A stretch of 64,000 nt of DNA, taken from the NCBI GenBank assembly GCA_015680905.1, contig CM027383.1, positions 83,857,001 through 83,921,000 of the forward strand, in the 5' to 3' direction. Every line of letters begins with the position of its first letter. Position 1 is the first letter of the stretch. Below are positions 1 to 64,000 of this stretch, piece by piece. Origin of the DNA: Coptis chinensis. Taxonomy: Eukaryota > Streptophyta > Magnoliopsida > Ranunculales > Ranunculaceae. The position numbers and the translations under genes were made by a program. Under the pieces are notes generated by a model. That model worked only from the letters and a program-made list of their open reading frames with translations. It was not told the DNA's origin and did not search any database.

Positions 1-944
1 TCACATCCAATCCCATCCCCCTGATGAGAGAGAGAGTTTTTTGCTGCAAGAGCGTGCATAAATCAGCTAAGAAATGTTACATAATAAAGCTCCACTCACC
101 ACACATGACACTGCACGTTACTGTTAGTTCCATGTGCAACTAACATTTGCAAATTTTGAATTTACTTAATAAAGAGCATAAATTGGAAGCCCCCACTAAT
201 CAGCACATGGATCGCACACCAGAAGAGAGAAGCCAAAAGTTATTAAGACCCAAAAAGTAATTGATCAGAATTTAAGAAGGATGTGAACTTAGCTTGTTAA
301 CTGTAGAGTTGAAATGTGGTGTCTTTTCATAACCATTGTTATACAAGTCCATGGTAGATTATCTAGGTGGCAGCGAAGGATTTTGCAACACTCCATGAAA
401 ATGATTGAAAGTAATTAATCACGTCCCAAACATGCTCTCCCAACTATTTCATCAAACACTTGCTGTTCCCAGGCCATCTCTTGAAAAGAAGTGGATTCCA
501 ATGTTAACCGATCCCATTCCACGCCTCAGATACGGCGATTTGTTCAACCCATTTCCCCGAGAGATCTCATGAGAGAACCACTATATAATCGGCGGTAAAA
601 GCACCTCTCGCTTTCATGAACTTGTCTAACAAATTAGTTGCGTGTTTGGCTAGATAAACCGAGCAAATTCCTTCAATTATCAAAGATCGGACATCTGCGT
701 TAAGCTAACCCAATCAATACAGCAGCCATGGTGGAGGTTTTGATTTCCAGTTGATGGAACATTTGGGTTTCGCGTGACGCTTAAAGAAAGCGATGATTTT
801 GTTGAGGTGGATTCGGTTTTCCGTGATGTAAGTACCGGGGAATTGAGTCGAGGTTCGCGGCGGCCCGGTCGTATTAGTTCGAATTGTTCTCAGAGATGTT
901 GTGGAGAGAATTGAAAAATAACCTGTCTAAATCTCCTGTGTCTA
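1..944. other. Unassigned stretch, possibly leader of a minus-strand LTR element
   Basis: No convincing coding region is seen. If the PBS at 945-963 is real, this would be the 5' leader and start of the internal region of a retrotransposon running towards coordinate 1, but no gag-like frame could be read. The open frame at 884-1159 crosses the PBS and LTR and is low-complexity, so it is not treated as a gene. Confidence 0.3.
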
Positions 945-963
945 ATCCCCACAGACGGCGCCA
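945..963 (-). other. LTR-retrotransposon primer binding site (PBS)
   Basis: The minus strand reads TGGCGCCGTCTGTGGGGAT, two bases from the end of the LTR-like repeat at 966-1240. TGGCGCCG is the tRNA-complementary start used by many plant Ty3-type (Tat/Athila/Ogre) elements, and GTCTGTGGGGA is a common continuation in the Tat group. The orientation implies an element transcribed towards coordinate 1. Confidence 0.65.
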
Positions 964-965
964 TT

Positions 966-1240
966 TGTCGCACCCCAATTACCGCGACATCACAATTTAC
1001 TCATACTCCCGCTCTCTTTTGGATCGGCTGCACCAATTAGGTTGCCTACGTACCCTTTCGGGATCAAGCCGCCGTAGTTCACCTCCACCCCCCCTCTCCC
1101 TCTCTCCTCCCTTCTCTTCTTTTTTATATCCCTCTCTTAGGGTTACTCATGGGGCATAGTTTGGTCCTGGGTCCATTTTTTGGGCCCAATACATACTATG
1201 GTCTGGGCTTTATCTCTTGGCCCAGTACCTATGTGATACA
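966..1240 (-). repeat. Short LTR of a Ty3-type (Tat-like) retrotransposon
   Basis: On the plus strand the segment starts TGTCGC and ends GATACA, so it has TG...CA ends, and it abuts the PBS. On the minus strand it contains, in order, a TATA-like ATATAAAAAAG near 1116-1127, a purine-rich stretch, and a GAACTACG...TACGTAGGCAACC block near 1042-1080. That block is a pattern I recognise from the R/U5 part of Tat-group LTRs. The inner boundary is firm because of the PBS; the 1240 boundary is inferred only from the terminal bases. No second LTR is in the window. Confidence 0.45.
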
Positions 1241-1476
1241 TCCCTAAATATGGCTACTACACCTACAGTTGATTCTTTGGTCACAAAATCGTAACAATGA
1301 ATATGAGTTTGTTGATTATGTCGCTTCCTTTAGTGTACTTCTCCATTTATAGTCACGCCTGCAACATTTGATAAGAGATGTTAAGGCTTTGTGGTTAGAA
1401 GTTTTATCTTTCTTTCTTTTATTATTATTATTATTTTTATAATTAAATTTTATTTGACAATGAACACAATTCCGAT

Positions 1477-1632
1477 CCTTCTCACTATAGATTGGTAATC
1501 TGTGGCTATCTCTCAGAACGTACTCTAAGCTTTTATATATGTTTATTACATTTTTCGCCTATTTAGAATCCTGGGACACAATTCCTTCTCACTATAGATT
1601 GGTAATCTGTGGCTATCTCTCAGAATGTACTC
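1477..1632. repeat. Direct repeat pair of about 48 bp
   Basis: The block beginning CCTTCTCACTATAGATTGG and ending near GTACTC occurs twice, about 106 bases apart (near 1477 and 1583), with one or two differences. It is a local duplication of unknown origin. Confidence 0.7.
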
Positions 1633-4600
1633 AATTTGATGTTAGAACTTAGTATTTGATGATATGGAAATCTTCTACAATGTCAATACGAATGGTTATT
1701 GTTTATATAACAATCAATTACAAGATTTAATCTGAAACATGTATGAAACTAACATAGGGTACTAACAATTGATTATACTCTTCCAATGTGGAAAAATTAT
1801 ATGCATCTTATTAAGGTTTTACATTGTCATTGATGGTTTATGCTTATGTGCTACAACTCTGTAGTAGAATCGGAGGGATTTTTTTTTTGGTGGTGTTGGT
1901 TTGATTACTTATCTTGATGGTTGTCCTTAAGAGCATATCAAAACGTGATATTTGTTGTTTGAAGAGATGCCAGAGAAAGGTAAGTGCGTTCGTATATGTA
2001 TACCCAATATTTTTTCTTTTTATCCTTCAATATTAACCATGTGTAATATGTGTTTGTGGTTCAAAAGAATCCATTGACTTCAAGGAGAAGTTCCACTGCT
2101 TTCACCGCAATGTGTGGTGTTTGTGTGGCAATGTTATAGGCCTAATTTCATTTTTTTTTTTTGATTAATGCGGGTTCTGATGGCAGTGATGATCGAAGGT
2201 TTGATTTTGATGTACATGCCAGTCCTCAAATGGTAGGTAAGCTTGAGTGCATACATGCATTGTGTCAGGTATTGTTAGAATTTGAAATCTTGGGTATTGA
2301 CTGATACAGATGGTGTATCATTAGACTGTTTATGTCATACGATATAAAATTTCTTTTGATACTTAATTCATCAAATTATTTTTTACGTTTGCTAATTTGT
2401 GTATTGTGTGAACATGATATGTTACGTGTAAGCGTTAGTGGGGTGTTAAAAGTAAAAATTGTAGCAGTTTCTTTTGGCCTTAAATGTTAGAATGAAAAAG
2501 GTTTGATTTATTAGGGTATGCTCAACAAAGATTAGAGAGTCCCATGGCCTAATAATTTTCATCTAGGAGATTGAGCTTTATTTGGACCAACAAAGGGTTG
2601 GAACGGATTGCCCACTATTTTAACTTTAGGGAGTTGAGACTATGGTATAACTGGAAATAGTTTACGTCCTTTGTTATTTGCTATTGTATCACCCACTAAT
2701 CCTATGAAAGCTTGGTGTGTTTATCTAATGTTACTCCCCCATTGAGTTTCCAATGTCTCAAATTTATAACCATTCATGTTTACTGGCTCTGCGTATTGAA
2801 AGCATGCAATCGTGTATAAAGTTTGGTTGTTGTTATTGGTGGTCGAGAGGGCTTCGGTTGTTACTGGTGGTTCGTTTTGTAGTGTATGTTGACGGTTCCA
2901 GATTTAGCTTCCAATGAAGAGCAAGTAAGTCAAAAGGATTTGAGTTTCTGTTTTTTCCGTTTAAATTGCAAATGTCGATTATCCGGGAAGAAAGATGAAT
3001 GTTCTTATTGTTTTTCTTTACAAGTAGTTGTTGGTAGCATTATGTGTTCACCGAACTAGAATGTCTAGATTAGAATACTCTATGCAGCTTTTTGGGTAAG
3101 CTACTGTTAGAATATTTAGATTTCAAACCAAAATAAATTTTTATGTATAGCAACCAGTATGTCCAGCTATTAATTTCTCCTTTTTTTTTTATAAAAAAAA
3201 CTGTTTGATTAAAAAAAAAAAAAGAAAAAGAAAAAGAAAAAGAAAAGGATAGGTCTATTATAAGTGATGGTCAGTTGCTTTCTCCTTTATAAGGTTATAC
3301 TTAGGTTTGCATTCTTAATCGTAGTTTAGGAAGCGACAAGCTGTTCAATGTCTTGGTTTCAAACTTATTATATTATATTTTTTTTACGTGTTGATTTTTT
3401 CAGTTTTTTTTGGAGCAAGGATTACTATATGGAGAAACATTCAATATTGTACCCATTTCTATATTGAACGGTTTGTTTCTCCCACCTTAGGTTTTCTACT
3501 AGCTGTACTTTAGTTCTCAAGCAGCCTTTTGGAGCACTGGATGTGCCTAGGTAACTAAAAAATATATTGTAGTGAGACCGCTGAATTTGGAAGTCTTAGT
3601 TTAGGTAATTGAGACAAGAAAATTGTGTAAGGACAATGGCTTAAGCAATCACCCAACTTTTATTTTCGTTCTGCTACACATTTTAATTTGTAATGGTTTC
3701 AAAATGAAAATTCATGTATTTTCTTTTTGCTCATGTGATGTGAGTAAAGAGTTCATGTTGACAAAAATTCAATTCATGAAGCGACCTTGGATTTTCCCCG
3801 ATAGATCAATTTGATCTAAACATCTTGGAAGAGGTGTTGAGTCTCCCTCGTATATTCCGATAAGGGTGCAAACTCTGGAACTGCTTGGCCACTCCATGCA
3901 CTTTACGCAGGCCTCTTGGTTTTCCAAAGTCTTCGTGTTGTGCACTGATGATCATCTTCACCATAGGGAATTTATCATTTGCCCCAGGTCTACTGTCAAT
4001 TCATTTGTTAAGTCGTTTACTTGGTATGACACATTGTGAGAGGTGTAGTTGTGTATGAAATAGGTTGATATCCATTAAGTATTTTTCTGAAAACCGGAGT
4101 TGATATTTGGTCGATTCATGTATAGCGAAATAAATTTTTGTGGGATTAATTTGCCACAATTTTTTTGTCCAAGCAGAGCTATACAAAATGTGTTGCATGA
4201 CATAGACACGTTTCTAAAACAATATGGATGAATATGACTAGAAAGATATCGAAGTCTACTATTTTACTTTTTCAGTTAAACCAATTATGAATGTATGTTT
4301 CCAAGAAGCTTTTAGGGAAGTCAGTTTAATAATGAGTCCAATTAGCATTGATGGATCAGCAAAATAGCGACAATAGACTCTGTTGCTTACTTACTTACTT
4401 ACACATGACCTTTTAATAGGGTACTAGCAACTTCCTTAGAATTAGTTGAATTAAAGGTAGAATTTGGCAATTTTTAAGGTTATTGAAGCTGCAGAAATAT
4501 TTATGTTTGTGTTAAACTTATTGATTTACTGACAGGTGGTAATATTCTATGATGGCCTCATCAGCTCAGCATTGCACAATGGTCCTTAAGTAGATGGTTA

Positions 4601-5107
4601 TGGTCCTTAAGTAGATGGTTATGGTGTTGCCTTCTAATTTAGGATTTTGGATAGACAATAGGCATTGCTGGGAAGGAGAATACTAAGCATGGTCATTGAT
4701 TTTATCACTATTTTGTCAAATGCATTAGTTGTATAAGTTGTATGGAGTTGGTGTACATTCACAAAATTTATTTTTTATATCTATTCGTTCCAAATCTTAA
4801 TATTGTATTAGTAAACTGGAAACATTACTACTTGCAGAACCGATGAATCCTAAAGATTGTTGTGCCTATAATTCACAATCAAAACAAGAATCTTCGTAGG
4901 CATTTCGTGTTTCACGTGTGATTTGAAAGCTAAGGATTGATTACAAATATTTAATAAAACGTTGGACAACCTTCAAAACCTCCAATCAATCTCGAGCTGA
5001 CTCCCTTGATAGCCAACGGAGCATGAAGCCCAATCAACCTTCAGAACCCAACTATTTAGAATTTTAATTGTGCTGCATTTCTCATAGTCTACATAGTTAT
5101 TCGGCAC

Positions 5108-5226
5108 GGACACTCTTATTTTCATCTAGCTGCCTACTTATCAATTTTTATTTTTTGATTCTATAGGAGAATTTTCTATTCTTGGACACTTCTATTTTCA
5201 TCAAGCTGCCCACTTATCAATTTTTT
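5108..5226. repeat. Direct repeat pair near a Helitron 3' end
   Basis: A block of about 43 bp starting GGACAC and ending CTTATCAATTTTT occurs at about 5108 and again at about 5184, with a few substitutions. It lies within 120 bases of the Helitron 3' hairpin and is probably part of that element's 3' region. Confidence 0.6.
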
Positions 5227-5297
5227 TCCCATCACAATAAATAATAAATGCATGTGGAATTTTAAATCACATTATCTGTGATATTTCTTTATGGAAT

Positions 5298-5325
5298 CCG
5301 TGCCGAAGGCACGGGCATTAACTAG
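5298..5325 (+). mobile_element. 3' terminus of an upstream Helitron (Helitron 1)
   Basis: CCGTGCC-GAA-GGCACGG forms a perfect 7-bp hairpin at 5298-5314. It is followed eight bases later by CTAG (5322-5325) and then T. This is the standard Helitron 3' end: a GC-rich hairpin shortly before CTRR, inserted before T. The 5' end of this element was not found. Its terminus resembles that of the next Helitron (GTGCC-AAA-GGCAC, CTAG at 35139-35142), so the two belong to related families. Confidence 0.75.
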
Positions 5326-5383
5326 TCAATATAACAAGGGAGGGAAATTTTATGACCCACGGCTGGGATTCACTTTGAGAGGG

Positions 5384-5390
5384 TATAAAT
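5384..5390 (+). promoter_or_regulatory. TATA-box candidate for the Helitron HEL gene
   Basis: TATAAAT lies about 60 bases inside the Helitron 5' end and about 265 bases upstream of the first plausible ATG (5655). CT-rich tracts follow at 5466-5560, as in many plant 5' UTRs. It is assigned from position and motif only. Confidence 0.4.
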
Positions 5391-5654
5391 CGAGGGTCAA
5401 AACCGAAGACACGTGTAAACTTAGAAAAGAATTAACGAGGGGGAATTAATTTGAGAAATAAATTGCCGTGTAACAGTCTCTCTCTCTTTCATCTTCCCAC
5501 GCAATTCATCTCCCCAAATAATTTATCTCCTTTTGCTCTCTCTCTCTCTCAGCTTTCAAGAACAACGAATCCCCTCTTTTTTTTTTGGGTTCTTTGAGAT
5601 CAAGTTAAACCATAACATTGAGTAGCGGACACTCTTTTGCTCTGGCAAAAAAGC

Positions 5655-8600
5655 ATGGAAGCGCAAAAGGATGTAGTGACTCAGGTATGCATTTTTTCCC
5701 TAAAAAATGAACCATTGTGATCAAACACAATTTCCTTTATGCATCCTCACCGCAAATACTTTTCATTCCTGTAGATGGATGTGGGGCCTCTGCAACCAAG
5801 GAAACGATGACAAATTCGACATATAATTGTTGCTGAACCTCATGTATGTCTACAAAATCTTTTCCATAGTGTATGTTTTAAAAAAAAACTCCAAAACAGT
5901 ACAACAAACATTTTCTCTGCTCTCTCTCATGCAAACTCATTTTACGATGTCTAAGCTATCATTGAGTATGTATTGACTACTTTTCCCATTTGCAGTCGAA
6001 TGTAAATATTAATGGGGCAAGGGTGCGTAAGAAAATTCGAACCAATACTGAGGAACATGTTATTTATTTTGTCGGTAATGTTCCTGTATTACAATGCTAT
6101 CACGGCTTAATTTCTTTTTAACCTTCTTATTTTTTCTTTAAAGAATAGTTGATTTTTTGGTAAAACTACAGTCATCCATACGTTCTGAACAAGGAAGCTT
6201 GGATTTGCAAACCCGACCTCAAGCTGTTATTGGCGCCCAGGTGTGTACAATATTTTCCCTTTAGTCTTACAAGTTAACAAAAAATTGGTTCTGCAGGCAA
6301 TACGGGCATAGACTATGCAAATGTCAAGTGGGCTTAAGTGCAATGTGTTTTTTTTTATCTGCACATGTATGTCACCGTATCAAGTGCTTGCAATTAATCA
6401 TGTCAAATTATTGCAAATAGATTTCGGGGGCTCCAATCAACCACCCTCCAACAACTCAAGTACAACCTCATCGGCAGCTCCCTATGAGTATTGTTCCTTT
6501 GGCACCATCTCGCCGCACTATCTCACGTCGTGCTTAAAGGGACACGGCTAGAGTCATGTCTTCGCCCAAGGCTCAGAGTGGCCAGTCTTCACCTGATTTG
6601 AATAATCATTCCCCTCCAGTTGTGCTACCTACTTGGAAGGCATTGGCGCAGCATGCACGTAGAGCCCGAGAGAAAATGGAGAGGCTCTTTGCCTCTACTT
6701 TAACTAACATGGGACATCTATCATTAGTCATATCTTCTCCCAAGGCTCATAGTGGCCAGTCTTCATTTGATTAGGACAATCGTTCCACTCCAGTTGTCCT
6801 ACCTACTCGGAAGGCATTGGTGCAGCATGCACGTAGAGCTCGTGAGAAAATGGAGAGTCTCTCTGCCTCTATTTTAACTAACATGGGCCATGTAGCATTA
6901 GAAGCAGCAGACGACTCTCACTCACCATTGCAAACCTGTGCTCTAAAAGACACATGAAAGAGCATTGTTCGTGATTTGGCACCAACCCCACTGTATACCA
7001 CAGTCACATATTTGGTTGGGTCATCCTCTACTGGGGACTCCACTCGAGAAAACGATGTTCTATGCGGAGAAAATGTTGTGGAACTTGGCAATTGTTATCC
7101 TTAACTGGGTCATAGTCAGATAACCACACCTTTACGAATTGACAGGTTTGTCTCTCTATATAAAGTGTTTGATCCGTCAACGAAATGCCATTTCACCTAA
7201 TGCTTATATATAATGTATTGCTTCACATGTTACTGTAGTCCCAGGTCTGAAAGATGTCCTGGAAGCGATGGACGTTCTAACGAACCAGCATATGAAGAAG
7301 GAATAAGTATCTTAAATGAATCAATAAGATCATGTGAAGACATGGAGGCATATGTTCCAATTGGACCAACAACTAATCTGCCGGTTGTCATTTCCTTGGT
7401 CGGATGGATGTGCGTTGTTCACACTGTTCCGCTCTTCACTGGCTAGATGAGAAATTGGCGTACTCATCTAAGAAGAGGCCTAGGTTTGGGATGTGTTGTT
7501 TACAAGGAAAAATTCAGTTGACCCTTCTTTCTCCATTGCGACCTTCTCTCCACTCACTCTATGAAGGATCTGATGGACATGCAAACTCATTCCGTGAACA
7601 CATTCGGCAATACAATGCATGTAATGCTTTTACAAGCCTTGGTATCATTTCAGACGAACGCGTGCTAAAGGGGCGGGGCCCAAAATCATTTGTTATACAC
7701 GGAGAGCTTTATCATAGAGTTGGAGCATTAATTGCTGCCGGATCCAGGTAGGGATCCCGTCTATTCACAACTTTACTTTTATGACGGCAATGAGGCTTTG
7801 AATCACCGCATCCATTGTAATCCTAAACTGTCAAAGGAAGTCTTGAAAATCATCCAATCTGCTCTCACAGAGATCAATGGCTTTTGTAAGCTCTATAAGA
7901 ATGCTTTTGAGATTTTAGATTCACAAAATCTTGCAGACAACAATGTTCCAGCATGACTTCATTACAATCCTGGAACCGATCAACGTCGATACAACCTACC
8001 ATCAACAGACGAAATAGATGTGCTTTTGCCAGGGGATGGTAGTGCTTTTGATAACATGCGAGATATTGTTTTGCGTTTCAGAGGGGTGGGTTAGTGAGGA
8101 TCAATGAGTGTAACCTTGCATATTTACCCCTTCATTATGTTCTTTTCTTTCCTAGAGGAGAACTCGATTGGTCTCCTGATCTCTGCCAGTGGAACGTCGT
8201 CAGCAACTGTCTAGCCTATGTGCGTTTGAATCAGACGCAATACTATGCTTATCGTTTCTTCGATCGCCCAACCGAGTATTCCCCGATCTTGAATGGTGGT
8301 CCTCTAGGACAATAGTTCATTGTCAATGCTTGGGCAGCCACTGAACAGAACCGCTTGCGTTGGATTAGAAATCGTCAAGCCAAAATTCGTTCAGAACTGT
8401 ATAAGGGATTGATAGATATTGCAGCCCGAGGGCTAAGCCCAAGCCAAGTTGGGCAGCGTACTATTCTGCCCTCATCTCATACAGAAAGTCCACGACATAT
8501 GTATGAAATATACCAAGATTCAATGGCCATCACACGGTATAATAAACATCTAGACATCCTTATGACTGTCATTGCAAATCCAAACTGGCTTGAAATTCAG

Positions 8601-11600
8601 AACGAGTTGAAGAGTCATCAGAAATCAACTGACAAACCTGTGTTGGTTGCGCGTGCTTTTGAGCTTAAGCGAAAAACAATCATGGAAGAAATATTAAAAA
8701 AGGTGTGTTTGGACGTGTCGTTGCACACGTCTACACCATAGAGTTCCAAAAGTGGGGCCTGCCTCACATGCACGCTCTTATATTCCTTCAACATGAGGAC
8801 AAGATCCGCACTACTGAACAAGTGGATCGAATTGTATCTGCCAAGATTCCAGACCCTGATACGCATCCTACTCTCTTCCAGACCGTTATGAAGTGTATGA
8901 TTCATGGTCCGTGCAATGCTGAAAAACCAAACGCTGCCTGTATGCAAGATGGATGGTGCAGGTTCCATTACCCACGAGAATTTGTTGAGAAAACGACGAT
9001 GGATCAGGAAGGCTACCCTCTTTATATGCGTCACAACACTGGACGAGTTTACAAGTGCAGAAAAGACACAGTTGGCAACCGAAATGTAGCTCCATATAAC
9101 CTATATCTATTTGAAAAGTTTGACTGCCACATTAATGTTGAAGTGTGTGCGTTAGTTCGTGTAGTCAAATATATCCATAAATACATCTCCAAGGGTTTCA
9201 ACAAAACAACTATGGTCTTAGAGTTTAGGTACATCCATAAATACATTGATGCAAGGTAAATCGGGACACCAGAAGCTGTATGGCATCTGTTAGAGTTTAG
9301 GATGCATGAGGAGGTGCCCAATATTGTTCGGTTGGCAATCCACTTGCCTGGCATGCATCGGGTTCTTTACAACCCAAATGAACCAATGGATGAAATTACT
9401 GCTCGAGGAGAACGCCAGGAGTCAACTCTCACAGCCTTCTTTAAATGTTGTGCTGCCAACCAAATAGCCCGAGGGTACACTTATCCAGAGATCCTTCAGC
9501 GCTTTGCCTTCAACAAAAAATTCAAACAATGGACACTCAGGAATCAAGCTTCTCCCGCTATTGGTCGGATGTATTTTGAGAAGCCTAATGCCGGAGAACG
9601 ATTCTATCTGCGGTTGTTGTTAACAGTTGTCAAGGGCCCCATATCATTTGATTCATTGAGATTTGTCGATGGTGTTCCATACAATACGTTCAAAGGAGCG
9701 TGTGTCGCACGAGGCCTACTAGAAGATGATGCAGAGTGGAAGAAATGTCTTGAGGAGGCCTCATAAATGAGCACTGGTTATCAACTGCGCAGATTGTTCA
9801 ACATTATCCTACTTGAGTGCTCTCCGGCCAACCAGTCCAGAATTACTGTGGGAAAGATTTGCAGTCCATATTTGTGATGACCTTGCGCCTAAGATGAAAT
9901 CAGTTTTGCTTATACAAAATCCTACTCAAGAACGAGTTAACGACTACGACTTATTTTTATTGGATTAACTTCTTATAGAAGGTGGGAGGAACCTTTCCAA
10001 CTTCCCTGACATGCCACTGCCGAAAGAAAAGTAGGGAGATGTTGTCCCCAATAGGCTTATTTGGGATCAGCAACAACTCCAACATGAGGGACTACATCAA
10101 GAGGCATATACTAATATTAGCCGTTTTAATGGAGAGCAACGCGCTGCTTTTGACTCAGTGACAGATTTAGTTCACAATGCGAAAGGAAAAGTTTTTTTCT
10201 TAAATGGGGCTGCGGGCACTGGGAAAACTTTTTTGTACAATACAATTGCAGCCTCATGTCGTAGTGTTGGAAATATCGTTATTATGGTTGTTTCATCTGA
10301 CATTGCATCTTTATTATTGACTGGTGGTAGAACTGCTTACTTAACCTTTAGCTTGCCGCTAAATGTGTTTGAAGACACCATGTGTGGTTTTTCGATGGAT
10401 TCTTTGCAAGCCGGCCTTTTCAAAGAGACCAAACTAATTATTTAGGATGAAGTCCCCATGCAACATAGGCACTGTGTTGAAGCTGTTGATCGATCACTTC
10501 AAGATATATGTAGCAACAAAAAAATGTTCGGCGGCATCACTGTAATTCTTGGAGGCGATTTTTGGCAGACTCTTCCTATTATACCAAAAGGCGTCTGTGA
10601 AGATTTTGTTGCTGCATCACTACGGAGGTTTTTACTATGGAGACATGTCCAGGTTTTGCATCTGGTTCATAACATGCGTCTCAACATGTCAGAACCAGAC
10701 AACATCAATTTTGCAAACTTTCTTACAGAGGTTATAAAATTATTTTGAAATATGTTACTTTGAACGGTTTTCTCACAAATTCTACACATAATGACTAAAC
10801 TTTCTCCTTTGCTTGATTATTTAGATTGGCACAAATCCAACCGAGACAATCGAGTTACCATCAGGTGTTCAAAACTGTTCAAACCTTGAAGACCTCATTT
10901 ACTTTGTTTACCCAAAATTAAATGTGGAGGGCACCGCTTCAGCTAAGTTTTTAAGAGAGCACACCATTCTAGCTGCACATAATGATAATGTCAAGGAGAT
11001 TAATGATCAGGCCTTAAATTTATTTCCTAAAGATGTTATTGAATATCTGGCTGCGGATAAAGCTATTGAAGGAGATTGTGACCCTCGGTCACAAAACAGG
11101 GAAGCCAATCATAATTCACCTGCAAATCTCAATGGGTCTCATTCAAAAGCAAAAAAAAAAAAAAAAACAGATGGCAAATCTAATGCAGGTGTTGGTGAGT
11201 ACCCAAGTGAGTTCTTAAAATCCCTTGATCCATCCAGTTTACCTCCTTTCAAACTAAAGTTGAAACTTGGAAGTCCGGTCATGTTGCTAAGGAATATTAA
11301 ACCAATAGATGGGCTCTGCAATGGAACGCGGCTAATAGTTCTTCAATGTGCTACCAGAGTGATTCAAGCTATGATTATAACTGGAGACAAAACAGGCCAG
11401 CTAGTACTTCTCCCTAGAATATCTTTGATGCCTTCGACTACAGAGATGGATGTTCCCATGACTAGGTGGCAATTCCCTATACGACTCGCATACGGGATGA
11501 CGATTAATAAATCCCAAGGGCAGTCAGTCAAGTACGTTGGGATAGATTTACAGACGCCGGTATTCAGTCATGGACAATTATACGTCGCGCTCTCGAGATG

Positions 11601-11688
11601 CACATCATCAAAAAGAATTAGTGTCCTCCTTCCACAAGATGCTTCTGGTTGTACTGCAAATATTGTCTACCCAGAAGTTTTGCTATAA
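5655..11688 (+). pseudogene. Helitron Rep/helicase (RepHel), decayed
   Basis: RepHel nicks and joins DNA ends (HUH Rep domain) and unwinds it (Pif1-type helicase) during rolling-circle-like transposition. Exons can be followed with GT..AG borders: 5655-5684, 5775-5843, 5996-6074, 6172-6240, 6421-7145, 7239-10730 and 10825-11688. Visible landmarks are an N-terminal CSHCSALHW zinc-type motif near 7410, the HUH motif LPHMHALIFL (His codons at 8765-8767 and 8771-8773), the Rep tyrosine segment VKYIHKYISKG near 9160, Walker A GAAGTGKT near 10206, the GGDFWQTLP helicase motif near 10552, and a C-terminal YVALSRCTS motif near 11582. The reading frame is broken by a TGA at 5808, a frameshift near 7740, further breaks near 7956, 8315 and 8700, a TAA at 9257, several breaks over 9764-10157, and a TAG in Walker B at 10443. 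Domain order and length match intact plant Helitron proteins, so this is an inactivated copy, not a fragment. Confidence 0.9.
6556..6903 (+). repeat. 174-bp tandem duplication inside the RepHel N-terminal region
   Basis: Two adjacent copies, with a period of 174 bases, both encode SSPKA(Q/H)SGQSS followed by a basic HARRAREKME segment. 174 is divisible by three, so the duplication preserves frame. The second copy has a TAG stop at about 6772. The duplicated part is outside the catalytic domains, in the variable linker. Confidence 0.85.
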
Positions 11689-11695
11689 CTAGAGG

Positions 11696-12866
11696 TATGT
11701 CATCCTGATAACTCCTAAACTATTGTAGCCATCGTCCTGTCCTGGGAAGTAGTTGCTTTACTTTGTAATTATGCACTGGACACTATACATGTTGTTGTAA
11801 TTCCACCATTTCACTATCGTAGCCTTTTATAGCTGCGGCTCAGCTCATTCTTGATTTGAGCATTTCTCTGTTCAGCTTTTTTACCATATATTCTTATCTG
11901 ACTTTTGCATTTCATAACTGAATTACTTGCAGGCTAAATGTTTACAGAAAAATTACTTCTTTGTAAGCATTAGCTTTCGGTGCATGAGAAGTAGGCAGCC
12001 TTATTCTACATGTAGTTCAGGTAATATCACATGCCAAACAAAAACTTAATATTATTCCACTCTTACTCTTAATAATGCAGTGCATTTACCCATATTCACG
12101 GTATTTAAGCCCGCCAACTGTATGTGGAGATTACCTGTCTGATCCATCGATTTTTGGTGTTTACCTGTTTTTTTAGCAAACGAAATAAAATGCATAATTG
12201 AGACCTACTCTCAAATTTTGTTCGTTGGAATGTGGTCAATACATGGTAGTTTTCAGAAATGATGTTGTCGATAGTTGTTTAAAATTTGCATGTGGCCTTA
12301 ACATGCTAGGATCACCTAATATTATTCACATTTAATAAACTTTTAGAAAAACTTTAACCACTGACAACGGCAGCTGCTGGACCAAAAAATCCACTTCGGA
12401 AAAAAACATTCTAATCGCTTTTGGTCATGGTGTCTCCTATTCTGAAAACTGCCAAACTGAGAACCCTTGCTCGTTTTGCTAAATTTATCTGTTTCCTGAT
12501 TCCTCCTGTACGTATAATATATTTCCATTCGCACCTGTTTGTTTCGCTTGGCATTTGCAATTACTTGATATTATCCTGCAAAAAAAAATGTTGTTTCGTT
12601 TCAGATGAAAACCATTTGTCATTTGTCGGCTTGATGTTGGGTCTTATTCCTCGCATTTGCTTAGTATAGTGTGTTGACTGTCGTTTTAATCTCATTGGAT
12701 ATTATTCTTTGTGTGAACAACTCTTTCCTGCAAACAGATTAAGGCTTCACTATAGAATACAACAAAGCTGGAGATTTCTAAAGGCCTGAAGCAGAATTTG
12801 GTATGGAGTCAAGTATCAGAAGTGTTCCTATGGTGTGAAGTAACAAACTGTGTCTCTTGATACCTA
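11696..12866 (+). repeat. Long direct repeat, copy 1 (after RepHel)
   Basis: The sequence just after the RepHel stop is repeated at 32441-33010. Shared blocks include GTAATTATGCA, TACTTGCAGGCT, TTATTCTACATGTAGTTCAGG and a tail near 12745-12866 (AATACAACAAAG...CAAACTGTGTCT). Copy 1 has about 560 extra bases (about 12176-12740) that copy 2 lacks. No recognised protein is encoded. It may be a duplicated 3' flanking or UTR module of the Helitron genes. Confidence 0.75.
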
Positions 12867-13526
12867 TTGGGCAGTTAAGTTCGATGAAAATCAGCCCAAG
12901 GTGCTCACACCGCAAGCCAGCAACAACTCCGATCACATCAAGAGTCTTGACGACGGAGTAGTACAGCTGACTCTCAGAAGCAGAAAGCCAGATGAAGACC
13001 AAGGAAAAATGGTCTACCCACTCCAGCCTATCTCTATGATAACTTCGAGTCCAGCCTGTAGATGAGAAAAGGAGCTACAAAGGAAAATGCCAAAGATTCC
13101 CGAACACTTGAAGAGAGAGTTGGATGCGAGAACACTATCTCAGATCTCAACGATCCTCGAAGACAATGGTGGCTCACATTACAATCAAGAACAAAGGATA
13201 CCTTGTCCGAACAAATGAATTGAAGAACGAAAGGCAGGCTCCAAGCAACTGTTCTTGGGTTATTTCTATGGCAAGAGAATCTATACTATATGGAAGACTA
13301 TGAGAAAAGACTATCACGAGATCTCTTCAGCGTTTCCTCCGTTCGAGCCAATCTACTATGAAGGGAACAAAGATACGATCGCTGCTCCTATAATGTCTAC
13401 TCAGGTTGATCTCCGTGGACAGTCCAATTTCTACAAGCAATTGAATTGGACCAACATAGCCAAAAAGGCTATAAACCATCATACCACCACCACAAGAGCG
13501 CATCCCAGTTGTTATTTTAAATGAAA
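12867..13526 (+). pseudogene. Unidentified coding-like stretch between RepHel and RPA
   Basis: I do not recognise the product. The plus strand has about 220 codons of protein-like sequence with very few stops (one near 13063 and a frame change near 13215). The second half reads YFYGKRIYTIWKTM, FPPFEPIYYEGNKDT and QVDLRGQSNFYKQLNWTN, ending at a TGA at 13522. Composition is balanced and codon-like, unlike the AT-rich flanks. It has no counterpart in the usual Helitron gene set, so a captured host fragment or a remnant of another inserted element are both possible. Confidence 0.4.
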
Positions 13527-13571
13527 AAAAAAATATTGTTCACATTCTAGGTCTGCTGTTATGCAAATATC

Positions 13572-13672
13572 TTATGCATATAACCTGGTCGCCCAACTTC
13601 GTTGTATGGTTGCTCAGCAGTCCAGGTTATATGCATAACTGCTGAGCAACCATACAACGAAGTTGGGTGACC
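13572..13672. repeat. Permuted inverted repeat (two interlocked hairpins)
   Basis: Two inverted repeats interlock in the order a-b-a'-b'. Arm a (13572-13588) pairs perfectly with a' (13622-13638), 17 bp. Arm b (13587-13620) pairs with b' (13639-13672), 34 bp with one mismatch. The second half is the reverse complement of the first half with its two blocks in swapped order. It lies between RepHel and the RPA gene. Confidence 0.9.
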
Positions 13673-14460
13673 TTTCGAGCATGTGGAGCCGCACTGCTGC
13701 ATCCCCTTAGTCCTTGAGTTCTTTCTCATTATATATAGTAACCCATGTTATAGGGAAGCACATGACTTTGACAAGCGGACAAAGCAATATTCAGGAGTGG
13801 GAGTGGGAACCTCTTGATTACTATTAAAGTTTAATGGTAGTAACATATGAACAAACTATAAATTGCAAACGCATTAGGACCAGCAAACCATACGCCTTTC
13901 TTCCTATCCTACCTCACCCAAAATTCAATCAGACCTTCAGCCCTTCGTCTTCTTCAACCGTTATCTTCATATTCCACGTTTAACTACCGTGTAACAGATG
14001 GGCCTATTCTCCTTCCCTCTCTTCATGTTTCTTTCTAATCTCTATAATTAAATTCAGCAGGTTTTTTCTTCGTCTACATATGTTCAACTTCTCACACCAA
14101 GAAACTTTCTGTTATACAACATCAGCAATTAGCTTATCCCCTTCTCTCCTCCATTTCTAATTATTTGTTTACCAGGGATTGCCTACTGTTAACTTTGCCC
14201 CTTTCATTAAACTTTGCAGTTACAAGTCAGATGTCGACGCAAAGCTATCAAGATCTTGATAAAATCCGCAATGGATCTGACCGCTATAAAGTCTTGGGCC
14301 GCATCACAAGACTCTGGGAATCAGTCAATTTGAGTAATAAGTACACTAGGGAAGTGCTTAGCTTGGAGTTTCTTTTTTTCGATGCAAAGGTAACTACAAT
14401 ACTATGTCCCGTCTATGCAAAAAAAAAGAAAAATCCCAGCCGAAATAATTTATTCACTGA

Positions 14461-15837
14461 TGATAGTTAGTAAATTGATTCTTAATTATCTATAGATGAA
14501 TATAAACAAATAATGATCAACTACCTTCTCAATATTATTTCTACTCTCAATTCATTATGCAATATAAAGAATACAAATTCGTTCCACTCCTAAACTACCA
14601 AGACTAAATAGAATCCAATTAATCAAACACAAAGAAACAATAGTGAGAATAATATTATGTTGAGAATTTATACTACGAGATACTACTATCAATTTATCTT
14701 ATACTAATATTAACTAAAGTAATTAAATATAGATGAATCAAATATGGAGAAAACTAGAGAGAGATTGAAATCCACTTTTTAATTTCTTAATATGCTAGCA
14801 TAGATTTGTATAGAAAATCCTAGTCTAGATATTCACACACAAGGTTAAAATATAAATACTATACTTTTAATGATCTCTAATTACTTTATACTATCTCTAG
14901 TCATAAACTAATTAGCATTGCTTCCATTCTCATGGCAAACTCACTATTATCTAGTTTAGGTTAAACTCTTCTTATCTCTAAGTCAAGAAAAATATAAACT
15001 TAAACCCTAACAATAAATCTATATTAACAAATCAAGTCCTCTCAAAGCTTTATTCAAACTCCCTTTAATGGGAGTTTAGCTATGAATCATGGGACTATCA
15101 TGGACATAATAATAGAAAGAAGAAAACATAATGTATACTACTTTATTAAAGATAACTTGAATTGAATTAATGGTGGCTACAAACTAAACTCATAAACTAA
15201 AACTAAAAAGGAGAGAAAGAGAGAGAACCCTAATTTATTCTAACTAATGGAAGGGAGAGGGAGAGAGTTTAGGGTTTTTATTCTCTTATATAATGATACA
15301 AAATCATGCATGGCTTTTTAGGTTAGATTATGGACCTATAAATCAAGTCCATAACCTAATTGGTTGAATCCAAGACTTCTAATTCTAAGCGTGTTACTGT
15401 AGTGTGGGTTTTCACTGAATTATACTACTCTAATCGAGTCAAGGTCTAGACCATTGGAAAGAGCTTTCTGAGCCGGTCATTTTGATATAAAATGAGCCAA
15501 AATCTGAGGCCTAAGTCTAAAGATACGACTTTTTGAAGTTATGTTGACTTTTATTTATCTCTCTAATCCGGTTTGACTTTCACTTAACAGTGTTGACTTG
15601 GGCTTTTTAAGGACTTTTTCTCCATTAAACTTGGGCTTTCTTCATGGAACTTCCCTAGCAATCACTTTAGCTCATTTTAGCACCTAATTAGTAACGAATT
15701 GACATTTATTCAACTCTGAAGCCTGCATGCAATACTCAAAAGCACGTAATTAGTGATAAACATATACTATTAATAACATAATTGGCTAAATATAAATACT
15801 ATTAAAGGGTTTAAACTACAGTTTTGGGTTTTTATCA
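14461..15837 (-). repeat. Left LTR (3' LTR of the minus-strand element), 1377 bp
   Basis: It is bounded by TGATAGTTAG and TTATCA and aligns along its whole length with 27513-28897. By eye the two differ by scattered substitutions and small indels, roughly 5 percent; for example the right copy has a short GAGAGAAAGC insertion near 27970. On the minus strand a TTATATAAGAG TATA-like box near 15284 is followed by a CT-rich start region. Confidence 0.93.
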
Positions 15838-15853
15838 AACCACCCCCAAACAG
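15838..15853 (-). other. Polypurine tract (PPT) next to the 3' LTR
   Basis: The minus strand reads TGTTTGGGGGTGGTT directly before the LTR start TGATAAAAACC. This purine-rich stretch is the expected plus-strand primer. The same TTTGGGGGTGG core recurs at 17401-17412 and 17622-17636. Confidence 0.75.
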
Positions 15854-18101
15854 CATTTTCCTTGTCCTCAAGTAAATATGTGAAATTAAAATAAGTGGCC
15901 AAAAATGTATTTTTAACTAGTCTCGTTTCGATGAGTGCGATTGCATTGACCATATGCAATAAGGCCTTAAACCACTAAAAATTCCCTAGTGGACGAGTTA
16001 TAGCTTCATGAGAGTTTTCTGGAGAAGGTACTCACAAACTTCATTTATACTATGACTAAGAAATAAAAGTAACTGTTCCCTAATTTTATCTCAGAATCTA
16101 TACATCTCACTAGTATTTAAACAAGGATGATCATTCTAAAACTTAAACTAATACATACATAATAATCAAATCATCTTAAGATAAACAACTATACAATGAA
16201 CTATGATATGAAATGCAATGGCAAGTCTGCTTCTGAAACTTTTGGGTAGCGTGCCTAAGTAGGTTATCACAAGGAATGTGCTAAAATACATAACACTCTG
16301 ATTTTTCCACTCAAGTTTGTTAACTCTAGTGTATAGTGGGCACACATTTCCTCACAATCTCAATGACAATTCAAGAAAGCTGAGGTTGATCAAACAAATC
16401 TACCACTTACTATCACACCAACTTATTACTAATTGAGTTAGAGGTCTTTATTAAGTGATACGGGGCGTAGGTGTTGGTTAAAGAAGGAAAGAAATGGATA
16501 TTCTAAAAGACAAGTCTGAGAAAATAGGGTCTTCATATTATGTAACTAGAGAAAACCTTGTTCTTTTGCTTCTACACTTTGTTTCCATCTTTAGCCTTTT
16601 TATTTTGGCTTTTTGACTCATTTTATTCTATTTTTGGAGTTTTTATTTTATTTCTATTTTTGGAGTTTTTATTTTTATTTTATTTTATTTTTCTTTGGAT
16701 GTAAACTTTTTTTCTTTTTCTTTTCTGAGGCAACTAACTAATTTTTGTTTACACAGGTTTTTCTCTTTTCTTTTCTTCACTCATCCTATTTCTCATACTT
16801 ATCCAGATAGGTAGGCTGATTTTATTTTTTTATTTTGTTTTATTGGGTAAAAGAATTTTGGTTTGTGAAAAGGCTAATGAAAGGCTCAGTGGGGCGACTA
16901 GCGGATAATAAATATCATATAGGTGTGAATTTCTGGCTATATCGATCCAAAGAGGGCCTAAATTCTCGCTTAGGATATGGTATGGTGATCAAGCAAGTGG
17001 ATGTATGATTTCTCTACTCGGAATTTACTTCTCCCTTGTGTCATCACTCAGATATTTCACTCTTATGAGGCTTTTAGGCTAGATGCTCACATGATATGTA
17101 TTAAGTACTCTAACCTAGGTCTCAGAAAAATACTGCCAAGTACAATAAAAAATGCTCATACAAAATGTTCGTGAAAAGATGTAATGACTATTACCTATAT
17201 ATTAATTTAAGTTTCAAAAATTAAATTCTAATTCAAGTACTACGTGAGATTTCTAGACTAATATCATCATGGAGAAGGGAACAATACCATTATCACTAAG
17301 TGCCTAGCATAAATAATATTTATGACTTTTTTAATATTTTATAAAGAAAAGTGCGTAATTTACATCCTAAAAGTGTCTAATTTTTTCAAATGTTTCTATC
17401 CCACCCCCAAACAATCGAACACTTTGTCCTTAAAGTGTAAAGAGAGAAGGAAAGAATTTACCATAGAAACATGGCAAAAATTGGCAGTATTTGTAACAGA
17501 AATATTATAAAGATGATATGATAACATGAAGAACAATTAAACTGTTACGTACTAACTAAATTGGAGTAAACATGACAGGTAATGGGTGGCAAAATGTTTT
17601 GAAATGAAATACCAAAATACGCCACCCCCAAACAAAATTGGAAAACTCTTTTTAAGTTTGAAAATTTTGTTTGGCTTATACTCCAGAAAGGTGGTATTGT
17701 ACAAAAACTTGGGTATTTTAAAGTCAGATTCCCTAGACTTAATATGATATATATGTATTAACATGCAGTTTACCTTATATCAATAATCTAAATAATTGTG
17801 GATCTTTCTATAAATAGTTAACATGAAATGCACCATCAAACAGAATAAAACACCAAGATTTCCTATGACGTGACTTAGTGGAATGGGAAGGAATTCTGAT
17901 GGATATAGAACCTAACCGAGCATATAGTTTCTTCTTTTTTCTCCTACAAAAGGGAGACCAAGTGAATGAGTGTGAGAAAATAGATGGTTTTGGAAAATAC
18001 GTGGGATATAGATAAGTTTTAGAAGGATGGAATGGAAAAAATGGTTGGATTCTATGAGGGATTAGCTCATGTTGGTGGTCGGGTGGTGCTCTAGGTAGTG
18101 T
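15854..18101 (-). other. Non-coding region of the retrotransposon where RT and integrase would be
   Basis: This 2.2-kb stretch between protease and the 3' LTR shows no RT, RNase H or integrase motifs on either strand; only short open frames occur. It holds T-rich tracts on the plus strand (16600-16850) and two extra copies of the PPT-like core (17401-17412 and 17622-17636). It could be a natural non-coding spacer of a gag-protease family or the scar of a deletion. Confidence 0.6.
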
Positions 18102-19449
18102 TTAAGAGGGTGGATCATCACAAGCTCTTAGAAACTCATAAAATTCCTCATCTAGCTTGGTCGCATCCACATAATTATGGTATTTATCTTCATCTTTGAG
18201 GAATTCATCTATCTCGTCTATTGTGATATTTACTCCATCTCTCATAAGGTCGGAAAGCAGGGTGGAAAATGCTTTCTCTATTTCAGTTATATTCAAGGAG
18301 TCAAAATTGTGATCTTTGTCTTCTTCCATAAGAAGGGTATCTACTAGTGTGGGGACGAGATCGTTGGAAGCACTAATGTAATATATAAAACTCTTAATGG
18401 ACTTCACTTCTCCTTTTACAGGCAAACCTAGTTGTTCCTGCTTTTGTCTAAACATGTTAACTTCCACAGAAAGATTTCTAAAAGAAAGAGTCATTGCGCC
18501 ATCCCGGCAATTGATTTGGGCATTGGCGGTTGCCAAGAAAGGACGCCCTAAGATGATGGGAATGGAATCATGAGTAACTTCCGTGTCGAGAATAACGAAG
18601 TCAACGGGATAGTAAAAATCTTGAACGTTAACAAGAATGTTTTCAACTATGCCTTTGGGATACTTAATAGAACGATCAGCTAACTGCAAAGCTATTTTGG
18701 TTGGTTGAAGTTTTGTTAGACCTAGTTGTTTATATAAATAAAAAGGGAGTAAGTTAACACTCGCCCCTATGTCTAATAAAGCAGTTGTTATGAAGGTATC
18801 ACCTAAGGTGCATTGTACAGTAGGACGACCAGGGTTCTTGTACTTAACAATTCCGTTATGTTTAGATAAAGAGGGATATTGTTCAGTTAAGAAGGCTTCG
18901 TGGGGTATGTTGGTTTTCCCCTTCTTGGTGCACAACTTTTTTAGAAACTTAGCGTGTCCCAGTAAACTTTTTATAGCATCGAGAAAATGTAGGTTTATAG
19001 TCAAATTTTTAAACACTTATCTAATCTCATCAAAATTCTCGTCCTTTTTAGACACAACTAGTCTTTGGGGATACGATGGTTTATCTTTATATTTAACATA
19101 AGGTTCAAAAGTATTATTAGTCTTTGCTTTATCCTTAGCCGTTTTCCATCTAGGTGTCCATATTGGAACCTCTACAGGTGTAGGATCATCAATTTCTATG
19201 GTGGTATTTAGTAAGGTTGTACCTCTTGGTTGTGGCTGGACTGGAACTTCTATAGTTGTAGGGTTTTCAGTTTCTATGACAGTATTCGGTATGGTTTCAT
19301 TTTCAGCTTCCGTTTGCGGGCGATCTGTAAGCATAGTCACTTTTTTATCAAATACTCTACCTGAATGAAGGGTAGTGGCTGCCTGTAGGTCCCTTTGGTT
19401 TATATCACAATTACAGTGAATACTGGTTATTTCGAAGGCGGTGTTTGTT
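18102..19449 (-). pseudogene. Retrotransposon aspartic protease and Gag C-terminal part
   Basis: The pepsin-like retroviral-type protease cleaves the Gag polyprotein. From the CACTA junction leftwards the frame encodes DLQAATTLHSGRVFD (the conserved TLRSG-type block at the Gag end) and a Pro/Thr-rich linker. It then gives the protease core: LLDIGASVNLLP (active Asp in D-I-G-A-S, near 18765), IPIILGRPFLATA (the flap-side ILG motif) and a Glu/Asp-rich tail ending CDDPPS. There is one in-frame TAA at 19017-19019; otherwise the frame is open for over 1.3 kb. In related elements the frame would continue into reverse transcriptase, but here it simply stops. The 5' part of the same gene lies beyond the CACTA insertion, at 25063-26261. 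Confidence 0.85.
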
Positions 19450-19609
19450 CACTAGTAGAAAAAAGGCTTTTTGTGACTGTTTTAAAATGTTATTTATGAC
19501 CGTTGTGTTCGAAACGGTCACAAATGGTAGGAAAGGGTTTTTGTGACTGTTTTAAAAGGTTTTTGGTGACGTGCGTTTTCGAAACGGTCACAAATGATTT
19601 TTTTTCTAA

Positions 19610-22120
19610 AGAATGCGTATATGTGTGGAGAACTATTTGAGACTATTTCACTAAAAGAGTTACATATTACCCATCCTTAAGTGACCGTTTGACCCATCTA
19701 TTTGACCCAACTAGTTTTTGGTCGAGCGCGCCACAACACTTCTAAAAAAAACTAATTCGAAACACAACACACCCACATTGACTCTCACCTCCTCTGTCTC
19801 CTACTTCCTTCAAACTCTAACTACCTGCTCTTAAAAAAAAAAAAAAAACACTTCACGACTCTCTCTTCACTCATTCTCATTCTCGACCAGATAGTGTCAA
19901 CGTGTCTAGAACGCAAGAAATTACAACTTAAGGGACAGTGTATTCTTCTCTCGAATAAATTACAACTCAAAACTCAGTTCCCATCTCTCCCCACTACCTC
20001 CTCTATTCTTTACCCTCCTTTCCAGTTCCCATTGCTAAACTAGGTCCGGCTTTGATTAGAGCACATAAATCTAGAAATAAAGTTTGAACAAACTCTAGAA
20101 ATTATTGAAGTAAGTCTCGAAAATCCGTTCTAGTGGTACTGAAGGCAAACACGCTGAAGAAGAAGGAGATGGGCACAATGCTCGAAGATGCTACTAATTT
20201 AATTGGACGATAGCCATGAAAGCCCATGTGATTAATCTACCCTCTCTCTCTCTCTCTCTTATGATAACCCATTTCGAAAAAGTCAGTTTTTTTATGCTTA
20301 CTCCTTCACATCCGAAAAAGCTTTGATTTTCAAGGTTGGTTCTCTTATTCATACTTAATTAATTTTGGTACGGTTTTATTTTACACGTTGATTCTCTTAA
20401 TTAATTTTACCACTAGAAAAAAAAATTGAATCTTCAATTTTTTCTAGCTGGGTATTTTTTCTTTAGTTTGTATTCCTTTAGATTTCAAGTTGCTTAAGTT
20501 TGTTTCAATTGTTTACAATAATTTAGTTTCTAGAAATGAATTAAAGTTTGGTTTCGGTGTTGGGTTAGCAAACGCTTCGACTTTTGGTTAATCTCCCCTC
20601 ACGTTGGTTAGTTCTCTTTGGGGATAAATTTAATTAATCGACTGTTTGGCATCTAATTCGCATGTCTACGTTTTTAATGCCTTTTGACCTGGTTTACTAG
20701 CTTTTCATGAATGGTCATGCCTTCATAGGTATGTGAGAGAAGGGAATAACTAAGTGAAGGCAGTTGCAAATATGCACAAGGCGGAAAGATGAGATTGCGA
20801 GGCAGTCAAATGCTCCTATTGGCTTATCTAGTTAGTGAAAACTCAATGAAACTTTTACTAAACTTTGTATACAAATCTGTCATGGTCTTCAATTTTTCTC
20901 GTTAGTTTTATTGGATAAATAGGTTTGAAGTGATTGGAAGGTTAAGCTATTGTATATGTATGTGGTTGGAACTTGGAAGTTTGTGGGTTCACTAGGAAAC
21001 TACTGTATATATAGTTTTGTTATCCTTAAGTTTCATTTGAATGAACATTAAGGTGGAGGAAATTTTATGCTAATTGAAGTGGTTCACCTAAAAACTGTCA
21101 TTTAGTTTCATTTGGGTTTGAAATCACTAGTATTTTGCTAGGGAGTGTTGTGGCACATTTGATTAGATTAATTAATCTTTTTCCAAGAGGTGTTGTCTGG
21201 ATATGAATATATGGTTGTATCCCCTACATTATCATTCATTAATTTATTCTTCCCATGGTCTATCATATGCAATCTCAGTGTTATGACTTAATTGTTCTTG
21301 TTTGGAAGGTACAAACCAAAGAGCATACCAAACATAATTTACATATCATTGGCAAGTGTCTTACGATAATATCTTTCCTATTAATGATGGTTTGCTTCCA
21401 TTTCACTGAGTTATACAAGTTGTGTTCTCTTTGTACAGAGAGAAATTGAGGGGGAGAAACTCTCTATTAAAATTTTCCAGCAAACACCTTACCTATATCA
21501 ACTAATTAGAAGCAATTATCATGTGTGGGGAGACGTCCAAGAGAGAGAGCTGGGATTTGTTGGTGTTAATTTGCACAGGATGTTTTCGAAACCGAAGTTC
21601 AATTCCCGCGGGAATTCCAGATTTGCTTTTAGCTAGTGAGCAATCATTTACCCAAGGTTTAATTCTATATATGACTGACTAATATTCAATGAACTATGTT
21701 ATTTGATAGAGAGTAGTCTTTCTGTTTTTAACACCAATTTCTTATGGACTTTTGACTGGAGTTTTGGCATGATATTTACCATTAGAAACTTTGTATAACT
21801 CGCTAGTAAATCATAACAGAGGTGGAGAGGAATATTCAAACCAATTGATATTCACAGTTGATTTAATTGTTCGGGTCCATACGTATATAAATGGTGTCTG
21901 CACTTTAATTATATATCTTTGCTAATTGTTGTTTCGGAGTCTTAGCTAGAGATGATGAGTGAACGATTATCGCTCATCTATTGAACTTTCTTTTATGCGG
22001 TAATGATAATCTCATTATCTGGTTTGCTTAGTAATTGGGCTATATTATTGATCTTTCACTTCATTCTATTCTTCATAGAAATTTTGGTGTGTTTGCCTTG
22101 TTGTTAAGGTGGTCTTCATT
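19610..22120. other. CACTA interior without recognised genes
   Basis: Apart from a CT microsatellite near 20240 and A/T-rich tracts nothing is recognised. Short open frames such as 21255-21449 have no family resemblance. Confidence 0.4.
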
Positions 22121-23728
22121 AGGTGTAACTCGGTCAAGAAGTTAACCCGTCAGAAATCAGCAACTGCCCCAGTTTTGGAACCGCCTTTTAACATAGTTAG
22201 GTTGTGATTCAAGCCCTTGACATAAAAAAAATAAGTTTTATGTGTCTACTTTCCAGCCCAATTGGCCTCATTGCGTTCCGAGGCCAGTGGAAAAAGATTT
22301 TGTGTTTAGAAGTTTGGTCGGCAGAAAACAGTGCGTCAAAAATCAGTTTCTGCGCACTGTGTTTGAGCCCAATTTTCACATATTTAGAGTGAGATTGAGA
22401 ATTTTTGTAAAGCTTAAGAAAGTAAGTTCTGTGTGTTATATTGACAATGCAAAAAGCCTCGTTGCTTTTGGATAACTGTGGAAAGTGTTATGCTATCCCG
22501 AAGATAGTCCGTCAGAATTCTTGTTTGCTGAAAATTAGGATTTTTACCAAGTTCGAGCTATAGTTACTCCTCGAAGGCTGGCATTAGGACTTCAAGTTCT
22601 ACATTAAAAAGTAAGTATATATATCATAGTTTTCAAATAATCAAGTGGTGTATTATTTGGATGACTGTAGGAAACGTTATTGTATTGGTAAGTTAGCTAG
22701 AAAACCTACCGTGTTATCTTTTTATGTGCAAGAACCTATTTTGGAAAATATTTCTAGTAATGAACAAAGATCTTAAAATTTTCTTGGGTGTTTTGTATAG
22801 TTTTTGTAGCCTACGTTTTGATAGTGGTTTTGTTTGGAACTGACATGAATCTTAAGATAGTTTTGGAGACCTGAAAGTATAGTAAAAATTCGTTTTTGAG
22901 CAATTCTGACTTCTAGGTTTATTGTGCATCAGTAGGGCTGAAAATTTATATATGATGTTTTGAATATGAATGTTATCTAAAGTGAGAATAATGATTATTT
23001 TGAGCACGGTTATGTATGACAATTATGTTTTTAGTTAAGAGTTACGTAAGACTTGATTCTAATCTTGAAAGATTAAATATTTGTGTGACTATCGTGGTCA
23101 TGGCTAGGGATATTTGTGTGTTATATTATAATAATTTTAGACTATGTAGTTAAGTTTGAATTAATATATATGTTAGCTAGTTTTACTTGTTTAAAATATG
23201 CTTTGTAGGATGGTATTATCATATAACGATGTAGGTAAACATACTAACATTCTTACAGGTGTGGATTATCGTATAACGATTTTGAAAAAGGCAAATTTAT
23301 TTTATTTTTTGGTTAACTTTGATAAAAGGACGTCTCACACTGTATAGAGGAACTAATAGTCATGATGTAAATTTTACAATGTTTTTAGTAGATTTTAGAC
23401 GCGCTAGAAAAACTAATGCCTTCCAAGGGAAGGAACTAAATTGTCTCGAGGAGTAAGAGTTATTTAACTGTTCTAGCATTCGTCAAGATGGTTAAGTAAT
23501 TGGGTTGAGCAATGAGATATATATTGTTATGATTTCAGGTTATGACATGATTAAAATTTATGAAATGTTGAAAATACAGAGGGAGCTCTGTCAAAAAATT
23601 TGTAGGAATTTCCTGTCTTTGTATAGTTTGGGTTTTGCTTGGTTGGTCTGTATCGTGTCTCGAGTTTTGTAATGATTGTAAATGCCACGTGCCCTTGGTA
23701 TTCAGTCATTATGAAATTTGGGGTGTGA
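22121..23728. repeat. Possible old LTR remnant inside the CACTA element
   Basis: The right edge reads AAATTTGGGGTGTGACA, the reverse complement of the LTR start at 62369 (TGTCACACCCCAAATTT). A left edge TGTAACTCGG at 22121 is only a guess. No matching target duplication was found, and interior similarity between the two copies appears limited to the terminus. Confidence 0.3.
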
Positions 23729-23729
23729 C

Positions 23730-24310
23730 AATAACATAATTAATGATGTCTCCTCCATTTATTATTTCCCTGAAAGAGGTCGACGAGGTAAGACATTATG
23801 GTGGAACTTTTATAACTATGACTTTAAAGATCGAAATGGTTTACTTCTTATTTATATGCATTTAAATATGATGCTATTTATGCCCAAAAGGATTTGCAAT
23901 GTAGTTTTAGACTCAACTTGTAGTTTTGCATTGTTTAGTAGTTGATAAACATCAATTTCATATTTTTGTAGGGCCCTAGGCAACCAGATGGTAAACAATA
24001 TAGTATTCATGCAATATGCTTTATGCAAGACATAATGAACGATCCTTCTCTTTTGCCATTGAAAGTAAATAGAATGCCTCTTACATTTTAACTTAATTTA
24101 TATTTGATGTCTTTAGCAATTGTGTTTTTAACTTTTTTTTTCTCTATTTTGCAAAATATTAACTTTGTTGTTTCTTATATTCCAGCTAAAAAATCTTAGT
24201 CATAAAAAGGTCTTCACCGACAAGGAGATAAATGAAGTTCGAATAGGTTTTGTTATGTTCATCTAAAAATGCATTATGAATTATCTTCAAGATGAAGATG
24301 AACCATAAGG
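23730..24310 (+). pseudogene. Ulp1-like (C48) cysteine protease C-terminal remnant
   Basis: Pieces separated by probable introns read GPRQPDGKQYSIHAICFMQDIMNDPSLLPL (two segments around 23974-24063) and then a frame with KVFTDKEINEVRIGF near 24210. In plant Ulp1/SENP-like proteases the segment around the catalytic Cys reads like PRQPGxxxCGYYV, and the C-terminal helix reads like YTxEEIDExR. The catalytic Cys is not preserved here (KQYSIHA replaces the CGYY region), and a stop interrupts the tail. Ulp1-like domains are commonly carried by plant CACTA and MULE elements, which fits its position. The assignment rests on partial resemblance. Confidence 0.4.
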
Positions 24311-25062
24311 CTGAAGACATATGTGGGTGATTGACTTTGACGAGATTAGGTTATTTTTTCATTTGGATTTGGATTTGGATTAGGATGATTATATTTATAT
24401 GAATTAGATTGGAAATGTGTTATTTACTTCATTACATTTTACGATTAAATACAAATATATATTGGTTATCCAATGGGATTGGAATGTTTCAATGAAATTA
24501 GCAATATATATGAGTGTTACTTGAAATTTAATAGATCATATTTAGATATGTAGTTTATTCAGGTGTGTAGTTTATTACAGGTATCCAATTTTGGGGGTTT
24601 TTATATATATTCACGTTTTTTTTAATAAAAAAAAAAAACAATATATACATATCACGGTTTTAGCAAAACCGTCATGACTAATGGTACTTTTTATGACCAT
24701 AAAAAAGATGAATGCATAACAGTTTATTTAAAACTGTCACAAATGATATGATTTGTTATGATGGTTTTTGAGCAGTTGTTACTGTTTTTTTTTATTGTTT
24801 TATGACTGTTAAAAAGGATGAATACATAACCGTTTATTTAAAACCATCACAAATTATATGATTTGTTGTGACAGTTTTTGAGCAGGTGTTACCGTTTTTT
24901 ATGGTAGAGAGAGGCTAATCTGGAACAAATATTTGTGACGGTTTTGAAAAAAAAATAAATGACTCCCACTCCATCACGGTTTTGAAAAAAAAAAAAAAAC
25001 AGTGAGAAAAAACTTTTTGTCACTGTTTTTAACAGTGATATAAAGCCTTTTTTCTTGTAGTA

Positions 25063-26261
25063 GTTGACTTAGGATTAGGCACTGCGTGACCTGGAAACAC
25101 GTCTGTTTGGTTATTATTTTGGTTAGGAGACATGTCAATAACCTTTTGGCACAAAGACTGCATCATTTTCATCGTTTGATTCATCATATTAGAGTTTTGA
25201 TCATGCTGATCTTTCATCAAGTTGGAGTTTTGTTACATAATTTTATTTTGTTTTTCCAACAAGGTCACTACTACTTTGTCTGCAGATGGTTGGACTGGAA
25301 TTAAGGCTTGTTGAGTGTTCATGTCTTGATGTTGATAGTTCTGGGTCATGGGCACTAAACCTCTATTCTGGTCACCTAAGTTTCCTTGTCCTTGAGGTTG
25401 AGTTAACTGGTTGAAATTTGATGGTTGTGGTGGTGGTTGTGCATAGACAAGAGGATAATAGAAGTCGGAATGCTCAAGACTAAAATATACATTACAACGA
25501 GTAGAGTTAATGTTCATGACTGGAGTAGGTTGTTGTTGAACAAAGAGGGCATTGATAAGAGTTTTAAGCTCGGGATCATGTTTAACCTCAAAAGAAGAAG
25601 GAGTGGAGCGGGAAGATTCGTTACCTCCCTAATTGTTGTTCCTCTTAGATTGATCTTCTAAGAATTTATAAGCCTCCAAGGCTCCTTTACTAAGAAAACT
25701 ACCCCCAGTCATGATATCTAGAACCTCCTTATGATGATGTGAAAACCCTTGAAAAAGGCACGAACAAGCGTGTCTTTCGCAAGGTTATGATGCGGGCATT
25801 CAATGAGAAGATCAGTAAAATGATTACAGGCATCTGAAAAGGATTCATGAGGATTATGGCGGAAGAAATAAATCTTTTGAAGCATTTCATCTGTCTTCAG
25901 GGGTGGGTAAAATTGTTCCATGAACAATTGAACAAGATTAGCCCATGAGTCCACAGAGTTTGGCGTTTGGGCAGTTAACCAAGACGCCGCCTTGTCGGAT
26001 AGGGTGAATGGAAACACCCTAAGTTTAATTTGATCCGGACTTACGCTAGGATGATGAAATATAGTGAGAACTTTGTTCTATCCTACGCATGTGTTGATAA
26101 GGCTTCTCGTGGTCTAAACCATAGAAAACCGGTAATAAGTTAAATATATTCGGGGGAATTCAAAAATCCCCCACTAGGTCTACAAGAATGATGCACGATT
26201 TAGGGCCATCGTTTAGTGCTTTATAAAAATCAGAGAGAGGAGTCTCTGGTTCTTTAGCCAT
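25063..26261 (-). pseudogene. Retrotransposon Gag, N-terminal and central part
   Basis: Gag forms the particle that packages element RNA. A start near 26261 gives MAKEPETPLSDFYKALNDG. The core at 25718-26017 reads FPFTLSDKAASWLTAQ, SVDSWANLVQLFMEQFYPP and ESFSDACNHFTDLLIECPHH, a clear Retrotrans_gag-type pattern. Further on come a Gln/Asn-rich region (25233-25517) and a Met/Gln-rich helix (25029-25220), where the CACTA element interrupts it. Stops and frame changes lie near 26150, 26040, 25718 and 25230. Homology resumes beyond the CACTA element at 19449. Confidence 0.8.
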
Positions 26262-27492
26262 TGATGCAGGTGTAGTGTGTGAAATTCTAGATAGGCGTGT
26301 AGTATTGCGTCTACAAAAAACAAGCCTGATTATACTAGAATTGAAACTCCTTTGACAGAAGAGGCAAGGAGTGGAAGAAAGAGTATCTGAATGCCTCCTT
26401 GCTACGCGTATGAATAACGTCTTGTATACGCAATCTCAGTGTATTTTAAGAAGTTGGAAACACTGAATATAAAAATAATTTGGACAAAAGGAGAGCCGGT
26501 GAGTCACCTAGGAAAATTGGGCTTCCTTCAGAAGGGGCGCGGGCGCGCTTGGAAACAGGCTTATAAAGGCTCGGGCGTGCTCTTGCCTGACACAATGTCT
26601 ATTACTTTGAGGGCGGGCGTGCTCAAATGATAGGATTAATATGGTGCGGGTGCCTACTCTAAAAAATTTGAAATTTTTACAGTAGTTCGCTAAGACGTCC
26701 AGTAAGTCTCTTGTAAAATTTCAGATCAATCGGAGTTATGAAAGTCCTTCTACTGCCCTGCAAAGTTTGTGAAATAGTTTTCAGACACAACCCAAACAAT
26801 CTAATGGTTAACCAATCAAAACACCCGAGCCAAAAATCGCCAAATTTTATTGGAGAATCATGACAGATCATACGTGTTCCCATAAAATATTTAGAGCAAT
26901 TGGAGTTTTACAAACCTTCCTTATCGGTTGTTGTTCCAAAAATTAAGTGTTGCAAAACTGCAGAAACACACTGGAAACAATCCACTAGTTAGGTAGTCAA
27001 AACAAATAAAAAACACTTCAAATTTTTACTGTAAACGCCTAACTTATGATAGATACTCCTGTAAAATCTTAGAAATTTTAGAACTACTTAAGTAACCTTA
27101 CTCGTCAGTTTTTCCCAAAACTTACGGTTTGAAAGCTGAAATGCAGCACTGTAAAGATGGTAATAGTTCACTAGGTAAAACAACTAGGAAAACTCTGAAA
27201 ATATTCCAGTAAATCAACAACACCGTAAATATTATGCCTGAAATATTTCAAAATTTTCGGAAATTTATAAATACCTTTACCATAGTGTTCTTCACTGTGA
27301 ATCCACAAACACAAGGGAGGGCAGGCGCGCTCGGAACAAGGCAAAATGGAGGGCGGGCGCCCCTGTGCCTAAAACAGTGAACAGTAACGAAAATGCAAGA
27401 AATAAGAAAGAAAAATTAAAAGGGTGGGTGGGTTGAGAATGGGGGATTGCCCTTTGAATTCAACCAATTGAATTCTTGTCCTGAAAGAGTTT
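26262..27492 (-). other. 5' leader of the retrotransposon
   Basis: Sequence between PBS and gag. No gene is seen; the short open frames at 26439-26630 and 26677-26883 have no family resemblance. GGGCGGGCGC-like GC-rich islands recur at about 26537, 26608, 27317 and 27350 within otherwise AT-rich DNA, which may matter for RNA packaging or structure. Confidence 0.5.
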
Positions 27493-27510
27493 AAGATGCC
27501 AGCGGCGCCA
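27493..27510 (-). other. Primer binding site of the gag-protease retrotransposon
   Basis: The minus strand reads TGGCGCCGCTGGCATC two bases inside the 5' LTR. TGGCGCCG matches the start of the PBS used by Athila and related Ty3 elements (complementary to a tRNA-Asp-type 3' end). Beyond the first eight or so bases complementarity is weak by eye. Confidence 0.75.
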
Positions 27511-27512
27511 TT

Positions 27513-28897
27513 TGATAGTTAGTAAATTGATTCTTAATTATCTATAGATGAATATAAACAAATAATGATCAACTACCTTATCAATATTATTTCTACTCTC
27601 AATTCATTATGCAATATAAAGAGTACGGATTCGTTTCACTCCTAAACTACCAAGACTAAATCGAATCCAATTAATCAAACATAAAGAAACAATGGTGAGA
27701 GTAATATTATGTTGAGAATTTATACTACGAGGTACTACTATCAATTTATCTTATACTAATATTAACTAAAGTAATTAAATATAGATGAATCAAATATGGA
27801 GAAAACTAGAGAGAGATTGAAATCCACTTTTTAATTTCTTAACATGCTAGCATAGATTTGTATATAAAACCCTAGTCTAGATATTCTCACACAAGGTTAA
27901 AATATAAAGACTAGACTTTTAATGATCTCTAATTACTTTATACTATCTCTAGTCATAAACTAATTAGCATGAGAGAAAGCTTGTTTCCATTCTCATGGCA
28001 AACTCACTATTATCTAGTTTAGGTTAAACTCTTCATATCTCTAAGTCAAGAAAAATATAAACTTAAACCCTAACAATAAATCTATATTAACAAATCAAGT
28101 CCTCTCCAAGCTTCATTCAAACTCCTTCTAATGGGAGTTTAGCTATGAATCATGGGACTATTATGGACATAATAATAGAAAGAAGAAAACATAATGAATA
28201 ACTATTTTATTAAAGATAACTTGAATTGAATTAATGGTGGCTACAAACTAAACTCATAAACTAAAACTAAAAAGAAGAGAAAGAGAGAGAACCCTAATTT
28301 ATTCTAACTAATGGAAGGGAGAGAGAGAGTTTAGGGTTTTTATTCTCTTATATAATGATACAAAATCGTGCATGGCTTTTTAGGTTAGGTTATGGACTAT
28401 AAATCAAGTCCATAACCCAATTGGTTGAATCTAAAACTTTCAATTCTGGTCATGTTATTGTAGCGCGGGTTTTCACTGACTTATACTACTCTTATTGAGT
28501 CAAGGTCTGGACCATTGGAAAGAGTTTTCTGAGCCAGACATTTTGATATATAATGGGCCCAAATCCGAAGCTTAAGTCCAAAGATATGGCCTTTTGAAGT
28601 TCTGTTGACTTTTCTTCAGCTCTCTAATCCGGTTTGACTTTCACTTAACAGTGTTGACTTGGGTTTTTTAAGGGTTTTTTTCTCCATTAAACTTGGGTTT
28701 TCTTCATGGAACTTCCCTATAGCAATCACTTTAACTTATTTTAGAGCCTAATTAGTAACAAATTTACATTTATTCAACTCCGAAGCCTGTAATACTCAAA
28801 AGCACGTAATTAGTGATAAACCTATATTATTAATAACATAATTGGCTAAATATAAATACTATTAAAGGGTTTAAACTATAGTTTTGGGCTCTTATCA
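27513..28897 (-). repeat. Right LTR (5' LTR of the minus-strand element), 1385 bp
   Basis: It pairs with 14461-15837 and has the same TGATAGTTAG/TTATCA ends. A TTATATAAGAG box on the minus strand near 28346-28356 precedes a CT-rich, AAACCCTAAA-like tract and is the likely promoter of the element. It abuts the ACTGA TSD at 28898-28902. Confidence 0.93.
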
Positions 28898-30836
28898 ACT
28901 GACTTGGATATTTTCAAACATAAACAGGGTACTCATATTCATGTTGTCCTACTGAAGAAATATTTTAAGGATTTTGGAGATATCCTTCAAGAAAATGTGT
29001 TAAAGGAAGGCAATATCTACACATTAGAGAAATTCGACGTTTGGTTTGCGAAAAGTTATAGGCCAGTTGAGAATAATCACAAGATCTTTTTCAAAATTGG
29101 CACATTAATCGTGCCAATTAATGAAGAAGGTATTGACATTGCAAGGCACAAATTTGCCTTCTCCCAGTTTGACACTATTTCAAGACAAGTTGATAACAAG
29201 ACTCACCTAATAGGTAATATTCTGTTTCAATGACCACTTACCTTTGTTAACTTAGAACTTTGTTGCTTGGCTTTCTCCTGACATTTATGTAACAAACGAT
29301 TGTAGATGTGATTAGCCTACTGAAGAGCGTCAGCAACATTACACCCAAATTTGGAACAATTTTCCAGGAAATTGTTATCATGGACAAGAGGTGACTTGCC
29401 GTCCTTACATCTTAAATGAGCCCAATATGAATTTTCCCTTCTAGCACAGGTTATCCTATTATCAGTGAAATGGAATTGACTATTACATTATGGGGTCAGT
29501 TGACCGACTAGTTTCCGGATGACATTTTCTCACAGCAAAATGTTATTGTCATTGCAACTTCACTCAATGCAAAATAAATTCAAGGTTAATAACTTTTTTG
29601 GATTCACACTACTAGAATTCGTTTTGCAGTGCTAATAAAAAAAAGCTACAAGTGTTTAACATGTCCATATTGTTAGGGAAAATTTTTCTTTCATCACTTA
29701 ATGCAACAAAGGTCTACCTCAATTTGGATGCTGCCGTTGTTACTGCCTGCAAAAACAGTTTTATCTATCCTGCTGGTGCACTAATTTGTTCTTCTATCAT
29801 ACAATTTGATCATGTTGCCTCTTACTCATGTCCTTTGTCACATTCCTTTTCATTGTACTTTGGAGGGTACCAACATGCAAATAGACCATCTGGATCCATC
29901 TACAACAGCGGGCCTTTCTGAGGAAGAGCTGCTTAGAAACTGTAGGGTTTCGATAGACAAATTAAAAGAGATGGGTCTAGATGAATCCTACAAGGTAACA
30001 TTCACTCCTTTTAGGTTTATTGTGTTTCGTTGCCTAATTCATTGATGGAAATAATTGTCTTAAAACAGGGAGAAACATATACTTGCTAAGCAACCATCGG
30101 ATATGTCTTCAACACAAATTGGTACTATAATTCATGCAGCAACAACAAGTGTAACAAAAAAGTTGTTGGCAGAGTGTGCCCGGACTGTGGGGTTGAAGTT
30201 GGCAGCCGAAGTGAGAGTTTACTTATAAATTCCTTATCCAACCAATTCTTTGTTAGCTTAACAATCTTAGAAACTTTATTTCAAATGGACAGGTACATGC
30301 TGCGCATGGATGTAGAAGATTCGTCTGGGGTTACTCTATTTGTTGCATTTGATAGAGAAGCTGAATAAATTATTCAAAAGCCGGTTAAGGAATTGGTTGA
30401 CTCCTACAAAAAGGCAACCCCCTACAATTTTACAAATCACCTAGGCATTTGTTTTTTTAGTTAAAAAAAATATAACCTAGGTCTAGCCAATTTGAATTAT
30501 CTTCTCACCGTTATAGGAGAATGACCCACAAGCTGTTCAGACTGCATTGGAACAAGTTGCTGGAAAAGAATTCATTTTCCAAGTGAAAATAAATTACTAC
30601 AGTCATAATAAAGAAAGCCAATCTTTTGTTATCTACAAATTTTTTCCAACTACTGTGGATGATGACACGATAATAAAAGAAGCCATTGAAAAGGTAATCC
30701 TCTGTTCCCTTGACTAAATTTCAGATTAATTCAACTGCATTAAACTAATTCTGGTTCAATACAAGACAACACAAATAGAAGCATTGATTTAGATGATGGA
30801 CTTATTGGAGTTGAGGTGTCAAGCCAGGCTATGTAA

Positions 30837-31538
30837 TCTGAACTCCCCCGAGCAAAAAAAACAAGGATAATGTAGTGGGTAAACACTTATTCAACCATTT
30901 TCTCCAATTCACTTATACTCACTTGAACTACTCTATTTGGTTTGTTTGTCAAGAAAATAAAAACAATCGGTATAACTAATTATTTTCTTCTCCCTAATGC
31001 AGGACATGTGTGCAAGGCATCTATCGAATCATGTTCCATTTTCTTCCTACTCTGAGATTTTGGGCTCACAAACTTCTCTTCCTTCAGCAGTCCACCTTTC
31101 AGATCTGTTGCATTTTAAGTTTGACTCTGTGTGACATTGTTAGACAATATGTATTGTCACAAGATTTCTTCTACTTTAAGCTAGGATGTGTTCTTAATTT
31201 GTGCTGTGTTTTTAAGACACAATCTCTTATTTAATTTGATGTACGCTTGGGTTTGATTTTTTTTAACTAATTCTTCTTGGTGCTATTATGCCCCCCCCCC
31301 CCACTTCTTTTTCACGCTGTATTGTTTTGCTTGCATACCATGGGCTAATTTCTCCTCCCAGAATTAATCATCCCTACAATATGGTTTAACCGCTAAGGCA
31401 AAGGTAATGCCTCTCAACACGTTTCGTTTCTTTCATGCAGACCATTATGGTTAGTCCATCTGTCTTTTTGTATATATTCTACAAACATTAGCAGCTCAAT
31501 TCTCCTGTTTCTCTTACTCCAAAAATTTGTTAACATTA
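30837..31538. other. Helitron sequence after the RPA gene, no gene seen
   Basis: AT-rich DNA with a run of 12 C at 31291-31302. The open frame at 31010-31234 is not recognised. Confidence 0.4.
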
Positions 31539-32296
31539 AATTATGCATTCAGGCTATCCCTAACGTGAAAACATACTTATGCTAAAAGGGTGGACACCCC
31601 CACAGTGCAGTTGGCCCAGCAGACGTTTCAGGCACCGAAATGTTATCCGATGCCGACTGGGTCGGATGGTAGTGGGTATGTGAAAGCTGAGTTGGGGATG
31701 AAGATTGCTTGTGGGTTTGAGCTGATGTATCAGCAAAGAAAGAGTTAAGGACCAGATAGGAAAGGGAGTTCGTGGTAAGCTTTTCATGAGAGCTTAGAGA
31801 GTAGTGGGTACTTCACGGAGCTTCTTTCTGGGTCAAATGAATATCGCCGGCTTATGGAAAATGCACAACAGTAATTTAGGAACATTTCTTCATACTCTCT
31901 GACAAAGTATTTACTATATTAAAACTATACCTAACAAGTTTTTGCGTCGATACCTTTCTTTGCATTGTTGTTGATTTTAAACCTTTTCCAGTCAAAATTA
32001 GCCCAAAGAAAAACATTTACCTTGCTGCTATAGAGGAAGGTTGTGATTTGCCAGGATCAAAAGGATTTTGCCTACATTATTTTATTTGGAAGCATGTATG
32101 GATAAGTGGATGTTTTATTTTACCTCAAACATAACTCGAGTTACAAAAACAATTCTACTATCCAATCTATGTAGCAGAAACCAGTATCGTCGATTGTGAT
32201 AAGACTATAATAATAGCATTATTTGTTCGCATTAAATTATGCATGCCGGCTATCCCTAACGTGGAAACCTACTTATGCTGAAAATATGGACACCCC
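31539..32296 (+). repeat. Direct repeat of about 68 bp, 683 bases apart
   Basis: The block from CATTAAATTATGCAT to GGACACCCC occurs at about 31537-31600 and about 32220-32290, with a handful of changes. The copies flank the SGT1-like fragment, so the repeat may mark the edges of a captured or inserted segment. Confidence 0.75.
31605..31878 (+). pseudogene. Captured gene fragment resembling SGT1/ecdysoneless
   Basis: One frame runs through TFQAPKCYPMPTGSDGSGYV, then KAELGMKIACGFELMYQQRK, a TAA, a TAA after GSSW, and GYFTELLSGSNEYRRLMENA before a final TAA. Apart from the two internal stops the frame stays open and strongly protein-like. The AELGMKIACGFE block resembles a conserved segment of SGT1/ecdysoneless-family proteins; I recognise this only from memory. 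The fragment is GC-richer than its surroundings, covers about 90 codons, and sits between the two copies of a 68-bp repeat. Helitrons often carry such host fragments. Confidence 0.5.
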
Positions 32297-32440
32297 AAAA
32301 TGCTACTATTCAATAAACCATTAGTTGGTTACTTTGTCACATGTTATGGATATATGGAACTGAACAGAATAGATCCCCTGTGCGTCTATGTTGTCTTTAA
32401 TGAACACTGTTGATATATCTCCCATCAATGTATTGTTGAA

Positions 32441-33010
32441 GGTATGTCATTGTCTTGGGAAATAGTTGTTTTACTTTGTAATTATGCAGTGGCCACTATA
32501 CATGCTTTTGTGATTCCACCAGTTCACAATCATCGCCTTTTATAGTTGTTGCTTATCTCATTCTTGATTTAAGCATTTCTCTACTCAGCTGTTTAACCAG
32601 ATGAACTTATCTGACTTCTGCGTTTCATCATTAAATTACTTGCAGGCTGTATGTTTACTGAAAAAATGACTCCTTTGTAAGCATTAGGTTTCGATGCATG
32701 AGAAGCAAACAGCCTTATTCTACATGTAGTTCAGGTAATATCGCATTCCAAAAAAAATATATACATATTATTCCACTCTTACTCTTAAAATACGCTGCAT
32801 TTATCCATATTCAAGGTAGTCAAACTTGCCGCCTCTGTGTGGGGATTACCTGTCTGATCCATTGATTAGTATTTGTTGTTTTCCGTTTCATTGGTAATAG
32901 AATACGACAAAGTCGGCGATTTCTAACGACTTGGGGCAGAATTTGGTCTGGAGTGAATTACCATAAGTGTTCATATGGTGTGGAATATATCAAACTGTGT
33001 CTTTGGACCA
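32441..33010 (+). repeat. Long direct repeat, copy 2
   Basis: It corresponds to 11696-12866 but is shorter because it lacks the roughly 560-bp insert. Both copies follow a Helitron gene region. No protein is recognised. Confidence 0.75.
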
Positions 33011-34939
33011 TTTCTTTCCTCGCCAACCCCCCCTCGTTATTTAAAATGCCCATATATATTGTTCAGGTGCTATGTTTGCTGTAGTTTAGTCTCTGTTGTT
33101 TGCTCCTTTCGAAGCTTACTTTAGTGCTGGCCATTTGAAACACACTCAGTTGCTAGCTCATGGTGCCTGATTCTAATACTCTTGCAATGTCTAAGGAGAT
33201 CTCACCTTTCAAAAAGCATGTTTGTGTTCATGACATGCTAACATATGTCTGCTTATGTCCTGCAAATATTATTGTATTGTTTTTAAGAAAATTATAAATA
33301 AGATGAGTTCGCCTAGTTAAAGCAGGAATCGACTCCACCATGTGTTGGATGAGTATCTCTTCTTTCACCTTAGTTCTACCCATTTAGAATAGGAGTCAAA
33401 GACTTTCACTGTTGAACTACTGTGTGAGGGTTAGTCATGCATTGAGATTTACACACAACCTAACTTGATCAAGAAAACTAATTTGGTTACTTATCTCTAC
33501 ATCAAAATTGTTGTTTGGGAATATATAATACCCGAAATAGGACCAACTTTGAGCATGCTGCAATACAAGGTGTTTATAATCATGCCCGACATCATGTCAA
33601 GGCAGTCGCTGAAGCCTACAATTCCCCAGCCAAGAACCCCACTTCCATAACAACCCACATATAGCAATATTGAGTGTGCCCACACTCAGCAGACTCTATA
33701 TAGCAGCAACCTCAAAATTATCTGCGATAGAGCCTTCAGCAGCTTCGATAACCAAAATGGGTACAATTGGAATAAGTCGTTTGAGAGCACAACCATTTCG
33801 ACACTGAAAAAATAAGAAAATTCGGCTAAAAACACACACACAACGGAACTGCCACGTGGTTGCAAACAGATCACGTTTCTAAACTGCAGAGTACAATGAA
33901 CTAAATGACCTGTTATTTAATGCTTCCATTATGCTATGAACAAAATGAGGGTTTAACGCCAAAAAAAAATGTGTAACTTCAAAGCACATTAATACCCAGA
34001 ACTAAAGCTCATTAGTAATTAAATCAATTATAACTTATTTAACACTGGATTTCACTTTTTGGTTCCACGTTAAGCTCTAACTTTATATAAATCATTTTCG
34101 ACCAGATGAACAACAAAATTTGTTAAAAAGTTTCTCTTTTCCTTCCCCTCTTCATTGTGGTATGTTTGTATGTATTTTAAATTCTTTCTTTCTAAATAGT
34201 TTTATTTTTTTTCCTCTATTATTAACCCGATTAATCATAATAACCTATCATTACTGCAACTGCTACTAATCTATACTTTTGTCAGATGGAATTATTCCTA
34301 CCTCATTCCTCTCAACTATGTTGATTGAATCAATATTTTTCTTTTTTAGGAATGGATAATCTGCCAATCATAGCTCCAAATACAAGCAAGCCATCATCAA
34401 CATCCTCTGAAGACAAATTCAACATTTATAAGGCCCATAGCACCTCAATTATTACAAATCTAAGAGCAGTGAGTTATATTTTCGACAACATCTACAAGTC
34501 GCACATGAAAATAAAGGTATCAGTTGGGGAGAAGCCAATCGCAAAAAATGATGATATAGAATAGGACTCAAATTCCATGGACGACATAAATTAATTTGTA
34601 ATACATCACGAGTTAAACTCGAACATCACTTGCCACTATCTTACCTTCAACAAACAAATTGAAACTGTCGAGTTTTCTTATTACCATTATTTCCCCTGAT
34701 AGTCAAATTCTACTTCTAAATGCTTTCAATGCCTTGGCGAAATATTTAGTAAATAAAGTTACCCCAAACCGCATCCCCAATTAAGTGTTTTTTTGGGCTG
34801 ATTACACTTTCCATGTTGCCTACATTTCAAAAAAAACAATCAAACTACAAATAATGTATGCGTTAGTTTATATTACACGGAATCGACTTTGTGCATCTAC
34901 TAAATATCGATCATATTCAAACCAGGCGATTCATTGTTA

Positions 34940-34974
<35 letters not shown>

Positions 34975-35110
34975 CAAAATCAAGCCTATAACTAATCACG
35001 ATACGTATACTAAGCATACTAAAAAAAACATTTACAACTATATAATAAGGTAACAAAAACTACAATAAGTATTTCGGAGATGTTAATACACCTAATAATA
35101 ATAATTTATA
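33011..35110. other. Helitron 3' region, no recognised gene
   Basis: Mostly AT-rich non-coding DNA. A frame at 34354-34564 (MDNLPIIAPNTSKPSST onwards) follows a TTTTTTAG acceptor-like site and may be an exon of an unknown protein; it ends in TAG. A (CA)n(TA)n microsatellite lies at 34940-34973. Confidence 0.4.
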
Positions 35111-35142
35111 CACTCCGTGCCAAAGGCACATGCACTCACTAG

Positions 35143-35388
35143 TTTATATAAGAGTAGAGAAACCTCATATCTCTACACTACAACAATTAACACATAAAGA
35201 AGATAAAGGTTTGGAAGAGAAACGGTGCTTTGCTATTCATTATCGGATTCAATATATAACTTTTGTTATGGATCAAGGTACTACTTTTTATCGGATCATT
35301 ATTTACATTCTTTATACTATGTGAAATAATATGTGATTCTTGATCCTCTAAACACTATTAAATTAGTGTTAACATGTGGTATCGGAGC
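35143..35388 (+). repeat. Ty1/copia LTR 3' part and PBS
   Basis: TGGTATCGGAGC at 35377-35388 is the classic copia PBS (complementary to initiator tRNA-Met; usually TGGTATCAGAGC). It lies two bases after an LTR-type end ...GTTAACA at 35374. The sequence from the Helitron junction to 35374 is the R/U5 part of that LTR, starting with a TATATAAGAG box right at the junction. The U3 part should lie on the other side of the Helitron array. No copia gag-pol follows before element A begins. Confidence 0.75.
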
Positions 35389-35671
35389 TTTGGATTAATT
35401 CATATTTATTTCCTATAAAGTTGTGTTTTTAATGATATTGAGTGTGTTGTTCTCTTTCGAATTTTGAATGAGTATTTACTAATTGATTTTTTGATTAACT
35501 CTTTGCTGTTATTATTCTTTGGGTATCGTATGGCTTAATATATGTACAGTATTGTCTAATGATTTTGATAGGCGATATCTTTTTCTTTATTGTTCAAGTA
35601 TATGTATGTTAAGTTTTATCTTGTCTGTTAGGCTGAATCCAAATGGTTATCAATTTATATATATATATATA
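35389..35671. other. Copia leader remnant ending in a TA microsatellite
   Basis: No gene is seen. It ends in (TA)n at 35654-35671, which flanks element A. Confidence 0.5.
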
Positions 35672-35982
35672 CGGTTTGGCTAGGATGACATTCTTAGCGT
35701 GACATACTTATAGTGACATCCTACTGTTCACGTCCTTAAAGCCCGGCCCACGAACCAACGAAACACAAAACTGAAATTTGTTACAAACCTTCGTCAAACA
35801 GTGTCCGAAACCGAAGCCAAACTCTAAAAACTCCAAACTCCAAACTCCAAATTGAAAAACCCACTCCGGCCTCCCACTCTGACATACCACGTCATTGCAA
35901 GCTTGAAGGACAGGTTAGTTACTTCCCTTATTTTGGTACAATCAGCTATGTCTTCATCAGTAACAAGTGAATTAAAATCATT

Positions 35983-36130
35983 GCATCTGTTTTGATAAAT
36001 TTTTGATAAATTTTCGTTTTTAGGAATACTTGATAAAATCATTGTATCTGTTTTGATAAATTTTCATTTTTAGGACTACTTGATAAAATCATTGCATCTG
36101 TTTTGATAAATTTTTGTTTTTAGGACTACT
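35983..36130. repeat. 62-bp tandem repeat in element A arm (3 copies; 2 in the other arm)
   Basis: A unit containing ATCATTGCATCTGTTTTGAT and TTTTTAGGACTACTTGA is present about three times in the left arm and twice in the right arm (about 39425-39530). Confidence 0.75.
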
Positions 36131-36299
36131 TGAATCTGTAACCATGACTCCTTGTTTCTAAAGGTAGTAACTAGTAGGAGGAGCTAGTTTTTAAAGACAA
36201 GATTGAAGTTTGAATGGTGTTTACTTCAACCTTAAAGTAACAAGATTGAAGTTTGAAGTATGTCGTAAAGTAACAATAATGAGTAAACTGTTGGATTAT

Positions 36300-36525
36300 C
36301 AGTTTGGAACTAGCATATTCGGTGAACTCTGTTAGAGTTTTGAACTTTGTTAGATTTCGGTGAACTCTGTCAAAGTTCGGTGAAGTAGCATATTCGGTGA
36401 ACTCTATCAGAGTTTTGAACTCTGTGACTCTGTCAGAGTTTTGAAGTAGCATATTCGGTGAACTCTGTCAGAGTTCGGTGAAGTAGCATATTCGGTGAAC
36501 TCTGTCAGAGTTCGGTGAACTACTG
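36300..36525. repeat. Palindromic minisatellite, left arm of element A
   Basis: Repeats of TTCGGTGAACTCTGTCAGAG with the palindromic core AACTCTGTCAGAGTT, alternating TTCGGTGAACT and TTTTGAACT linkers. The mirror copy is at about 39034-39250, and a third array lies inside element B. Confidence 0.85.
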
Positions 36526-39033
36526 CAGCTTCTTACGAACTAGTCAAGGTTGAAGTCCTCTTGAGTTGCTCGACCCATAGAATCTAGTTATGGCTATAGA
36601 CCTTCTTGTCTCTAAGATGTAATCCTCTCACATTTGAAAGTACAAACTCCAAGATGTTTGATGAGACTTAGTTATTGAGCAAACATGTAATTTGAAGTTT
36701 GTGAAATCTTGTACACTACTCCGATCCAATCCCATGTTATTGTTCAGTAACCCAAAAGCACTAGAGGGCTTCCTCAGTTTTGTAAAACATGAGCCTTACA
36801 GACATGCGGTTTCCAGTTCAACACTTCAAATCTTAAAGTTACAATAGAAGTAATAAGCTATAGTTACGAAAATTTAGCAGTTCTAAAATCTCTAGGAATA
36901 AAAAGATCATTCTATTTCATACCCACTAGGGAGGTGGACTGTGTGCACTTTCACTTGCGTTTTATTTTCTTAACTGGCTTGGTATTGAAATATTAACTAG
37001 GGATTCTTTAAGTAAAAAGGTTGAACGTCACTAAGCAGAAATCGGTAGCTATCCTCACTGCACATTAAAATTATAACTTGTTGTTTTGTGAGAAGCATAG
37101 TATTTACTTATCCAAAATGGGAATTTTTTTTTGGGTAGATTGTATCCGTGCACTTTTCCTCGACACGGCCCTGCTTGAGAAGTATTTTGAAGAGTTAACA
37201 GTAATTTTTCTTTTAGTTTTTGTTTACCTACTTTTTTGAAGTCCAGTAATATGATTTCTTAAGTTGGTCTAATGTTATTATGCAGTGAAATAAGAGACAT
37301 GTATTTGTAAATTAATAATAAATCTAGGAAATACCAATCTTCGGTACTTTTGTGAGATGCTTTCACTAGTTCTAGTAGCATATACTTTCGGAAGATTAAA
37401 GAGAACGCCGCTAGTAAATGACTAGGAAGAATATTATATTTTTCCTATATTCTCGCTTTTGTGGATTGATGTTTTGTCGTCTCAGATCTTGACATTATTC
37501 AGATGAGCATTGGGAGGAAATGGAAAGAAGTCATTGACATTACCGATCGGATCACATACAGCTTCCATGTAAGTATCATTCAATTGATGAACTCGATGGT
37601 TTGTTTATCTCGAACCTCACTATTTGTTACCCACCTTGTCACGGGATGATTCAAAGAAAGACAAATCAACTAGAAGTCGATACAATGTATGAGGAAGTTT
37701 AGATTACATCATTTGGGGAAAAGGCAGCTACTCAATTGGTTTTACAAATTGCAACAATGTTCTCGATCATCTTTTATCCTCAAAAACTCCAAAGATTGAG
37801 CCATGAATGAGTACATGAGATACAATCTTGGATGTAACAGGTTTATTAAGAGGAAAGCGATATTGATCGGTTTTGCTATTCACAGTTTTTCTGCGATTGT
37901 TAGCATTAAATATTTTATGTGTTCTGTCTTCTTGTTCTGCTGAAATTGCTCTTATTTATATTTTTACACTGCAAAAAGTCGAACTATCTGTAAAACATAG
38001 GTTTTCTGATTTAAATACGGAGGAATTGACGATTTTTCCAAATAAGTTTACATTGAATTTGTCCAATGGTTTCAGATCTGTATGATCGTTTAGTGTCACT
38101 TGTTTTAAGCAAGATGGGTATTTTTGAAAATGGAAAGAAATCTTTTTAGAACCAAATCCGATTAAAGACTCCTTAATTGCTACATTATACGGTAGTTAGT
38201 ATCACCTGTGAAGCAAAACTGATTTTTTAAGGACACGAGCTGTGCTAAAATGTGGTATACAACTCTTTGCATGCAAGCCGAAAGCGCTTATGGTGATGCT
38301 TGGTGTGTGGTGCTCCAAAATCTTTGCCACTTTAAATCATCTGTCGGGTTAGTGAAAGCCCGAAAAGAACTATATAACACATTGTCCAATAAGGTTTTAT
38401 ACTTTGCGTAGCCTATGTTTCTTTTGAAGTAGAAGATAAAACGACCGATATAATCAAAACAAATTCAGATAGAAGCGATTATATTGGACATACAGAATTT
38501 CCCGGTTTACATTTTCTCATCGAAACCCGGACATTAATCGTATATACATCTAAATTCCTTGAAGAAACTAAAATCCATGCATTTCTCATGAATGAATGAA
38601 ACTATTTCCTCAAGCAAGGAATCCAAGTCTTTCTCCATTCTTCTTTGCTAATCGAATCAGTCCTTGTCTTTGCTTTGCATCAGCTCCAATTGATTTGCAA
38701 AATTCAGTAATTACCTATGACAAGGTTGAATCCGCCAATATCAACTATAATGAAATCTCTTGCATTTACGTGTGTGTGTGTGTGCTGCTCTGTTCTTCTA
38801 TTGCTCTTAGAAAGATATAGAGATTGTAACTTTCATCAGGCATCACCACAGACTGAAATGTATGTTTAGCTATTGAATGAAGAAAAAAATGGAGTAAGTA
38901 GTTGTACCTGTGAGTGAAGGGCAATTGCCTTGCCTCTAAGTTGATTGAACCGTTTTTTGCCAACAATATCACGAGTGACAACAACTATAGACAAAAATCC
39001 CAATGTACATAAACAGTGTAAATAACTTAAACA
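36526..39033. other. Centre of element A, no gene recognised
   Basis: Contains short open frames only (for example 37873-38085 and 38596-38820) and a GT microsatellite near 38770. No transposase motif was found. Confidence 0.4.
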
Positions 39034-39250
39034 TCAAAACTCTGACAGAGTTCACCAAATATGCTAGTTCAAAACTCTGACAGAGTCACAGAGTTCACCG
39101 AATATGCTACTCGAACTCTAATAGAGTTCAAAACTCTGACAGAGTTCACCAAATATGTTAGTTCAAAACTCTGACAGAGTTCACCGAATATGCTAGTTCA
39201 AAACTCTGACAGAGTTCAAAACTCTGACAGAATTCACCGAATATGCTAGT
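39034..39250. repeat. Palindromic minisatellite, right arm of element A
   Basis: Tandem AACTCTGACAGAGTTCACC-type units, the inverted partner of the array at 36300-36525. Confidence 0.85.
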
Positions 39251-39825
39251 TCCAAACTGATAATCCAGCAGTTTACTCATTATTGTTACTTTACGACATA
39301 CTTCAAACTTCAATCTTGTTACTTTAAGGTTGAAGTAAACACCATTCAAACTTCAATCTTGTCTTTAAAAACTAGCTCCTCCTACTAGTTACTACCTTTA
39401 GAAACAAGGAGTCATGGTTACAGATTCAAGTAGTCCTAAAAACAAAAATTTATCAAAACAGATGCAATGATTTTATCAAATAGTCCTAAAAACGAAAATT
39501 TATCAAAACAGATGCAATGATTTTAATTCAGTTGTTACTGATGAAGACATAGCTGATTGTACCAAAATAAGAGAAGTAACTAACCTGTCCTTCAAGCTTG
39601 CGATGACGTGGTATGTCGGAGTGGGAGGCCGGAGTGGGTTTTTCAATTTGGAGTTTGGAGTTTGGAGTTTTTAGAGTTTGGTTTCGGTTTCGGACACTGT
39701 TTGACGAAGGTTTGTAACCAAATTTCAGTTTTGTGTTTTGTTGGTTTGTGGGCGGGCTTTTAGGCTTTAAGGACGGAACTATAATTATGTCACTATAATT
39801 ATGTCCTAGCTAAACCGAATATCAT

Positions 39826-39827
39826 CC

Positions 39828-39900
<73 letters not shown>
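39826..39900. repeat. (TA)n microsatellite between elements A and B
   Basis: About 75 bases of almost pure TA repeat separate the right end of A from the left end of B. The left end of A is also next to (TA)n and the right end of B to ATATAT, suggesting insertion preference for TA repeats or expansion of them. Confidence 0.9.
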
Positions 39901-39905
<5 letters not shown>

Positions 39906-40203
39906 TTGTCTAGAGTGCCACTCTTATAGTGACACTCTTATCTCACAATCCTCTTGAACCGTCGGATTACATCCTGATCTCAAAGGATCTAAAAGCTAAA
40001 AATCTTTGGCCCAATACAAAACAAATGGGGGGGGTATATCGGTCATTTTGTACAAAAATCTCAAATCCAAAAGTTTGGTCGACTTCTTCTCCAAAACCCA
40101 ACCCTTCTCCGGCAAAAATTTGGATCTCTCTCTCCCCATCTTCTTCTCCTCACTCACTCGCTCACTCCTCCTCACAAAAAATTTGGATCTAAAAGCTAAA
40201 AGC

Positions 40204-41550
40204 GATCTCCAAATCGCCCATAGAAAATTGAAAATCAAAACCAAAACCGAAAACCTAAAATGGAAAATGGAAACCGAAATTGAAATCAATACTGTCTATG
40301 GTAAGATCTAATGTTTTTTATTTAGATCTGTTGTAAAATGTTCAAGATATTAAATTTATATTGATTTAGATCTTTTGTAAACTGTTTAATATGTTAGTAG
40401 TAGTTGGAAGAATGTGAAATTCTAAGTGATTATTGTGAGAGTTCATTTGCAGTGGTTGATTTGACCATCTTTATCTATTGTTATTTCCATAGTTGTCCAC
40501 ATTTTATTTATTGTTACTAATATAAAATGGAAATTTGCAAACTTGAATATGTGCAAATTTCAGATAGCCTGTTTTAAAGTTGTTATTAGTGGCTTCGGTG
40601 TAGGTTGAATGTCTTTTTCTTTGCTTACGCAAGTTCTTGTTTGGCTTGTTTTGATTTGTTTTATTTTTCTCTCAATTTATCCATAGAAGAAATGATGCAT
40701 GTTTTATTTTGTTTGCTAATCGTGTGTTTTCTCGTTTGTTTCTAATCAATCAGTTGTAAATATTTATTTACTTTTTAAGGTTTTAGGCTATGATTATATA
40801 TCCATTAATTTGTGTCTTTTCTGAATTTTTAATAATCCTCCTTTTTCTAACCTTGTAGATGAACTCATTGCCAATGTACACCCCCGGAAGGGGTATCCTT
40901 GCTACCGATGAGTCTATTGGGAACAATTGGGAAGCGTCTATCCAAAGATCAATTAATGAGAATGCTAATGGTTTGGCCAGTATGCCATCATCATCGTCAA
41001 GAAAATGGTTTCGTTCAATCGTTGAGCCGAGATCTTGGTTGATGGATCTCATGACATTGACCGTTGTCTTGATGTGGATGAAAGAGTACTTGCTGCCTGT
41101 TACAAGGCATTGAATGACCACAAGGTTCTGCTCAAGGGAACTCTATTGAAGCCCAACATGGTGACTCCCGGTTCTGATGCCAAGAAGGTAGCCCCGCAGG
41201 TCATTCCCGAATACACAATTGTGCCTTTGCAAAGAAACAATGCCCCCAAATTGTTCCTCGCAGTGGTGTTCTTGTCGGTGACAGAATGAAGAGCAGGCCA
41301 CAATTAACCTTAATGCAATGAACCAGCTCAAAGGAAAGAAGCCATGGTCACTCTCATTCTCCTTTGGACGTGCTCTCTCTCCAGAGTACTCTCAAGGCAT
41401 GGTCCGGAAAAGTGGAAAATGTGGAGAGCAGCTGCCTTCCTCGCAAAAGGTGTAAGGCAAACTCAGAGGCCACCCTTGGTACCTACAAGGGTGATGCACC
41501 TGTTGGAGATGGTGCTTGAAGGCCTTCATGTCAAGGATTACAAGTCTTGA
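40204..41550 (+). pseudogene. Truncated fructose-bisphosphate aldolase, left arm copy
   Basis: Cytosolic class I aldolase cleaves and forms fructose 1,6-bisphosphate in glycolysis. A leader exon ends at 40300 with CTATG|GT. After a 558-bp intron the second exon (from 40859) begins GATGAACTCATTGCC, the known DELIAN start region. It continues with [12 protein letters not shown] and then jumps to NENANGLAS, so most of the N-terminal half (including the region between SIN and ENANG) is missing. Later blocks are [40 protein letters not shown] (holding the K of the Schiff-base region), [20 protein letters not shown], then after a break [22 protein letters not shown], and the C-terminal LHVKDYKS. 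Frameshifts near 40885, 41030 and 41285-41440 disable it. The retained intron shows capture of genomic DNA rather than mRNA. Confidence 0.85.
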
Positions 41551-41936
41551 TGAAGTTTTGTGTTTTAGTATTGCGATTTTATGAGTAGATACGAGGGAAA
41601 AATTTGGAGATAAAGTCTGTCTTTAAGGCTTAATGTTTAGATCTTTTTTCCTGCGTAGTTGAGTGAGGCTGATTTAATAATTTTTGGGGGCATGTTTGTT
41701 GAGTTCGAATGTTTCTCTCCAAGTGATTTGTCTTGTTTTAATGCTTTCTCTGATGAATTTTATGTTTTGCTCTTTTTTGAACCTCTTTATAGTGTATGTG
41801 TTGACTGTTGTATTTTTCGCCATTTTCATTTGGATTAGGCTTCATGCTAATGTCAATGAGAGTTTAGGTGGTGTATACAACTCCCTATATTTTTCCCCTG
41901 GATTCATCTTTGATTCTATTTGACATAACGATTGAA
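41551..41936. other. Aldolase 3' flank within the left arm
   Basis: Sequence after the aldolase stop, matched in the right arm at about 47090-47476. Probably captured 3' UTR and downstream DNA. The open frame 41684-41923 is not supported as a gene. Confidence 0.5.
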
Positions 41937-42330
41937 TTTGGACTCTAATAGAGGATCTCATTCTTCAGCTAAAGAAACTCTACGACCATCACCGTCACTC
42001 TCCTTTATAGCTCCCATTGTTACAAATCTTGGAGACTTCTTATGACTAGCGACAAAGCTTTGAAGCTCAATTCTTCCACCATAAGTCACACCACCAAAAA
42101 AAGAAGTTTAATAAGAAGGATTAGCACAACGGTTGTAACCATTGGGATTGTGAGAGAGAGTAATCATTAGCCGAACGCCGAAAGACCTGTCGACTACCCA
42201 ATAGAGTCGAAGAAGCCGCCCATGGACTAAGCGCTGCACCCAGATCATTACGACCATCTTGCCACCCCATCGGTTCAAAGGTCCATGAAATTTCACCTTG
42301 CCATGACATATCATCATTGCTACCCAAATG
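41937..42330 (-). pseudogene. Captured fragment of a second plant gene, left arm copy
   Basis: I do not recognise the gene. On the minus strand it reads [20 protein letters not shown], then [20 protein letters not shown] and [13 protein letters not shown], and in another frame YGGRIELQSFVASHKKSP before a stop. The blocks are rich in conserved-looking Trp and Ser and appear to be the C-terminal part of a protein. It runs convergently to the aldolase fragment in the same arm, so at least two unrelated host segments were joined. The mirror copy is at 46704-47075. Confidence 0.5.
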
Positions 42331-42665
42331 GAGTGATTAGAGATGGATGGTATCTACCACCTGGAATACCTCTAGCTTTTCTTGAATAGCAAGACACTGA
42401 AAACTCCCAAAGCCCCCACAAAATATCTTGATGCCATGCCAATATAAAACCAACTCATTTTGAGATCATCACCTTAATTTTTGTTCCGTAAGTTGATATG
42501 ATGTATTGATGTAGATACTATACCACCAGTATAATGCCAACGTTTGTCAACAACAAATTTACCTCAACTCATATGATCATCAATCAACATCAACACAAAC
42601 AAACCAAACTGATAAATTGCCAAAACATCAACATCAATGATATGGACTTAGTACGGCCATATCGT

Positions 42666-42756
42666 GATTTATATATACGAAAATAAAACCGATATTTCAA
42701 TATTTCGCGGTATTTCAAAATAAAAAAAAAACGAAAATCACAAAAATCACGAAATT

Positions 42757-42803
<47 letters not shown>

Positions 42804-43149
42804 AGCTTCTTCTTCTCCAGTTTGAACCAAGCTTCTGGATTAAGGTATTTTTCCACTTTTAATTCGTTTGATTTGTTATTTAATTAGCTTGGATTCGTTT
42901 GAAATAAACCTAGTAAACTTTATTCTTGGATGTTGTTTATATTGTTGTTTAAAACGCGTAATTGGGTATGAACTAACCTAGTAAACTTTATTCTTGGATG
43001 TTGTTTATATTGTTGTTTAAAACGCAAAATTGGGTATGAACTTAGACAAGTAAACAAGTTTAAAACGCTTGGTTCAACTATTTATGAACTTAGACAAGTA
43101 AACAAGTATGAATTGGGTATGAAATTGTTTATATTGTTGTTTAAAACGC
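42666..43149. other. Start of the element B centre, with (CT)n tract
   Basis: Non-coding. A CT microsatellite at 42762-42797 is followed by an intron-like region in which a block of about 55 bp (CTAGTAAACTTTATTCTTGG...TTTAAAACGC) is repeated at about 42909 and 42978. Confidence 0.6.
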
Positions 43150-43790
43150 GATATAGTTCGGTGAACTCTGCCAGATTCTATTGAAGTAAACTTTGTCAGA
43201 TTCGCCGAGTTCGGTGAACTCTCTGTCGAGCTTTCAACTCGTCATTATTCTTCATGTCGTGATTCGTCGAGTTTTGAACTCTGCCAGAGTTCGGTGAACT
43301 TTGTCGTATTCTTCATGCCGTATTCTGTCAGAGTTTTGAACTCGGTCAGAGTTCGGTGACCTCTATTAGAGTTCGCGACGAGGTCGAGTTTTGAACTCGC
43401 CGAGTTCGGTGAACTCTGTCGAAGTTTTGAACTCGTCGTATTCTTCATGCCGCGTTACGTCGAGTTTTGAACTCGCCGAGTTCGATGAACTCGCTGTCGA
43501 GCTTTTAACTCGCCGAGTTTTGAACTCTGCCATATTCTTTCAGTCGATTACGCCGAGTTTTGAACTCGTCGAGCTTTGAACTCTGTCCGAAGCTTTCAAC
43601 TCTGTCGAAGTTCGGTGAACTCGTCAGTATTCTTCATGCCGTGATTCTCGCCGAGTTTTGAACTCGCCGAGCTTTGAACTCGCCGTATTTCTTCATGCCG
43701 TGATTCTCGTTAAAGTTTTGAACTCTGTCAGAGTTCGGTGAACTCTGTCAGAGCTTTCAACTCTGTCAGAGTTTTGAATTCACTGGTAAG
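43150..43790. repeat. Palindromic minisatellite in element B centre
   Basis: About 640 bases of degenerate units of the type GTTCGGTGAACTC, GAGTTTTGAACTC and TCTGTCAGAGTT, interspersed with ATTCTTCATGCCG. The core is the same as in both arms of element A but more diverged. Open frames across it are artefacts of the repeat. Confidence 0.85.
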
Positions 43791-45589
43791 GATTATTCAC
43801 GCTCCAAAGGAGCTTCTAGTTCCAATAAACTATCACAATAGAACCAATCATTCTCGCCAAGCGGGATGAATTCACTGGTAGACGTCCGTAGCCAGTTGTT
43901 GCATAGATCTTTGATGGAAGAAATGACAAGCGTAGATTGTTCAAAACAGCTGGAGCTATTGAAAATATCGGATATCATGCGCCTTGTGAGGTTTCTAGTA
44001 AACCAAGGTCAGCCGTGAAGGGTGGTGGTCATTCTTTGAGAGAGAGATGGTAAGAAGGCAGGCGACAAATGGTGAGGTCTTAAGAATTTGAGGTTCGAAG
44101 GACATACAAATGTATATATTACTTGTGGTGTGTGTATATGGATAGTGCTCAGTGGCATGTAAAACCTTATAATAGTGATCCTACTACTTGTATGATCTAG
44201 CTTGAGGTAGTAATTACTTGTGCATGGTCGAGGTAATAATCCTACTACTTCATGCTCAGAACAATAAGGAATACAACTCCTTGAACGCATGGCGCTTCTA
44301 AAACAAAGATACTATGATGGGATAGTGAAAAAGCTGAAATGCAGGTCTGCATTTTGACTCTGCTTCAAACCCATAGGATGTCTCGATCAAGTGATCTATG
44401 CTGGTATATGGGGAAAGTTACTTATAAACCGATTATTATATTCTCGATAGTTATCGGTCCCCACAAAACTAGTTACTAAGTAAAACGTGGATGAAGCTTC
44501 GGGATATTGCATAACGGCGGAGATTGCCAGTCTATTCGTGTCATTAATTTGGTTCGCTCCCACCACTACCATAGTACCATGTACTACAAGAAGAATCAAC
44601 TTAAACTTACAAAACTTATACTGAAGGATTTCATTGAAAAGTTTATGTGACAATCATAACAATCAAAATGAAAGGTCATTCTAAATTCAAGTTCTCAACA
44701 AAAGAATCAAATAATGATACAAGACCATTATTAACTCTTACACTTGGTCATCATCTTGCCCTGAAAACAAATCCTTACTGATTCATGAGGTTTCTAGATT
44801 TGGTGTTGGATTTGACATATGTGGTAGTATTTATACTGATTCATGTGTTTTTATTGGGGGGTAATTAGGCAAATGGTGGTGGCGGAAGATGGTGAACATG
44901 AGGAAGCAAGTGGAGAGGTTAGTTTTTCTGTCAGACCTTAATAAAGCAGTTTGATTTAACTTTGCTTGACTGATCTGTTTATTCAATTTTTGTTTTTTTG
45001 GGAAGGAGATAAAGAACAAAGAGTTAGATATACAACTAAAGTCAGAAAGTTAGATTGGAAATCTCTTTGTAGTCAAAAAAATGTTATGTTAGGACTCTTT
45101 TGTAAGTGCAAGTTGTTGATATGTAGCAACTTAGCTTTATGTTCAGTAATTCAGACAATGTATTTCACATGGTGTCACATTGTTGAAATATGAAATGATA
45201 GTGATCTTGCTTTGGACTTGTCATTCTTTTCATGTTCACCTAAGATCCTAGGGTTTCATGTATTTCATGTCACATTGCCTTTGGTTATGTTTCTGCTATT
45301 AGCAGGCATTGATTTTAATAGGACGTCTGCACGTCGAGTAAATAGTTATACTACTTACCGTATTTCTGCTTTATGTGCTTTGCTTAGATCTCAGTTTATA
45401 TCCATTCAATGGCTCTTCTTGTGCTCTCCGACAATTTGCGCATTTTAATTTGTCACAGCGAAGTATCTCTATTAATAATCTAATGCAGAACACAAAAATC
45501 CCAATGTTATCAACAAAAATCCCAATGTCATTTACCAAAACACAAAAATCTAATGCAATACGCAATGTTTTTGCCAAAACACAAAAGAT
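43791..45589. other. Centre of element B, unassigned
   Basis: Short open frames on the minus strand at 43793-43978, 44009-44290 and 44396-44653 are not recognised. A GAG|GT donor-like end after MVVAEDGEHEEASGE (44875-44919, plus strand) could be an exon piece. No transposase was seen. Confidence 0.35.
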
Positions 45590-45609
45590 CTGTTTTTTTT
45601 GCCTCTTGA

Positions 45610-46335
45610 ATGGTGTGGTCACACCGTTTGGACTTGTGGCCATATCGTTTGGATTTGAGCTTGCAAAAAAAATGGCGTGTCTGTTTGGACTTTGTCCCAA
45701 ACGGCATGGCCACACCGTTTGGGACTTTAGTCCCAAACGGTGTGGCCATGCCATTTGGGACTAAGGCCAAACGGTGTGGTCATGCCGTTTGGGACAAAGT
45801 CCAAACAGACACGCCATTTTTTTGCAAGTTCAAAGTCCAAACGGCATGGCCACACCGTTGGCCTTAGTCTCAAACGGTGTGGCCATGCCGTTTGAAACTA
45901 AGTCCAACGGTGTGGCCATATCCTTTGGATTTGAACTTGAAAAAAAATGGTGTGTCGTTTGGACTTTGTCCCAAACGGCATGGCCACACCGTTTGGCCTT
46001 AGTCCCAAACGGCATGGCCACACCGTTTGGTACTAAGGCCAAACGGTGTGGCCATGCCGTTTGGGACAAAGTCCAAACAGACACACCGTTTTTTCGATCC
46101 AAGTTCAAATCCAAAGGATATGGCCACACCGTTTGGACTTAGTTGGACTTAGTTCCAAACGGCATGGCCACACCGTTTGGGACTAAGTCCAAACGGTGTG
46201 GCCATATCGTTTGGACTTTGAAGTTGAAAAAAAATGGTGTGTCTGTTTGGACTTAGTCCCAAACGGCATGGCCATACCGTTTGGCCTTAGTACCAAACGG
46301 TGTCACACCGTTTGGGACTAAGTCCAAACAGACAC
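45610..46335. repeat. Array of CCAAACGG/CCGTTTGG palindromes
   Basis: About two dozen copies of the 8-mer CCAAACGG or its complement, paired around GGCATGGCCACA-type centres, give repeated imperfect palindromes of about 26 bp (for example CCAAACGGCATGGCCACACC followed by GTTTGG). They are joined by GACTAAGTCC-type spacers and a longer AACAGACACACCATTTTTT spacer. The unit reads alike on both strands, which produces long overlapping spurious frames on both. It directly abuts the inner end of the right arm. Confidence 0.92.
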
Positions 46336-46703
46336 ACCATTTTTTTTATCCAAGTTCAAATCCAAACGATATGGCCGTACTAAGTCCATATCATTGATGT
46401 TGATGTTTTGGCAATTTATCAGTTTGGTTTGTTTGTGTTGATGTTGATTGATGATCATATGAGTTGAGGTAAATTTGTTGTTGACAAACGTTGGCATTAT
46501 ACTGGTGGTATAGTATCTGCATCAATACATCATATCAACTTACGGAACAAAAATTAAGGTGATGATCTCAAAATGAGTTGGTTTTATATTGGCATGGCAT
46601 CAAGATATTTTGTGGGGGCTTTGGGAGTTTTCAGTGTCTTGCTATTCAAGAAAAGCTAGAGGTATTCCAGGTGGGCGTAGATACCATCCATCTCCAATCA
46701 CTC

Positions 46704-47075
46704 CATTTGGGTAGCAATGATGATATGTCATGGCAAGGTGAAATTTCATGGACCTTTGAACCGATGGGGTGGCAAGATGGTCGTAATGATCTGGGTGCGG
46801 CGTCTTAGTCCATGCTTCTTCGACTCCATTGGGTAGTCGACAGGTCTTTCGGCGTTCGGCTAATGATTACTCTCTCTCACAATCCCAATGGTTACAACCG
46901 TTGTGCTAATCCTTCTTATTAAACTTCTTTTTTTGGTGGTGTGACTTATGGTGGAAGAATTGAGCTTCAAAGCTTTGTCGCTAGTCATAAGAAGTCTCCA
47001 AGATTTGTAACAATGGGAGCTATAAAGGAGAGTGACGGTGATGGTCGTAGAGTTTCTTTAGTGAAGAATGAGATC
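46704..47075 (+). pseudogene. Captured fragment of the second gene, right arm copy
   Basis: Inverted duplicate of 41937-42330, beginning [20 protein letters not shown]. It differs by small changes, for example a stop after LGAAS where the left copy continues LSPWAAS. It has the same disabled state and the same unknown identity. Confidence 0.5.
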
Positions 47076-47476
47076 CTCTATTAGAGTCCAAATTCAATCG
47101 TTATGTCAAATAGAATCAAAGATGAATCCAGGGGAAAATATAGGGAGTTGTATACACCACCTAAACTCTCATTGACATTAGCATGAAGCCTAATCCAAAT
47201 GAAAATGGCGAAAAATACAACAAATCCAACACATACACTATAAAGAGGTTCAAAAAGAGCAAAACATAAAATTCATCGAGAAAGCATTAAAACAAGACAA
47301 ATCACTTGAGAGAAACATTCGAACTCAACAAACATGCCCCCAAAAATTATTAAATCAGCCTCACTCAACTACTGGCGAAAAAAGATCTAAACATTAAGCC
47401 TTAAAGACGGACTTTATCTCCAAATTTTTCCCTCAGATCTACTCATAAAATCGCAATACTAAAACACAAAACTTCA

Positions 47477-48166
47477 TCAAGATTTGTAATCCTTGACATG
47501 AAGGCCTTCTCAAGCACCATCTCCAACAACTGCATCACCCTTGTAGGTACCAAGGGTGGCCTCTCGAGTTTGCCTTTACACCTTTGCGAGGAAGGCACCC
47601 GCCTTCTCCACATTTTCCACTTTTCCGACCATGCCTTGAGAGTACTCTGGAGAGCACGTCCAAAGGAGAATGAGAGTGACCATGGCTTCTTTCCTTTGAG
47701 CTGGTTCATTGCATTAAGGTTAATTGTGGCCTGCTCTTCATTCTCACACGACAAGAACACCCCACCGCAGGACCAAATTTTGGGGCAATGTTTGTCGCAA
47801 GGCACTCACCGTATTATTCGAATGACCTCTCAGGGGCTACCTTCTTGGCATCGAACCGAGTCACCATGTTGGGCTTCAATAGAGTTCCCTTGAGCAGAAC
47901 CTTGTGGTCATTCAATGCCTTGTAACAAAGCAGCAAGTACTCGCCATCCACATCAAAGACAACGGTCAATGTCATGAGATCCATCAACCAAGATCTCTGG
48001 CTCAACGATTGGAACGAAACCATTTTCTTGACAGATGATGGCATACCTGGCCAAACCATTAGCATTCTCATTAATTGATGCTGGATAGACGCTTCCCAAT
48101 TGTTCCAGTAGACTCATCAGCAGCAAGGATACCCCTTCCAGGGGTGTACATTGGCAATGAGTTCAT
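47477..48166 (-). pseudogene. Truncated fructose-bisphosphate aldolase, right arm copy
   Basis: Inverted duplicate of the left-arm aldolase. It keeps more ancestral detail at the N terminus ([14 protein letters not shown], then the same internal deletion joining SIN to ENANGLA) and [20 protein letters not shown], which the left copy has lost by frameshift. It has its own frameshifts near 47965, 47895 and 47800. The C terminus LHVKDYKS and the stop at 47477-47479 are shared. The intron and leader exon follow at 48167-48790. Confidence 0.85.
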
Positions 48167-49133
48167 CTACAAGGTTAGAAAAAGGAGGATTATTAAAAAA
48201 TTCAGAAAGACACAAATTAATGGATATATAATCATAGCCTAAAACCTTAAAAAGTAAATAAATATTTACAACTGATTGATTAGAAACAAACAGAAATCAC
48301 CTGATTAGCAAACAAAATAAACACTGCATCATTTCTTCTATGGATAAATTGGAGAAAAAATAAAAACAAATCAAGCCAAACAAGAACTTGCGTAAGCAAA
48401 GAAAAGACATTCAACCTACACCCTGAAGCCACTAATAACAACTTTAAAACAGGCTATCTGAAATTTGCACATATTCAAGTTTGCAAATTTTCATTTTATA
48501 TTAGTAACAATAAATAAAATGTGGACAGCTATGGAAATAACAATAGATAAAGATGGTCAAATCAACCGCTGCAAATGAACTCTCACAATAATCACTTAGA
48601 ATTTCACATTCTTCCAACTACTACTAACATATTAAACAGTTTACAAAAGATCTAAATCAATATAAATTTAATATCTTGAACATTTTACAACAGATCTAAA
48701 TAAAAAATAAAATAAAAAACATTAGATCTTACCATAGACAGTATTGATTTCAATTTTCGGTTTCCATTTTCCATTTTCGGTTTCGGTTTCGGTTTCGATT
48801 TTCAATTTTCTATGGGCGATTTGGAGATCGTTTTTAGCTTTTAGATCCAAATTTTTGTGAGGAGGGAGTGAGCGAGTGAGTGAGGAGAAGAAGATGGGGG
48901 AGAGAGAGATCCAAATTTTCTTTGGAGAAGAAGGGTCAAATTTTGAAGAAAGTCCACCAAACTTTTGGATTTGAGATTTTTGTACGAAATGACCGATATA
49001 CCCCCATTTGTTTTTGTATTGGGCCAAAGATTTTTAGCTTTTAGATCCTTTGAGATCAGGATGTAATCCGACGGTTCAAGAGGAGTGTGAGATAAGAGTG
49101 TCACTATAAGAGTGGCACTCTAGACAAATATAT

Positions 49134-49441
49134 GTAAGTAAAACTTAACCTAGGAAATGGATTCCACCCTAATTTTTTATGGATATAATATATTCACCAT
49201 GAAGATCATCTCTACAAAATTTCAACTCATTGGAAGCCTCTAACATTGCAAAAAAATGATTGCAAAAACTCAACATTTATGGACCGTTAGATTTCTTTTT
49301 AAATATGACAATAATTTTTTTTTATCTATATTAGAGGTTTCCAAATTAGTTGAAATTTTGTGGAGATACTCTTTATGGTAAGTGCTTCATAACCACAAAA
49401 AATAAGATTTAAATTCATTTTGTAGGTAAAGTTTTACTTAC
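49134..49441. mobile_element. Foldback MITE, 308 bp
   Basis: The ends GTAAGTAAAACTT and AAGTTTTACTTAC are inverted, and the two halves (about 150 bases each) pair imperfectly over their whole length, for example CTACAAAATTTCAACTCATT against GTTGAAATTTTGTGGAG. It begins five bases after element B. The superfamily is uncertain and no target duplication is clear. Confidence 0.75.
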
Positions 49442-49486
49442 GTACTTATTTTAAGTTAATTAAGTAGCTACTTTTCAGAGAATAAC

Positions 49487-49523
<37 letters not shown>

Positions 49524-50752
49524 CTTTAATACTTTAATAATCCTGCCTCCCACCTACAGTGCCACAATAGTGAATAAATATTAAAAAAAGTGTGACTCTT
49601 AGTCACCTTTTTTATGCCAGTTTTGTCCCTAAACAATTTGTTAAATTTCCAAAAAACTATTCAAGTATAAGTGTAAAAACTGTTGTACTATAGGGTTAAA
49701 TTAATCTTTCTCTCAATCATTTTTTTTTGTACTTTTTTGTACTTATAATAATGAAAACCATTCTATGCCACTTCAAATGCCGCCAAATGAGACGTTTTAT
49801 CTTTTCTGCACCACTTCAAGTGGCGCTATTTGTATCGTTTTCATTTGACTCCATTTCAACTAGCATAGAATGCACTCTGCATTCCTTAAAAACACTCTCT
49901 CTCTATATAGGGAGTAAAATCCAGATGATGAGTAATTTCCGGCCACCACTTCCCATTCTACTTTTAGGAGGATGCGGGGCTACTGGACAACCTTAAGAAG
50001 ATTGTTTTGAGATGATGTCATCTTATTCACATGCTTAAAGGTAGTCAATAATAATTGATTAATATAATTGATGACCTCATTCCATATTATTTGTAAAGAC
50101 TCTTCTTTGTATTAGAGATTCTTCCTGGACTAGTAGGAGACCTCTTGTAGACTAAATAATCTTAGTCAGTCACACACTCACACATGTGGCATTTTTACAT
50201 GTGCTTCCATTTATCTGTAATTGAGGATGAAGACATACATTGATGATGTCACAATAATACATGTTTCTCTTTTACTATAATTGTTTAAACTTTGTATGTA
50301 GCAATTAATGGGTGCCTCATGTGTTTGTCTTATGTGAACTGTTCAAGTAATGCTACTATTTCTAGACATATATCGATCAATTGGGGACATTAGACCTAAA
50401 ATTTGGTTTGATCTGTTATAAATCCCCATACATCAAAGATTCCACAACAAACTACGCTACTTTTGATAAACCGCGCCAGAATAACCAATATAACTTTCGA
50501 AACACCATGCCAGCAAGCCACAATTTGACTCACGTTGTTTTGAAACCATTGATGCTTTTTGAAAACCGCGCCAATTTTACCAAATTTATAAGAATTTAGT
50601 GTTTGGTATTCAAGAGGTCTCACCATTAAAGATGCTATAAAATTTTACATACATATGTTTTTTACCATTATGTTTAAACTAATATAAATGTTGTGGTGTG
50701 GGCGTGTAGTGGTGCCCCCCCCCCCCCTCCCGAGAAAGTTCATGGCTCTTCC
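49442..50752. other. Intergenic sequence, no gene seen
   Basis: Contains an ATA/TAA microsatellite at 49492-49523 and a run of 13 C at 50715-50727. Short open frames (49727-49996, 50381-50599) lack any resemblance to known families. Confidence 0.5.
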
Positions 50753-51336
50753 ACTAGTCCTAGGGTTGTCCATGATTCGGTTCGGTCTGGTTCCAGGTCA
50801 AATTACAGTCTAAACCGAGGTACACGGTTTCTAGATAACAAGAACTGAAATCGAACCGAGGTATCTGAAGAACCGGTTACAAACCAAACTGTGAAATTGG
50901 TTCGGTGCGGTTCGGTTTTTAGTTTTGTGCTTCACTATTCAAAAAACAACAAACAAGACCTACAAAAGTGGGAGAGAGGGAGAGAGATTGTTGTTGGATT
51001 GGACAAAAGTGGAGTAAGGAGAGGCGGCTAGGTGAGAAGAGAGCCTAGAAACTAGGACTAAACTTTGGTAGTTGAAAGAATACATTTAAATCCAATGGCT
51101 ATAAATTAACTTGAAGATCTAATGATTTATAGCCAACTCTTAATACATGTAGGCAGTGCATCTTATTCGGTTCGGTTCGGTTAACCGAGGGTGCAAACCT
51201 TGAGCCGAACTGACTGCAATCGGTTCTCACTATTAGGAATTGTAAACCGAACTGGGGTATGTTGGAAACTGAAAAAATGGCCGGTTCAGTCCGATTTATC
51301 GGTTTTCGGTTTTTTATGAACACCCCTAACTGGTCC
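50753..51336. mobile_element. hAT-type MITE with 8-bp TSD
   Basis: The element is 50761-51328 (568 bp), with inverted ends TAGGGTTGTCCAT and, from the right, TAGGGGTGTTCAT. It is flanked by ACTAGTCC (50753-50760) and ACTGGTCC (51329-51336), an 8-bp duplication with one change, which is diagnostic for hAT. The interior is rich in GGTTCGGTTCGG and its complement near both ends. No transposase is encoded. Confidence 0.88.
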
Positions 51337-51596
51337 AAATCAAAATTTTCGAGCATCCTCTCATAACAAGATAGAATTGTATTCCTAGCAACCACATCAA
51401 TAGTTGTCGTCCATATATGGCATAAAAACAATAGTTTCAACTCATTTAATAATAAACGAGCATCCATAACCCTCTCACACTTCACATACATATTTTGTAA
51501 TTCAGAAACCACAGAAGAATTCGTAGAACACCTATTTACCATGAATACATGCATATATACTAACTTTCTAAGAACAAAGCTATTTGAACTCCTCAC
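51337..51596 (-). pseudogene. PPR-like protein fragment, interrupted by the hAT MITE
   Basis: The minus strand reads VVSELQNMYVKCERVMDARL and then TTIDVVARNTILSCYERM, which follow the pentatricopeptide-repeat pattern (xxLxDMYxKCGxxxDAxxLF followed by DVVxWNTxIxxY). PPR proteins bind organelle RNA. Only about 85 codons are visible and the frame runs straight into the MITE at its 3' side. It is probably a relic. Confidence 0.55.
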
Positions 51597-51755
51597 TTTA
51601 ACAATATATCAGCGGGAAAAAAAATGAAATGAAATTTGTATAAAAGAAAATCATTTAAATATATGAAATGAAATTAGATAGAAAAGAGAAAACCTATAAT
51701 TGAGCTTCAATGTCACCTATTCAATTATTATTTTTATTTTTTATTTTTTTTATAA
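51597..51755. other. AT-rich spacer with T-rich tract (LINE tail side)
   Basis: The T-rich run at about 51722-51752 on the plus strand corresponds to an A-rich tail of the minus-strand LINE that follows. Confidence 0.45.
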
Positions 51756-54195
51756 GCAAAAATGGAGTCACCCCCACAAAAATGGAGGGATTACCTCAAT
51801 AGGACTAACACTTATAAAGGCCAATCAGGGATTTTACCGAAGCTTGATCCAAACAAAAGAACGGAAGTGCTCGATCTCCCCTAGATGCTAGACTATGAGC
51901 TACAATATTTAAGGATCTACTGATATATAAAGTTTTACAGTCATCCAACTTTAAAGAAATAAAATAAATATCCTGAGCAACAGAGGTCGCTCCCCATGAT
52001 AACAATCCTGATCGTTTTTCCATATCAACAACTAAGTTCATACAATCCGTCAAGATTATCAGTTTCTTGACCTTCATTTTCCTAGCTAGGTCTATTCCTC
52101 TAAAGATGGCATGAGCCTTTGCCTCTTCTAGATCTCTAGTTGTAGTCGTGTCGTGTCGTGTCCTGCACAAATGCAAATGCCATTATTATATTAGTCCATA
52201 AAGCAAAAGCTAGACCGGCATGGGAATTTGCATCCATCCATGATGCATCTGTTGATCGAGACATAAAACCAATCTTGGCCTATATTAGGCCAATATTTAA
52301 CTAATGCACTTTTAGTGCATTTCATCCTTATATTAGGTATGATGAATGATGAAGCCTTAGTAAGGGTGCATGCAATAGAGTTATGGCAATCTTGTGTTAA
52401 AAATGACATCATTTCTATCTAGCCAAATCGAATACATAATGGTATCCATAATGCTAAGCAAATCAATAATAACAAATTTTGATGAATTACTATCAATAAA
52501 TTTGCAAATAATAGAGTAAAGGTTCTCATATGAATCCCAGTTTTCAGTTCTAATGCACAGATTAGAAGCATACCAGATTCGCCTGATGATGATGCAATGG
52601 AATTGGGCATGTGCAGTAGATTCGACTTGATTACTACACCTTAGGCAAATAGTAGACTGAATGATATGTCGAAAGTGAAGATTCTCTCTAGTAGGCAACC
52701 TATTTTTTACTGCTTTCCACAGGAAGATCTTTACCCTCTCTGCTACATTTAGTTGCTAGATGAACTTCCAGAACTGAGGATCATTCCCTTCATTGTTGTA
52801 CAAGTTCCTGCTAAGGTACTTGTACACAGATTTACCTGTGAGTTCTCCGTTATTATCGCCCAACCATCTGATAGTGTCTTCATGCCTAGTTTGGCTTAAT
52901 GGTATTTTCATAATCTCATCAACAATATAAGGGATGAAGAGATTATTTATGATAGTAGTGTTCCATGTTCGATTGTTGGGATCAATCAACTCAGCTACTG
53001 AATTAATAGCATTAGGCCCTGGGGGGCCTATGGGCTTTAGAGTGGGTAACATAGGTACCCAAGGGTCAATCCAGATATTGATATTGAACCCATCGCCAAT
53101 ATGCCAATAGAGATTTGGAAGGATATCATTCTTCACTTTGATAATACTTTTCCAAATTTTTGAAGCATTCCAACGGCATTTTGCCCTGAGTAAAGGTGTG
53201 TTGGGTGAGTATTTCCGTATGAGATTAGATGCCCATCTTTTGTCCGGCTCTTTGACAATTCTCCACAAGAGCTTAACAATCAAAACTTTATTGTGGTTTA
53301 AAGCAAGTTTTGTGCCCAAACCTCCAAGAGATTTTGGTTGACAAAGTTTATTCCAACTTATGAAGTGAGTTTTGTTCGCATTGTTTTCATTCTGACCCCA
53401 GAAGAAATTGGAATTCATAGAATCCAATTTTTCATAGGTCGATGTTGGCATCATGAATACGGACATGAGGTGTGATGGTATCGCTGAGGTGATAATTTTT
53501 ATAAGAGTGACTTTTCCTGCTTGCAATAGTGTTTTAGCTCTCCATCATTCTATTCTTTGGAGGACTCGTGTTGTGATCTCTTGGAAGTTTTGTTTACTTT
53601 TTTTTGGAGAACCAAAAGAGCACCTATGGGTACTTGTCTGCTATGATGCTAAGTTCTTATTGATCTTGAGGATTCTTTTGACAAGTCTCTGGTGATTAGG
53701 TGGAGAGTTCTTGCTAAAAAAGATACTAGACTTCTGAAAGTTAATCTCTTGTCCTGAGACTCTCTTAAAAGTGTCCAAAATATCATGTCAAGCTTAATTG
53801 TCATACATCTTGTGGCTCCTTTCTTCTGCTTGAGAGTCCCAATGATCTCATGGGCAAGGACAATATTGTTAAAAATTTGTCTCTCTTTAACAAAAACACT
53901 TTGAGATGGTGAGATAATCTTGTCTAGCAAAGGTTTGAGATGGTTTACGAGGATCTTTGTAATAATAATTCTTAGATAGACATTGTAGAGACTGATCAAA
54001 CGAAACTATCCTAGGCTTTTGGGTCCTTGGGTCCTTGGGTTTTAGGGATGAGAGTGATGTTGGTGTGGTTGAGTTCAGTAAGAACCATATGTCATGAAGT
54101 TGTGGATAGTATGGAGAAGATCAACATGGACAATGTCCCAATATATTTGGTAAAAGAGGGGTGTGAAACCATCCGGGCCAAGTGCCTTAGGCTAG
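51756..54195 (-). pseudogene. 5'-truncated L1-type LINE (RT, zf-RVT, RNase H)
   Basis: Reading leftwards from 54195: ALGPDGFTPLFYQIYWDI starts the reverse transcriptase. Then come NHLKPLLDKIISPSQSVF near 53930, the post-RT segment QAGKVTLIKIITSAIPSHLM (53526), LGGLGTKLALNHN, a zinc-binding ICLRCSNQVESTAHAQFHC (zf-RVT, near 52640) and RNase H with EAKAHAIFRGIDLA, TDCMNLVVDM and LNIVAHSLASRGD (52140-51850). Endonuclease and ORF1 are absent, and the catalytic FADD box is lost in a deleted part near 53650. Stops and frameshifts lie near 54080, 53650, 52750, 52400 and 52180. 5' truncation is typical of target-primed reverse transcription. Confidence 0.88.
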
Positions 54196-56512
54196 GTCTA
54201 ATGGTTTGGTGCAGCAAAACACCAAACCACAATAGCACAGTGTATACCGTTAGTGGGATAACGAAATAAGACCCAATGGTTTGTTTTTTCAGCCGCCAGT
54301 GATACTGGCGTGCAGCAAAAAAATCGAATCGTTAAATATTGACCTTTGTTATCCGCCATCAGCAGTGGCGGGCAAGAAAAAAAAACAAGTTTTTGTATAC
54401 GCCACTCACATAGGCGTGTAGATAATTATTTCCCCATTTTACCCTTTCTCCCACCTCGGTTTCTCTCAAAAAGAAAAAACACCGGAAAAAAATTAAATAA
54501 ATTACTCTCACTCTTCAACCCCACTTTGGCGCGAGAAAAATAGAAGTCTAGAATTGGCGCCGAATTTTGGATCTCTCATCGCCACTTCCCACAAATAGGT
54601 ATGATTTTGATGAATTTTCTATTTTTTTTTTGTGAGTTTTGAACTGAAATGAAGGGGTTAAGCTTGGTACACTTACTTCTATGGATCAGGTTCTTTGGAG
54701 AACTCACCTTCTTGACGTTTCTCTATTGGGTATGTGCCAGCCATTTTTCTTACTGTTTATATTTACATTGAATCATGTGTGTGCGTCTCTTTTTCTTACT
54801 GTTTATATTTACATTGAATCATGTGTGTCTCTCTGTATTGTCTATACTAGACATGTAGTTTGAAAAGCTTATATATATGACTTGTTAGTTTGTTTTGATG
54901 AAATTAAGGCTGATTAAATTGGTTGTTAAGGATTTATCATAGATTTTGATAAGCCTGGAAAGTGGTAATTCTAGAATTTTGATAGTTTTGAAATGTAGTT
55001 TTTGATCGGTTAACTATATGAATTGGATAGATTGTTGATATTGTCTTTGAGTGTAAATGAGACAACACGATGTAGGATTGCTTAATTTGGCATATCAAGA
55101 TAAATTTGGAAAGGAAAACTCATAGATTGTGATGGTTCCCATGAACACACTAGTTGATGTTGTGCATTGTGGATAAGTCGATATGAAACAATAATGTAGT
55201 AAGTGGAAGTGTAAGTCATGATGATTTTTATAATCAGTCTTCGGTTGGGAACTTGGGTTGGACCAAGCCACTCCTTGAGAGATGCCTTCTGAAATGAAGT
55301 ACCTATGAAATAAAAACAAATTTTAGTTTGTGTTAGTTTATCATACATACTGTCTATGTTCTGCAATACTTTCTTGACTTTTCTTTTGCAGACTTAACCG
55401 TGAATGGAAACTTTCAAGGTTCATTTCTAGAAATAACATGAAAAGAAATAGCAAACAAGTAAAGATTGATAACATGATGATGAGAAATTAATATAGTTTA
55501 CCTGGTATTAATATAGTTAATATGACGAGAAATTAATACTGTTGCCATCTCACACACTTTGAAAGAGTGGTGTGTGCTTGGTAGAATGTGTAGAGAGAGT
55601 GAGGGAATGCTCTTTGTGCATATAGAGGTTTCTAGGAACTAAGACTAGATATATAGAGGAAGAGAAAACACTAAAATGCTTCATTTGTTAATTTCATTGA
55701 TGAGGAAATCGAAGAATACAGTCGACTAACGGTCCATTTGAGATGTTGAAAGGTTGTTTCAGCTTCATGTGTCCATTTGATTTTTTTTTTAAAGCAAATC
55801 AGTGAGTGGTTAACTAACGGTGCCATAACCTTTGATGAAACGGCGGTAGTAGCCAGTGAGACCCAAAAATCCTCTAAGTCCTGTAATCTTTGTGGGTTTA
55901 GGCCAATTGACCATGGTGGTAATCTTGTCAGGATCAGCTACAACACCTTCATGCGTAATCAAGTGTCCTAATTAAGTACTCGAGTTGGTTTTGCGCAAAG
56001 CTGCATTTAGAGAACTTAGCAAAGAGGGTATTATCTTGGAGAATGGTTAGAACTCAGTTTAAATGTTAGCAGTGGAGAGGCAGTGATAGAAAATAAATGG
56101 TCCACAAGGCCATGAGTATTTTTCTAAAAAATCTTTTCAAAGCCTGCCCTGTAATCATCTTAAGAGAAGCTATCTCTTCTCCCCCTTTTAAAGTAATCTT
56201 TTTGCCACCTCTTTTGAAGGATAACTGGAGTTTTTCTAGGTTAAGGAGACTATGATTGTGTGTTGATATGCGTAGAATACTATAGAGTGGTCTAGTTTTG
56301 TGTCATACCATCAGTAGAAAGAAAATGAAGATAAAGTCTAGGTAGTTTAATGCGACACTTAATTTTACTTGTCGTAATGTCATATCATCTAGTTTTGTGC
56401 CATATCATAACTCGCACTTAATTTTATTTGTCGTAATGCAATACCCATTTATTTAGTTTCATATTATAAATTATGTTTGATTTTGGTGTTAATTTATTTC
56501 TCACCAGTTACA
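54196..56512. other. Intergenic or promoter region upstream of the PMD gene
   Basis: No gene is recognised. A direct repeat of about 43 bp (TTCTTACTGTTTATATTTAC...) occurs at about 54747 and 54790. CTCCCC- and T-rich tracts occur near 56180. Acceptor-like CACCAG at 56503-56508 precedes the PMD start. Confidence 0.45.
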
Positions 56513-57240
56513 ATGTTCGGCATTTTACACAAATTCAGAGGTAAGGGTACAAAGTCAAAAAAGTCAGGGGCACCAAATGCCCCAAATCTAGAAGATGTAT
56601 GTGTATGGACTTCTTATTATGAGTTTGATCCTAGTTCTTATCACCGTGTTGTTGTAAAGGAAAATACACACATATCCTTTACTCTTCGTGAAGGTGGTGG
56701 AACGAAAGAAAAAGTTGGTAAGAAAGGGACTTTGGCCCCTGTTATGGAATGGTTGAGCCTAGTGAACTTTGGAGAATTTGAATCGATGCTTCAGAATGTT
56801 GGTTTTGACATTTTTGCTCAAATTGACATTGAAAAATCTGATAGACAGTTGGTTGAAGCAATTGTAGAGAGATGGTGGGACTCTACCCACACATTTCATT
56901 TTCCATGTGGCGAGATAGGCTTTACGCCACTTGATTTCTCAATGCTTACGGGGTTGCGTGTTGGAGAAGGAAAGATTGTAGCGTTTGATTCAAAATATGA
57001 GTTATTTGTTGAGGCTGTCAAATATTTACCTTTTTTAACGGAGGATGAGATTTATAGCGGCAATATCAAACTGAGTCATTTAGAGATGTATACAGCTTAT
57101 ACAGTGCAAGATGGTGTTAATGAAAGAGAAATAGGGTTTCATGCTTTCATGTTATATGTTATTGGAAATGTATTGTTAGCAAACTCCCACAGCAAGGTTC
57201 GTTTGGGATATCTAGCTAGTCTTACTCAAATAGATGAGAT
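56513..57240 (+). CDS. Plant mobile domain (PMD) protein, 5' part, truncated by a LINE
   Basis: PMD proteins include MAIN/MAIL-type nuclear factors and many transposon-borne relatives; the molecular role of the domain is not fully established. The ATG at 56513 (MFGILHKFRGKG) follows a CAG acceptor-like site; an upstream in-frame ATG at 56477 is less likely. The segment LVEAIVERWWDSTHTFHFPC followed by GEIGFTPLDFSMLTGLRVGEG matches the PMD signature (ERWxxxTHTFHxPxGExxxTLxDxxxLxGLxxxG). About 243 codons are open without a stop. Homology ends at SLTQIDEI, where the next residues (FFAK, stop) come from the T-run of the inserted LINE. The rest of the gene should lie to the right of the window. 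It may be a host gene or part of a MULE that carries this domain. Confidence 0.75.
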
Positions 57241-57329
57241 TTTTTTTGCTAAATAAGTTAAAAATTCTATTAAAGTAAAGTATTATACAACTATATTAAC
57301 ATGACATCACTCCCCCTAATTTACTTGGT

Positions 57330-60300
57330 TCAAACAAATCTCGTAAAGGTTTGGTAAGGCACCTCCCATTTATGAATCCATGGGGGTTTCTCATTACAAA
57401 CAATAAATAGATCTTTCTCTAGGTTTGAGGCTTTTTTGGCTATGTCATCCGCCACGGTATTCCCTTCCCTCCATATGTGAGAGAGGTAGAAAAAATGAAG
57501 TCTCTTCAAGCAAGTCTGCCATCTGTACCTCATCTGCCATGACATTGAATTAGAGGTGAAAGCATTAACTGTAGTAGCTGCATCCGATTCTACCCACACA
57601 TTCAGCCAACCCTTCTCAATAGCTATTTCCACACTTTCCAAAATACAAATGCACTTGGCCCAATAAACTTGTAGCTTCACCCAATCTTTTTCCACGAATA
57701 AGTAGAAAATTCCCATCATGATCCCTAAAGGATGACCCATACCCCGCCTGACCTGGATTACCTTTAGCAGCACCATCGGTATTGATTTTGACGACCCGGT
57801 TTTGGCGACAGCCAAATGCCTTTGAACCTTCTTCGGTCTTTGTGGGTCTCATGCTCAATCCCCAATTCCGAGTAATCTCCAAGTCGTGTAAAGAGTTGTG
57901 GGTGTGAGATTTTGAGAGAGTAGCCGCATTATGTATCTCTTTTCGAATCAGATTGCAGCAATACTGAAGTGTGGGAGTTCTTCCTTCAAAATGTGCCCTA
58001 TTTCTGACTTTCCAAATAGCAACCATGCCACCACTAACTGCCATCGTCCACAACTATTTCAGAAAGAGACTTACTTGTTGGGACCGACTCATTGCATCTT
58101 TGCTGTTGCTAAAGCCTGCTATGAATTTGAACTTTCCCACTAGCCAATTCCAAGTCTTTTCGGCAAAAGTGCATTGCCACAAGAGATGGTTCAGGTCTTC
58201 TTCTTGCAGTCCATAGCTTACATTTTGACGCTAGCTGGATACCCTTTTCCTTTGCTGCTAAATCAGTCGCTGCTCTTCCAATATGCATATGAAGTTTCCA
58301 AGCGTTAGCCGCTAGCTTGGGATGAGTAAAGGATTCCAAACAGCTCCATGCCAGTGAACCCTTACTCCTTTATTTCTTATAGCTTCAAAAGCCGAGGCTG
58401 TAGAGAAATCACCTTTTAAGTCAGGTAGCCATATTAGTGTATCATCTTCAGCCCTTTTCATGTTGTTAATGCTTAGGCCAACATTTTGAATCAGCTCCAG
58501 GATAGCAGGTAGGCATGATTTGTGTCCGTTGCCAATGATGGAGCTTACTCTAGATGAACAGCCTCTGAGTTCCCTGTCAGAAAGATGGAGTGCTTCCTGG
58601 ATAGAGTGTGTGCCTGCCCATCTATCCCTCCAAAAATCAATCCTATGACCTAACCCCACTACCCATTGGCTTCTTGAATAAACTTCATTCAATGCTTTCC
58701 TAATACCAGGCCATATAGAAGAGTTCTTATGATAACCAATTTGGGCACCATCTGTCGTTAGGTACTTGAGTCGCATAAACTGTGCAAAGTCATCCAAGCC
58801 ACATTTAAAATTCCAGGCAAGTTTCATAGACATGGCAAGGTTAAATTCTTTAAGCTTTTTTATCCCCAAGCCTCCTTCCTCAACTGGTTTACAAACCAGT
58901 TCCCATTTCACTATGATTGCCTTTTTTTTACTCGAATCCCCTGACCACAAGAAGTTTCTCATAGCCCACTCTGCTTTTTTAATGATGCTCGTTGGCCACT
59001 TATACAGTGCCATGTTATGTATAGGTATACTGGAAAGCACTGCCTTGATCATGATGCTTCTCCTTTGAAAGGACTGTAGCCTTCCCCTCCAATTGGCCAT
59101 TTTCGATCTGATTTTGTCAAGCAAAATGTGAACCCCTGCTTTAGTGACTCTTCCCCTCAACAATGGTACACCCAAATATTTCTCCGGAAGAGCCCCCTCT
59201 ACCATACCAAACTCCCCCGATATGGCCCTTCTCCGCACAAGTGTAATGCCACCCATAATGAGCATGCATTTGGCTTTGTTAAGAAACTACCCCACTGCTT
59301 GTTGGTATCTAATGAGCAAGTCTGAAATATGTCTCAGCCCTCTGATCTTACCATTCACAAAGAGGATTATGTCGTCAGCAAAGAGTAGGTGTGAAGGACC
59401 CATGTGCCCCTTGTTAATCACCATCGATCCCACCAGTCTCTTGTTTCTCAATTCTAGGATACTTTTACTCAGAACCTCTTCAGCTAATGCAAAGAGGAGA
59501 GGTGATAAGGGGTCTCCCTACCTGAGACCCCTTTCCACTGAAAAGAAGCCGCAAGGCCCACCATTAATAAGGACTGACATTTTAGCTGACTTTAGAATAC
59601 AGTGAATCCAGTTGATGAATTTAGTTGGGAAACCAAATCGGGTGAGAACTTGAAATAAGAATTCCCAACTTAGAGTATCAAAGGCTTGAGAAATATCAAT
59701 CTTCATAACCACATTCCCTACATATCTTTTTATGTCCAGCTCATTCACCATTTCTGATGCAAGCCCTATATTAGAGTGTACGCTTATACCTGGAATAAAA
59801 CCTGCTTGCTGCGGAGATATGATCGCCCCAATGAATTTATTCAGTCTGACTTGGAGGATCTTAGAAATAATCTTCATGTTGAAGTTACTCAAACATATTG
59901 GCCTGAATTGGTTCAGTTTGACTGCATTTCTCTCCTTAGGGATGAGTGACAAGAAATTGGAGTTGAAACCTTGTGGAATTCTTGGATCAAGAAAGAAGGA
60001 CTGTATTGCAAAACACACATCAATCCTTATAATATACCAACAAGCATGATAGAAGTAACCTGAGAATCCATCTGGCCCTGGAGAGCTATCCTGGTTCATC
60101 ATAAACACCACTTGTTGTATTTCTTCATAACTGGGGTTTGGGACAAGAGCATTGCATCCATAGCTGAGAGAGAAGGCTGGATGGATTCCAGTAGAGCATC
60201 ATCTTGAATCATAGGATTTTTCAAGAATTTTTATGTATACGAATTCACTGCGTATTCTTGAATTTGAGTTTGTGTATATAGTAGCACACCTTCCTCATTT

Positions 60301-61430
60301 TGCAGCTCATGAATCATAGCTTTACTCTGTCTAGTTTTATACAGAGCGTGAAAATAGGCCGAATTTCTTTCGCCTTCTCCAACCCATTTATCCTTGCTTT
60401 TTATTCTCCACAATTGCTGGTGGTTAGACATAGCTTGACAAAGTTGGGCTTCTTTAAGCATAACTTGGTTCACTGCTTGGCTATCCTCCAAGTTCATATC
60501 CACTTCTTGTTGAGCCTGACTCAGTTCCTCCTGGGCTTTTGAGAGATTTATTTCAACATTTCCAAACACTGCAAGGTTCCAAATTTTAAGATCTTTTTTG
60601 AGTCTTTGAAGCTTTTTCATGAGCACTACCATCGGGGTTCCGTACAAGCACTAGTTCCAGCTGGTAAAGACAGTCTGCAGGAAGGTTGGATGAGTAATCC
60701 AAAATTTATTGAATCTAAAAGGAGCGTTACCTGGCCTGGGAATCTGAACAAAATCACCGTACAGGGGGGAATGATTAGACGCCACTCTGCAAAGCACTTA
60801 GTACCTCCAGCCCGTGAACTTGTAGTTCCAAGCATTATTAACCAGAATGCGATTGAGCATAGACACTATTCTGCCAGCTCCAGCTTGATTATTACACCAA
60901 GTGAAAGTTTGGTCCTGGGAATTGGCCTGCATGAGGCAACAATCATTAATCATATTGTGGAATTCTTCCATTGCCAACCTCATCGGAAGTTTCCCTCCCC
61001 TTTTCTCTAAATAGCTTAGGACACAGTTAAAGTCCCCTGCAACCATCTATGGCAAATCCGTCTTCATAGCCACCAATTCAGCCCAGAGTTGGCTTCTGTG
61101 GAGCATTAGGCTGTGGGCATGAACAAAAGACATGATAACACCTTCTATCTCAATTGTTATTTGCTGCCTTAAAGAGTGTACAAGGTTTATTTGCAATCCT
61201 CTCTTATACAATATCCAAAGGTTGCCTGTTCTATCGACTTCATCATTGTTGAAAAAGAACTCATCATAGTCAGGTAAACCCATTTTCAAAACTGAGTCTG
61301 TCTCCAGCTTTACCAAAGGTTCAACCAGACAAATAACATCAAACTGAAATTTCTTAACCATGTTACGGATCCTCTCCATGGCTTGATCCTTTGTAACTCC
61401 CCTAATGTTCCAATAGAGTGGCGTCATTAA
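57330..61430 (-). pseudogene. LINE 2 ORF2: endonuclease, reverse transcriptase, RNase H
   Basis: The endonuclease starts MTPLYWNIRGVTKDQAMERI near 61427 and continues past a TAG (61047-61049) into MVAGDFNCVLS. A linker follows with a frameshift near 60647 and a coiled-coil-like segment (60231-60600). The reverse transcriptase shows SSPGPDGFSGYFYHA, NFLSLIPK, RPICLSNF, SPQQAGFIPG and KIDISQAFDTLSWEF. A TAG at 59518-59520 falls before GDPLSPLLFA; the catalytic LLFADDIILF lies near 59375, with another TAG near 59287. Post-RT, zf-RVT and the RNase H core KINTDGAAKGNPGQAGYG (near 57790) and VESDAAT end at 57330. Three or more stops and frameshifts mean no active protein, though domain order is complete. 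Confidence 0.88.
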
Positions 61431-62368
61431 TGGGATGGTTTAGATTTTTGCACCTGTACTTTCGGTAAGGATCGAGCTTGTGAACTCGTGCCTTCCCCTT
61501 TTTTTGGTCTTCCCTTACCTCTTTTCACTGGTAACTGGACTGGGGCAGTTTCAACTAGATCACCCCACCTCCCTGACACGAAGCCAACTTCTCTAACCAA
61601 CTCATCCTGCATCTCGGGGACATTGTCCTCAGAGTCAAGAGTACTGAAGTTGTTACTGGTATTCACTTCACACCTTAGCGGTACCTCTAAAACAAAAGGT
61701 ACAATGGCAATTACTAACGCCTCGCTAACGCTCGATTCTTGGTGATCTAGATCCTCTGAAAATTCCCCATCAGTCTGTTGTTGTGGCTGTGGTTGTGCAT
61801 CTTCAAAGTGTTCTATCGAATCATCATCGTTTTCCTAATTTGTCTCTTGCTGTTCATTTTCCCTCTCAGATTCAGGCACCTGATGAACTTCGTGCACCTC
61901 ATCATGCTCACCTGATGTCTCACCATGTTCCTTTGTTCCTTGTTACCTCTGCTTCCTCTTTAGTTTTTTCCTCTGGCTTTTTGAGAGATGCTGGGTAAAC
62001 TCAGCCCCCTCAACCCGAGTTGATGCCTCCTTATCCAATTTTCCTTTGTTGGGAGCCTGAGCTTAGGCTGATGGATTGGGGGTGCTGGTTTAATCCTTAT
62101 CTAATGCAACTTTAAGATGTCTGCACTCCGAGACGAAATGCCCAATACCCTTACAATGTGAACAAAATTTGGGCATCTTTTTAACTTCCACTTTTTGCCA
62201 GAACTGGATGTCAGAATCCTCTACTTCCACCCAGATTCTCTCAGGTATTGGCTTCGATAGATCCATGTCACAAAGGACCATGGCATATAACCCATTAGTT
62301 ATATTTGCAGTGGTATCATCAATATGTAATGGTCTACCCACCGTTTTGCCCAGAGCTATCAGAGTTTT
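61427..62368 (-). pseudogene. LINE 2 ORF1-like protein with CCHC zinc knuckle
   Basis: ORF1 proteins of plant L1 elements bind element RNA. From the LTR junction leftwards: KTLIALGKTVGRPLHID (DUF4283-like end), MDLSKPIPERIWVEVEDSD, then the knuckle FCSHCKGIGHFVSEC (CX2CX4HX4C, near 62140). Beyond a frame change near 62090 lies a Ser/Glu/His-rich linker and a basic tail KRGKGRPKKGEG (near 61505) before the stop at 61427. The first part of the protein lies beyond the LTR insertion, off the window. Confidence 0.75.
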
Positions 62369-63879
62369 TGTCACACCCCAAATTTCCAGAAAATTCAAAT
62401 AGGGAATTATCCAAGATATAATTATCTCAATCGTCACCCTATTCCATATTCTGAAAACCCAGGATGAAACGAAACCCTAATAACCCATTCCTAAACATGA
62501 TATAGAAAAAAGATCAAATTAAAACCAAAAGAACAACTCTTAATGTACAACTTCAAGAATTACTAAACAACTCTATTACATCTGTTTCAAATCAAGACTT
62601 TATACTTTATAAAACTTATACCAGTAAGACTCCAAGAGCGAATCCAAATCAAACGTCTTCATCCACTGCAGTCCACCTATGTTCCCAAAAACACACCCAT
62701 GTTGCCAAAATAAAGCAAATATGGGTCAGCAAAATAGAATTTGCTGGTATGAGTAGACTAACAACATAAAAACAATTCCATACTTTAATTATCCCAACAA
62801 ATAATTTATATGTACCCATAACTTAATCATTCTCAGCTTGGAAGATAGGTAGTTCCGTCATTTCAACCGGCATAGTTTCTTCCCAAGCAAGAATTCCATT
62901 ATATTAACTCATTATAATAACTCATCTTAATAACTTAATAATTGAATTAAATCTTACCGATATCCACTTCTATATAAGGGTAGGACAGCGCCCCTGCACA
63001 AAATATTATTAAGTCCTACCCTCCTGCAAACGGAAGTTAGAAATTCTAAATAAACATATGTAGATATCCTATAAGTATTCAAAAGCAAGTCCAAGCACAC
63101 CCGTACAATCAAATCAATTTCTTTTATTAATTAATCAATTACTTTTCTTATACACCCACCCTTTAGTACCTACTCCACGATTTGCACTCCACACATTTGC
63201 CAAATCACACATTTCTATGTGCCTCTCTCTCTCTCTCCGAATACCACGATATCATAGCCATCTCTGGGCTTTCATACACATACTTCACAACCTCTTCGAG
63301 CATATAAACTCAGGTCATTCATGGCATATTCAATGAATACCTTAGGTCATTCCCGCTACATATAAGGAATACCTTTCATATCACTAACGAGTCATTCATG
63401 GCACATTCAATGAATACATTGGGTCATTCCCGCCACATTCAAGGAATACCCACCTACATTCCCGTACACTTAAGGAATACAACCCACCCACAAGGCGAAT
63501 GCCTTAGTTCCTCTCTAAGGCGGCTTTTCACATGACATCATTAGTCATAAACATTTCAATTCAATTATTTTCATCAAAGATGCGTAGAGAGATCTAAAGA
63601 TGTGGGTGACACAATAAATTTTCACCGGACACTTTTACACCGAATTTAACACTCAAAAGTAATCATTTATTATAATATTTTTATTATAAATTAAACATCG
63701 TCTCAAGTAATAGAATCATTAATAAAGATTCTAAACACAAAAACCAATCAACTCACCTCATTATCCATTATATAAATCATAGATATCCCGATTCTCAATT
63801 ATGATTAACATGTTAATTAAATGCCTCGTGAATACCTTTTAAACCACCACAAGCACGTACACAATTAAGTATTAACATT
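62369..63879. repeat. LTR of a Ty3-type retrotransposon inserted in LINE 2
   Basis: It starts TGTCACACCCCAAATTT directly inside the ORF1 frame of LINE 2, with GTTTT as the preceding five bases. TGTCACACCCC/GGGGTGTGACA termini are typical of some long-LTR Ty3 (Tekay/Del-like) elements. No coding frame is seen in 1.5 kb, in keeping with LTR sequence. The other end and TSD are outside the window, so orientation is open. Confidence 0.6.
63316..63480. repeat. Tandem repeats within the LTR
   Basis: A unit of about 74 bp containing GTCATTCATGGCA, TTCAATGAATAC and GGTCATTCCCGC...AAGGAATACC occurs twice, plus a partial third copy. This is the kind of internal tandem repeat found in long plant LTRs. 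Confidence 0.75.
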
Positions 63880-64000
63880 CACTACTAAAAAAAGGGCTTT
63901 TTATGACAGCTTTTAGCTATCATGAAATACATATCATGACACTTTCTGATTGAAAAACTAGTCGTCATTACTGGGGGTGTCATAAAAAGTCAACCAAAAC
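63880..64000 (+). mobile_element. 5' end of a second CACTA element, cut by the window end
   Basis: CACTACTAAAAAAAGGGC from 63880 matches the CACTA terminus. The following TTTTTATGACAGC and GTCATAAAAAGTC motifs are inverted subterminal repeats like those of the element at 19450, though not the same family. ATT (63877-63879) would be the left TSD. Confidence 0.75.

Follow-up and report, generated by a model that had tools for sequence, protein, structure and literature searches.

The window, a stretch of 64,000 nucleotides of the Coptis chinensis genome, contains a pair of long inverted arms separated by a 3.7-kb spacer, each arm comprising a terminal repeat, a piece of a class I aldolase gene and a fragment of a second gene. 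The features of the locus are as follows.

39837-39900, no strand: (TA)n microsatellite between the elements E1 and E2
39901-40412, plus strand: left-arm terminal inverted repeat, CGGTTTGTCTAGAGTGCC..., the same block being present at both ends of copy L024
39905-42665, plus strand: left arm, with the terminal repeat, the aldolase fragment, the tail of the receptor-like protein and the start of a palindromic array
40415-41876, plus strand: aldolase segment of the left arm, with the 3' part of intron 1, exon 2 (40859-41550) and the 3' flank, matched to the parent gene L026
42027-42478, minus strand: LRR receptor-like protein fragment of the left arm, recognized through its relatives L029 and L030
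42666-42682, no strand: 17-bp junction of left arm and spacer, TGATT-TATATATA-CG-AA
42683-45600, minus strand: spacer, the inner part of the right-hand element, placed by sequence matches
44785-46552, minus strand: separate repeat module, including the palindromic AAACGGTGTGGCCACACCGTTTGG array (45629-46376) and found also in L031
46366-49128, minus strand: right arm, a near-complete family member when joined with the spacer (cf. L009)
46553-47003, plus strand: the same LRR receptor-like protein fragment in the right arm, placed by the arm alignment
47152-48606, minus strand: aldolase segment of the right arm, with exon 2 at approximately 47477-48166
48609-49128, minus strand: right-arm terminal inverted repeat, its inner coordinate read from the arm alignment

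The two inverted arms of about 2.76 kb described in the initial annotation were confirmed. BLAST aligned them end to end over 2809 columns with 94.5 % identity as assembled and a score of 4248 bits, and a chance repeat was ruled out by 20 Markov shuffles of the arm, the best of which scored 28.3 bits. In a global alignment the arms differed by 120 substitutions and 38 indel events over 2726 aligned bases, with perfect runs of at least 21 nt covering 79 % of the arm (the longest being 234). Outside CHG/CG surroundings only 10 differences in 1608 positions were left, a figure that is partly circular since the mask was built from the motifs of every copy, including miscalled ones. Rfam at the gathering threshold and ARAGORN both gave no hits in the 64-kb window.

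The aldolase sequence of both arms belongs to class I (PF00274, best E 2e-26), and the PDB entries it matches best carry the name of cytoplasmic or cytosolic aldolases. The parent gene was located elsewhere in the genome (L026, C8:70254137-70255945), with the intron, full exon 2 and the 3' region present and a reading frame open except for one 1-nt frameshift; polishing of a single-copy sequence as well as low methylation may be behind this clean frame. The end of the intron, the C-terminal codons and the 3' flank that had been proposed for the arms do match this gene, and retention of the intron indicates that the host gene was taken as genomic DNA. The proposed leader exon did not stand: the block at 39901 to approximately 40412 occurs at both ends of L024 and is the terminal repeat of the element, with a donor-like GTAAG site at about 40301 inside it. 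The capture boundary and the point where the L024 terminal repeat ends on its inner side are no more than about 10 nt apart. Two deletions in exon 2, of approximately 343 nt and 11 nt, are shared by all 19 aligned arms (17 elsewhere and the two in the window), and therefore look real and ancestral. The second gene fragment, also present in both arms as claimed, resembles the end of an LRR receptor-like protein; it runs antisense to the aldolase and covers the membrane-anchor end and beyond.

The source genome (935.6 Mb) contains at least 17 further copies of the arm besides the parent aldolase, so the family occupies at least 18 places, the locus in the window included; the search returned 42 matches, with the best 40 of 252 candidates scored. 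No second aldolase-bearing arm was found near the other 17 copies (stretches of 9-9.9 kb, E 1e-20, more than 100 bp), and therefore capture of aldolase is not a peculiarity of the hairpin. The initial proposal of an aldolase-carrying MULE derivative arranged as an inverted repeat is supported, though incomplete as to the other copies. L024 has 550-bp repeats at both ends, 95 % alike and both located at (TA)n, with the aldolase in between. A tract of (TA)5 or longer lies at the edge in 24 of 31 terminus hits (30 ends, one counted twice); the seven termini lacking it are the right end in the window (49133), L010, the left end of L011 and four abutting ends in L021 and L022. No clear 9-11-bp target-site duplication was seen by eye at the ends in the window, such a duplication being unreadable inside a microsatellite, and no transposase family was detected in the 10 ORFs scanned of the 119 listed for the element.

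The family fits (TA)n-targeting Pack-MULEs, because its ends lie near (TA)n tracts and an intron-bearing gene piece was captured. Termini at (TA)n tracts are shared with MuTAnT, SaTar, TAFT and Micron elements, and by eye the terminal core GGTTTGnCTAG resembles the mask GGGGTTTGCTAGAACA given for MuTAnT searches in PMC4486113. The side-by-side position of E1 and E2, linked by a microsatellite, recalls SaTar arrays, where adjoining elements are described as connected by a microsatellite (PMC5907723). In contrast to SaTars (0.4-1.9 kb), the element is larger (L009 spans approximately 6.7 kb) and carries host gene fragments. MULE-type terminal repeats around an intron-containing host piece, with the parent gene persisting, are as in Pack-MULEs, whereas the presence of two different gene fragments together with a further repeat module, and of two members forming an inverted pair with 2.76-kb arms, distinguishes it from them. 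On this anatomy, a young, non-autonomous Pack-MULE family would have captured the aldolase piece and the LRR receptor-like tail between MULE terminal repeats.

The right arm and spacer would together represent one near-complete Pack-MULE member in reverse orientation, to which the 17-bp junction would attach a second, oppositely oriented copy represented by its left 2.76 kb. This junction replaces the approximately 106-bp right terminus of the canonical element, and in none of the 7 other full-length spacers listed does the match include it; among the candidates scored (best 40 of 789) it is known from the window locus only. The inversion could have arisen from two array members with deletion of the intervening DNA, or the left end could have been copied onto the right one. 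The tree of copies is nearly star-like away from CAG and CTG (CWG) triplets, and no site groups both arms to the exclusion of the other five full-length copies. The 99 % identity of the inner arms had suggested gene conversion, which is not needed since the other copies are almost as similar there, differing from each arm by 2-17 substitutions in about 455. The inner part of the arm contains 9 CWG in 775 bases as assembled, and exon 2 of the parent 55 in 1053.

In the aldolase segment, the differences among the copies are concentrated at CWG. After fixed differences had been dropped, 964 of 1308 differing cells lay no more than 1 nt from CAG or CTG, although such cells make up 4413 of 24310. 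The counts were 964/4413 near CWG, 73/908 near CG and 271/18989 in the rest, and the density near CWG (0.218) was 15 times that elsewhere (0.014). Alteration affected 275 of 421 cells for CAG and 344 of 550 for CTG, in comparison to 45/505 for CAA, 44/469 for CTT and 3/374 for CAT. Triplets containing CG were also often altered, on few sites. Among 906 CWG-centred 7-nt windows, 642 were changed; the changes were mixed, pure C>T or G>A accounting for only 55 of these windows. CG was gained in 259 of the 642, against 91 of 453 changed control windows, and length changes occurred in 307 and 178, respectively. Retention of CWG between copies was 0.475 in the arms and 0.479 in the spacer (other triplets, 0.877 and 0.911), whereas the control gene pair L026/L027 showed no effect (0.569 for CWG, 0.571 for others). 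Every one of the 19 arms was affected, the altered CWG fraction ranging from 0.24 (L020) to 1.00 (L023).

Loss of CWG is seen in further repeats of the window as well, with retention of 0.35 (17 sites) and 0.44 (32 sites) in two direct pairs and 0.71 (48 sites) in E1, next to 0.53 (79 sites) in the arms; therefore CWG loss alone is not special to the Pack-MULE family. The four-gamete test (229/300 at CWG, 134/253 elsewhere) did not separate the classes. CWG does not account for all variation: few stretches vary as much as the terminal-repeat part at 40005-40305 (33-55 substitutions per kb), yet no more than 4 CWG occur in 39905-40412 of the left arm. Between the arms, 39905-40440 differs at 6 of 356 positions after masking.

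We infer, with regard to both the platform and the methylation, that nanopore miscalls at CHG-methylated CAG/CTG account for most of the frameshifts and substitutions seen in the aldolase piece: CHG methylation of the copies would cause consensus errors at these triplets. Consequently most of the frameshifts would probably be absent from the plant itself, and the copies would probably be methylated and the family silent. In Klebsiella, about 70 % of consensus errors made by then-current ONT callers are reported to fall in methylated CCWGG (PMC6591954). The likeness consists in errors clustering at a 5-methylcytosine motif; the motif here is the plant CHG (CAG/CTG) and lies in multicopy transposons, with platform and methylation deduced from the assembly. 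A literature search found no paper joining nanopore basecalling errors at CHG with assembly and polishing, but the effect may already have been described. Consensus error probably also lies behind much of the divergence between the arms and of the damage to the gene. Of the damaged aldolase segment and second fragment initially assigned to both arms, the presence in both stands; the leader exon does not, and most of the small-scale damage probably does not.

Ordinary neutral decay of aged pseudogene copies would produce frameshifts and substitutions such as those assembled, and arms 94.5 % alike, and would suit the raised differences in the CWG-poor terminal repeat. It is extremely improbable in view of the 15-fold excess near CWG and of the naturally diverged L026/L027 pair, which lacks the CWG effect. 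Deamination predicts C>T and G>A changes. The CWG pattern led to the rejection of both decay and C>T deamination as main causes in the aldolase segment, though both may add to the high variation of the CWG-poor terminal repeat. Very little probability is likewise given to true hypermutation, in which methylated CHG cytosines, or their enzymatic removal, would mutate at a very high rate, although the affected sites are the CHG motif in all 19 arms and CWG is lost from other window repeats too. On this improbable reading, methylated CHG cytosines of the silenced copies would turn into short indels and mixed substitutions far faster than the remainder of the captured gene changes, a methylation-directed process by which captured exons, rich in CAG/CTG, would be destroyed first. 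The 55 C>T or G>A windows and the 259 gaining CG do not agree with deamination, and away from CHG/CG surroundings just 2.3-16 differences per kb separate the copies from the arms, so that the hypermutation rate would need to be extreme. The combined reading of a Pack-MULE inverted pair, CHG-methylated copies and aldolase differences that are mostly nanopore errors is considered quite likely.

Misassembly or a chimeric read could also have produced the inverted repeat, as its junction was seen, among the candidates scored, solely at this locus. This is very unlikely: as in other copies, the element terminus with which the left arm starts is intact and lies in a (TA)n tract, and each arm bears private differences in unmasked columns (5 in the left, 3 in the right). 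A small-RNA role of the inverted pair, suggested initially, is possible. Mu killer (Muk) of maize is described as a precedent for an inverted MULE derivative acting as a silencer (PMC3440606). Both loci are inverted duplications of a MULE derivative, and a long hairpin is conceivable here if the locus is transcribed, but these arms hold host-gene fragments and the transposase domain is absent from the 10 element ORFs scanned. As assembled, 1482 of 2741 21-mers are shared between the arms, and 21-nt matches to the parent remain: 296 (left arm) and 334 (right arm) of 1383 mRNA-like 21-mers are intact. The paralogue L027 shares none of its 1340 21-mers with the arms, and the L028 piece 40 and 39 of 540. 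A Muk-like trigger, whose read-through hairpin would be diced to 21-24-nt RNAs methylating the Pack-MULE family in trans and maybe hitting L026, is compatible with the proposed Pack-MULE anatomy. These matches, the long near-identical arms with few differences outside CHG/CG surroundings and a family-wide CWG pattern suiting a silenced family speak for it. Such a trigger is nevertheless improbable: CWG is altered in all 19 aligned arms while the junction is confined to this locus among the candidates scored, the general methylation of repeats by plants accounts for the pattern without a hairpin, and the frame of L026 is open, insofar as a single-copy locus shows scars. The alternative raised initially, that the locus is tightly silenced, is favoured by the pattern resembling CHG methylation in arms and spacer.

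If most of the aldolase differences are indeed miscalls, CHG methylation in repeats would be readable from the letters of an assembly alone. Caution would then be due with frameshifted gene fragments in multicopy transposons, which may be intact besides real deletions, and such assemblies carry a risk of too many pseudogene calls and of ages and arm divergence set too high. The single-copy inverted Pack-MULE arrangement, with a piece of a housekeeping gene and intact 21-nt matches to its parent, offers a test case for silencing and small RNAs.

The inverted repeat E2 consists of a left arm, L (39905-42665, plus), and a right arm, R (46366-49128, minus), which are inverted copies at 94.5 % identity as assembled and scored 4248 bits in BLAST, compared with a maximum of 28.3 bits for shuffled arms. 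Their global alignment contained 38 indel events and 120 substitutions. Pfam PF00274 and matches to PDB chains annotated as cytoplasmic or as cytosolic aldolase identified the aldolase piece, so the two-armed, aldolase-carrying repeat proposed in the initial annotation was confirmed. The spacer and the other features of the window are as follows:

42666-46365, spacer of E2
8669-10442, separate pieces with reading frames for a Helitron-like N-terminal domain and a PIF1 helicase
14461-15838 and 27513-28898, direct repeat pair with 92.9 % identity, perhaps the LTRs of a gag/protease element
18105-19016, aspartyl protease frame
25721-26077, gag frame
56411-57253, plus strand, plant mobile domain frame
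57333-60198, minus strand, reverse transcriptase and RNase-H-like reading frames, probably a LINE

The 935.6-Mb genome, in which the window is C7:83857001-83921000, was searched at the DNA level with 40300-42660 as the query, which gave at least 42 matches (40 of 252 candidates scored). Twenty places were fetched and 19 arms, 17 from elsewhere and two from the window, were aligned with L026, the parent cytosolic aldolase locus on C8; the diverged paralogue L027 and a further aldolase piece, L028, were left out of this alignment. At E 1e-20 and >100 bp, no second aldolase-containing arm was found in any of the 17 other copies within the fetched stretches of 9-9.9 kb, which did not in every case span the complete element, and in L021, L024 and L025 the second stretch was terminal repeat only. 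Two family members, L021 and L023 (C101:136-144 kb), share one orientation and are separated by ~5 kb, and two element ends abut at L021:1508-1510.

The canonical copy L009 has the order terminus, aldolase, second fragment, palindromic array, internal region, terminus. The right arm and spacer of E2 form an element of this type, reversed and without its ~106-bp right terminus; a 17-bp stretch (42666-42682) takes the place of this terminus and leads into the left 2.76 kb of another copy. Since in all seven other full-length spacers listed the match begins only at 42683, this junction is, as far as the search shows, single-copy among the matches listed (40 of 789 candidates scored). The element termini read CGGTTTGTCTAGAGTGCCACTCTTATAG... 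and (TA)5 or longer stood at the edge in 24 of 31 terminus hits, a likeness to MuTAnT as presented in the available text of PMC4486113. The neighbouring E1 (~35672-39835) adjoins E2 and has (TA)n flanks, inverted arms of ~0.85 kb and a terminus related by eye to that of E2; its TGTCAGAGTTCGGTGAACT-type subrepeats reappear in the E2 spacer at ~43160-43780. This side-by-side, (TA)n-flanked arrangement resembles the SaTar arrays described in the accessible part of PMC5907723. The repeat module at 44785-46552 contains a palindromic AAACGGTGTGGCCACACCGTTTGG array and is present in another genomic place, L031; its 44785-45599 part has at least 24 further stand-alone matches (40 of 789 candidates scored).

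L026 comprises exon 1, an intron, a full exon 2 and the 3' region. The leader exon previously claimed for the arm was rejected, since similarity to L026 begins at ~40415, within ~10 nt of the end of the 550-bp terminal repeat of L024, and the first ~510 bp of the arm are thus element sequence. Relative to L026, exon 2 lacks ~343 nt (340-345) and 11-13 nt in 19/19 copies, and both deletions, being common to all, appear ancestral. The second gene fragment was also recovered: 42027-42478, antisense, matches two relatives, L029 and L030, whose reading frames just past the matched part contain an LRR stretch and a membrane anchor. Pfam LRR matches fall under the curated cut-off; in PDB, the L029 frame matches receptor LRRs, with FLS2 as the best at E 3e-31. 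Judging from its tail, we take the source to be a receptor-like protein without a kinase. At ~4850 of L026 the otherwise open frame is one base short of the L027 frame at GTCAGGTG-ACAG; this single 1-nt frameshift adjoins two CAG sites and is either a sequencing error or real.

CAG and CTG (CWG) represent a symmetric CHG motif of plant methylation. With L026 as the reference and fixed differences kept in, 275/421 CAG and 344/550 CTG cells were altered, with fractions near or under 10 % at other triplets (CAA 45/505, CTT 44/469, CAT 3/374) and intermediate ones at CWG-overlapping triplets (GCA 141/350) and CG triplets (ACG 26/50, few sites). In 7-nt windows, excluding sites with <5 copies and 22 CWG sites where ≥75 % of copies had one other string in common (a fixed difference or a deletion common to them), 642 of 906 CWG windows were changed; 307 of these changed in length, 259 gained a CG and 55 were pure C>T or G>A. 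Control windows, chosen away from CWG and CG and after removal of 90 sites, were changed in 453 of 5247 cases (178 length, 91 CG gain, 17 deamination form). CWG sites are therefore marked by the frequency of change and by CG gain, and length change alone is no mark of them, because changed control windows also often differ in length. With fixed differences dropped, the share of differing cells was 964/4413 at a distance of up to 1 nt from CWG, 73/908 at that distance from CG and 271/18989 in the remainder. Copy-to-copy retention in arms and spacer was 0.475 and 0.479 for CWG, 0.877 and 0.911 for other triplets, and 0.561 and 0.555 for CG triplets; between the two diverged genes L026 and L027 it was 0.569, 0.571 and 0.342, respectively. 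When every CHG or CG motif present in at least one copy was masked with 3 nt around it, the arms differed at 10/1608 positions outside the mask vs 90/1111 inside, a partly circular figure since miscalled motifs enter the mask.

Some observations are at odds with a pure CWG effect. The terminal-repeat part 40005-40305 shows 33-55 substitutions per kb among copies, and the left-arm terminal repeat (39905-40412) has only 4 CWG despite its high variability; between the arms, 6/356 unmasked positions of 39905-40440 are different. Nor is the alteration of CWG sites uniform, since the inner arms (41891-42665 in L) are nearly identical despite 9 CWG as assembled. The altered fraction per copy ranged from 0.24 to 1.00, and the four-gamete test did not set CWG sites apart from the others. 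Other repeats of the window are compared below.

CWG sites in repeats of the window
Repeat; CWG retention (sites); plain C>T/G>A among lost sites; CG gains at lost sites
Direct pair 1; 0.35 (17); 4/11; 3
Direct pair 2; 0.44 (32); 5/18; 1
E1; 0.71 (48); 7/14; 1
E2 arms; 0.53 (79); 6/37; 16

In Klebsiella, according to the available text of PMC6591954, ~70 % of consensus errors under default nanopore models lie in CCWGG, and the accessible part of PMC9749173 names plant methylation as a likely source of lost nanopore accuracy. The CG gain would fit a base caller to which methylated C is familiar mainly in the CG context. From this pattern we infer a nanopore platform, CHG-methylated copies and failed polishing in this multicopy sequence; most frameshifts in the captured aldolase piece are therefore probably absent from the plant itself.

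The junction 42666-42682 includes TATATATACG. A (TA)n target with the opening two bases of a terminus after it would read like this, which somewhat favours derivation of the inverted pair from two array neighbours with a deletion between them. Alternatively, the left end may have been copied onto the right one, in keeping with the statement in the available text of PMC3310237 that acquired sequence can join extended TIRs. In the unmasked columns no site uniting the two arms was found.

The earlier proposal of a small-RNA source against aldolase called for a surviving 21-nt match to a functional gene, and 296 and 334 of the 1383 21-mers of the mRNA-like L026 sequence are kept in the two arms, compared with 0/1340 for L027 and 40/540 and 39/540 for the L028 piece. 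Because intact L026 21-mers remain, a putative hairpin would have L026 as its target. Altered CWG sites are present in 19/19 arms, so silencing of the family would be explicable without the hairpin.
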